A DNA stretch of 40,111 bases from a virus. The position numbers were made by a program, and so were the translations under genes. Positions 1-40,111 of this stretch are shown piece by piece. The notes under the pieces were generated by a model that made no database searches, had not been told where the DNA came from, and was given only the letters and a program-made list of their open reading frames with translations. Numbering within the stretch: the stretch's first letter is position 1; each line of letters begins with the position of its first letter. The stretch lies in the IMG/VR virus record IMGVR_UViG_3300030503_000341, positions 1 through 40,111 of that record; one strand, written 5' to 3'.

Positions 1-665
1 GACTTCTTACGCATCTCCCATATCTCCGTCATCTTGGCCGATTGCGCCTCCCTACGAGCCTCAGTCCACCCGTTCCGCACACGAATACGTAGGCTTTCCT
101 GGATTATCTGAGGCAACATGAGCAGAGAAGACGAAGACGCGGAAGCGTCACTCTCTCCTGCCTCCATATTTCTGAGGAAATGGAGTGGTTCATGCCAGCC
201 GTCGATGTGGGCCTGCGTGAGTATCTGGTTGATTCGGCCATAGTTGCGGCGGAAGGTGAGTGTTTGGGGGTTGGTGAACTGTCTGGAGCCCACGATGGAG
301 TATGGCTTCACCTTGCCAAACTTGGAATGGTCTGCATTGAGAAATTCACGACCAGAGCGTAAAGCAGCGCTTCGCGCCTCTTCGTTCCTCCACCAGACGC
401 ACATCCGGTACAAGGCGATATGCAGGGTCCTGCGGTTGACTCCAATCGCTTCACATATCTGGTCGCAGCCGACGAAAACAGGGGCGCTGGATGGTCCTGC
501 TGGCGTGCGTGTGGCGTCGTTTGGTGGGGGATGATGGATTTCTAGGTACGTGACCACGAGAGCGAGTGTTGCGCCTCCTAGGACTTTGCACAAGCTGGCG
601 TAGTAGGGAATTGGTGGCGGGATTGGCGTTTCATCCTCAATAAAGACTTCTGATCCATCTTTCAT
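1..665 (-). CDS. Putative winged-helix DNA-binding phage protein, 3' end outside window
   Basis: The frame is open from an ATG at 665 down to the left edge, giving at least 221 residues with no stop, so the C-terminus is missing. The start is supported by an AGAGG ribosome site four bases upstream. Residues about 19-45 (IPYYASLCKVLGG then an aliphatic helix) followed by a HTH-like stretch near residues 73-90 (CDQICEAIGVNRRTLHIALY) recall the winged-helix proteins found near replication modules of many phages, but this is pattern recognition only. A second conserved-looking block (PYSIVGSRQFTNPQTLTFRR) follows. The gene diverges from the plus-strand early block and could encode a regulator or replication factor. 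A 14-bp palindrome lies nine bases upstream of its start. Existence of the gene is fairly sure; function is not. Confidence 0.7.
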   Translation of the reverse strand, partial: MKDGSEVFIEDETPIPPPIPYYASLCKVLGGATLALVVTYLEIHHPPPNDATRTPAGPSSAPVFVGCDQICEAIGVNRRTLHIALYRMCVWWRNEEARSAALRSGREFLNADHSKFGKVKPYSIVGSRQFTNPQTLTFRRNYGRINQILTQAHIDGWHEPLHFLRNMEAGESDASASSSSLLMLPQIIQESLRIRVRNGWTEARREAQSAKMTEIWEMRKK

Positions 666-673
666 ATCGCCTC

Positions 674-687
674 TATCTATATAGATA
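674..687. promoter_or_regulatory. Perfect 14-bp palindrome, candidate operator
   Basis: The bases TATCTATATAGATA read the same on both strands. The site sits directly upstream of the ribosome site of the leftward gene starting at 665, in the shared divergent control region. A dimeric repressor site is the simplest explanation. An AT-rich promoter core for the leftward gene is an alternative. Confidence 0.4.
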
Positions 688-730
688 CAGATATAGTTGC
701 AACAAAGTATTATTTACTTTCATTATTTCC

Positions 731-760
731 TTGACACAATCACCATCGGTGCGAGAGTAT
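731..760 (+). promoter_or_regulatory. Candidate sigma70-like early promoter
   Basis: A perfect TTGACA lies at 731-736. After 18 bases comes a weak -10, GAGTAT, at 755-760. It is the only full-consensus -35 seen in the divergent region and points towards the plus-strand block, whose first gene starts at 895. The predicted transcript would begin near 767, giving a leader of roughly 125 bases. The -10 is poor, so the element is likely but unproven. Confidence 0.5.
741..751. promoter_or_regulatory. Operator-like inverted repeat inside promoter (CACC-ATC-GGTG)
   Basis: A perfect 4-bp inverted repeat around three bases, preceded by AT (ATCACCATCGGTG), occupies the spacer between the -35 and -10 hexamers. 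The same ATCAC-N5-GTG pattern recurs at 3285-3297 and 13238-13250, each time just upstream of a gene. This suggests one regulator acting on several promoters. Confidence 0.4.
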
Positions 761-782
761 CTATTCATCGGTGAGGCGTTAT

Positions 783-870
783 CACACTCGTAGGTAGCCG
801 AGGCAAGGTTTGACGCTTAGCGAGTGTGGCGTTCGTTACTGACAAACGAAAAGGGCTCGCGTAAGAGCCC
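783..870 (+). promoter_or_regulatory. Structured 5' leader with three successive hairpins
   Basis: Three perfect stems follow one another in the untranslated leader: CACACTCG (783-790) with CGAGTGTG (821-828), TTCGTT (832-837) with AACGAA (845-850), and GGGCTC (853-858) with GAGCCC (865-870). The third stem has no U-tract on the plus strand. Read on the minus strand it is followed by TTTTC and could act as a weak leftward terminator. I do not recognise a known riboswitch. The element ends 24 bases before the first start codon. Confidence 0.4.
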
Positions 871-894
871 AATCTTACACCGAGGTCAACCGCC

Positions 895-1056
895 ATGAAG
901 ACCGTAACCTTTGGATCGCTCGCAATCGGCTCACACTTCATCCTTCACATCTTGGGCTCCGAAGCCTACTTCACCAAGATCAGCGCGACCGTAGCTGAGT
1001 CCGGCAAGATCGCCATCGGGCTCGACGACGACTGCCACTGCTTCCCCGCTCTCTAA
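895..1056 (+). CDS. Small hypothetical protein, first gene of the rightward block
   Basis: This 53-residue frame starts at an ATG in the AACCGCCATG context shared by several genes of this block and ends with TAA at 1054. The protein (MKTVTFGSLAIGSHF...) contains a Phe/Leu/Ile-rich segment, then an acidic DDD and a CHC motif near the C-terminus. It resembles the very short early proteins of many phages that set values such as thresholds or inhibit a host target, but I do not recognise the family. It is the first gene after the structured leader. Support comes from its position, start context and phage-like codon use. Confidence 0.55.
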   Translation: MKTVTFGSLAIGSHFILHILGSEAYFTKISATVAESGKIAIGLDDDCHCFPAL

Positions 1057-1132
1057 CCGCCAACCCCGAGGCCAGCTGGTTATCTGGCCAGCACCACTAG
1101 TGTCCTGCGGGACAGAAACGAGGATCACCGCC

Positions 1133-1390
1133 ATGGCAAGAACAATCGAAGTGACAGACGAGCAATACGAAGCGCTGGAGTGGGCGCTGCAGATCGCTGG
1201 AGACGATCAAGAGTCGTATCTCGCGGGAGGCTATGCCGCGAAGGATTACGGCAATGATGGACTTATCGAGAAAGCCGCGACTCTTCGCTTGGTGCGCGAC
1301 GTGGCTGAGGCTTTGGGCATGGTCACGATCAAGGAGCAGTTTGAAGCGTGCGCTGTAGAAGCACAATCTTGCTCGGAGGAAGGAGTATGA
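1133..1390 (+). CDS. Hypothetical early protein, 85 aa
   Basis: The chosen start is the ATG at 1133, preceded by AGGA at 1121-1124 and the ACCGCCATGG context. A GTG at 1100 would add 11 residues but has no such site. The protein is acidic and helical (MARTIEVTDEQYEALEWALQ at its N-terminus) and has no membrane segment or recognisable catalytic motif. Its stop TGA overlaps the ATG of the next gene (ATGA at 1387-1390), so the two are probably translationally coupled. The function is unknown. Confidence 0.7.
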   Translation: MARTIEVTDEQYEALEWALQIAGDDQESYLAGGYAAKDYGNDGLIEKAATLRLVRDVAEALGMVTIKEQFEACAVEAQSCSEEGV

Positions 1391-1587
1391 GCCGCACACA
1401 CACATCCACCTTCACCGTCGACACCCCACCCAAGCAGGTTAGCGGGTACGACTACCGCAACAATGCGTGGGTTCTGGATGGATACTACGTGTCCTGCGCA
1501 CATCCTTCAGGCATGGATTGTGGCTGCTTTGGACGTGACCACGCTTCCGATCCTGTCCCACCCTCATCCTTCCCCGATATTCACTAA
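1387..1587 (+). CDS. Hypothetical protein with Cys-rich patch, 66 aa
   Basis: The ATG at 1387 overlaps the preceding stop in ATGA and is preceded by GGAGGAAGGAG, a very strong ribosome site. Residues about 35-51 (YVSCAHPSGMDCGCFGRDHA) hold three cysteines and two histidines that could bind a metal. The N-terminus is Thr/Pro-rich. The layout is that of many small phage proteins of unknown function. No specific family is claimed. Confidence 0.65.
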   Translation: MSRTHTSTFTVDTPPKQVSGYDYRNNAWVLDGYYVSCAHPSGMDCGCFGRDHASDPVPPSSFPDIH

Positions 1588-1600
1588 GGAGCGTCCCGCC

Positions 1601-1774
1601 ATGATGCCCAACACCCCAGCCATCTACACTGCACCCAATGGACAAGAGTTTAGGTGCATCGTGCTCACAGGACGCTTGGATCCCGTCTTCCACGACTACC
1701 TCATCCTGATGCTGCACAACGATCGTAAAGTGTACGCCGATCCTGTGCGCCTCATGCCAATCAACGAAGCCTAA
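1601..1774 (+). CDS. Hypothetical protein, 57 aa
   Basis: The ATG at 1601 follows AAGGAGCG at 1587-1594 and the CCCGCCATG context. A longer reading from 1463 runs antisense-like through the previous gene and is not needed. The 57 residues show a small beta-rich pattern (AIYTAPNGQEFRCIVLTGRL, then YLILMLHNDRKVYADPVRL), resembling SH3-like mini-domains common among phage accessory proteins. The function is unknown. Confidence 0.6.
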   Translation: MMPNTPAIYTAPNGQEFRCIVLTGRLDPVFHDYLILMLHNDRKVYADPVRLMPINEA

Positions 1775-1801
1775 CGCACCGCCAACACAAGGAGAAACAC
1801 C

Positions 1802-2449
1802 ATGAGTGTCACGATTGAAACGATGGTTCAACGCTGGAGTGGGCTGGAGCGGCCACTCTTCAAGGGCAAGCTGATCGACCGAGACGGCTGCAAATGCGCG
1901 CAAGGCGATGTTCTATCCTGCGCTGGGTTCACAGACCATCAGCTTCGCGCAATGACGCAGAACAAGGCGGACAAAGAAGTTGCGGCCATCCTGGGTATCA
2001 GTCGCACACATGCGGTTCTCCTGCGCAACGTGAACGACAAGGTTGGAGGAGCACCGCAATTGGTTCTCTCTGATCCCGCGCAGGTCATCGGCGACCAAGC
2101 GCCGCTCTTGCTCGCCTTCTGGCTGCATCTCGACGGGCTTTCGGATGCTGCGAGGGATGCTGCGAGGGGTGCTGCGTGGGATGCTGCGAGGGGTGCTGCG
2201 TGGGATGCTGCGAGGGATGCTGCGTGGGCTGCTGCGTGGGATGCTGCGTGGGATGCTGCGAGGGGTGCTGCGTGGGATGCTGCGTGGGATGCTGCGTGGG
2301 CTGCTGCGAGGGATGCTGCGAGGGATGCTGCGTGGGCATCCAGTGAAATCCAAGGCATCGTGCAATTGGAGAAGGAGGGACGAGAGCCCTACTTTCTCGC
2401 ATTCTTTGGACTCAAGACGTGGGACGATGTTCGCGCCCTAATCAGGTAA
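1802..2449 (+). CDS. Hypothetical protein with 16 tandem AAW/AAR tetrapeptide repeats
   Basis: The ATG at 1802 follows AAGGAG at 1789-1794. The 215-residue protein has an N-terminal part (1-114) with a HTH-like stretch near residues 56-77 (ADKEVAAILGISRTHAVLLR). Residues 115-178 are 16 consecutive four-residue units of the form [D/G/A]-A-A-[R/W], followed by a normal-looking 37-residue tail ending in LKTWDDVRALIR. Ala-rich Trp/Arg repeats like this occur in phage and bacterial proteins of unknown role and should form a long helix with a stripe of alternating aromatic and basic side chains. Recognition of a nucleic acid or membrane surface is a guess. The repeat makes all six frames open here, which explains several spurious readings. 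Confidence 0.75.
   Translation: MSVTIETMVQRWSGLERPLFKGKLIDRDGCKCAQGDVLSCAGFTDHQLRAMTQNKADKEVAAILGISRTHAVLLRNVNDKVGGAPQLVLSDPAQVIGDQAPLLLAFWLHLDGLSDAARDAARGAAWDAARGAAWDAARDAAWAAAWDAAWDAARGAAWDAAWDAAWAAARDAARDAAWASSEIQGIVQLEKEGREPYFLAFFGLKTWDDVRALIR
2144..2335 (+). repeat. 12-bp tandem repeat, 16 units, in frame
   Basis: The unit GCTGCG[A/T]GG[G]-[A/G/C]T recurs about every 12 bases for 192 bases, always keeping the reading frame of the gene at 1802-2449. Units differ at two positions only, switching Arg/Trp and Asp/Gly/Ala. This pattern implies recent slippage or recombination growth with selection on the tetrapeptide. Confidence 0.9.
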
Positions 2450-2510
2450 CCCCTTCGTGGGCTCAACGCCGAGAGCGCCATCCCCACGATTCACCAACAG
2501 GAGCTAGACC

Positions 2511-2693
2511 ATGGCAAAGAGCAGCGAAGACAAGTGGGTAAGCAATCTCGATCCTGTTGCACGCCCTATGTGTGTCTACCAATGCTCAGTGTGCGCCACC
2601 CGAGTCGCCGGCCGCGACGGTAAGCCTCAACGTTGTCCGCTAGGGTCCTGCCAGAAGCGCGGGACCATGGAGACCATCTATGCACCAGTATGA
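2511..2693 (+). CDS. Small zinc-ribbon protein
   Basis: The ATG at 2511 follows AGGAG at 2500-2504. The 60-residue product carries CSVC (residues 25-28) and CPLGSC (residues 42-47), two cysteine pairs with knuckle-like spacing typical of a zinc ribbon. It has no other domain. Small zinc ribbons of phages often bind nucleic acid or host RNA polymerase, but nothing here fixes a partner. Its 3' end overlaps the start of the next small gene by 14 bases. Confidence 0.65.
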   Translation: MAKSSEDKWVSNLDPVARPMCVYQCSVCATRVAGRDGKPQRCPLGSCQKRGTMETIYAPV

Positions 2694-2829
2694 TCCAACC
2701 GGCTGTCTGCGCACGCGTCGTAAAGAGCAGAGAGAGCGCATGGCTGCACTAAACATCACAATCGGATGCCTGTTCGTCTCCATGCTGCTCGGAGGCGCCT
2801 GGCTCGTCCTCCACTATTTCCCCAACTGA
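2680..2829 (+). CDS. Small single-pass membrane protein
   Basis: This 49-residue frame starts at an ATG inside the end of the previous gene. It has a basic N-terminus (RTRRKEQRER, residues 11-20) followed by a hydrophobic stretch at residues 22-46 (AALNITIGCLFVSMLLGGAW onward), predicted to span the membrane with the basic end inside. The size and topology fit small phage membrane effectors or a holin-like protein, but there is no endolysin next to it. It ends with TGA nine bases before the next ATG. Confidence 0.5.
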   Translation: MHQYDPTGCLRTRRKEQRERMAALNITIGCLFVSMLLGGAWLVLHYFPN

Positions 2830-2838
2830 GGAGCCACC

Positions 2839-3009
2839 ATGTACCGATATGATCCTGATGCCGTTGACGTTAGCAGCGTCAACACGCGATTCTGGCACAT
2901 GATCCACCAGCTCGCCGTCGCAGCGGCAGCCTGCTACCCCAACCGCGTATCCATCTGCCTCACAGTGGAGGAAGTAGCGGCGCGAGAAAGAAAGGCCCAA
3001 TGCCAATAA
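2839..3009 (+). CDS. Hypothetical protein, 56 aa
   Basis: The ATG at 2839 lies in the CCACCATG context with GAGGAG at 2828-2833 as ribosome site, overlapping the previous stop. The protein starts MYRYDP, echoing the MHQYDP start of the gene before it, and ends in a charged helix (EEVAARERKAQCQ). Its stop TAA at 3007 overlaps the next gene, which begins at 3000. No family is recognised. Confidence 0.55.
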   Translation: MYRYDPDAVDVSSVNTRFWHMIHQLAVAAAACYPNRVSICLTVEEVAARERKAQCQ

Positions 3010-3266
3010 CAATCCTGCCTGAGTGGGAGCACCTGACCAACGCCGCCATCGCCGCGATGTTGGAGGTATCCCCCACAGCCGTCATGTACGCACGCAGGAG
3101 AGCTAAAGGGCACTGCGAGCGCTGCGATACTCCCGCGGTCCCTGGGGAGCGTCTGTGTGTCGCGCACGAGGCTGCAATCACAGCGAAGAGGCGTCGGCGC
3201 GGCGGTCACATGCCATGGAAACCGGGCACGCGAGGACGCCCACCAAAGTTCACAAGCGGACTCTAA
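3000..3266 (+). CDS. HTH and zinc-finger phage protein, 88 aa
   Basis: The ATG at 3000 overlaps the previous gene by ten bases and follows GAAAGAAAGG. Residues 11-33 (HLTNAAIAAMLEVSPTAVMY) look like a helix-turn-helix, followed by RRRAKGHCERCDTPAVPGER with CxxC and a later CxxH (C53, H56), a combination seen in many phage proteins derived from zinc-finger mini-domains. A basic tail (KRRRRGGH) ends in GRPPK, like an AT-hook. This strongly suggests DNA binding. It is the last gene before the promoter and operator at 3276-3304 and is a candidate for the regulator acting there. Confidence 0.7.
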   Translation: MPITILPEWEHLTNAAIAAMLEVSPTAVMYARRRAKGHCERCDTPAVPGERLCVAHEAAITAKRRRRGGHMPWKPGTRGRPPKFTSGL

Positions 3267-3275
3267 CTTATTAGC

Positions 3276-3304
3276 TTGCGCTTTATCACTAATAGTGTTT
3301 TACT
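3276..3304 (+). promoter_or_regulatory. Candidate promoter for the recombination genes
   Basis: TTGCGC (3276-3281) and TTTACT (3299-3304) are separated by 17 bases in the only sizeable AT-rich gap of this part of the block, just upstream of the gene starting at 3326. Each hexamer matches the sigma70 consensus at four of six positions. The operator-like repeat at 3287-3297 fills the spacer, as at the 731 promoter. Confidence 0.35.
3287..3297. promoter_or_regulatory. Operator-like inverted repeat (CACT-AAT-AGTG)
   Basis: Perfect 4-bp arms around three bases, preceded by AT, match the ATCAC-N5-GTG pattern. The site lies five bases after the -35 hexamer; the site at 741 lies four bases after its -35. 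The same position in two independent promoters favours a real control site. Confidence 0.4.
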
Positions 3305-3325
3305 CAAGTTCTCAAAGGAGATTCA

Positions 3326-4633
3326 ATGAGCAACCCGACAACTTCCCTAGAAGTCCAAGAGCCTAACCTGCCGGAATATCAAGAGCAGAACGTCTCGATG
3401 GTCCAACAATACGCGACAGCGCGTATCCAGTCCGCCTACATCGTGGCCGCGAAGAACCCGCGCAACGTGGATGTGATCCGCCAAGAGGTTCTCCGCGAGT
3501 GCTCGCGCCCCTCGTTCTGCACGCCCGACGAGAGCAAGAATGGTTCCAGCTTGGCCATCTACCGGGTCCCGCGCGGTTCGGTCAAGCAGTCTGACGGGAC
3601 GTGGGTGAACAACAACATCGAAGGCCCCACCATCCGCTTCGCTGAGATGCTCTTGCGTTCCTGGCGCTACCTCTCCATCGAAGTGAACCCCATGGGCGAG
3701 GATGACAAGCAGCGTCTCCTGCAAGTCATCTGCACCGATTACCAGAGCTGCAACTTCACCAGCGAGATCGTGAGCGTCCCGAAGACGGTCGAGCGCAAGA
3801 AGCTAAAGGCTGGTGATGAGTGCTTGGCACAACGAACGAACACTTATGGTGATCCTGTTTACCTCGTCAAAGCAACCGATGACGAACTGGCGATGCGCAC
3901 CAACGCGCTTATCTCCAAAGCACGCCGCAACCTCATCCTCCAAGCCGTACCTGGCTGGCTGATTGAGGAAGGCGTGGATAAGGTTCGCGAGACTGCACGC
4001 ACCAAGGACGCACAGGATCCCGATGGAGCTCGCCGCAAGCTGTTCGATGCCTACGCGACTGTTGGCGTGAGCGTGGCGCAGATCGTGGAGTATTTGGGCC
4101 ACGAGAACCAATTGAGCCCGACTGAGCTGGAAGACTTGCGCGGCTACTACTCAGGCATCCGCGAGGGTGTGACGAAATGGTCTGACGTTGTGGCTTCCAA
4201 GGACAACGCGGCTGGCGAGGACAAGAGCACCGACCAGATCGAGAAGCTCTTCGCTGAATTGGAGATGGCCCCGGCAGTCGTTCGCAGGACCAAAGCGAAG
4301 TACGTTGGCAATGTGCCAGAGCTGCTGAAGTACCTGGAGGCTCAGGTCGCAAAGAAGAAGAACGACGGCGGCGCGAAGCCAGCGGAGGCGACTAAGGCCG
4401 ACGTAAACCCTTCCAAGCCCGCTTCGACGGAACCGTCGCAATCATCGACCGCTTCCTCCAAAACAGCATCCTCTACCCCGACGGCAAATACCCCGAGCCC
4501 AGACAAGAGTTCCACCGCAACCGCGCCGATTGGTGAGGTTGAGGAGAACATGGACGCCGAGCCAGTCGAGGACGAGAATCCAAAGCAATACTTCACCGCT
4601 CCTCCTGCTGTCGAAGAGGAAGGCTGGAGCTAA
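3326..4633 (+). CDS. Putative recombination (single-strand annealing) protein
   Basis: The ATG at 3326 follows AAAGGAG at 3315-3321. The 435-residue protein has a conserved-looking core (about 1-285) with EGPTIRFAEMLLRSWRYL, then LAQRTNTYGDPVYLVKATDD and ISKARRNLILQAVPGWLIEE. A linker rich in Ser, Thr, Ala and Pro (about 345-400) leads to an acidic tail ending EEEGWS. I know this core from phage proteins annotated as hypothetical or recombination-associated. Its place two genes before a RecB/Cas4-like nuclease matches the exonuclease plus annealing-protein pairs of phages, and an acidic tail is common in ssDNA-binding proteins. The annealing role is inferred from context and not shown by a motif. 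Confidence 0.75.
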   Translation: MSNPTTSLEVQEPNLPEYQEQNVSMVQQYATARIQSAYIVAAKNPRNVDVIRQEVLRECSRPSFCTPDESKNGSSLAIYRVPRGSVKQSDGTWVNNNIEGPTIRFAEMLLRSWRYLSIEVNPMGEDDKQRLLQVICTDYQSCNFTSEIVSVPKTVERKKLKAGDECLAQRTNTYGDPVYLVKATDDELAMRTNALISKARRNLILQAVPGWLIEEGVDKVRETARTKDAQDPDGARRKLFDAYATVGVSVAQIVEYLGHENQLSPTELEDLRGYYSGIREGVTKWSDVVASKDNAAGEDKSTDQIEKLFAELEMAPAVVRRTKAKYVGNVPELLKYLEAQVAKKKNDGGAKPAEATKADVNPSKPASTEPSQSSTASSKTASSTPTANTPSPDKSSTATAPIGEVEENMDAEPVEDENPKQYFTAPPAVEEEGWS

Positions 4634-4687
4634 CACCCACCGCGAGCCGGCGCGTAATCCGGCAATCCATAGAGAGGTTCCACCGCC

Positions 4688-4963
4688 ATGGACCGCAAGA
4701 TTCACAAATACGTTCTACCCTTGGAAGATCATTCGCGAGCCTTGATGCCAGTAGGGGCAGAGGTCCTTTCGGCTCACGAGCAAGACGATAAGGTTTGCGT
4801 TTGGGCGCTTATTGATCCAGCACAAAACCAAAACCAGACGCGCACCTTCGTAATCGTCGGAACTGGCGCAACGATGGAGTACCACGATCAATTGCGATTC
4901 ATCGACACGGTTCATCTTTATGAAGGCAGTTTAGTGCTGCACGTCTTTGAGTTCAGACGCTAG
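4688..4963 (+). CDS. DUF7352-like phage protein, 91 aa
   Basis: The ATG at 4688 sits in CCACCGCCATGG after GAGAGG. The protein begins KIHKYVLPLEDHSRALMPVG, continues CVWALIDPA and ends GSLVLHVFEFRR. This order (K-x-Y-x-[LI]-x-L, MP-x-GA, WALxDP, GTG, LVxHVFE) matches a small all-beta family widely encoded by phages, usually uncharacterised. It lies between the annealing-protein candidate and the nuclease and may be a small accessory factor. Family assignment is from memory of the pattern. Confidence 0.75.
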   Translation: MDRKIHKYVLPLEDHSRALMPVGAEVLSAHEQDDKVCVWALIDPAQNQNQTRTFVIVGTGATMEYHDQLRFIDTVHLYEGSLVLHVFEFRR

Positions 4964-4992
4964 TCCCATCACCCTCCAGAAAGGCCACCGCC

Positions 4993-6312
4993 ATGGCACA
5001 GCAATACCCTGCTTTACGTCAATCGCTTCATGAACGCATGAGCTGTGAAACCAGCTACAAACTCGTCGAGATCGACGGCATCAAGCCACCCAGCACCGCC
5101 CCAGCCTTTCGTGGGACAGACTGCCACGAGATACTCGCACCCTACGCTCGCTGGTGCGCCCAGAAGCGCGTGAAGGCCGACTTCGCGTATCTCGATTCAC
5201 TCTTGTCGTCCGCAACCGAGGAAGTCGTGGGCATCATGGAAACGTGCCGCGACAACATCGAGATTGATTGGGAGAACTTCTTCGCAGCCGAGATCAGCAT
5301 GGGTCTCGACGGAGACTTCCAGCCAACGTACAGCTACGACCACGATGGCAAACCGCTTCCTATGGACCCCCTCTGGGATTTCGTCACTAGAAGCAACAAG
5401 GTTCCAGCCTACTGCGCGATTCTGGACACCATCTACCTAATGCCTGGTGGCCGCGTGGCGCGCATCAGGGACTATAAGAGCCACCCTCGCCCGTTCAGCG
5501 CCGATACATTCCAAGGCAAGCTCTACAGCCTCATGCTGTTCATGCACATTCCCGAGTTGAACGAGATCGAGTTTGGACTCCAATTCATCCGCTACGCCAA
5601 CAAGACCGAGACGCACAAATACTACCGCTCGGACGTCCCGCAGATGATGGAGGACATTCGCCGTGAGCGCAACCGGCAGATGGACATTCATGAGAAGGTT
5701 CTGTACGACCAGCCTCTCCGCACCCATGGCGGCTCGCATTGCGTCTACTGCCCTTGCGTGCTCGATCCCATCCACATCCCGTGCCCCATTGCCCAACTGA
5801 ACCCCATGACGAACCTGAGTCCTGCCGACCGCCTGAACTGGCGTCTCGTGCACGACGTGATGAATCGCACGAACAACAAGGCGATGCAGGATTACGTCGA
5901 GGGCAGCGGGCAGGATATCAACTCGCAGGACGCCAACGGCAAGCACTATACCTTTGGGCCTGTCGAGAAGGAGAAGACCACCTATCCACTATTCGCGGAC
6001 AATGGCTCTGGCGGCTTCGACATGCCAATTGTGGATGCGCTCCTGGACTGGCAGAACGCTTACCCCGAGGATCTTCAACCCAAGCGGCGGGATCAAAAGC
6101 CATGGTTCCTCAACCTTCGCATCGGCTCGACACAGTTGAAGTCCTACCTCAAGGCGAAGAAGAGGGAGCTAATCGATAACCGTATCAAAGACCTCGCAAC
6201 TGTTGAGGTCAAAGTAGAAAACCGCATAACGCGGGACGCTGAAGTAGACGACGGCGCAGGCGAAGAGTACCGCGAATGGGACGGGAGTGGCGACGATGAA
6301 ATCCAATTCTAA
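4993..6312 (+). CDS. RecB/Cas4-like PD-(D/E)XK nuclease with Fe-S cysteine cluster
   Basis: The ATG at 4993 follows GAAAGG and ACCGCCATGG. The 439-residue product carries the full RecB-family nuclease signature: RG-x3-HE at residues 40-46, catalytic D145 (ILDTIYL), D160-Y-K162 and the Q174-x3-Y178 motif. A single Cys at 18 and a cluster at C250, C253, C255 and C264 match the four-cysteine iron-sulphur pattern of AddB/Cas4-type nucleases. It should digest DNA ends, with annealing by the product of the 3326 gene as a plausible partner. The C-terminal 170 residues are not recognised. This is distinct from lambda Exo, which lacks the Fe-S cluster. Confidence 0.85.
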   Translation: MAQQYPALRQSLHERMSCETSYKLVEIDGIKPPSTAPAFRGTDCHEILAPYARWCAQKRVKADFAYLDSLLSSATEEVVGIMETCRDNIEIDWENFFAAEISMGLDGDFQPTYSYDHDGKPLPMDPLWDFVTRSNKVPAYCAILDTIYLMPGGRVARIRDYKSHPRPFSADTFQGKLYSLMLFMHIPELNEIEFGLQFIRYANKTETHKYYRSDVPQMMEDIRRERNRQMDIHEKVLYDQPLRTHGGSHCVYCPCVLDPIHIPCPIAQLNPMTNLSPADRLNWRLVHDVMNRTNNKAMQDYVEGSGQDINSQDANGKHYTFGPVEKEKTTYPLFADNGSGGFDMPIVDALLDWQNAYPEDLQPKRRDQKPWFLNLRIGSTQLKSYLKAKKRELIDNRIKDLATVEVKVENRITRDAEVDDGAGEEYREWDGSGDDEIQF

Positions 6313-6583
6313 AGTCATATCGCAACGTGAGGCCCACAGGCTTCGTCAACAGGTAAAAGCGCAGGCCGACCGCATCCAGCAACTTGAGTGGGTCGTGCGC
6401 CGCTGGCGGGTGAGCCGAATCGCCGAGGGAACTGAGATTTTCGAGGTCAACGAATCGGGAGCGTCGCTAAATTGGGCGTTACGAACTGCAAGCCTGTTAG
6501 GTCACGTTGTCGTTTGCCGTCAGCGCGGCAACTCGGTTTCGTACTTGGCACTCCCACTCCCCGAAGAAAAGATGACCGACTAA
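6296..6583 (+). CDS. Hypothetical protein with N-terminal coiled coil, 95 aa
   Basis: The ATG at 6296 follows GGGAG at 6283-6287 with eight-base spacing. The upstream GTG at 6287 overlaps that site and is rejected. The first 17 bases overlap the nuclease gene. Residues about 7-35 (REAHRLRQQVKAQADRIQQL) form a heptad-like helix, followed by a beta-rich part ending LALPLPEEKMTD. It may be an accessory to the nuclease or to the Rad50-like ATPase that follows ten bases downstream. No family is recognised. Confidence 0.65.
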   Translation: MKSNSKVISQREAHRLRQQVKAQADRIQQLEWVVRRWRVSRIAEGTEIFEVNESGASLNWALRTASLLGHVVVCRQRGNSVSYLALPLPEEKMTD

Positions 6584-6591
6584 GGAGCACT

Positions 6592-8496
6592 ATGAAGATC
6601 AATCTGGTAACACTCCGCGACTTCCGCATCTACGAGAACGAAACAGTCGCGTTCGATGAGCCTCTCAGTATCGTGAAGGGCTTCAACCACAGCGGCAAGT
6701 CGAGTCTCGCGCAAGCCATCAAACTCGCCCTTAGCAAGTGTGCCGACGGGACAGACCCACGAGGCGCAGGAGCGATGGACAAGGTGAGGACCGGCGCCAC
6801 CAAAGCCATCATCGAGGCTGTGATTGAGGGCAAGCAGGGTCTCGTCACGCTCACTGCGCAGTACGGGCCGGGCAAGGCTGGACGCCAGCAGCGCATCAAG
6901 ACGGATCCTGAGAGCGAGAAGGTCGCACAGGGCTTTGACAAGTTCCTCGACGCGAATCAAGAGAGGCTCTCATGCATACTCGATGCCAGCTACTTTGTCG
7001 GCCAGAAAGCCGACGCACAGAAAGCCATTCTTGCCTCGTTGGTCCTTCCTACGTCCTACCAGTTCGACCCGGCAATGGTCACGATGGCAGAGACGAGGCT
7101 GGGCAAGTTCGACTGGAACAAGAGTCCCGTCGCAGTGATCGATCAGGTGTACGAGCTGGCCTACAGCCAACGGCGCGAGCAGAAGAGCGTCCTGAACGCT
7201 ATCCGTATCCCGACGACGCCGGCCAAGCCTGAATACACCAGCGAGCATGTTCAGCGGAAACTCGCCAAGCTGCGCGCTGAGGCTTCGAAGGAGACCAAGG
7301 CTGTCTCCGGCGGCGGGACAGTAGCCATCGGCAAGCTAGAGCAGCGCATCGAGCAAGAGAAGCTTCAGATTGAGAACGCCATAGAGAGTCGCGCCATCGT
7401 CGTCACCGACCGCAAGGGTCTCGAAGAGGCGATGCTCACCGGCGCAGCGCTGGATAAGGTTCAACGTCTCGCGGCAGCCCGTAAGCTATTCGACAAACTC
7501 CAAACCCAGATCAACGCCGCATCCGCCGAGATCGCCGCACAGAAGGAAGCCCAAGCCATTTTCCGAGAGTTGCTCGGGGAAAATGAGGAACAAGCGTGCT
7601 GCCCAACGTGCACCCAGTCGATAACTCTTGGGTTCATCGCTGGAAAAGTAGCAGAGCATAAAGGTCTGGAGAACCAAGCCGCAGAACTGCAGATCAATCT
7701 CCTGCGCGAGCAGAAGGAGCTGGGCGACATCTCCGGCGCCGAAGCATCCCTACAGGCCAACGCCGCACGCGAGCAGCGCAAGGATGAACTGGTACGCCAG
7801 CAGTCCGAGATCACGGCAAAGGTGAAAGTGTTCGAGGGTAATCTCGTAACGCTCGCTGACCAGCTTGCTGAGGCCAAGGCCAACGAAACATCACCAGCCG
7901 ACACCACAGCGCTCGACGCAATCAACACGAGCATCGCAGAGTGGGAAGCGCATCTTACTCCCGCGGCGAACTATCAAGCCACCCTCGCGCAGATTGAGCG
8001 CAACACGAAACAGTGGGAGGAGCAGAAGAGTGTCGTAGCCGACCTTGAGACGCTCTGCACCTACTTCGGCAAAGATGGCATCAAGGCCGAGCTCATCGCG
8101 AAGCACATTGGCGAGTTCAGCGAGACGGTGAATAGCGTCCTGGGGGCGTGGGGCTACTCTGCGCAGTTGGAGATCGAGCCGTACAGCTTTCTGGTGACGA
8201 CGCCAACCGGAACATTGCCATTGAAGGAGATCAGCGGCTCGGAGAAGATGATGTTTGCCGTCGCGCTGCAGTCCGCAATCGCTCTCCACGCGAAGATCAA
8301 GATGGTCGTGGTCGACGCGGCCGACATCCTCGTGGACGTCGAGCGTGGACGGCTCTTCGGCTCGCTGAAGAAGCTACTGGACGCAGGAATGCTCGACCAG
8401 GCCATCGTCCTCGTGTCGGATCCTGCGAAGACCAAGATTGGCAAAGCTGGCGTCGCGACCTATTGGGTCGAGGCTGGGAAGGTTGAGAAGCTATGA
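6592..8496 (+). CDS. Rad50/SbcC-like SMC-type ATPase with CxxC hook
   Basis: The ATG at 6592 follows AAGGAG at 6582-6587. The 634-residue protein shows the SMC order: Walker A GFNHSGKSS (30-38), long coiled coils on either side of a CPTC zinc-hook motif (337-340), an ABC signature-like ISGSEK (547-552), and Walker B KMVVVDAADI (about 570-579). It should dimerise through the hook and clamp DNA ends, as SbcC, T4 gp46 and T5 D13 do. No SbcD/Mre11-like partner nuclease is visible. The Fe-S nuclease two genes upstream is the best candidate. At 634 residues it is shorter than bacterial SbcC and close to phage members. Confidence 0.85.
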   Translation: MKINLVTLRDFRIYENETVAFDEPLSIVKGFNHSGKSSLAQAIKLALSKCADGTDPRGAGAMDKVRTGATKAIIEAVIEGKQGLVTLTAQYGPGKAGRQQRIKTDPESEKVAQGFDKFLDANQERLSCILDASYFVGQKADAQKAILASLVLPTSYQFDPAMVTMAETRLGKFDWNKSPVAVIDQVYELAYSQRREQKSVLNAIRIPTTPAKPEYTSEHVQRKLAKLRAEASKETKAVSGGGTVAIGKLEQRIEQEKLQIENAIESRAIVVTDRKGLEEAMLTGAALDKVQRLAAARKLFDKLQTQINAASAEIAAQKEAQAIFRELLGENEEQACCPTCTQSITLGFIAGKVAEHKGLENQAAELQINLLREQKELGDISGAEASLQANAAREQRKDELVRQQSEITAKVKVFEGNLVTLADQLAEAKANETSPADTTALDAINTSIAEWEAHLTPAANYQATLAQIERNTKQWEEQKSVVADLETLCTYFGKDGIKAELIAKHIGEFSETVNSVLGAWGYSAQLEIEPYSFLVTTPTGTLPLKEISGSEKMMFAVALQSAIALHAKIKMVVVDAADILVDVERGRLFGSLKKLLDAGMLDQAIVLVSDPAKTKIGKAGVATYWVEAGKVEKL

Positions 8497-8795
8497 GCCA
8501 GGAAGAGCGTATCCGAGCAATTAATGAGGAACTAAACGCTGCCGTCGACCAACTGGAGAGTCTGGAGGTTGGGACATACATCGTCGCAGCATCCTTTGAC
8601 GAGGATCCCGGCAACTGTCGCACGCGCATGAAGGGCACCCCGGCCGTGTTGGCGCAAATGGCACAGACCATCGCTTCAGTCCTGCCGCCGGAGATGTTCC
8701 AGCGACTCCTGACGGTACTGGCAATGTCTCCCGAGTTCGCGGCACAGCGCCAAGAGACACCCATGGAGCTTGTTGATCCAAAGAGGGTGAACTAA
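8493..8795 (+). CDS. Hypothetical protein, 100 aa
   Basis: The ATG at 8493 overlaps the ATPase stop in ATGA, so translation is probably coupled. The N-terminal helix (EERIRAINEELNAAVDQLES) is followed by a patch with Pro, Cys and Arg and a helical hydrophobic end (LLTVLAMSPEFAAQRQETPM). It may be a small subunit of the ATPase complex, judging only from the coupling. It ends directly before the GTG of the resolvase gene. Confidence 0.65.
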   Translation: MSQEERIRAINEELNAAVDQLESLEVGTYIVAASFDEDPGNCRTRMKGTPAVLAQMAQTIASVLPPEMFQRLLTVLAMSPEFAAQRQETPMELVDPKRVN

Positions 8796-9326
8796 GTGAA
8801 CAAGATCGCTTTCACCGTCTACGGGACGCCAGAACCTCAAGGTTCGATGAAGGCGTTCGTCATCGCCGGTCGGGCTCGCGTCACGTCGTCGAACAAGAAC
8901 CTGAAGCCCTACCGCCAGCAGGTATCAGGAGCAGCAATCGTAGAGAGCGAAAAGCAGGGATTCGTGATGGCCGGTAAGCACGTCGCCGTTGAAGTTGAAT
9001 ACCACTTCTACTTTGAGCGGCCGCCTTCGATTCCAAAGAAGCGCACCCTCCACGTCGTGCGCCCGGACCTCGACAAGCTCTTGAGGAGCACCACTGATGC
9101 TCTAACGGGAATCCTGTACGCCGACGACTCGCAGATCGTGAGCTACGGCAACAGTCGCAAGGATTACGGATCGCCAGCTCGTGTCGAAATCACCGTCACG
9201 CTGGCGCAGGAAGTTCACACTCAACCGCCAACACTCTTCAAGGAGATCGACAATGGACGGACTTTGGTTCAACGACAAAACCCCCCGCAGGATGACAATA
9301 AGGTCAGCGACGAGTGTGGTTGGTAA
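8796..9326 (+). CDS. rusA: RusA-like Holliday junction resolvase
   Basis: Translation starts at a GTG immediately after the previous stop (TAAGTG). The 176-residue protein shows the RusA pattern: VYGTPEPQGSMKAF near the N-terminus, then RPDLDKLLRSTTDALTGILY with D91 and D93, followed by ADDSQI with D110 and D111. These acidic residues correspond to the metal-binding aspartates that cut four-way junctions symmetrically. About 45 C-terminal residues exceed the usual RusA length and run into the next gene, which starts at 9253 inside it. In the recombination group it would resolve branched intermediates before packaging. The family assignment is secure. Confidence 0.9.
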   Translation: MNKIAFTVYGTPEPQGSMKAFVIAGRARVTSSNKNLKPYRQQVSGAAIVESEKQGFVMAGKHVAVEVEYHFYFERPPSIPKKRTLHVVRPDLDKLLRSTTDALTGILYADDSQIVSYGNSRKDYGSPARVEITVTLAQEVHTQPPTLFKEIDNGRTLVQRQNPPQDDNKVSDECGW

Positions 9327-9843
9327 GGCGCCAACCAAGCAGAAGCGCATCAAGATGATGTGCACAATGTATCTCGACGGCCAGGGCGAGGACCAACTCG
9401 CAGGGGCGCCGGACTGGCTCTGTGAGGCTCGCGACTTTGTGATGAAGTCTGGTGAGCAGGTAACCGCCGCGCACGTCCTCAAGGAAGTCAACGTTGGCAT
9501 GGGCGACGCGAACCTCTTCGCAAAAAAGGTCATCGACGCACCCCGCGCTCAACTCGACCACTTTGTCATCAAGCAGGTGGGCAAGACGGACGAGAAGGAC
9601 ACCGTTCTCACCTTCGAGATGCGCGCAGGATTCTCTACCGACCTCTGGATGTGGGCCGGCCAGCAGAGCGGCGAGGAGTTTGACGTCGTGTTCGAGACGC
9701 TGGGGCAGGATCAATTCCTCGAGGATGATTCTCCCGAAGGCGAAGAGGAAGAGGACGACGCGACCGAGGAAGAACCGGTCGAGGACGGCGAGGATGACGA
9801 GAAGGCCATCGCTCGCCACAAAGAAAACCTGCTCAAGATGTAG
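9253..9843 (+). CDS. Hypothetical protein with long acidic tail, 196 aa
   Basis: The ATG at 9253 follows AAGGAG at 9239-9244 and lies inside the end of rusA. Residues 1-150 form a mixed alpha/beta region (QKRIKMMCTMYLDGQGEDQL, later TVLTFEMRAGFSTDLWMWAG). The last 45 residues are almost all Glu and Asp before a basic end KAIARHKENLLKM. An acidic tail after a compact domain recalls ssDNA-binding proteins, and the gene sits in the DNA-processing group, but I see no OB-fold signature. The function is unknown. Confidence 0.7.
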   Translation: MDGLWFNDKTPRRMTIRSATSVVGKAPTKQKRIKMMCTMYLDGQGEDQLAGAPDWLCEARDFVMKSGEQVTAAHVLKEVNVGMGDANLFAKKVIDAPRAQLDHFVIKQVGKTDEKDTVLTFEMRAGFSTDLWMWAGQQSGEEFDVVFETLGQDQFLEDDSPEGEEEEDDATEEEPVEDGEDDEKAIARHKENLLKM

Positions 9844-9915
9844 CTGAAACGATACTCTTAGGCCGCACCTGAACCAGCCATCTAACCACTCAGCACCACC
9901 TGGAGGAAACAAATC

Positions 9916-10551
9916 ATGTCCACCAAGCCCACCGTTCCCAACCTCGCAGATCCTGTGGTTGGTCAGCCCGTAGCCGTCGCGTTCTTTGACGGTTCCCACA
10001 TCGTCCACTTTTCAGTGGCTCACGTCCTCGCCGTCGGGCCGCTCGACCCTCTCACCGGAAAGCCCACAATTTCTGTTGCGTATCCTGATCCTGCCGCTGA
10101 TCCGTCGATTCTGGCGAACGCGTCGTGGTTCAAAGGCTACATCCGGCAAGTTGGCGTGCAGCACTTCTCGCATCCCGAAGTGCAGGCAAGCAAGGTTTCG
10201 GTAGCCTACGGCAACCCACAGGACCTACCCGCCGCGTCCAAACCTGAGCTTCCGAAGCCGGCAGGAGACGGAGAAAACCCCATCTTCAGTCGCGCAGACG
10301 ATCCCCAACCCACCCACGTCTCGCTCGGCCAGGCATCAGCCGTGCAGAGCGCTAAGCACCCCCGTGAGACCGTTGTGAGCCCTCTGACAAGCGACCTGGC
10401 CGCTCCGTTTGAGAAATCCAGCGGGATCGATCACACCGAGGCCCACGCCTGGACGGAGAGCCAAGGCGCCGGACTCACCGACAACACTTCGGCCGTAGTT
10501 GAGCCGATAGAGCCTGTCACAACCACCACAGAACCGCCGCCAGCGGAGTAA
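9916..10551 (+). CDS. Hypothetical protein with beta-rich N-terminus and disordered tail
   Basis: The ATG at 9916 follows TGGAGGAAAC. Residues 1-95 look like a beta domain (VGQPVAVAFFDGSHIVHFSV, then ASWFKGYIRQVGVQHFS). From about residue 100 on the chain is rich in Pro, Ser, Thr, Glu and Ala and is probably disordered (TTTEPPPAE at the end). No catalytic motif is seen. It is the last gene before the structured intergenic region at 10559-10691. Confidence 0.65.
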   Translation: MSTKPTVPNLADPVVGQPVAVAFFDGSHIVHFSVAHVLAVGPLDPLTGKPTISVAYPDPAADPSILANASWFKGYIRQVGVQHFSHPEVQASKVSVAYGNPQDLPAASKPELPKPAGDGENPIFSRADDPQPTHVSLGQASAVQSAKHPRETVVSPLTSDLAAPFEKSSGIDHTEAHAWTESQGAGLTDNTSAVVEPIEPVTTTTEPPPAE

Positions 10552-10558
10552 CCTAGTC

Positions 10559-10691
10559 GGGCCGCTCGGTTTGTTACTATGACCACGCGCAAGGGTCCTG
10601 TAGGGGCTGGCGGTCTCCATAGGACACCCTTCGCGCTTCTCAGAGTCGAGCGGCCCAACGTTCTACCCCCTGGTCGGAAGTTCGGCCGCTC
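10559..10691 (+). ncRNA. Structured intergenic element with competing stems, RNA switch or origin candidate
   Basis: Ten-base arms GGGCCGCTCG (10559-10568) and CGAGCGGCCC (10647-10656) pair perfectly. They enclose a second stem made of GCGC, AAGGGT and CCT (10587-10599) pairing with AGG, ACCCTT and GCGC (10621-10636), with small bulges. A third copy of GGCCGCTC at 10684-10691 can pair with 10648-10655 instead, so two folds exclude each other. This is the layout of an attenuator or riboswitch. The three GGCCGCTC copies could alternatively be iterons of a replication origin, since an AT-rich stretch (TAAAATAAA, 10711-10719) and replication genes follow. It does not fold as a tRNA and no U-tract follows any stem. 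Confidence 0.45.
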
Positions 10692-10759
10692 CTCTGCTAA
10701 CCGCCAACCCTAAAATAAACGCTTGACACCATTACGCCCGCCCGCTAAGGGGATCAATT

Positions 10760-11209
10760 GTGACCGAAGAAGCCGCCCAAGTATCACAAATATATAGCGC
10801 CTATCCCCGCAAGGTGGGAAAGATCGCCGCAATCAAGGCAATTGAGAAAGCTGTACTCTTTTTGGTTCAGTCCGAGAAGATTTCACCTCTTGACGCACGC
10901 AGGAAACTCTACAAAGCGGTCGCCAACTACGCGAAGAGTCCCGTGGGCCGGCAGCAGGACAAGGCGAAGATTCCGCATCCCGCCACGTGGCTAAACCGTG
11001 GAAGTTATCTCGACGACCCATCTGAATGGCAGCACGTAGGAGGATTCGACCGTGGCAATGTACCTGCAGGAAAGGCAGATTCCAATATGGGCGTTCTCGC
11101 CAAAGTTCTCAACCGGGGGGAACGTGGTGGTGGCGTTGACGAAGATGGCGAACTTCAGGCAAGCCAAGGTCGACGAGACAACCCTCGAATCCTACCGCCT
11201 GGCGCTTGA
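10760..11209 (+). CDS. Replisome organiser-like protein
   Basis: The GTG at 10760 follows AAGGGG at 10747-10752. The 149-residue protein contains IYSAYPRKVGKIAAIKAIEK near the N-terminus and HPATWLNRGSYLDD near residue 75, a pair of motifs characteristic of the C-terminal part of many phage replisome organisers or primosome proteins that load the helicase. No N-terminal winged helix is present, so this is a short form. It overlaps the next gene by 158 bases in another frame. Its position directly before the helicase gene supports a helicase-loading role. Confidence 0.75.
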   Translation: MTEEAAQVSQIYSAYPRKVGKIAAIKAIEKAVLFLVQSEKISPLDARRKLYKAVANYAKSPVGRQQDKAKIPHPATWLNRGSYLDDPSEWQHVGGFDRGNVPAGKADSNMGVLAKVLNRGERGGGVDEDGELQASQGRRDNPRILPPGA

Positions 11210-11408
11210 GGGGCTGGACCTGCGAGCGTTTCAGGTAGCGTGCGCTGTGATCGCAGAAGCCCGGCCGCGTGAAGGTGAGACGCTCTTTCCCAGCCTGGGG
11301 TACATCCTCGACGTCATGGAAGAAGCCAGAGAGCGCTTTCCAAAGAGTGGGCAGAAGGAATTGAACACGAGTCCTGCGGTTACAGGGCAGAAAGCATTAC
11401 CGAAGTGA
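11052..11408 (+). CDS. Putative replication accessory protein overlapping upstream gene
   Basis: The GTG at 11052 follows AGGAGG at 11038-11043; an ATG six bases later is an alternative. The 118-residue protein contains NFRQAKVDETTLESYRLALE and LFPSLGYILDVMEEARERF, which match the pattern of small phage replication or loader-associated proteins where a short helical unit is followed by a Trp/Phe-Pro-[ST] motif. The first 158 bases also encode the end of the preceding gene. Its own stop TGA overlaps the GTG of the helicase gene (GTGA at 11405-11408). Both genes appear real, since each shows domain-like sequence in its non-overlapping part. Confidence 0.65.
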   Translation: MAMYLQERQIPIWAFSPKFSTGGNVVVALTKMANFRQAKVDETTLESYRLALEGLDLRAFQVACAVIAEARPREGETLFPSLGYILDVMEEARERFPKSGQKELNTSPAVTGQKALPK

Positions 11409-12751
11409 TTGACCCGCGCGATGAGCCCGAACTTCCCGCCTCTGCTCAAACCGAGATTACCGTCCTCGGCGCCATGCAGCTTGACGTAGCCGCTCTAAGG
11501 CTGGCGACGGCATCTCTGGTTCCTGCCGACTTCGCCCTCGACTCCCATCAGCGCATCTTCCGCGTGATGGCCGAGATGGCAGCCGACGGGGAGGGCGTGG
11601 ATCTCGTCACCCTCATGGACGGGCTCGCAAGGAAGAGCGAGCTAGACTCCATCGGTGGCGTCCCGTACCTCTCATTCCTCACTGAAGGAATTCCGCGTAA
11701 TCACAACATCGAGGCTTACGTCCGCATCGTGAAGGACAAGAGCCTGCTACGGCAGCTCTTCCACGTCCTCAGTAGCAGTGCGGCGTTGGCTACTGATCCC
11801 GACGAGAACGCCACCAACGTCCTGCAGAGCGTAAAGAATCGCCTCACAGAGCTCTCCGCGACCACGTTCAGATCAAAGACCGACAGGAAGGTGCTGGTAG
11901 GCGCCAAGGACTTCGTAGCTGGGTCCGTGCCGCAGACCGAGTGGGCAGTTGAGGGATTGATCCAGCGGGGAGGCAACGGGATCGTAGTAGGCGACCCAGG
12001 CTCGGCAAAGAGCTTCTCAACGCTCGACTTGGCACACCATCTCGTCGCAGGACTCCCTTGGATGGGACACGCCATCCCCAACCGCATGAAGGTAGCCTAC
12101 GTTGCGCGCGAGGATCACGCCGGACTCACCCAGCAGCGTGCTCTCAGTCTCCTGCGCGGCTATGCGGGCACGGATATGGACTGGCAACTCAGCGAGGTTG
12201 AACTGAATGAGTACCTCTACTTCAACACGCGGGCCCAGAGCGAGACGTTCAGCCTGCAGAACGAGATGGACGTGATCGAGATGATCGACGCGTTCAAGAC
12301 CAACGGGATTGAGATTGCCTTCTTCGACGTCTTCCGCCGGCTGTGGGAGGGCGACGAGAACGACAACAAGGAGGTGGCGAAGGTGCTGGCGGTCCTGACG
12401 CGGATCCAGACGGAGTGCTCCTGCTCCGTGGCGTTGGTTCACCACTTGAGCAAGGGTGAGGGCGGCACGATCTTCCAGCGCATCCGCGGCGCCGGCTCCA
12501 TCTATGGGTGGAGAGAGTGGGCTTTCGGCATCTCTGTTGAGAATCCCACGGACCCACCCCGCGACAGGATACGTAAAATCGTCTTCGAGACCAAGGCTGC
12601 GACGCCAGCAGATGCGGTCTACTACGCCTTCGAAGGGACCGAAGAGAAAGTGATCCTCGCGCCTTGCAATCCCCCAGCGCAGAGTTATAAGAAACACAGC
12701 AGGAAGAAGCAGGACGACGAACAGGAGGCTATCCCGTGGTTTCAAAAGTGA
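11405..12751 (+). CDS. Replicative helicase: DnaB N-terminal domain fused to RepA-like ATPase
   Basis: The GTG at 11405 is coupled to the previous stop. Residues about 10-120 match the DnaB N-terminal domain (TEITVLGAMQLD, then SHQRIFRVMAEMAADGEGVD and GGVPYLSFLTEGIP). The rest is not DnaB-type but RepA/AAA_25-like: Walker A GDPGSAKS (196-203), VAYVAREDH, Walker B region EIAFFDVFRRLWEGDEN, and SVALVHHLSKG, where the two His act as the sensor motif of RepA-type hexameric helicases. It should unwind DNA at the fork. The basic tail (KKHSRKKQDD) is disordered. The domain pairing is unusual. Family membership of each half is clear. Confidence 0.85.
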   Translation: MIDPRDEPELPASAQTEITVLGAMQLDVAALRLATASLVPADFALDSHQRIFRVMAEMAADGEGVDLVTLMDGLARKSELDSIGGVPYLSFLTEGIPRNHNIEAYVRIVKDKSLLRQLFHVLSSSAALATDPDENATNVLQSVKNRLTELSATTFRSKTDRKVLVGAKDFVAGSVPQTEWAVEGLIQRGGNGIVVGDPGSAKSFSTLDLAHHLVAGLPWMGHAIPNRMKVAYVAREDHAGLTQQRALSLLRGYAGTDMDWQLSEVELNEYLYFNTRAQSETFSLQNEMDVIEMIDAFKTNGIEIAFFDVFRRLWEGDENDNKEVAKVLAVLTRIQTECSCSVALVHHLSKGEGGTIFQRIRGAGSIYGWREWAFGISVENPTDPPRDRIRKIVFETKAATPADAVYYAFEGTEEKVILAPCNPPAQSYKKHSRKKQDDEQEAIPWFQK

Positions 12752-12897
12752 CAGCGGTGAAGATGTGGTATTTCTGGCACCCGCACGATCAGAAGTGGTT
12801 TGATGTCCTGCCGATATGCGGAGTCTCCGCCGCCGAGTGGGCGCGCGATCTACGTCGGGCCGGCTACTGCATCGCCGCCGTGAAGAGGCTCCCGTGA
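12748..12897 (+). CDS. Small hypothetical protein, 49 aa
   Basis: A GTG at 12748 overlaps the helicase stop (GTGA). An ATG at 12763 is an alternative start. The product has aromatic and His-rich residues (MWYFWHPHDQKWFDVLP) followed by an Arg-rich helix. Its stop overlaps the GTG of the next gene, so it lies in a tightly coupled series. The function is unknown. Confidence 0.45.
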   Translation: MTAVKMWYFWHPHDQKWFDVLPICGVSAAEWARDLRRAGYCIAAVKRLP

Positions 12898-13229
12898 AGC
12901 GTCCCGGACTCCCGCCACGCAAGGCTCCTCCCCGCAAGTTCCGCCCAGGTACGCGCCGTGGGCAGCCGACCAAGGAAGAGAAGGGTGTCATCCGCGAGCG
13001 GGAGTACGTGCGCTCCGAGGGCAAGTGCGAGCTGCACCTCTCTCCCAAGTGTATGGCGTGGCCCCTCCCGTCGACCGGAGATGTCATCGAGCGTTGGCAC
13101 CTCGTCCACCTGAAGGGCAAGCGCGTTCACGGCTGGGGACCTGAGAACCTTTGCGGTGGCTGCTACTACTGCCACATCGAGTACCTGCACAACGGCGGAA
13201 AACCAGTGCCCGCCAAACCTCAACCCTAA
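12894..13229 (+). CDS. HNH-like zinc protein, 111 aa
   Basis: The GTG at 12894 follows AGAGG with five-base spacing and overlaps the preceding stop. The basic N-terminus (PPRKAPPRKFRPGTRRG) precedes a Cys/His core: C45, H48, C53, then HLVH (69-72), and NLCGGCYYCH (85-94) with H99. This resembles HNH nucleases of the NinG-like phage group, where the central His-containing strand is followed by a zinc-binding Cys pair. Activity on branched DNA or in packaging is possible. The catalytic Asn is not clear, so it may be a DNA-binding relative. Confidence 0.65.
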   Translation: MKRPGLPPRKAPPRKFRPGTRRGQPTKEEKGVIREREYVRSEGKCELHLSPKCMAWPLPSTGDVIERWHLVHLKGKRVHGWGPENLCGGCYYCHIEYLHNGGKPVPAKPQP

Positions 13230-13239
13230 CCCCTCACAT

Positions 13240-13259
13240 CACTATTGGTGTGGTAGATT
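13240..13259 (+). promoter_or_regulatory. Operator-like repeat and possible -10 upstream of the chaperonin genes
   Basis: CACTATTGGTG at 13240-13250, preceded by AT, fits the ATCAC-N5-GTG pattern of the sites at 741 and 3287. TAGATT at 13254-13259 is a four-of-six -10 hexamer three bases after it. No convincing -35 is seen. It lies in the 37-base gap before the GroES-like gene. Confidence 0.3.
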
Positions 13260-13266
13260 GGAGCCT

Positions 13267-13575
13267 ATGCACAACCCCGGATTCCGCCCCCACAGCACGC
13301 GTTATTTGATCCTGCCCGATGAAATCAAAGGGCAGGAAACGAAGGTCGAAGGCAGCGAGTACACGATCGACACCGCCAAAGACCCCCACGAGAAACCCAG
13401 CGAAGGAACTGTCGTCGCGCGAGGCTCTGATTGCCACGAGTTCGATCTCGGCGACAAAGTGCTCTACGGAAAGTATTCCGGCTACGAGCAGCACTTCGAG
13501 GGTGTCGACTACTACATCCTGTCCGAGTCTGAGGTCCTCGGCGCGCGCATCGTGACCCCGTTCGACGAAGGCTAA
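13267..13575 (+). CDS. groES: GroES-like co-chaperonin
   Basis: The ATG at 13267 is the first in frame after the gap, with a weak GGAG at 13260-13263. The 102-residue protein follows the Cpn10 order: a first strand (TRYLILPDEI), a mobile-loop-like region rich in Glu and Thr (EGSEYTIDTAKDPHEKP, about 28-44), SEGTVVARG (45-53), then LGDKVLYGKYSGYE (61-74) and a final strand ESEVLGARI. These match the dome strands of GroES (EGEVVAVG and GDKVLFGKYAG). Together with the GroEL-like protein encoded at 14339 it should form a folding chamber, probably for abundant virion proteins. The C-terminus ends TPFDEG. Identification is strong. Confidence 0.85.
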   Translation: MHNPGFRPHSTRYLILPDEIKGQETKVEGSEYTIDTAKDPHEKPSEGTVVARGSDCHEFDLGDKVLYGKYSGYEQHFEGVDYYILSESEVLGARIVTPFDEG

Positions 13576-13637
13576 GAGATAGAATGAGGTTGTCGGGCCT
13601 AGCAGCCCGGCAATCGCTCTCTGGAGGAGCAACCACC

Positions 13638-14321
13638 GTGACAACCCCATTCAATCCCAGCATACTCGAAGGACTCTGCCAATGCGGATGCGGCGCCACC
13701 ACGCCAATCCAGAAATGCTCAGATAAGGGCCACGGCTATATCAAGGGTAAGCCCCACGCTTTCCTTCAAGGCCACGGCCGACGAACTCGCGTTTCGTCAG
13801 AGGATGCCGTCCCATTCAAGATCGACGGCGTGTATAGCCGGCTCATCCCGCTATCGAAGGGTATGTACGCCATTGTGGACGAGCAAGATTACGAGCGACT
13901 GGCGAGATACAAGTGGGTCGCACGATGGAGCAAATACACTCAAAGCTTCTATGCCATGCGGAAGGGCCCAACGGTGGACGGAGCGCAAACCTCCATCATG
14001 ATGCACCGAGAGGTATTGGGGTTGACTCGCGGAGACGGAAGGGAATGCGACCACATCGAGATGAAGCAAACGTGGGATAACCGCAGGAAGAACCTCAGGG
14101 TAGCCGATCATTTTGGAAACATGCAAAATCGGACCAAGCCTCGGAACAACACGACCGGCTTCAAAGGGGTTACCTACGTCCCCGCGCGCAACAGATATCG
14201 CGTTATCATAGGCCACAACAACCGCCGGATTCACGTGGGCTACTTTCGAGAGGCCGAAACCGGCCATCGCGCATATTGCCTAAAAGCACAGCAACTTCAC
14301 GGGCAATTTGCTCGCGGATAA
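13638..14321 (+). CDS. HNH homing endonuclease with AP2 domain
   Basis: The GTG at 13638 follows GGAGGAG at 13623-13629. The 227-residue protein has an N-terminal Cys-rich ribbon (CQCGCG, later KGHGYIKGKPHAFLQGH), then the HNH core with MHREVLGL, ECDHIEM and NRRKNLRVADHFGNMQNR, followed by an AP2 domain (GFKGVTYVPARNRYRVIIGH, then GYFREAETGHRAY). This is the standard form of freestanding phage homing endonucleases. It is inserted between GroES and GroEL, with 17 bases to the GroEL start. Its composition is more AT-rich than its neighbours, consistent with recent arrival. Confidence 0.85.
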   Translation: MTTPFNPSILEGLCQCGCGATTPIQKCSDKGHGYIKGKPHAFLQGHGRRTRVSSEDAVPFKIDGVYSRLIPLSKGMYAIVDEQDYERLARYKWVARWSKYTQSFYAMRKGPTVDGAQTSIMMHREVLGLTRGDGRECDHIEMKQTWDNRRKNLRVADHFGNMQNRTKPRNNTTGFKGVTYVPARNRYRVIIGHNNRRIHVGYFREAETGHRAYCLKAQQLHGQFARG

Positions 14322-14338
14322 CAAAGAAAGAGGACGCA

Positions 14339-16030
14339 ATGCCAAACACTCAGTTATATGGAAAAGATGCACGGAATGCGCTCCTCGAGGGTGCGACCAA
14401 ATTGAATAAGGCTGTAGCGGTTACACTCGGGCCCGCTGGGCGGTGGAATTTATTCAGGCACATGGGTAGTGTAGTTAGTACCAAAGATGGCGTAACTGTC
14501 GCCAAGGAGATCCAGCTTTCCGACCCCTACGAGTCCCAAGGCGCCGACCTCATCAAGAGCGCTGCCGGGCAGACGGTCAACGAAGCTGGCGACGGCACGA
14601 CTACCTCAGTCCTGCTGGCGCACGCAATCTTCAAGGCTGGCTGTGACGCGATTGACGCAGGGGCCGAGCCTGTCCAACTCGTCAAAGGCATCGAGCGCGC
14701 GAAGACCCTCATCGTGGGCGACTACGACGCGAAGGCGCACAAGTTCCAGGGCGGCTTGCTCGAATCCATGAGCGTCCCGTGCTCACCGGAGTTGGCCTTC
14801 CAGGCAGCGACGATCAGCGCCAATGGCGACGAGGCGGTCGGCAAGGTGGTCTCTGACGCGATTCTGAGAATTGGCGTGGACGGAGCGTTGACCATCGGCG
14901 AGAGCCACTCACCAGACCACGTGCTCGAGATTGTGGATGGGATGCAGATTCCCGCCGGCTTCACCCATCCGTACTTTATCAACGATGGAGCGCGTAACCG
15001 CGTGGTCTACGACAATGTTACGGTTGGGCTGTTCGATCGGCGCATCTCCACAGCCAACGAGGCCACTGGAATCCTCACCGCGGCAATCAAGGCGGCACAG
15101 AAGGACTCGAGGGCGCTCGCAGTCCTATTGATCGTTGCCGACATTGACCCTGAAGCGTTGGCTCACATCCTACGGCAGAAGATGAAGACAGACTCTCCGC
15201 CCATTCCAGTTGTCGTTGTGCGTGCTCCTCTCTGGGGCGACGCTCGACGGGATTTGTTCGACGACATCGGCATCATCACTGGAGCCAACCGCATCGAGTC
15301 TCCACAGGGGAAGGATTACGACCAACTCAGCATCAAGAGTTTCGGTTTCCTTGAGCGCGTCGTCGTCACGCAGAGCAAAACGATTATGACCTCGCCGTTC
15401 TCAGCGGAGGAGAATAACCTCTACAACGTGAACGTGCTCGAGCCCTACCTCGACAGGATCAAAGAGATCATCGCAGACGAGGGCTTACGTCCTGATGAGC
15501 GTGATGCGGCGAAGGGTCGTCTTGCTGCTCTCACCGGCGGCGTGGCTGTCATCCGGGTTGGCGGGACATCAGCAGATGCGGTGCAGGAGACTAAGTTTCG
15601 CGTCGAGGATGCCATCCACGCGACTCGTGCAGCCGTCTCGGAAGGCGTCGTGCCTGGTGGTGGGAGCGCATTGTTCTTCGCCATGTTGATTCAATCGGCC
15701 GTGCCGTCGCTGGCGTCCACATCGAGCGAATCTAAGGGAGAGGATTTGATCTATAGCATCCTGCCGCGCCCGATGGAGCAGATTGCAGCCAATGCGGGAT
15801 TTGAATCTGTCGACGTCGCGGCGTTTGTTTCCGAGCGGTGGAAGGAAGGGCGCCCCAAGTGCGGCTTCGACGCCGGCAGTGGCAAGCTAATCGACGACAT
15901 GATCGCCGCCGGCATCGTCGATCCTCTCCGCGTCGTGCGTTCCGCTCTCAATGCTGCTTGCTCGGCCGCTGCAATCCTGCTGAAGACCGAGTGCATCAGC
16001 GCTGAGGATCCGCAGGTCCCGCAGAAGTAA
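14339..16030 (+). CDS. groEL: GroEL-like chaperonin
   Basis: The ATG at 14339 follows AAAGAGG at 14327-14334. The 563-residue protein keeps the GroEL signature residues: VTLGPAGR (28-35), TKDG (48-51), the nucleotide-binding GDGTTT (84-89), RVEDAIHATRAA with the catalytic Asp at 424, and GVVPGGGSALF. It lacks the GGM repeat tail and ends EDPQVPQK. Length is close to the bacterial 548. The apical domain is less like bacterial GroEL and probably phage-adapted. The first 55-60 codons are more AT-rich than the rest. With the GroES-like gene it forms a chaperonin pair interrupted by the homing endonuclease gene. Confidence 0.9.
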   Translation: MPNTQLYGKDARNALLEGATKLNKAVAVTLGPAGRWNLFRHMGSVVSTKDGVTVAKEIQLSDPYESQGADLIKSAAGQTVNEAGDGTTTSVLLAHAIFKAGCDAIDAGAEPVQLVKGIERAKTLIVGDYDAKAHKFQGGLLESMSVPCSPELAFQAATISANGDEAVGKVVSDAILRIGVDGALTIGESHSPDHVLEIVDGMQIPAGFTHPYFINDGARNRVVYDNVTVGLFDRRISTANEATGILTAAIKAAQKDSRALAVLLIVADIDPEALAHILRQKMKTDSPPIPVVVVRAPLWGDARRDLFDDIGIITGANRIESPQGKDYDQLSIKSFGFLERVVVTQSKTIMTSPFSAEENNLYNVNVLEPYLDRIKEIIADEGLRPDERDAAKGRLAALTGGVAVIRVGGTSADAVQETKFRVEDAIHATRAAVSEGVVPGGGSALFFAMLIQSAVPSLASTSSESKGEDLIYSILPRPMEQIAANAGFESVDVAAFVSERWKEGRPKCGFDAGSGKLIDDMIAAGIVDPLRVVRSALNAACSAAAILLKTECISAEDPQVPQK

Positions 16031-16067
16031 ACCATCCACGCAACTCTAACCCGAAAGGACAACCGCC

Positions 16068-16259
16068 ATGGAAGCACATCAGGAACGAGTAGTTACCGAA
16101 AAGAAGGAACTCGACGAGAAGATCGAGAAGCTGAACACGTTCACCGACGGAGATTTCTTCAAGACTCTTCCGCTCATGGAGCAGTCTCGCCTCGCCCGCC
16201 AGCTTCACGCGATGACGACGTACTCCGAGATCCTTGGGGAACGTATCGCTGAGTTCTAG
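16068..16259 (+). CDS. crAss001_48-related small phage protein
   Basis: The ATG at 16068 follows AAAGGAC and AACCGCCATGG. The 63-residue product begins MEAHQERVVTEKKELDEKI and ends YSEILGERIAEF, the pattern of a short helical phage protein often annotated as crAss001_48-related. It should be a helical hairpin. It is the last gene of the rightward block and its stop shares the CTAG with the convergent large terminase nuclease gene. The function is not known. Confidence 0.75.
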   Translation: MEAHQERVVTEKKELDEKIEKLNTFTDGDFFKTLPLMEQSRLARQLHAMTTYSEILGERIAEF

Positions 16260-17431
16260 CGAGGTCTCTGCAAGCACCCTGGCCCCTTGCGCATATCAAT
16301 GCGTAGGGGGCTTTTTGGTTTCTTGAGAGTCCCGTCGAGGTTCAACTTTCCACCCAGAGCCTCAGCGCTCATCAGGAAGCGGCCGCGCATGGGCCCTGTG
16401 AACATATCCAATCCCTCAATCTGACCCGCGATGATCTCCTCTGACGGGATTGCGGTGGGGTTCCTTACGGTCCCGAGGATTTGCTTCAGTGGATCGAGCA
16501 AGTGGTTATTTTTGTTGACGAGCGCTTCCGAGGCGTTCTTCGTGAGCAACTGCCGGCTCGTCATCTGCACGCGCTTGGCTCGCTTCATCTCCCAGAGCAG
16601 GTTAGGGCAGTCGAACGGATGTAGACCAGGTTGAGGCCGGTCGCTGGGGTTCCTGCAGACGATGTGGAGACGTGGCTTCCTGCCGCCGGCGATACCCTTC
16701 CACCAGTCCGACATGATCCACTCGACAAAAGTCACATCCGAGCGAATCCCGTCGTAGCCCGACATCGGCCACATATTGTTCTTTTTGTAGGTCTGGTAGA
16801 TGTTGGTGGGCGCGCCTTTGTCGGTCGCCACGGCATCGTAGAAGATCGAGGGGTCAGCTTTGATCCAGCGGGCGCGGTCCAAGTCGGGCATCTGCTTCAT
16901 CTCGACCACGTTCTCGTCGACGTTGTTCGACCACTCATCTGTGCGGTATCGGTAGAACTCTCCGCAGATATAGATTTCCAGCGGCATCTTCTCGCCAGTG
17001 CGCGGGTCCAGCGCCTCCCGCGGGATGTAGGCCTTCAAGAGTCCTGTCGCGTTGGTGACGCCATGATCGAAGCCGGCTACGACGTCCCAGCGAGGATCGG
17101 GATACCAGAATGGGTCCGAGATGACCACGAGCTCGTACAGCCGGGGATTACCCAACACTGAGCCAAAGACAGCCTCGCCCCCCGTGGCGTAGGCATCCAT
17201 CTCCTGCTCTTTCTTCCACATCGACTGCGAGGCGTATCCGCCGTTCTCTTTCGCGTACCAGGCGGCACCCTTTTCGGTCTCAGGATCACGGTCGGGGATG
17301 GCGGAATAATGCAAGGCCATCACTGTCAAGCCGTTCTTTTTCCTGCGAATGTTTACTCCACGGATTACCTCTACGCGGGTCTGGTCGGGTACGTCGTCGA
17401 GTTTGCGGATGGCGGTTTCGAGATTAGTCAT
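16256..17431 (-). CDS. Terminase large subunit, nuclease part (separate gene)
   Basis: The ATG at 17431 overlaps the stop of the ATPase gene in TAATG. The 391-residue product matches the second half of a large terminase: HYSAIPDRDPETEKGAAWY, then the RNase H-fold acidic residues in AGFDHG (D122) and KADPSIF (D193), and a later NHLLDPLKQIL whose Asp is the third catalytic position. It should cut concatemeric DNA to start and end packaging. Splitting it from the ATPase is unusual. The last residues are encoded by the arm of the rightward terminator, and the stop shares CTAG with the convergent gene. Confidence 0.85.
   Translation of the reverse strand: MTNLETAIRKLDDVPDQTRVEVIRGVNIRRKKNGLTVMALHYSAIPDRDPETEKGAAWYAKENGGYASQSMWKKEQEMDAYATGGEAVFGSVLGNPRLYELVVISDPFWYPDPRWDVVAGFDHGVTNATGLLKAYIPREALDPRTGEKMPLEIYICGEFYRYRTDEWSNNVDENVVEMKQMPDLDRARWIKADPSIFYDAVATDKGAPTNIYQTYKKNNMWPMSGYDGIRSDVTFVEWIMSDWWKGIAGGRKPRLHIVCRNPSDRPQPGLHPFDCPNLLWEMKRAKRVQMTSRQLLTKNASEALVNKNNHLLDPLKQILGTVRNPTAIPSEEIIAGQIEGLDMFTGPMRGRFLMSAEALGGKLNLDGTLKKPKSPLRIDMRKGPGCLQRPR
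16282..16316 (+). terminator. Rho-independent terminator of the rightward block
   Basis: A 13-bp stem (16282-16294 with 16299-16311, including two G-T pairs) closes a four-base loop and is followed by TTTTT (16312-16316). It starts 23 bases after the last rightward gene and overlaps the 3' end of the leftward terminase nuclease gene. On the minus strand no U-tract follows, so it should act only rightward. Confidence 0.85.
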
Positions 17432-18198
17432 TAGGCCCTCGCCATCGTGGCGTCGTTGGTGAAGTCGTAGTACCAGCCGGCGTTCGCCGTGGAGTTGAGA
17501 ACGATCTTGCGTACACCCGAGGCGCGCGCTTCGTCGTAGGCTACCTCAGCTTCAGGCTGGAAGGCTGTCTCGTCCGAGAAGATGCCCCACGGGTGGTAGG
17601 AGCGAATCTTGCCGATGCCCGACGGGATGACGTGCATCACCGACGTCCCCACTCGAAACTCACTGGAGGGCTGCTTATCGAGGGGTTTAGGTAGGGGGAA
17701 GGCGTCGCGTAGCCACTGGGGTTGGCTCGCATAGAGATGCTTCGCGTAGGAGATAACCTCGAAGCCCTTCTCGTCGGTCATAGTCTGGACGATGACTTCC
17801 CGCTCGGCGACCAACTGGCACTGGAGGGTGAAGTATCCTGCGATCGTCCATGTCGCCATCATGTCTCGCGACTTCTCGATCAGCTTGACCCTCTCCGAGT
17901 CGTCCTCCAGGTACTCGCACAGCGGCCGGACGAACGGCCATGATGGGAAGGCTCGGTAAGGGCTCTCCCAGCCGTGATCCTTCCAATGCGGGTTGAAGGT
18001 CTTCGTGTATCTCGTCAGCCATGTGTAAGTGTCCGCAGTTGCTTCGCGAATCTTTTCAGCTTGCTCACGCTTCTCTGTGTCGGAGAGCTTATTGTCAGTA
18101 CGACGGGCCCGGTCGAACTCTTCCTGCTGTTGCTCTAAGGCGTGGGCAGCAAGGGCGGCAAGGTGAATCTGGCGGAGTTGCGCATCTGTGTACTGCAT
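17431..18198 (-). CDS. Terminase large subunit, ATPase part (separate gene)
   Basis: The ATG at 18198 lies five bases from the stop of the small subunit gene. The only nearby ribosome-like site (AAGGG) is close to the start. The 255-residue product holds the motor half: a long N-terminal helix, the adenine-binding YRAFPSWPFVRPL region, the degenerate Walker A KSRDMMATWT (109-118), Walker B GIFSDE (205-210, D209 and E210) and the coupling motif LNSTANAGW. These drive DNA translocation through the portal. The protein ends at residue 255 where a normal terminase continues into the nuclease, which is instead encoded by the gene starting at 17431. Confidence 0.85.
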   Translation of the reverse strand: MQYTDAQLRQIHLAALAAHALEQQQEEFDRARRTDNKLSDTEKREQAEKIREATADTYTWLTRYTKTFNPHWKDHGWESPYRAFPSWPFVRPLCEYLEDDSERVKLIEKSRDMMATWTIAGYFTLQCQLVAEREVIVQTMTDEKGFEVISYAKHLYASQPQWLRDAFPLPKPLDKQPSSEFRVGTSVMHVIPSGIGKIRSYHPWGIFSDETAFQPEAEVAYDEARASGVRKIVLNSTANAGWYYDFTNDATMARA

Positions 18199-18203
18199 GG
18201 CCC

Positions 18204-18767
18204 TTAGTTTACAGAAGAGCCCTTCAGCAGTGCGGCGCCCTGATGCACCATAGCCTCGAGCTCCGCAGGACTCTTGCCAGCCAACGGGTCTTCCTTGCCG
18301 GCGTAGCCGAACTTGTCAGCCAGCGCTGCTGCGGCCTTCACCTGGCCGTCGATGTTCCCTTTGGTCCTGTCGGGGTCCAGCATCATCAATTCCATGAGGC
18401 GCTCTTCGATGGCAGTCCGGGTGATGCCCACTTTGCGCAGATTCTTTACGCGCTCTTTGGAGAGGTTGATGAGGTCCTCGCGCTGCAGCTCCTTCATAAA
18501 CCAGCGCACCGGAGGGGAGTCGAGGATGGCGTTCACTTCCTCGGGACTTATCTTGAGGGTCTTTGCAGCGAAATCCACGCCCCGCTCAACGGAGAGTAGC
18601 GCGCAGGCTTTCTCCTCCATCGTGATGAGGTAGGACTCTTCCTCGATCTCTTTGATCTTCCGCTTGCCTGTCTTCCTCGAGAGGGGCTTCACCACCGCTG
18701 GCTCTGCTGCCTTGGCCGCCACGTAGGGCCGCTTCGGCATGATGGGTCTCGGGGTCTCGTCGGACAT
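18204..18767 (-). CDS. Putative terminase small subunit
   Basis: The ATG at 18767 follows AGGAG at 18775-18779 with seven-base spacing; an adjacent GTG at 18770 is less well spaced. The 187-residue protein has a basic, disordered N-terminus (KPLSRKTGKRKIK), then a helical core in which FAAKTLKISPEEVNAILDSP (about 67-86) resembles a helix-turn-helix, and a coiled-coil-like segment. Order (directly upstream of the ATPase gene), size and a HTH fit a small terminase that recognises packaging DNA. Sequence identity alone would not prove it. Confidence 0.65.
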   Translation of the reverse strand: MSDETPRPIMPKRPYVAAKAAEPAVVKPLSRKTGKRKIKEIEEESYLITMEEKACALLSVERGVDFAAKTLKISPEEVNAILDSPPVRWFMKELQREDLINLSKERVKNLRKVGITRTAIEERLMELMMLDPDRTKGNIDGQVKAAAALADKFGYAGKEDPLAGKSPAELEAMVHQGAALLKGSSVN

Positions 18768-18770
18768 CAC

Positions 18771-21700
18771 CTATCTCCTGTGGGCGCTTCGGAAGGCTGC
18801 AATCTGCTTCTTCCGCATGATCGGCTGGAGGGCTTTCTTCTCATCCGGCGTCGCGTGCTCGAAAACGTCCTTCGCATCAGTATAGCTAAGGTGCATGACG
18901 ATCTTCTCGAGCTCCGTCATGTTGCGCGTCTTCAGCGCGTACCTGGCCTGCGCGTGAGTGGGTGGCGCTTCCTTGGATACGTCCTTCTCGGTCTGCTGCT
19001 CTGGAGTGAGAGGTGCGTGAGGGTCACTCGTCTCCCGCAGCTTCTCTGCACGCGCTACCGAACGGGTGTCGTCCATGCCCTTCGGAGCGCCGCCGATGAG
19101 ACCCAAGGTGCGCTCGACCTTCGTGGTGGTGTCCTGCGCGCCTGCCTTGTTGTTGTAGCTGGAGGCTGTGATCGGCTGGTAGTTCTTCTCGAGGTTGTAG
19201 AAGATGCCTTGCTTGAACGCGTCAAAGCCCTTCCCTGGGTTCGGGTTCCAGACGTAATCGCCCTTCCAATCCCGGTTGCGGATTGTCTCGATGATTCCAG
19301 TCAGCCACGGGGCGAGCGAGTTGTAGGCGTAGGAGCCGAGGCCAGTGACGGCGTGCTCATAGTCGCGCAGGTCGGCAGGGATATTGAAGCGTACAGGCTT
19401 ACCGTGGGGGTCAGTCTTGCCGGTGCGGGGATGGAGCGCCTCGAGGTCAGCAGCCTCGAGAACATTCAGCCCGTTGTTCTTCATGTCGTCTGCGATCTCT
19501 TCCCATATCCACTTTCCGGTGAGCAGCTTGTCGAGCGTGGTGGCGATGGCGGTGGCGACGATGACAGAGGCGACCAGCCGGCCGCTGTTCAGGCCAAGCT
19601 GCGGGAGACGAGCGGCGTACTTGTGAGCCCAGTCCTGCTCCTTCCCTTCAGCCTCTACCTTCTCGTAGAACTTGTCGTCGTAGTTCTCCGTAAAGATTTC
19701 CTTCGCCGCTTGCGCCGCACCACGCCATGTACCAGCCTTCCAGCCGGGGGCGAGGAAGAGTAGTTGGATCCCGCTCTTGACGGTGTTGTTCCAGTAGAAG
19801 TTCTGATAGTTCATCTCGCCGAAACTGTTCTCGTTGGTCGCTACGACGTTACGCGCCACGGTCTCAGGCGTGACGTCGCCGTTCGAGATGGCTTGCGAAT
19901 ACTGCTCGAGTTTCTGGGAGAGCATCTGCACGTTCGCCATCAGCTTGAGCCGCGGGATGATGTAGTTGAAGAGCGGATAGGCCACGGCGCGCGACAGCCA
20001 CGGCATCACCTTCAGCGTTGCGGCGCCGAGACGCCCTTCCGCAAGGTCGTGGCCGGGGCTCATGGATGCCTGGTCGGGAAAGTCTTGATTCAGCCCAGCA
20101 CGGAAGCCGCCGGCGTAGACGAGGCGCAGGAGCTCGGGAAGATCTGGATAGTCCTTCGCCAGCTTGACGCCCTCTTTGGTGGCGAGGAAGCCGTCGGGGT
20201 CCTTGAGGTAGTTCACGATGCGCGCTCCGCCGTGGACCATCGTGAGGGGTGCAGCGATGGACGTAGCTACCTTCTTCGCGCCGTTGAACATATCCGCAGG
20301 GTCTAGCCCACGCAGGCCACGGTTGTAGAACTCGTCGAGACCACCGTGCAGGCTGGAGGTGATCGACCAGAAGGCCATCGTCCCGTAGTGGAAGGCGGAG
20401 AAGCCCATCTTGAACGCGGTCGAGGACGTCTTGAGTTGAACGAAGCCCTTGCCGATTTCAGAGCCGCGGATGTAGTCCTGGCTGAGATAGTTATTGAAGA
20501 GCCGGCCGAAGTCCTTATCCATCACCCACTCGCCGCCTTCGACGAACATAGTTCCACCTTCCGCAGTCTCCACGGGCCGAAACACTTTGGCGATCTTGTC
20601 GTTGACCTTCACGAAGTTCGGCGGCATCTTACCGCGGGCCGACTTGTAGACGATCAACCCAGCTTGCCGTCCGTTCCACAGAGCGTGCTGGGCAGCAACA
20701 AACTTCGCGCCCTCTTGCAGCCTGCGCAGGACCATGCGTACCGGGTTGCCCAGCGGGACCGCCCCATCCGCTACCGCGTTCTTAAGGGTGTACTTTTGCT
20801 GCTTCCTGAATGTCTGGGGTCCTGCGAACGGCCGCTTGGAGAAGATGCGCGCCATCTGCTCATCGTCGGTCGGTAGGTCGCCCTTGCCTGGGGCCTTGGA
20901 GTAGCGGTTGGGGAAGTAGCCAGCGCGATCAGAGAGCGCAACTTTGTTCTTGCCGGTGCGCCCAAGGTTGACCGCTGCCTGCTCTGCCATGCGCTGAGGC
21001 TCAAGGACGGCCTGCAGCATCTCTGCGGCGTGCTGGAGGTCTGGGGTGGGCTGCTCTTTTTCATTCTGGATGCGGTCGACGAACTCAACCCAATCCTTCT
21101 GCGGCATCCCCTCGAACATCTTGTCGATCCCGTCGAGGAAGAGGCTGGCCTTGAAGAGCTCGAGGGCAGGCTCACCGAGCGCACGGCCCATGATGTCGCG
21201 AGCGTCAGAGTCAGCAAGCATCGCAGGATAGAGAACGCTGGCAATCTCGTAGCCGATAGCCTTGGGCGTCTTCTTCACGGTCCCGATGGCCTTGGACAGC
21301 TCGCCCCAGGTCGCGGGTACAGCCTTCTGGAAGTAGGGAATCACCTTATTCGTGATGAAGCTGGGGAGGAGCAGGTCGACATTGGCGAATCCCTCTTCAC
21401 CGCCGAGGTACTTCTTCGCTTTGGAGGGCGGTGCAATCTCACCCTTCTGCGCTTGCTCGTCAAACGCTCGCGCCTGCTTCACGCCGCTGGCGGGAGCGTA
21501 AAGGGCCGTCTTGCCCATGATGACTCCGACGGCTTCCATCTCGTCTCCGTCCTTTACGATGCCCTTCATCATCCCGCCGGAGGATGCGAAGTCTCCACCG
21601 ACGACGAGTTCGCGCAACCGAGGGTCGAGGAAGAACTTGCCGGAGACAGACTTCGATAGCTTCGTGCGGATCTCCATCGAGCCATTTTTGATCCACACGC

Positions 21701-24700
21701 CAATCTCCTGCCCGCTGGACTGAAGGACGGCGTTGTCGCCCTTCTTCATGTACTCGTAGGCCGCATCAGGCGAGCGCATCGCGTAAGTTTCAGAGACGTC
21801 CTTGTTGATGTCGAACTTGCTCGGCATCTGGATACCCAGCGCCGTGGTGCCGTCGTTCTTCGTGAAGCTGATGATGCGGCCCTTCACGCCAGTCTTCAAC
21901 TCGCCGTACGCTCCCAGCAGGTTGCCGGTGATGATCTTTGTTTTCTGCCGGCTGTCGCCCAGGTTGTCGCGGAACAGATGGTTGATGTCTGCATTGCGCC
22001 CGAGATTCGATATGGTGATCTTGTCGATCTGGGAGCCGGGTACGCGGATCTGGCGCAGGGGCGTATTGACGGCGAGGGTGAACTGCAGCGAGCTAGGCGC
22101 ATACGGGTTTCCGCTCGTCTTCTTCGACCCTTCGATATTGATTACTACGGCGTGGCTGGAGTCGCCGTTGATCTCGATGCCGAACGCCGAGCCAACGCGG
22201 TACTCGCTGAGAAGCTGGCGACCCCGCTGCCGCATCCCTTGAGCCTTCTCGATGGCGGCAGGAGTGGAAAGCGTCTCCACATAGGGGGTGTAGAGTTCTT
22301 CAAAGTGGGCAGCAAGAGAGCGAGCGAAGAGGGTGTCCCGCTCGTGTGGCGGCTTCTGCATCATCTCAGGGCCATAGGTCTCTGCCAGCTTGCCTTGCAC
22401 CTCATCGGGGGTGAATGCCTTGCCCTGGCGCTTGATCGAATACTCCCCATAGAACGCGTCCTGACCGAACGGCGAGCTGGGGTCCGTACCCTGGTACATC
22501 CGCTCGTTATGAGTCTCGCGGGCGTCGTAGTCGTAGGTGACAGGCTCGAGGTCATTCTGCCCAGTCTCGTCGAGGAAGTCGATGTAATTGCTGTACGCCT
22601 CAGTGATCGCGTCCATGAAGACTTGCTGCTCTTTGACTGTCAACAGCGCCGAGTGCCCCGTCGCCTTCATTGCCAGCCCTTCGTTCGCGGCGGCGTCACC
22701 CTTCGAGTCAGTCTCCGCGTCCAAGCCCAGCAGCTTCGAGGACTCAGGATTGTCCAGCAGGTATTGAGCGACGATCTTGTCGCCGTACTTGTTGAACATA
22801 TCGACAGCCTTCACCGACGTTGCCGAACGCGTGTTACTCGATACGTTGGCATTGAGGCTCTTCATCTTCCGAGCGAGTACGATCGCTGGCCGCATCTCGG
22901 CGGGGAGCGCGGCGGCAAACATCGTGTAGCTGGGGAGTTCGACCTGGCCGGTGCGGTTGATTCGTCCAAGCATCTGCATCACGACGTTCACGTCGCCTGC
23001 AGGCTGCCCGACGATCATGTGCCGCGGGCGCTTGTCGAGGAACTTCTCAGAAGCGTGGAGCGAGATTCCAGCGGCGGCTGCCTTGTTGATTACGAGGGCA
23101 TCGATGCTTCCATTGTTGAACTGCGTCGCCGTGTTCACGCGGTCTTTGCGTTCGATGTCGGGCACCGTGCTCAACCTCGGAACGTCGCCACTGTAGTCGA
23201 TGCGCAGGTCGCGGCCTGTGATCTCCGCCACCTTGTAGCCAGCCTTCTCCACGCGGTCCCGGATGTGGTCGAGGGGAGAGACGGGAAGATCGACGTCCAG
23301 CTTGTCGATGAGGGATTGGGCATAATCGTAAGCCTTGCGGGTATCGTCACCCAGCTTCTCCAACGGGACCTCGACGCGCGTCTTGTTGCCCATCTCGTCG
23401 GTCTCGTTGTAGTACCGGGTGCGCATCAGGGCTCGGTCGCTGATCTTCGAGTAGGTGAGGTCCTTCAGGGAATCGCCGTGCGAGATAGCGTTGCCGTCGA
23501 CATAGTTACCCAGGAACGATCCCATCGTGTTCTCAAGGGCGTAGACGGGACGCTCACCCCGTTCGATTGACGCGATGATGAGGTCGGCGGAGGAGTCAGC
23601 CTTGAGAGCGAGGAGGAGCTGCTTCACCATGTTGTGAACGGTGGAGGAGAACTCCATGTGGCTAACGCTCAATCCCTTGCTGCCAGCCGCTTTGCCTTCC
23701 TTCTTCGCCTGCGCGTAGATTCGGTCGAAGTCGTTCTCGTGGTAGATTTTGTCGGCCTTCATGATCGCGCGGAGGACTTCGGTAACCTTGTCCGAAATCT
23801 TCTCGTGCTTCGCCTTATTGTCGACGTCCACCACGTTCTTGATGTCGATCCCGTCGAAGGAGCGCTCACGGCGTACGAACTGCCCAGCCTGCGCCAATTG
23901 GCTTGTCACCACAGCCTGCAGCGGCGCACCACCCGCAGCGATCGCGTCCGCAACCTTCTCTTTGTCGGGGATCGCGATGGAGATGTCCGTCTTCCCGGCG
24001 TAGACCGGAAGGTTGTCGGGCCGCTTTGCCCACGTGGCCGACAGGAATACGACGCCCTTCGACTTACCGATTACCTCAGCGATGAAGTCGCCAGTTGCCG
24101 ATGCTCCCCCAGCGTTATGCGACTCGTCGAGGATGAACACTGCGTTGGGAGCCAAGCGATGAAGCGTCAACTGCTGGCGGTTGTCAGTGTTCACCTGGGA
24201 GTAGGAGAGGAAGAGCGCGTTGCGGCCTGGCGGCATGGAGCCGGTCTCGCGGATGCGGTCCATCACCGGCTTCATCGAGCCATTGTTGCGGAAGATCTTC
24301 TCGCCTGTCGTGCGGTTGGTGATCGACGCGTCACCATTCAGCAGGAGCGGGCTGATCGTGTTGCCAGAGCCGATGTCGGTGAGGTCGCCGTACATATCAG
24401 AGAAGAGGGTAGGCTTCTCGGTCACAAAGATGGGGAGGTGTCCGTGCAGTTCGGCCCATCGGATCATGGCGGCTGCGACGCGACCCTTGCCTACGCCCGT
24501 CTGGTCGGCAATGATGAGCGCCTTACCCATCTTCAACTGGTGGATAGCGGAGGCGATAGCGTCGGTTTGGATGCCCATAAACGCGGCGTGCAGCTCGTCG
24601 AGGTCCGGATATCCCAGCTCGTTGGCAACAAACTCGTCGATGTCTCCTACGTCCTTCGAGATGTTGTCCATGGCGCTGTGCATGGGGCCAATCAGCGCCT

Positions 24701-27700
24701 TGGGGGCCATCACGCTTACGTCCTTCTTCTCGGAGCGCGGGCGGTATGTCACCTGGAACTGGTTCGACTCATCCGCCAGCGCGTTCGATGCGTCTAGGGA
24801 AGCATCTGCAGGATGTCCATCAAGCTCGGAAGGTTCTCGTCGGACAACTCGCGGGGCGGGTTGGTTTTCTGCCAGTCGATCTGAGAGAGCAACATCCCCG
24901 TCTGATCGAGTTGTAATATCTGGGCTGCCCACTGGTGGGGCTGGGACCCGACTGGAATGGCTGATAATTCCGGGTTTGGCTGGCTCGAGGTCTCGCCCAT
25001 CGCCCGTATCTGCTCCTTCGCTTTCGCTGGGTCGGAGAGAATTTCCTTGTTCAGCAGGTCGGTTAGAAGCTCCCGGTACTGATTCTGTGGCGGCGTGTAG
25101 TTGGCTTGCACTGCTAAGCTCATCGTTGGTTCGGGGTCTCCCTTCAAGATTGGAGCCCAGATGCTCACTTGCTTTGGCATACACTTCCTCCCATGTCTTT
25201 AGGCGGTTGATTTCCTCGGCGACGGGACTCACTTTGGCGGTACGGGCCCTGCCGTCGATTGCGATGACGCGCACCGGGAAAGATGCGCCCTGTCTCGCGT
25301 AAAAGTCTCCGTCGAGCTCGAAGTCAGAGACCACGTTGTAGTGCGAGTAGATGTAGTTGAAGAAGGGGCGTGCTGCGTTGGTCACATCCCCTGCGCGTTC
25401 GCGGTTGCCGGCGCCGAGAATGATGGCCGCGCGACCGTTATCCTTCATCACGCTGAGGGCCTTGACGGCGATCAGGTGATCCAGCTTCACGATGGAGTAG
25501 CCATCATATTTGGTTGGAGCGTCCAGGCTTCCGAAAGGTGGGTTGGCAACCACCGCATCGAAGGTCTTTGACGGGACCCAAGTAGTTGCGTCCTGTCGCG
25601 TAACAGAGAACCCTTCTGAGTCCAGCGTGGTGGCTCGCGCAGGGTTGAGTTCGTTTGCCAACGTTCGGTCAGGGTTGGCGGAGATCAGGAGCGCCCCATT
25701 GCCCGCCGTCGGCTCGTAGACGGTCGAGGAGCGGTCGATGCCGGCGAAGCGGTCTGCGACGTAGGCGAGGGGGAGCGGCGTCGAGTACGCCTGATTTTCA
25801 ATGCTGGTCGAGGTGCGAATGGAGAGGTTCGGCTGCCCCTCGTAGACTTTGACCAGCGCATCGAACTTAGACTGCCCACCGTAGCCCGGGCGCTCAACGA
25901 TCTCGCGTCCATACCGATTGAGCATCGTCTCGAAAGCCTCTTGCGCTTCCTTCATGCGAATCTGCGTTGGCTCGGTCCCGTCGAACTTGGCAACGAAAGC
26001 CTTCAACTCGTTGTAGTTCTTCGGAGCGCCCGCGCCGTCCACCCCGTAATCGAACCGCAGGGCATCCACGAGCGACATCTTCGATCCAGCCGCAGGCTCG
26101 CCGGCTATCGGCGTCACGTCGTCGATGTTCTTGTTGACAGTCGAGCCGTTGTCGGTGATGCGGACTTTCTTCCCGTCGGTCCACGCGACTTCGCCCTGAC
26201 GCTCCTTGCCCTTCGTGGTCTTGTAGGTGACCTTATCGCCCTTCGCGAGCGGCTTCGTCTCAGCAACCGGCGTTGTCGTCTCGTTGTTAGCTGGTTTCGT
26301 CTCTTCAGCTAACAACTGGCTAACAGGGGCGGCTTCCGCCTTAATCCCCTCCTCGAACTGCTCCTTGGTAAGCTCAGTCCCGAACGCGACGTTGAAGTCG
26401 AGGACAGGATTCGGATTCTCGCCTGGTGACGATGCGGATACCGCATAGGTAGAAAAGGCCTTGCGTAGATCCTCTGGCGGTCCATCGAGAGCCTGAATGA
26501 GCGCGTCGACCACTTCGCCGTACTCCTCGGTGTCGGCACCCTTGAAGGCGTTGCCGTACTCAACGACTGCCTTCTCGATAGCGGGCTTTAGGTTCCACTC
26601 GGGTCCCGCCTCAGCGATCGAACCGATGGCACCCATCGAGCCAAGCAGTTTCTCGCGGACGAACGGAGGGGCGTGCTCCACCACTTCAGGGCTGAACAGG
26701 GTAGACAGGAGAGCATCTCCCACCTTCGTACGGGCGCGCGTTGTCAATAGGGCGGTTGCAGGATTCACGTCGTCATCACTATTGGTGATTATGCCATCAT
26801 TCACGAGGGCTTGGGTGATTAGTTTTCCGTCGCCCTTGGAACGCAGGACGCTATCGAGGGAGGCGGTGGGGTCATCGGCTTTGACAGCCTCGACGATCTG
26901 GTGGAGTCCTGATGCGGCCTCGGGGGTCAGCTTGACCGGGCGCTCGTTCTTTAGTTCGCCAGTCTTGAGGGCTGCGTGAATCTCGTCATTGGTGTCCGGC
27001 GATGCGTTTGTCCATCCCTTGTCGCCTCCAGCTTCGTGCAAGGCGGCGTTGCGGAAACTCCATCCCTTCTCTCCGTTGTAGTAAACATCGAGGTCGCGGT
27101 CCGGCCAATAGAGTGGTTTCTCCATCGAGCCTATGGACATTCCGCTGCCGACGATGTCCTTCACCGCTCCGTATAGATTGGTCGGTTTTTTCCCAGACTT
27201 ACTCGCCGGGAGCTGGCCTACTTTTGGCTCACCTCCCGTTTGCTGTGCCACTTCGCGTGCAGACTGTTGATCCTGCTCGTCCCGCGACTGGCCCAATTCT
27301 GGCTCACCACCGCCAGCCTGTGCCACCTCCGTCGGGTCGAGTTCTACCGGCTCACCCTTGGCTCCCTTGAAGTTCGCCACGATAGCATCGAGAGCGCCTT
27401 GGGGGTACTTCTTATCCCGCGCGGCCTTGCGAATGTCTGCAGCGCTCACCTCGGGCGCGTGGTAGTACGTCCCACTGAACGCCCCAGCGCCGTTTACCTT
27501 CGTCTTCGTGAGACCGTCGACGCCGGCAGGAACAAAGTCTGACTTCGCTCCCACGTGGAGGAAGGGGTGCTCACCATTCTTTACGCCGTCAGCCCAACGC
27601 TGCATCTCCGTCCTACTCTTACCCGGCTCCGCGGGTCCTGTCATCGCCGCCTGCGCCTGATCCTCGAGTGCGTTGGCCCGGCGGGTGATCTCCTCCTGCA

Positions 27701-29402
27701 CCAGAGCTTTGCGTACCGGCGTCGTCACCATGGCGGTCTTGCGGATGATCTGATCGAAGTGGTCACCGGTGGCGTCTGGGGGAGCGCCCTGAATCGCTGC
27801 TCGAGCTTTGTCGACCTGCGGGCTTTTGGGGATTTGCACAGCCGGTGTGGATTCTGTGGGTTTCTCGGTCTCGGTCGGGGTAAGCGCTTCATCCCGTTCC
27901 TCTTGCGCGGTCTGCAGGTTTTCCTGCTTCTCCTGCGCGGCGGACTCAGTGGCCTCCTTCTGCTTGTCCATCTGGGCATTGATAATCTTCGTCGCAGCAG
28001 CCTGCGCGCCCTTGGGGGTGTCTACGTTCACCACCTGGTTCTCAGGGTCGATGATCGTTTGCTTATCGTGGATCCAGCGGGAGAGTTGCTGGACCGCCTG
28101 CAGGACCATCTTGGGTCGCGCGGCCGGCGGCATCTCCTGAATAGCCTGCGTCGCTTGATCTAGGGTCTCTTGCGTCAAGTGGCCGTCATCCATGCCTGGA
28201 GGGCTTGGGATCTTCGGCGGCGGGGGCGGCGGCGGGAGTGACCCGGTAGCCTGCTCGGCCTTGACCTTCGTGTCGCGCGCGGCGGAGGCGAGGCGGGTGA
28301 CCTCGGCAATCTGCGCTTGCGCCTGTACTTCGGGAGCAGACGGGGGGGCTGGCGGGGTGCTGGCGGAGGGCGGCGCGGCTGGCCCACCCTCTCCCCCCGG
28401 AAGCTGCGGTGTACCTGGCTCGGCGGGTGCCCCACGGCCTCGAGGTACGCGAACACCCACCGAACCTACGCCTTTGACTCCTGCGCGAATCTCTGTTGCC
28501 TCGGGACTCTGGACGACGCCAACACCGGCAGTCCCACTCTTGTTGCCGGCCATGTAAGCGGGGTTTCCAGCCTCGTCGACGCCCATCGCTTCATGCACGG
28601 AAGCCAGCCCAAAGAGGCTCGGGAAAAAGAACGCGGAGGTTGTCAAGAGCCCTTTTGCTTCAGGAGATAACTGGAAATGGTCGGAAGCAAGACCAGCGCC
28701 ATAGCTTGCGCCACCGCCCACCGCCAGCGAGCCGCCGAACTTCGCCAGCGCGATCTGAGAGGCCAAGTCGCCACCGATTGCCGCTTGAGCGATCTCTGCA
28801 ACCTCTGGCGCTCCGACGACCATGGCAACAGTCCCGCCGCCGGCAATCGTCTTCGTGAGTCCGACAATGACCTGCTTCCGCGCTGCAGCTTGATCGGCAG
28901 CAGAGAGGGGTTTCGACACTGTTGCGGGCGTATTTGAAGGTGCGCTGGCTGCTTGGTTCGTGTCGTACTCAGGATGGGACTGGGCATTGAGCCCGGTGGC
29001 GACGTCACTGATGCCGGTGGCAAGTTGGCGAACAGGCGCGGTGATCTCTTGATTGGCGGCATGGAGGCGAGTCTTGAAGTCCTGATTTTGGCCAGCAGCG
29101 ATCGCAGGATCCAGTTTCGCCTGGGGGATCATGTGCTCGTCGTCGCTCATATCGGGAGCGGCAGCGTGGGCGGGGAGGGTGGGAAGGGATTCGCCCGGGG
29201 CTAATCCCGCTGGCTGATTGGCGTAGGGGTTCTTTGGACCCTGCTGGTCGCTGCCAGCTACCTCGCTGGGGTCAAGTGTCACCGGCTGCGGGAGACGAGC
29301 GGCAATCTTCGCACCCTGATCCGCGACGGCTTGGACGTTATCCGGGTGGAGCTCGGGCGCGGCGACTTCGCTTGGGTCGAGTGTGACTGCTGGCGTTCCC
29401 AT
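18771..29402 (-). CDS. Giant DarB-like polyvalent protein: adenine methyltransferase plus strawberry-notch helicase
   Basis: A single uninterrupted frame of 3543 codons starts at ATG 29402, with AGGAG ten bases upstream. The first 1200 residues are mostly disordered and Pro/Ala-rich, with a hydrophobic stretch near residues 190-290. An N6-adenine methyltransferase follows: YEPTAGNG (1229-1236, SAM binding) and NPPF (1287-1290, catalytic). After a disordered linker comes an SNF2-type helicase of the strawberry-notch kind: TGVGKGR (1635-1641), DESH (1759-1762), SAT (1788-1790) and LGRINRTGQ (2145-2153). The last 900 residues are helical with hydrophobic segments. P1 DarB has the same methyltransferase-helicase pairing and is injected to protect phage DNA from restriction. 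Position in the structural block before the terminase suggests it is packaged and ejected. No catalytic motif is visibly broken. Confidence 0.85.
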   Translation of the reverse strand: MGTPAVTLDPSEVAAPELHPDNVQAVADQGAKIAARLPQPVTLDPSEVAGSDQQGPKNPYANQPAGLAPGESLPTLPAHAAAPDMSDDEHMIPQAKLDPAIAAGQNQDFKTRLHAANQEITAPVRQLATGISDVATGLNAQSHPEYDTNQAASAPSNTPATVSKPLSAADQAAARKQVIVGLTKTIAGGGTVAMVVGAPEVAEIAQAAIGGDLASQIALAKFGGSLAVGGGASYGAGLASDHFQLSPEAKGLLTTSAFFFPSLFGLASVHEAMGVDEAGNPAYMAGNKSGTAGVGVVQSPEATEIRAGVKGVGSVGVRVPRGRGAPAEPGTPQLPGGEGGPAAPPSASTPPAPPSAPEVQAQAQIAEVTRLASAARDTKVKAEQATGSLPPPPPPPKIPSPPGMDDGHLTQETLDQATQAIQEMPPAARPKMVLQAVQQLSRWIHDKQTIIDPENQVVNVDTPKGAQAAATKIINAQMDKQKEATESAAQEKQENLQTAQEERDEALTPTETEKPTESTPAVQIPKSPQVDKARAAIQGAPPDATGDHFDQIIRKTAMVTTPVRKALVQEEITRRANALEDQAQAAMTGPAEPGKSRTEMQRWADGVKNGEHPFLHVGAKSDFVPAGVDGLTKTKVNGAGAFSGTYYHAPEVSAADIRKAARDKKYPQGALDAIVANFKGAKGEPVELDPTEVAQAGGGEPELGQSRDEQDQQSAREVAQQTGGEPKVGQLPASKSGKKPTNLYGAVKDIVGSGMSIGSMEKPLYWPDRDLDVYYNGEKGWSFRNAALHEAGGDKGWTNASPDTNDEIHAALKTGELKNERPVKLTPEAASGLHQIVEAVKADDPTASLDSVLRSKGDGKLITQALVNDGIITNSDDDVNPATALLTTRARTKVGDALLSTLFSPEVVEHAPPFVREKLLGSMGAIGSIAEAGPEWNLKPAIEKAVVEYGNAFKGADTEEYGEVVDALIQALDGPPEDLRKAFSTYAVSASSPGENPNPVLDFNVAFGTELTKEQFEEGIKAEAAPVSQLLAEETKPANNETTTPVAETKPLAKGDKVTYKTTKGKERQGEVAWTDGKKVRITDNGSTVNKNIDDVTPIAGEPAAGSKMSLVDALRFDYGVDGAGAPKNYNELKAFVAKFDGTEPTQIRMKEAQEAFETMLNRYGREIVERPGYGGQSKFDALVKVYEGQPNLSIRTSTSIENQAYSTPLPLAYVADRFAGIDRSSTVYEPTAGNGALLISANPDRTLANELNPARATTLDSEGFSVTRQDATTWVPSKTFDAVVANPPFGSLDAPTKYDGYSIVKLDHLIAVKALSVMKDNGRAAIILGAGNRERAGDVTNAARPFFNYIYSHYNVVSDFELDGDFYARQGASFPVRVIAIDGRARTAKVSPVAEEINRLKTWEEVYAKASEHLGSNLEGRPRTNDELSSASQLHAATESVPGASNRPAEQGNSLRPSESEGADTGDGRDLEPAKPGIISHSSRVPAPPVGSPDITTRSDGDVALSDRLAENQPAPRVVRREPSELDGHPADASLDASNALADESNQFQVTYRPRSEKKDVSVMAPKALIGPMHSAMDNISKDVGDIDEFVANELGYPDLDELHAAFMGIQTDAIASAIHQLKMGKALIIADQTGVGKGRVAAAMIRWAELHGHLPIFVTEKPTLFSDMYGDLTDIGSGNTISPLLLNGDASITNRTTGEKIFRNNGSMKPVMDRIRETGSMPPGRNALFLSYSQVNTDNRQQLTLHRLAPNAVFILDESHNAGGASATGDFIAEVIGKSKGVVFLSATWAKRPDNLPVYAGKTDISIAIPDKEKVADAIAAGGAPLQAVVTSQLAQAGQFVRRERSFDGIDIKNVVDVDNKAKHEKISDKVTEVLRAIMKADKIYHENDFDRIYAQAKKEGKAAGSKGLSVSHMEFSSTVHNMVKQLLLALKADSSADLIIASIERGERPVYALENTMGSFLGNYVDGNAISHGDSLKDLTYSKISDRALMRTRYYNETDEMGNKTRVEVPLEKLGDDTRKAYDYAQSLIDKLDVDLPVSPLDHIRDRVEKAGYKVAEITGRDLRIDYSGDVPRLSTVPDIERKDRVNTATQFNNGSIDALVINKAAAAGISLHASEKFLDKRPRHMIVGQPAGDVNVVMQMLGRINRTGQVELPSYTMFAAALPAEMRPAIVLARKMKSLNANVSSNTRSATSVKAVDMFNKYGDKIVAQYLLDNPESSKLLGLDAETDSKGDAAANEGLAMKATGHSALLTVKEQQVFMDAITEAYSNYIDFLDETGQNDLEPVTYDYDARETHNERMYQGTDPSSPFGQDAFYGEYSIKRQGKAFTPDEVQGKLAETYGPEMMQKPPHERDTLFARSLAAHFEELYTPYVETLSTPAAIEKAQGMRQRGRQLLSEYRVGSAFGIEINGDSSHAVVINIEGSKKTSGNPYAPSSLQFTLAVNTPLRQIRVPGSQIDKITISNLGRNADINHLFRDNLGDSRQKTKIITGNLLGAYGELKTGVKGRIISFTKNDGTTALGIQMPSKFDINKDVSETYAMRSPDAAYEYMKKGDNAVLQSSGQEIGVWIKNGSMEIRTKLSKSVSGKFFLDPRLRELVVGGDFASSGGMMKGIVKDGDEMEAVGVIMGKTALYAPASGVKQARAFDEQAQKGEIAPPSKAKKYLGGEEGFANVDLLLPSFITNKVIPYFQKAVPATWGELSKAIGTVKKTPKAIGYEIASVLYPAMLADSDARDIMGRALGEPALELFKASLFLDGIDKMFEGMPQKDWVEFVDRIQNEKEQPTPDLQHAAEMLQAVLEPQRMAEQAAVNLGRTGKNKVALSDRAGYFPNRYSKAPGKGDLPTDDEQMARIFSKRPFAGPQTFRKQQKYTLKNAVADGAVPLGNPVRMVLRRLQEGAKFVAAQHALWNGRQAGLIVYKSARGKMPPNFVKVNDKIAKVFRPVETAEGGTMFVEGGEWVMDKDFGRLFNNYLSQDYIRGSEIGKGFVQLKTSSTAFKMGFSAFHYGTMAFWSITSSLHGGLDEFYNRGLRGLDPADMFNGAKKVATSIAAPLTMVHGGARIVNYLKDPDGFLATKEGVKLAKDYPDLPELLRLVYAGGFRAGLNQDFPDQASMSPGHDLAEGRLGAATLKVMPWLSRAVAYPLFNYIIPRLKLMANVQMLSQKLEQYSQAISNGDVTPETVARNVVATNENSFGEMNYQNFYWNNTVKSGIQLLFLAPGWKAGTWRGAAQAAKEIFTENYDDKFYEKVEAEGKEQDWAHKYAARLPQLGLNSGRLVASVIVATAIATTLDKLLTGKWIWEEIADDMKNNGLNVLEAADLEALHPRTGKTDPHGKPVRFNIPADLRDYEHAVTGLGSYAYNSLAPWLTGIIETIRNRDWKGDYVWNPNPGKGFDAFKQGIFYNLEKNYQPITASSYNNKAGAQDTTTKVERTLGLIGGAPKGMDDTRSVARAEKLRETSDPHAPLTPEQQTEKDVSKEAPPTHAQARYALKTRNMTELEKIVMHLSYTDAKDVFEHATPDEKKALQPIMRKKQIAAFRSAHRR
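24794..25180 (-). CDS. Candidate overprinted gene inside the giant polyvalent gene
   Basis: A 128-codon frame lies on the same strand as the giant gene but in another frame. Its ATG at 25180 has GGAGG six bases upstream. The product (PKQVSIWAPILKGDPEP, then QYRELLTDLLNKEILSDPAK, ending LPSLMDILQMLP) looks like a normal helical protein, while the giant gene's own frame here encodes a disordered linker between methyltransferase and helicase. The third codon positions of the inner frame are also rich in G and C. It may be a real overlapping gene, or the likeness may be chance. Function unknown. Confidence 0.4.
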   Translation of the reverse strand: MPKQVSIWAPILKGDPEPTMSLAVQANYTPPQNQYRELLTDLLNKEILSDPAKAKEQIRAMGETSSQPNPELSAIPVGSQPHQWAAQILQLDQTGMLLSQIDWQKTNPPRELSDENLPSLMDILQMLP

Positions 29403-30203
29403 TTATCGATTGCTCCTGTTTCCTACGTTACTCCGGGTGGGGAGTGCGACGGGCTTTCCAGCCAGTAAATCATCGGTCGGGGTGACGCCCAGCCCTGCAA
29501 CGCCATACGGCAGTCCCGGAGCGGCCGGTGCGGGCGCGAGTGGCGCTGGCTTCCCTACGCCAAGCATCGTCTTGAGTGGCGGGAGGGAGTCGCTGAACGA
29601 CTTAGGTTGTGCGGCGAGCTGCTGAACGAGGGGGTGGTAGGCCCGGTAGCTCTGGTGCATCGCGTTCTCGTCCGCAGGGGTCAAGGTTCCTGCTTCGGCT
29701 TTCGCGAGATACGCGTTCTGCTTCGCCTGGTAGTGAGAGACGAGATCGGCCTGCTGCTCGCGGTTAAAGTCCGCAACACCTTTTCCCGCGGCTTGAGCAT
29801 CGAGGAGTGCCTGCTCTCCCCCGTAACTGTAATTGTTGGGGTCGCCATATTGTCCCGTCACTGGGGCTGATGTGGGGTGAGATCCGAAGACCGGTAGCTT
29901 ATAACCTCCGCCAAGCGGGATAGTCCCGTCGGAGCGGGTGTCCTGGTCCTCATGCTCCATCTCGTGATTGCGGACGTCGGTGGTGTATTTGTTGGGGTCG
30001 AATACAGCAATCTTGCCGGGAGTTGCTTCTGCCACAGTCTCGGTGCCCGCCATATCAGGGGCTCCCTGTGCGCTCTTCGGCTGGATGGACTGCTGGATTT
30101 TGCTCGTGTCGAGGTCTTTACGGATGAACGTTGGGATTGTCGAATCATCCTGCGTCGCGGGCGAAAGGTAGGCGGGATCAAAGGATGTGGGAGTAGCTGA
30201 CAT
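29403..30203 (-). CDS. Putative virion zinc metallopeptidase (HEMEH motif)
   Basis: The ATG at 30203 follows GAGGGAGAG. The 266-residue protein contains IAVFDPNKYTTDVRNHEMEH: the HExxH zinc motif at residues 80-84, preceded by a strand and an acidic loop like the DUF4157-type peptidases found in injection systems. A later EQQAD (149-153) offers the third zinc ligand of a gluzincin. N- and C-termini are Pro/Ala-rich and disordered. It is encoded directly before the giant protein and could process it, process another virion protein, or act in the cell after ejection. The motif is clear; the activity is inferred. Confidence 0.6.
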   Translation of the reverse strand: MSATPTSFDPAYLSPATQDDSTIPTFIRKDLDTSKIQQSIQPKSAQGAPDMAGTETVAEATPGKIAVFDPNKYTTDVRNHEMEHEDQDTRSDGTIPLGGGYKLPVFGSHPTSAPVTGQYGDPNNYSYGGEQALLDAQAAGKGVADFNREQQADLVSHYQAKQNAYLAKAEAGTLTPADENAMHQSYRAYHPLVQQLAAQPKSFSDSLPPLKTMLGVGKPAPLAPAPAAPGLPYGVAGLGVTPTDDLLAGKPVALPTRSNVGNRSNR

Positions 30204-30213
30204 AGGCTCTCCC

Positions 30214-31671
30214 TCAGTATTTCACTTGCGGTTTACCCTTGGCGTCGAAGCCCACAACCACTCCCCGGCGTCCGTTCACTACGACGGGCGTGTTGATCGT
30301 TACCTTGGCACCGCTCTTCGCTTGGTAGACGGGTGCAGGCTGCTGTTGCTGGGATGCTGCAGGAGGCGGAGGAGCGGCGGCGGCCGGCTGGGGGTTGCGC
30401 GAGAAGCGGTTGCTTACCGTTTGGCCCTGCTCGTTCACCATCGTTCCACTCTTGCGCATCACAGGGTTAGCGTTCAGGTCGGTCCTGAATTTGGCGAGTC
30501 TCGCGTTGAACTCCTGCTGTGTCACAGGGTTCCCACTCTTGTCGACGAGAGAGCCATCATCCAGTTTTGTGAGCGAATCGACGTAAACCTGCTTGTCGTT
30601 CATGCTCTTCGCTATTACTTCCCCGGGGCCCTGCGCGCCGTTGCCGTTCCCATTTCCGCCAGGGGCCACAGCGGTACCGTCTGGATTCTCGCGGATGTTG
30701 ACGCTCGTGTGCTCGGTGGGCTCCGAGAGTTTTCCGTTTGCAAGGAAGTATTGGCGCTTGTCGCCCTTCAGCCCAATCTGGTCGGCGGCGGCGGCGCGCT
30801 GCTTCAGCGTCATCTGCTGGGTGGCCTGCTGGCCCTGCGGCGTCTTTATCCAACGGTTGATGAAGGAGTCCGGTGGGGGTGCGCCCTTGATGGTCTTGCC
30901 GCCGGCTGTTGTAGCGGTTCCACCAGCATAGGGATTGCTCGGGTCATCCGGAGTAAAGGAGGTGATGGCGTTCGCTCTGGCTTCCGCCTGTGCTGCATAA
31001 TCCTGCGCGCGAGCTGCACTCTGTTGGCCGCGGTTCTGATTTTGGTAGTTTTGCTCGGCCAAAGTGTTTTCGCGGGTAGTGATCTCGTTGCCCTTATCGA
31101 CGGCAGCGTCGGCGGCTTGATCTGCGTTCAGCCGCGCTTGGATCGGTGCTTCCTGCGTAGCCCATCGCGCCTCCGCGTCCGTGCGTGGGCCATTCATAAT
31201 TTCTTGCCCGATTCGCGCTCCCACTTCTGAATTACGCGACCCAAACCCTGCGGCTCCTGCCGACAGCGCGGCAAGTATCTTACGCCCCACGCTAGGTTTT
31301 ACATTCTCCGCTGCCTCTGCCGTTTTCTGGGCAGTCATCGCATTTCTGTCGGAGGAATGGTCAGTATAGGCTGCGTAATTCTTGAGGGTCGGGGGCGCAA
31401 TCGGATTCGCGTAGACGCTTGTGTCCGCGGATACCGGGGCCGAGCTCTGGTCCATATCCTGCGTAGGCGCTTGGCTATCATCGTCGGCTCCTGCAGGAAC
31501 AAGGTAAGACTGCGCTGATTCGTCGGTTGTGCCAACGGCTGCTGGCTGCGCTGCCTGGGGAGTCTCCTGCGGCGCACCATCCTCATCATCGCCGGTCAAC
31601 GCGGACGCGACCCTTGCAGATGGAGTCTGGTCGTCATCTGCCGTTGAATCGCTGCTAAATACGTTCGCCAT
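30214..31671 (-). CDS. Putative internal virion protein, 485 aa, largely disordered
   Basis: The ATG at 31671 follows GGGAGCC. The protein is rich in Ala, Gln, Asp and Pro. Residues 1-95 are acidic and disordered. The middle has helices and a short basic Gly/Ala segment (KPSVGRKILAALSAGAAGFG). The end holds a small beta motif (VVVNGRRGVVVGFDAKGKPQ). This composition and its place between Hint-domain and metallopeptidase genes fit an internal or ejected virion component. No family is recognised. Confidence 0.65.
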   Translation of the reverse strand: MANVFSSDSTADDDQTPSARVASALTGDDEDGAPQETPQAAQPAAVGTTDESAQSYLVPAGADDDSQAPTQDMDQSSAPVSADTSVYANPIAPPTLKNYAAYTDHSSDRNAMTAQKTAEAAENVKPSVGRKILAALSAGAAGFGSRNSEVGARIGQEIMNGPRTDAEARWATQEAPIQARLNADQAADAAVDKGNEITTRENTLAEQNYQNQNRGQQSAARAQDYAAQAEARANAITSFTPDDPSNPYAGGTATTAGGKTIKGAPPPDSFINRWIKTPQGQQATQQMTLKQRAAAADQIGLKGDKRQYFLANGKLSEPTEHTSVNIRENPDGTAVAPGGNGNGNGAQGPGEVIAKSMNDKQVYVDSLTKLDDGSLVDKSGNPVTQQEFNARLAKFRTDLNANPVMRKSGTMVNEQGQTVSNRFSRNPQPAAAAPPPPAASQQQQPAPVYQAKSGAKVTINTPVVVNGRRGVVVGFDAKGKPQVKY

Positions 31672-31683
31672 GCCAGAGGCTCC

Positions 31684-32694
31684 CTATCTCGTCGCTGCCA
31701 ATTGATCGCCCACGCGATTCCAAGTTTCCATACTCACTTGACGCTCAGCTTCTCCAACCCCCAGAGCCCAGATACCGTCCGCGCGGTAGGTGTGCGATCC
31801 GTCGGTGATGATATTGAAAGCCAAGTCCTCTCCGTCGGGGGTTACGCTTATGACCTTGCTGCGCCCTTTGGCGGTGATGATGGTCTTACCGAGCGCGTGA
31901 ATCGCCACGACGAATCCACCGACGGGCAGAGCATAAGCGTGAGTGCGAGAGTTGCGAGCGACGAATCCATTTTCGGTCTCGATGCGAAGGAGGGGCGTAA
32001 TGCCGACTTGAATCTCCTCGATGCACTGATCCTCTGAATCGATGCCAGCGAGCAGTTGTCCGACCTGCAAGGTTTCGACAGGAACCTCGCTGCCGTCGGG
32101 AAGAAGATACATAGAACCTTTTGCTGGGCAAAAAGCCCCTCCCACTGATCCTGCTGCTGTGATTCCAGCATCGATCATCCCATCGTTCGCTTGCTCCTGC
32201 GCGTCTTCGCCCTGCTGGGCGGTCCCGAGCGTGCTGTTCTGCCCGCCGAGGGAAGTGCCATAAAGTCCAGCTTCTTCCGATGATCCTGTCGCCTCATCGC
32301 CGAGCAGCTTGTCCTGCTGCCCCAGCCAAGTGTTCTCGTTTTGCTGAGCGGCTCCGGCGTTGTACTGCGTTAGGTCCCGCTGCCCTTGGCGAGCACTGGA
32401 AGCTACAGTATTCGCGAGCGCCGCACTATTGGTGCCCGTCTTGGCGACCGTACTTCCGAGAGCCTGCTGCTCCGCGTTATTCGCAGAGTTCATCGCGCCA
32501 GAGGTTGAAAGATTTTGATTGGTTAGGTAGTCTTTAGATTCGAAGGGATTGCCAGCCGCGAGCGTGGAATTGACATTGCTAAGGTAAGTGCCGATATCGC
32601 CCTGCGCTGCGCCAAAAGAACTGGCGGCGTTACTGGCGTCCGTTGAAGCTGCGGCGTTGGCTACTTGGGCTTGGTTACCAGCCGCGTTTGACAA
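31684..32694 (-). CDS. Virion protein with C-terminal Hint domain
   Basis: Translation starts at a TTG (32694) that follows AGAGGAG with six-base spacing. The first 185 residues are Ala, Asn, Gln and Ser-rich and resemble internal virion proteins of short-tailed phages. Residues 189-313 form a Hint domain, the self-splicing fold of inteins and hedgehog proteins: Cys189 at the start (CPAKGSMYLLPDGSEVPVET), the TH pair (T251, H252) in SRTHAYALP, and SHTYRADGIWALG (His301). The usual terminal His-Asn is missing, so N-terminal cleavage without splicing is predicted. The domain sits at the end of the protein, leaving about 25 residues after it. Confidence 0.75.
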   Translation of the reverse strand: MSNAAGNQAQVANAAASTDASNAASSFGAAQGDIGTYLSNVNSTLAAGNPFESKDYLTNQNLSTSGAMNSANNAEQQALGSTVAKTGTNSAALANTVASSARQGQRDLTQYNAGAAQQNENTWLGQQDKLLGDEATGSSEEAGLYGTSLGGQNSTLGTAQQGEDAQEQANDGMIDAGITAAGSVGGAFCPAKGSMYLLPDGSEVPVETLQVGQLLAGIDSEDQCIEEIQVGITPLLRIETENGFVARNSRTHAYALPVGGFVVAIHALGKTIITAKGRSKVISVTPDGEDLAFNIITDGSHTYRADGIWALGVGEAERQVSMETWNRVGDQLAATR

Positions 32695-32743
32695 TGGACT
32701 CTCCTCTGAGCAGCCCGAAGAGTATCACGCGAAACGTAAGCGC

Positions 32744-33184
32744 CTAAAGGTCGCGGGTCCAGCGGGAGAAGGTGTTGTCCTCGCATTGAAAGCCCAGATA
32801 CTCGAGAATCACCGCCATCTTATCCTTGAGGCTTTTACGGGTCCTGATGGTGGCCGTCTTGAAGCCCATGCCGCGCAGGTATTCGTTGAGCTCGTCAGCT
32901 ATTCCAGCCGTCTCGATGAGCCCCGTTTCGCTGCACCCAACCTTCACGATCTCCACTTGCGCCTCGAGATAGAGAGCGTCGACGATCTGCCCTATCCCAT
33001 CTTCGGCTACCAGCGTGAGGATTACGGGGCGCGCGAATAGTTCAGGTTTCTTTTGGACTTCGCGCAGGAGGCGTTCCGACGCTTCTCGGAGCCTGTCGAT
33101 CTCCGGCTGATCTTCGGGGACGGCGAGGCGCCATGTCAATCTTCCCGTGTTGCGCGAGTAGTCCTTCCAGTAGTTCGCATCCAT
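32744..33184 (-). CDS. GNAT-like acetyltransferase fold protein, 146 aa
   Basis: The ATG at 33184 overlaps the previous stop in TAATG; a GTG at 33199 is an alternative. The protein shows the order RLAVPEDQPEIDRLREAS, two central strands (VILTLVAEDG, then DALYLEAQVEIVKVG) and a C-terminal helix and strand (LNEYLRGMGFKTATIRT, then ILEYLGF), resembling phage GNAT relatives encoded near tail genes. The acetyl-CoA loop (R/Q-x-x-G-x-G/A) is not convincing, so it may be structural. It lies in the tail module. Confidence 0.45.
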   Translation of the reverse strand: MDANYWKDYSRNTGRLTWRLAVPEDQPEIDRLREASERLLREVQKKPELFARPVILTLVAEDGIGQIVDALYLEAQVEIVKVGCSETGLIETAGIADELNEYLRGMGFKTATIRTRKSLKDKMAVILEYLGFQCEDNTFSRWTRDL

Positions 33185-35130
33185 TATGAGATCACCCATC
33201 CACCTGAAGTATAGACGTACAGTGTCGACGTCGTTTCATCGAAGGCCAGGTCACCAATGAACGATGGGGCTGTTGGCGGGGTCGTTACCACCGTCGCTCC
33301 GCCGGCCGAGTAGCCAACACTCAACTGCGCGAACCCGATGCGAGTAGGGTCTACCGTGCTCACGGCCGTAATCGTATGGCCGCCGCTCGCCACAGGAGCG
33401 GTATAGAGTCCTGTCCCGTCGATCATTCCCACTGTCGAGTTTCCGCCGGCGATGCCGTCGACGTTCCATGTGACAGTTGTGGTTCCCGTGCCCGTGACTG
33501 TCGCGGTGAACTGCTGGGTTCCCAATGGGCCAACGATGGCTTGGCTTGGATTCACCGAAACGACAATGCCAGGACTTCCGGGGCTTACCGTCGCTGGCGT
33601 GGCCCAGCAGAAGGCGAACCAGTTGACGTCTCCGCTCCAGCTATTTCCTGAGCCGTCGATGTAGGTGAGCCGGCAGGTCGTTCCCGAGATATCGCAGAGC
33701 GAGATGACGTGCATATCGTTGTCTCCACTGCCCGAGTAACTGCGCGGGCTCGGGATAGCAGCCATCTGGTCAGAGGTGAATCCCGTCGGCAACCCGAAGC
33801 TCGAACCGGAGGAGACATGGCCAGCTCCGAAGGCAATGCGATTCCCGTCGGCCAAGGCGATGATGACAAACTCGCCGCCCGTCACAGTCGCCGTTACGAG
33901 CCCGGGCGTCCACGCGACCGCCATCCAATTTGCCGTGCCCGACCACACATTGCTCCCACTGGCGACGTCGGAGTAGGTTGCCGACACCGTGAGTCCCGTG
34001 ATGCTGCAGGAATTGACGCCGTGCATCGCGTGGCCCGTGTAAGCGCCGCCCTGAATAGTGGGGATCGCCAGCATATTCGCAGCGGCGATCCATGGTGCGG
34101 CTGCTCCCGGGACATAAATGTCGGTCCCGTCGGCGGCGTTTCCAGAGCCGAAGGCTATCTTCGCTCCACCGGGGAGGGTGATGACGACCCACGAGGATAT
34201 GCCGTCCGTGCTGTCGTAGACGGTCGTATTGACGCCGGTAGGATCAAAGGCAATCGCCATGACGTTGGCGTTCCCGCTGTACTGGCTCTGAGGGAAGTTG
34301 CGATCACCGTACTTCATGCTGATGAGCGCGGGGAAATCCAGAATTCCAGAAGCTCCGGCAGTTCCTCCGGTTGGCTCCTGCAGGACGATCTCGCTCGTTA
34401 GGATGTTCGTCACCTGGGGAGGCTCTGTGTTGAAGCCGTTGGGCGCGGTGAGGGAGAACATGGCTGAGGTGTAGAGGTTGCCGGTAGGCAAGCCTATGAT
34501 GTCTCCGTCGGAACCGAAGCCCTGTCCGACGCCGATGGTCTCATCACCTGGCAGTGTGAAGACCGCCCAGACCATGTTCGTCTCGGCTTCGACTGTGATT
34601 TCCGAGATTGAGGTTCCCGTCGCTATGTTCTTCCAAGTATTGAAGTTTATGCCGTCGTAGGTTGAGCGAAACTGAAAGAACCAGCGTCCAGTTCCCAATC
34701 CTGTCAGCGTCCAGTAAACTTGCGCGCTGCCCGTATCGCCGCCGAAGGTTTGCGTGTTTGAGTTGACGTTGAACGCAGGAGTCGTCGAGGCTCTGATCTG
34801 GTGATAGATGGCTTTGACAGCTTGGAGATTGGTCGTCGCCGTGGCTGCTTGTCCTGCGGCGGCTGCTTGGATGGAACTGATGGGGTTGGTCGCTCCTGGG
34901 TTGACGATCTGGACGATGTAGCTGCCCGACAGGAGACTGGCCGTGCCTCTTGCCTGCGGTGGGACTGGGGCGTTAGGATTGGGCTGTCCTGCTACCGTTT
35001 GCGTCGGGATAGTGCCCGTCACCGTCTGCTGTTCAACGGTGGCTTGCTGCATCTGATTGAGCACTTCGCGCAGACTGCTCATGTTTCCCTGAGCGGCTGA
35101 GTCGATCTTCTGCTGCGAGATGTTCGCCAT
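33184..35130 (-). CDS. Tail spike or fibre-like protein with tandem beta repeats and Ig-like domain
   Basis: The ATG at 35130 follows AGGATAG. The 648-residue protein has a short helical N-terminus (QQKIDSAAQGNMSSLREVLN), then a beta-rich body. About residues 188-510 hold three tandem repeats marked by [VI][IV][IT]LP/ADG-x-x-I-[AG][FV]G and a W-[MF]A[VF][AC]W closing strand. Near residues 515-610 is a bacterial Ig-like domain with QAIVGPLGTQQFTATVTGTG and TVTWNVDG, ending in FAQLSV. This phrasing is typical of Acidobacteriota proteins. Position between nozzle-like and GNAT-like genes suggests a receptor-binding or adhesive tail part. Confidence 0.65.
   Translation of the reverse strand: MANISQQKIDSAAQGNMSSLREVLNQMQQATVEQQTVTGTIPTQTVAGQPNPNAPVPPQARGTASLLSGSYIVQIVNPGATNPISSIQAAAAGQAATATTNLQAVKAIYHQIRASTTPAFNVNSNTQTFGGDTGSAQVYWTLTGLGTGRWFFQFRSTYDGINFNTWKNIATGTSISEITVEAETNMVWAVFTLPGDETIGVGQGFGSDGDIIGLPTGNLYTSAMFSLTAPNGFNTEPPQVTNILTSEIVLQEPTGGTAGASGILDFPALISMKYGDRNFPQSQYSGNANVMAIAFDPTGVNTTVYDSTDGISSWVVITLPGGAKIAFGSGNAADGTDIYVPGAAAPWIAAANMLAIPTIQGGAYTGHAMHGVNSCSITGLTVSATYSDVASGSNVWSGTANWMAVAWTPGLVTATVTGGEFVIIALADGNRIAFGAGHVSSGSSFGLPTGFTSDQMAAIPSPRSYSGSGDNDMHVISLCDISGTTCRLTYIDGSGNSWSGDVNWFAFCWATPATVSPGSPGIVVSVNPSQAIVGPLGTQQFTATVTGTGTTTVTWNVDGIAGGNSTVGMIDGTGLYTAPVASGGHTITAVSTVDPTRIGFAQLSVGYSAGGATVVTTPPTAPSFIGDLAFDETTSTLYVYTSGGWVIS
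33600..34570 (-). repeat. Three degenerate tandem beta-domain repeats (about 85-105 aa each)
   Basis: Within the gene at 33184-35130, the motifs AVFTLPGDETIGVG, VVITLPGGAKIAFG and VIIALADGNRIAFG begin three successive units. Each ends in a strand such as VMAIAFD, WMAVAW or WFAFCW. The last two are most alike at the DNA level (AAGGC[AT]AT-type start and a shared GATGAC), which implies duplication with later divergence. Confidence 0.6.
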
Positions 35131-35138
35131 GAGCTATC

Positions 35139-37892
35139 CTACCCCGGCTGTCCTGGCCACGTCGGGATCACCATGAGGTCACTAGTGAAGACTTCCCACC
35201 ACGCCCCCGCCACGCCCCCGTTGTCCATCCCTACCGCCCAGCGCATAGAGAACTGGCTGGGGTACGGCATTGGGACGTCAACGCGAGTCCTGCGGCCTGG
35301 GGTGAGGATGATGGGCGACAGTGGACCCGTCAGGACAAACGGCTCATCTTGATCGTTGTAGGCGGTGATATTCCAGAGGCCGTTGCCTGTGCCCCACATC
35401 TTCGCACCGATAAGCTTGTCGTGGCTAATAGCTGACTTTTGCCCTAAGACGCCAACCCAATTTGAGAAGTAGCCTACCTGCGCGCCAGTGTAATCCTCGT
35501 CGTAGTATTGCCCATCGACCATGTTTTTGATCGAACCATCTGCAGCAAAAAATACCATCTGGTTCTTGACGTTGATGCCAGCGAGCTGTACGGCGTTCGC
35601 TGATTTCTGAGGGATATAAAGGGCATCGTTGAAGAGTAGGTCATCCTGTGACCACTTGCGTCCCTCGACGTTCGGGACCTCTTGCCCTCGGCGCGGCACG
35701 AAAACAACTGGATCGCCAGTCCCAAAATAGTAGTTGACCACCAGCCGGGCGTTGATCGTTGTCGAGCCATTGATTGGGACGAGGATGTGTACGAGCCGTC
35801 GAACATGGTCAATCCTTACCTTGATGATGTGGCCGACATCCCAGTTGATCGTCTCCCACGTGTCCTGCTGCTCCCTGCTGATGAGCGTGGGCGCATTGCC
35901 GGTGAACATATAAAGCCCGCTGCGGTGCACCCACATTGCGAACTCTGAATCATCTTGTCCCGCAATATCGATCGCTGAAGCCCCGACCGGCCCGTTGCCA
36001 CCCCACACTTGCCGCGGACTCCAGGTAGATGGATCACCCCCATTCTGCTCTACTACAAATCCTGAGTTTTCCTTGAACGAGTAACCGATGCCGCGAATCT
36101 CACGATAGCAGACGGTCCTGTCGCCATCGTTTTCAGACACCTGGAAGTTGCCGCCCGGCACGCGAACCATCTCAGGATTGCTGATGTCGGAAAAGAGGTG
36201 GCCGCTCTGGTAGCCCACGGCACCAGTGAAGACGACGCGCTGAATGCTCTTCGCAAAGTAGACGTCCACGACTGGCGGAAGTTGAATAATATCGAAAAAG
36301 TTGGTGACGTCAGTGGCGCCTGGGAGGTAGGTATCGGTGAAATTGAATAGGGCGGTGGTTGAGGTGTTGTCGGGAACCATCGTCGAAGTGATGGCAACGT
36401 TCGCCTGGTTGAATCCGGGACTCTCCACATCCGCTTGTGAGATCCACGTAAAGGGGCCGGCCGCGCTCGCTCCGCTCACCGACGCGCCCACGACTCGCGC
36501 TTGGCAGTTGTAAGGTCCTATCGGCAGCCGCAAGCATTGGATGGGCCATCCCGATTGAGTGACGTTCACGGCCTGAGCGGCTGAGTTTGAGAATCCCGTC
36601 TGATACGTCGTCTCTGTCTGGAAGAACGTCACAAGGTAGCGGACGCCGGTATCCACGTTGCCGACCGTTGCGGTGGTTGCCGCGGTGGATACGGCCGACA
36701 GTTCTTTCCCTGTAGGATAGGCGCTCAGCGTCACGGTTGCGCCAGGGGCGACGGGCGCGTTGTTCACGAGGGCGTAGAAACTCGGATCAACAATACTCGA
36801 CGGATCGGCCGAAGAGGTGGGGTCGATGAACGCATAAAGGTTCAGCGTCGTCGCGCCGTACACCGCTCCCAGAGAGCCGGAAGTCTGCAAATATGACTGA
36901 ATTGCTGGCATTACGACGGAGAGGTTGACTGTCTGCCCAGTCGTGTTCACCCATGTCAATACCTTATTTGGGTCTAAATTTCCCTGCACGTTCACGAGGT
37001 CATTGATCCCCTCGCCAATCGTGTTGAGCAGCGTCGCGGTGAGATAGACTGTGGCTCCTGGGATGATGGGAGACGCCCCGTTGATCGCTGTCGCGGAGAA
37101 GATGGGGGCCGGCGCATCGGGAAGCCCTGAGATGTAGATGGGTGTGCATTCTTGCCACGTCACGCTGCCGTCTGTCACGGTCCCGTCGAAACTCAGCGGC
37201 CACGTCGGCTGGCTGGCTGCATTACCTGATGTGCCTGCTACGGTGCACTGGTAGACGTACCCAGTTTGAATCTCCACCCATGCGCCCTGCCCATCAGTCT
37301 GTCCGAAGGTCTCAAACTGCGACGGCGACACGACCTGGCCTACGCGGTAGTAAGTTCCCGGGTTCCATGGGGCCGCAAAGGGAAGATCGGACGCAGGATA
37401 GAGAATCCCGTCGGAAGAGTTGTAAACCAGCGGCGGGTGGCTGGGTAAGAGGAGATCGGCCAACGCGACAAACATCTGGTTGAATGCCTGCTTGAAGACA
37501 GGGTTTAGCCCTGTGAACGCCGTGAATCCAGTGTTTAGGAAGAAGGCCGCGTTGGTGAGAGTTAGCTTGTCTCCCTCCAGGAATGGCGGCGCAGAATAGA
37601 TATTGCCATCCACGAATCCGTAGGCGAACAGGAGGATGGTCTCGACAGCTTGAAGGTTGAGAGTGCCAGGCTGTGCGGCAAGGTAGCGCAGGAGGCCGCC
37701 GCCAGTGAGGGAGTTATTGAGTCCGAATGTCAACTGGGTGGAGTGCCCGAACCGCGTCGCCGTCGACTGCGCGGTGAATCGCTGGTTGCGCGAGATGCGC
37801 GCGAGGCCGAGCGGTAGCTGAACTTCATCATCCCACTGACAGGACGATCCGTAGCGAGGAATGGAAATCGGTTGAGCGCCTTCAAAATTCAT
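35139..37892 (-). CDS. Tail nozzle or packaged-DNA stabilisation-like protein (beta-propeller), 917 aa
   Basis: The ATG at 37892 has GGAG ten bases upstream. The N-terminal 100 residues are arginine-rich and resemble head-to-tail joining segments. The centre is beta-rich with many Gly, Thr and Ser residues, probably inserted domains. The C-terminal third repeats short strand motifs such as LVHILVPI, RSGLYMFTGNAPT and DALYIPQKSANAVQ that are typical of beta-propellers of T7 gp12 or P22 gp10-type tail proteins. I infer a role closing or extending the short tail. The family identity is not certain. Confidence 0.55.
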   Translation of the reverse strand: MNFEGAQPISIPRYGSSCQWDDEVQLPLGLARISRNQRFTAQSTATRFGHSTQLTFGLNNSLTGGGLLRYLAAQPGTLNLQAVETILLFAYGFVDGNIYSAPPFLEGDKLTLTNAAFFLNTGFTAFTGLNPVFKQAFNQMFVALADLLLPSHPPLVYNSSDGILYPASDLPFAAPWNPGTYYRVGQVVSPSQFETFGQTDGQGAWVEIQTGYVYQCTVAGTSGNAASQPTWPLSFDGTVTDGSVTWQECTPIYISGLPDAPAPIFSATAINGASPIIPGATVYLTATLLNTIGEGINDLVNVQGNLDPNKVLTWVNTTGQTVNLSVVMPAIQSYLQTSGSLGAVYGATTLNLYAFIDPTSSADPSSIVDPSFYALVNNAPVAPGATVTLSAYPTGKELSAVSTAATTATVGNVDTGVRYLVTFFQTETTYQTGFSNSAAQAVNVTQSGWPIQCLRLPIGPYNCQARVVGASVSGASAAGPFTWISQADVESPGFNQANVAITSTMVPDNTSTTALFNFTDTYLPGATDVTNFFDIIQLPPVVDVYFAKSIQRVVFTGAVGYQSGHLFSDISNPEMVRVPGGNFQVSENDGDRTVCYREIRGIGYSFKENSGFVVEQNGGDPSTWSPRQVWGGNGPVGASAIDIAGQDDSEFAMWVHRSGLYMFTGNAPTLISREQQDTWETINWDVGHIIKVRIDHVRRLVHILVPINGSTTINARLVVNYYFGTGDPVVFVPRRGQEVPNVEGRKWSQDDLLFNDALYIPQKSANAVQLAGINVKNQMVFFAADGSIKNMVDGQYYDEDYTGAQVGYFSNWVGVLGQKSAISHDKLIGAKMWGTGNGLWNITAYNDQDEPFVLTGPLSPIILTPGRRTRVDVPMPYPSQFSMRWAVGMDNGGVAGAWWEVFTSDLMVIPTWPGQPG

Positions 37893-37919
37893 TGATTTCC
37901 ACTCCCCGCCGTCAGAGGG

Positions 37920-38651
37920 TTAGCACTGGTTCTTGGGGCCTTCGACCATGATGACGAACACGCCAGAGAGGATGTCGGCAGGATACGCTCCCGTTGCCAA
38001 TTCAGTGTCGATCGCGCTGAAAACTCGAAGCTTCCACGTGTTCAAGGTCGCGCCCTGAACCAACAGGGCCGGATAACCAGCAGGAGCCGAAACGAGCTCG
38101 TAGTTGCTGATCTTTCCCGGATACCCAACGGTATCTGCAGCGGACTGACCGAGGGCCAAGGTGATGGCCCCCAGGTTGACGGTGTCTCCGCCAGGTCCAG
38201 TCTGCACCAAGCTCGAAACCGTGATCGATAAGACCTCGGCGCCCTTACTGGTTGCGATTCGCAGGATACCGTTGTTGATCGACCCGGTGTAGGTTGAGCC
38301 GCTGGCCGTACCGAGAGAGCCCGTGGTGAGCGCCAAGGCCAGAGCCACAGCAGCAGCCGTCGCCGTCGCCGGGGTTGCGCTGGTGAGGTTGGTGTAGGTC
38401 GCCATATTGACAGCCTGAGTCCCGCCGCCAGTTCCGCCAGAGGTCGTGAAGGTGATCGATCCTGAAAGAGTTGACGCAGGGAGGAAGCCGCCCGTCGGGC
38501 CAAGGAGTGGAGCGCCAGCCGCAGACTGCGTAAAGGCCGCAGTTCCGATAGCGGTTGTCGGACCTTGGTAGTTGCCAGTTGGAGTACAGATTAGGTAGAG
38601 CTTCTTCGTGCGGAGCTCATGGTGGGCAGACTGCAGGGTTAGAGCGAGCAT
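37920..38651 (-). CDS. Hypothetical Gly/Ala/Thr-rich virion protein, 243 aa
   Basis: The ATG at 38651 follows AAGGAG with seven-base spacing; a longer reading from 38723 lacks a ribosome site and overlaps the previous gene. The protein begins MLALTLQSAHHELRTKKLYL. The rest is low-complexity beta-rich sequence (TTSGGTGGGTQAVNM, ATATAAAVALALALTTGSLG) ending VFVIMVEGPKNQC. It could be a minor tail or decoration protein. There is no family recognition. Confidence 0.6.
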   Translation of the reverse strand: MLALTLQSAHHELRTKKLYLICTPTGNYQGPTTAIGTAAFTQSAAGAPLLGPTGGFLPASTLSGSITFTTSGGTGGGTQAVNMATYTNLTSATPATATAAAVALALALTTGSLGTASGSTYTGSINNGILRIATSKGAEVLSITVSSLVQTGPGGDTVNLGAITLALGQSAADTVGYPGKISNYELVSAPAGYPALLVQGATLNTWKLRVFSAIDTELATGAYPADILSGVFVIMVEGPKNQC

Positions 38652-38703
38652 GGCATTACTCCTTAGCCGGCGATTAGTCCCGGGCTTTCGGAAGAGTATC
38701 ACT

Positions 38704-39429
38704 CTACAGGTAGGGCGTCCCACCGGCGGAGATCGACGTTGCCATTCCCCGCTTCGTCCCGCGGGGCCAGATATTCTGAGCCTGCGCCTGCATCACCAGC
38801 AGGTTGGAGAGGTTTTGCTTGTTGCGCGCCAAGTCTTTCTCGAGCTTCGCTCCCAATTTCCCCATCTGGTTATTCGAAGCGGCTATGTAAGCCGCCACCT
38901 GGTTTGCGAGAATGAAGCCTATCCCGCGCATCACCTTTTGGGCGTCGTCGTAGATGTCAGACGACAACGCGAAGAAATAGATGCGCAGAGTCACAGGCTG
39001 ATAGCTGGGGGTTAGCTGGATGGAACCCTGCGCCCAGCGGTACTGCTGCACGCCGAGATTGCCGAGCTGCACGTCGTCCAGCTCGTTCACGGCGTTCGCC
39101 TGGTCATAGTTGGTGTCCGGCTGCCCCGTCTGCTTCCAGTCGACCCTCTTTGGTCGCAGGAACCACTCTAGGGGCTGCCCTGGGGCGAAGTAGGGAGCGA
39201 GATCCACGGGAGGGTTGGACCCATCAGGAAGTGGGGCAGCAGCAGGAATATTAAAGATCGCTATTTGCTCCTGCTGCTGCACTCCCATGCGCTCGAGGTC
39301 GATCTCGAACGCTTCGTTCTCCTGGTCAATCCCCGGGCGGATGTAGTCGGGCGTGAAACGCCGGTTTCCCGGATCGTCCAGCAACCAGCCAACACGCTTG
39401 ATAATTCCGCCTACGGTGAGGACTGCCAT
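38704..39429 (-). CDS. Head-tail connector-like protein, 241 aa
   Basis: The ATG at 39429 follows AAGGAG, which overlaps the last codons of the upstream gene. The protein opens MAVLTVGGIIKRVGWLLDD, then RRFTPDYIRPGIDQENEAFE, the start pattern of several phage adaptor proteins that sit below the portal. A central region gives EWFLRPKRVDW and a helical C-terminal half (RGIGFILANQVAAYIAASNN). It should connect the portal to the tail. The assignment is by pattern and genome position. Confidence 0.55.
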   Translation of the reverse strand: MAVLTVGGIIKRVGWLLDDPGNRRFTPDYIRPGIDQENEAFEIDLERMGVQQQEQIAIFNIPAAAPLPDGSNPPVDLAPYFAPGQPLEWFLRPKRVDWKQTGQPDTNYDQANAVNELDDVQLGNLGVQQYRWAQGSIQLTPSYQPVTLRIYFFALSSDIYDDAQKVMRGIGFILANQVAAYIAASNNQMGKLGAKLEKDLARNKQNLSNLLVMQAQAQNIWPRGTKRGMATSISAGGTPYL

Positions 39430-39433
39430 GTGC

Positions 39434-40111
39434 TTACTCCTTGTCGGTCTTCTTCGTTGCCTTGGCTACCGCCGCGCCGACTGCCGCTGCAGCTTCAGCC
39501 GCTTCAGCCTTGCGACGGGTGCTGTGGTACTCGTCCTGCGAGTCCTGCAGGCGCATAGCCGCCACGCTGACGGGCTTGGGGATTCCTGCGGCCAGCCGGT
39601 CGACCTTCTCATCGGACGTCTCAGCCACATAATCTGAGATGCCCATCTCCTTCACTTCGGCGCGGGTCAGACGCTCGAGGCAGAGGTGCTCCTCGCCAAT
39701 CGCGCTGATCTCGTACGCCTTGCGCGGGTCGATGATGTAGTCGCATCCCGCGTTGGTGCACGATGGCGCGCCAGGCTCGGATGGCTTTTGGCACTTTGGG
39801 CAGGAAGTGATCTTGACGCCGGTGTCGCGCTGCTGCTCAACCCATGTCGGCATCTGCTTGATGAAGCCGAGGTGCAGCAGGCGGCGAGCGGCGGCCTTTT
39901 GCGGGAGAGTCGGCTCCTGCTTTTGGCGGTCACGCTCATTGCCGTAGCGGAGGTGCTCCTGCATCCACAAGACAGAGGCCTTGCGGGTGTCCTCCAGGAC
40001 TTCCCCGTAGGTGCGGCCGAAGTGGCCCTCTTCGTTGCTGACTCGCTTCAGCCACTCAGGGTTGGTCAAGTCCGAAGCATCCCCGCGGAAAGCGAATACG
40101 CCCTGGGGGTA
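39434..40111 (-). CDS. Zinc-ribbon virion protein, 5' end outside window
   Basis: The frame stays open to the right edge. A TTG at 40069 is possible, but the 14 upstream codons (YPQGVFAFRGDASD) read like coding sequence, so the true start is probably beyond the window. A zinc ribbon at CPKC and CTNAGC (about residues 90-108 from the TTG) is followed by a DPRKAYE stretch and an Ala/Glu-rich helical end with lysines. It is the first gene of the visible structural block, and its last codons contain the ribosome site of the next gene. The portal and capsid genes probably lie further right. Its role is unknown. Confidence 0.65.
   Translation of the reverse strand, partial: YPQGVFAFRGDASDLTNPEWLKRVSNEEGHFGRTYGEVLEDTRKASVLWMQEHLRYGNERDRQKQEPTLPQKAAARRLLHLGFIKQMPTWVEQQRDTGVKITSCPKCQKPSEPGAPSCTNAGCDYIIDPRKAYEISAIGEEHLCLERLTRAEVKEMGISDYVAETSDEKVDRLAAGIPKPVSVAAMRLQDSQDEYHSTRRKAEAAEAAAAVGAAVAKATKKTDKE

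Follow-up and report, generated by a model that had tools for sequence, protein, structure and literature searches.

A probable overprinted gene in the methyltransferase-helicase linker of phage and plasmid polyvalent proteins

Organization of the locus

The window, that is, the whole stretch of viral DNA analysed (40,111 nucleotides; IMG/VR record IMGVR_UViG_3300030503_000341), carries on its minus strand a giant gene of 3,543 codons (18771..29402) for a polyvalent protein with a methyltransferase (MTase) and Strawberry-notch-type SF2 helicase core, hereafter the host gene. The N-6 DNA MTase domain (25254..25808, minus strand) is defined by a phrog_9133 match at host residues 1199-1383; an N6_Mtase match at residues 1273-1332 falls below the cut-off. 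Helicase domain 1 (AAA_34; 23805..24524, minus strand) occupies residues 1627-1866, with an AAA_34/ResIII match at 1612-1866, and Helicase_C_4, the Strawberry notch C-terminal domain (22752..23273, minus strand), occupies residues 2044-2217, such that AAA_34, ResIII and Helicase_C_4 together span residues 1612-2217. With an N-6 adenine MTase joined to an SF2 helicase C-terminal to it, on a mobile element, the host gene belongs to the DarB-like class.

Between the MTase and helicase domain 1, which form the upstream and downstream flanks of the overlap, lies a second frame (24794-25180, minus strand) that is in the +1 frame relative to the host gene, stays open for 128 codons from an ATG at 25180 to a TAG stop, and covers host codons from about 1408 to 1536. 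This candidate overprinted gene, P0001, would encode an acidic orphan protein. A Shine-Dalgarno (SD) motif, GGAGG (25187..25191, minus strand), is separated from the inner ATG by a 6-nt spacer, and a TAA stop in the inner frame (25199..25201, minus strand) lies seven codons upstream of the start, which argues for independent initiation and against a frameshift product. An earlier note on this DNA had described a 128-codon same-strand frame with this ATG and a GGAGG six bases before it, situated over the linker between the MTase and the helicase; all of these features are present as described, and the frame does fall between the two domain matches.

Several other features of the window were recorded. 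The strand opposite the giant gene carries a GroEL-like chaperonin gene (14276-16030, plus strand; phrog_5725, E 5e-108) at a distance of about 2.7 kb from the giant gene's 3' end. Similarity to the terminase large subunit within 16256-18198 (minus strand) is confined to 17431-18198 (255 aa, E 2e-6), and PHROGs gave no match for the adjacent 391-aa open reading frame (ORF) at 16256-17431; a divergent or a split terminase may account for this. Eight consecutive ORFs (29403-39429, minus strand), including ones of 917 and 648 aa, lie upstream of the giant gene; they lack a PHROG match at E 0.001 and are possibly divergent virion genes.

Openness of the inner frame in the window

Taken alone, the window sequence is weak evidence, as the open frame is not beyond chance. 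The inner frame remained open in 43% of trials in which the host codons were resampled, and in 6% of trials in which its own synonymous codons were permuted. The alternative frames of the host gene hold 22 ORFs of 90 codons or more. Such single-sequence codon-shuffle tests are weak for individual loci, because the amino acid make-up of the linker already avoids stops, and they are not the main argument; the significance of the inner ORF comes from comparison with relatives.

Conservation across homologous host genes

A search with the inner protein identified five IMG/VR contigs (56-63% identity) in which the ORF occupies the same site of a homologous host gene. About 120 homologous genes were subsequently gathered using host-region alignments, and of 122 loci an automatic scan scored 117 as having, at the equivalent place, a +1 ORF of 90 codons or more. 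One of these, the 95-codon ORF of L079, passed the length filter and was rejected as a non-member of the inner family, while three of the five misses (L077, L080 and L107), at first taken as loci lacking the ORF, were recovered by profile. The corrected count is 119 of 122 homologous MTase/Strawberry-notch-helicase genes, spanning GC contents of 0.37-0.71, and the inner gene is missing only from L079, an Acinetobacter phage (L009) and a locus of a metagenome-assembled genome (MAG; L002). The 122 loci include near-duplicates and yield 101 distinct inner proteins once L079 is dropped; a family profile matches 100 of these, and for 78 there is a match to a profile built without them. In the +2 frame, a comparable overlap was found in just 2 of 122 loci. 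Some homologues, L077 and L080 among them, have host linkers of about 400-540 aa, far beyond the needs of the inner gene.

In the clade of the window, the inner frame is open with a start and a stop in 7/7 sequences. As a control, the host gene's 22 alternative-frame ORFs were followed in the six close relatives, and only the inner ORF was full-length and free of stops in all of them. The earlier note had proposed asking of related phages whether start, stop and a low dN/dS in the inner frame are kept, and had named a conserved host protein with stops in the inner frame as the contrary outcome. Start, stop and low inner-frame dN/dS proved to be kept, and the opposite of that contrary outcome was observed in 119 of the 122 homologues. 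The same note had spoken of overprinting in one giant gene; the overprinting stands, although it is not limited to that gene and the inner ORF instead accompanies the whole MTase-helicase clade.

Translation start

The inner start is ATG in 98 of 102 distinct inner ORFs. An SD match of at least 5 nt precedes 58% of homologous inner starts compared with 7% of background +1-frame ATGs; the start-picking script favoured SD and ATG, so these start and SD figures are somewhat inflated. For the window clade, the inner start was fixed by alignment. An inner-frame stop occurs no more than 10 codons upstream of the start in 91/117 homologues (median 4 codons). The retained SD and ATG, together with the close upstream stop, indicate at the level of sequence that the inner gene has a translation start of its own.

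Selection on the two frames

In the window clade, differences per host codon position (first/second/third) are 0.17/0.13/0.50 in the upstream flank and 0.20/0.13/0.52 in the downstream flank, compared with 0.36/0.24/0.25 inside the overlap, where the fast site moves to the inner third position. The two frames were further separated by sorting changes according to their effect in both (dNN/dNS for the inner frame, dNN/dSN for the host) with our own script, which is OLGenie-like. The inner dNN/dNS is 0.22-0.48 in 13 viral clades, and the same frame in the flanks gives about 0.6-1.1 for most clades; the exceptions are the downstream flanks of G11 (0.51) and G13 (1.33), both with wide intervals. 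These are the two least diverged clades, and their inner dNN/dNS intervals overlap those of the flanks. The host dNN/dSN is 0.7-1.7 in the overlap versus about 0.1-0.2 in the flanks in nearly all clades. Four plasmids of the Picosynechococcus group behave likewise, with an inner dNN/dNS of 0.27 [0.18-0.40] and a host dNN/dSN of 1.38 in the overlap versus 0.13 and 0.07 in the flanks.

Thus, the substitution pattern flips inside the overlap in 14 clades (13 viral and the cyanobacterial plasmid clade), and in each of the 13 pairs compared, conservation is higher for the inner protein than for the host residues that share its bases. The combination of a low inner dNN/dNS and a raised host dNN/dSN means that selection there acts mainly on the inner protein. 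This pattern is indicative of purifying selection on the inner-frame amino acids, beyond any effect of the host frame, and the host stretch beneath the inner ORF appears to be a linker with almost no constraint on its protein sequence.

The inner protein

The inner proteins comprise 92-160 aa, corresponding to overlaps of about 280-510 nt. Acidity, found in 96% of them (median pI 4.45, median net charge -9), may arise partly from frame and base composition. AlphaFold2 predicted the window protein with mean pLDDT 87.1 and pTM 0.74, and an inner protein of the L036 clade with mean pLDDT 89.1 and pTM 0.84. Compared by the order of their elements, without superposition, both models exhibit an N-terminal strand, two long helices, two shorter helices and a C-terminal helix. 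The two clades are approximately 17% identical in sequence and are joined by a profile-profile match at E 2e-9; for the cyanobacterial inner profile the match is at E 5e-9. Profile matches to the rest of the family are weak for the Bacteroidota-type and the short (~95 aa) inner proteins, whose common descent is weakly suggested, mainly by position and frame. That the product should look folded, unlike the linker, had been claimed from the window sequence; the confident predictions, along with a near-neutral host linker, agree with this view.

No relative of the inner protein was found in Pfam, PHROGs, NCBIfam, PADLOC or PDB sequences, and Foldseek searches with the inner-protein models, outside the cellular proteins of AlphaFold DB, returned nothing below E 2. 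DUF2656 (Pfam, E 0.069) and other weak hits to single members were rejected as chance. The earlier suggestion of an antirestriction or ejection factor finds no backing in these searches, which revealed no sequence or fold likeness to known antirestriction, defence or ejection proteins. An exclusively virion-related or ejection role is also disfavoured by the occurrence of the inner gene in plasmids such as pAQ6 of Picosynechococcus PCC 7002, a mobilizable plasmid whose host gene has about 2,000 codons.

Distribution in phages and plasmids

Among phages, gp3 of Bacteroides phage BS-TP4, which has been isolated, contains an unannotated inner ORF with its ATG at record position 10032 or 10044, and a portal gene adjoins this host gene. 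The plasmids with the inner gene are pAQ6 of PCC 7002, those of PCC 7003, PCC 7117, NIES-970 and Leptolyngbya NIES-3755, Chroococcidiopsis pB, and a plasmid of Thalassospira lucentensis. The inner frame of pAQ6 occupies NC_010480 100507-101013 on the minus strand, stop included; for PCC 7002, a laboratory strain, stop-to-stop proteomic searching of the chromosome and six plasmids has been published (PMC3364912). In the annotated records examined, no gene is listed for the inner ORF, the PLSDB gene tables being incomplete; the lack of annotation follows from its being hidden in another frame of a large gene. In pAQ6 (L137), the MTase-helicase gene that bears the inner ORF is set apart from a further, stand-alone N-6 methylase gene by a small hypothetical gene and one for a RelE/ParE-type toxin (2251-2833).

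Five homologous MTase-helicases without the inner gene occur on proteobacterial plasmids (Yersinia, Xanthomonas, Bordetella, Pseudomonas and Cupriavidus), and the inner gene is also missing from Acinetobacter phage MD-2021a and a Flavobacteriia MAG. The enzyme core can therefore do without it. In the host-domain tree, the plasmid and Acinetobacter homologues group near the midpoint root and the MAG sequence stands beside the Bacteroidota-type clade, a topology that would suit one early gain and perhaps a loss, the root of the tree not being fixed. Searches with the inner protein for a free copy found every relative inside a host gene.

Discussion

We consider it nearly certain, on comparative sequence evidence, that the inner ORF is a protein-coding overprinted gene. 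As to its role, the favoured reading, to which we assign a probability of roughly 60%, is that of an old nested gene whose acidic product of ~130 aa is a dedicated partner of the MTase-helicase with a role in DNA modification or shielding. Ribosomes would start at the internal SD/ATG within the MTase-helicase message and produce, in the +1 frame, a second acidic protein of about 130 aa, while the host stretch would be a nearly free linker joining the MTase and the helicase. The inner protein would then act either as a subunit or as a regulator or chaperone that restrains or positions the linked enzyme, and would serve the host protein's function, the modification or shielding of phage or plasmid DNA on entry. 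The partner role is suggested by strict co-occurrence, as the inner gene stays with the MTase-helicase core and no free copy was found. The core is the element shared by the phage and plasmid settings that carry the inner gene, and this linkage in both makes a partner of the core more plausible than an anti-defence protein acting freely or a chaperone of the virion. Linkage by itself is no proof of interaction, since a gene overprinted on another has little freedom to move elsewhere.

A possible but rather unlikely alternative is that the inner protein is a stand-alone factor against defence or restriction systems, for instance an acidic mimic of DNA that inhibits a restriction enzyme, its location being an accident of overprinting. 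T7 Ocr and ArdA are acidic antirestriction proteins. The inner protein resembles them in being small, acidic and encoded by elements that face restriction; it differs in that no similarity of sequence or fold to them was detected. The marked acidity of the family would fit such a factor, though part of it may reflect frame and base composition, and the database and Foldseek searches described above gave no match. Anti-defence genes tend toward quick turnover. The inner gene, by contrast, is held at one site throughout a deep clade. In favour of this alternative, host proteins of the DarB-like MTase-helicase class have been discussed as antirestriction proteins (PMC5512222).

Less probable still is a chaperone function in packaging or ejection, with the inner protein accompanying the giant protein as it enters and leaves the virion. 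P1 DarB is a component of the virion head (PMC5512222), and in the window and the phage homologues the host genes are very large and near packaging genes (the terminase fragment at 17431-18198; the BS-TP4 portal). However, the same selection is observed in plasmid genes of ordinary size (pAQ6 and relatives) that bear no sign of a virion role.

That no protein is made, the open frame being a by-product of codon bias or of a DNA or RNA constraint on the host linker, was considered and rejected as very improbable. GC-rich genes do hold many alternative ORFs, and the window alone is compatible with chance openness, but amino acid selection in the inner frame of 14 clades, the retention of start, SD and stop over the whole GC range, the lack of conservation of the host gene's other alternative ORFs, the rarity of +2 overlaps, and independent confident fold predictions in two clades all speak against it. 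Programmed frameshifting into an MTase-inner fusion with no separate protein, for which the +1 frame directly behind the MTase domain might argue, was likewise rejected, and is hardly credible, as the nearby upstream stops leave almost no room to slip and it is an SD/ATG that is conserved there.

The MTase-helicase dyad and DarB were described by Iyer et al. 2017 (PMC5512222), and a text search of that paper found no mention of a nested or overlapping gene. DarB-type polyvalent MTase-SF2 helicase proteins such as P1 DarB, present in phages and plasmids, share the dyad of the host gene; the host protein here differs in bearing the Strawberry-notch C-terminal domain. A 127-codon +1 ORF of P1 darB (L143; host residues 697-823) was considered as an equivalent and matches no inner-family profile. 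It sits shortly before the helicase Walker motif.

Out-of-frame nested phage genes are exemplified by Rz/Rz1 and by phiX174 B in A and E in D. As in these cases, one DNA stretch would specify two proteins, the inner one from its own start site; unlike them, the inner gene lies wholly inside a very large enzyme gene, occurs in phages and plasmids, and overlies a host stretch that is near neutral. A survey of virus reference genomes reported a median +1 overlap of 14 nt (PMC8903798), which makes the inner overlap unusual in length. Cas11 is an internal translation product of the CRISPR large-subunit gene (PMC11899642). The predicted arrangement here is similar in that a small protein would arise by internal initiation inside the gene of its large partner; Cas11, however, is in frame with the large subunit, whereas the loci examined have the inner ORF in the +1 frame, and its product has no residues in common with the host. 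A literature search among open-licence papers found no report of the overlap between the inner gene and an MTase-helicase.

The inner family is thus a widespread, anciently conserved protein family that lacks annotation in the records examined, and its range takes in several phage lineages as well as cyanobacterial plasmids and a plasmid of an alphaproteobacterium. It is a clear example of selection preserving, over a near-neutral host linker, a protein that is predicted to fold and for which no relative was detected. We see about even odds that the MTase-helicase clade encodes an obligate second subunit, an apparently new overprinted fold placed out of frame in the interdomain linker, with the linker serving mainly to hold the inner gene and the enzyme having been studied and annotated without its partner. 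The same DNA appears to encode two proteins, and the findings suggest that a partner of MTase-helicase anti-restriction proteins may have been overlooked.
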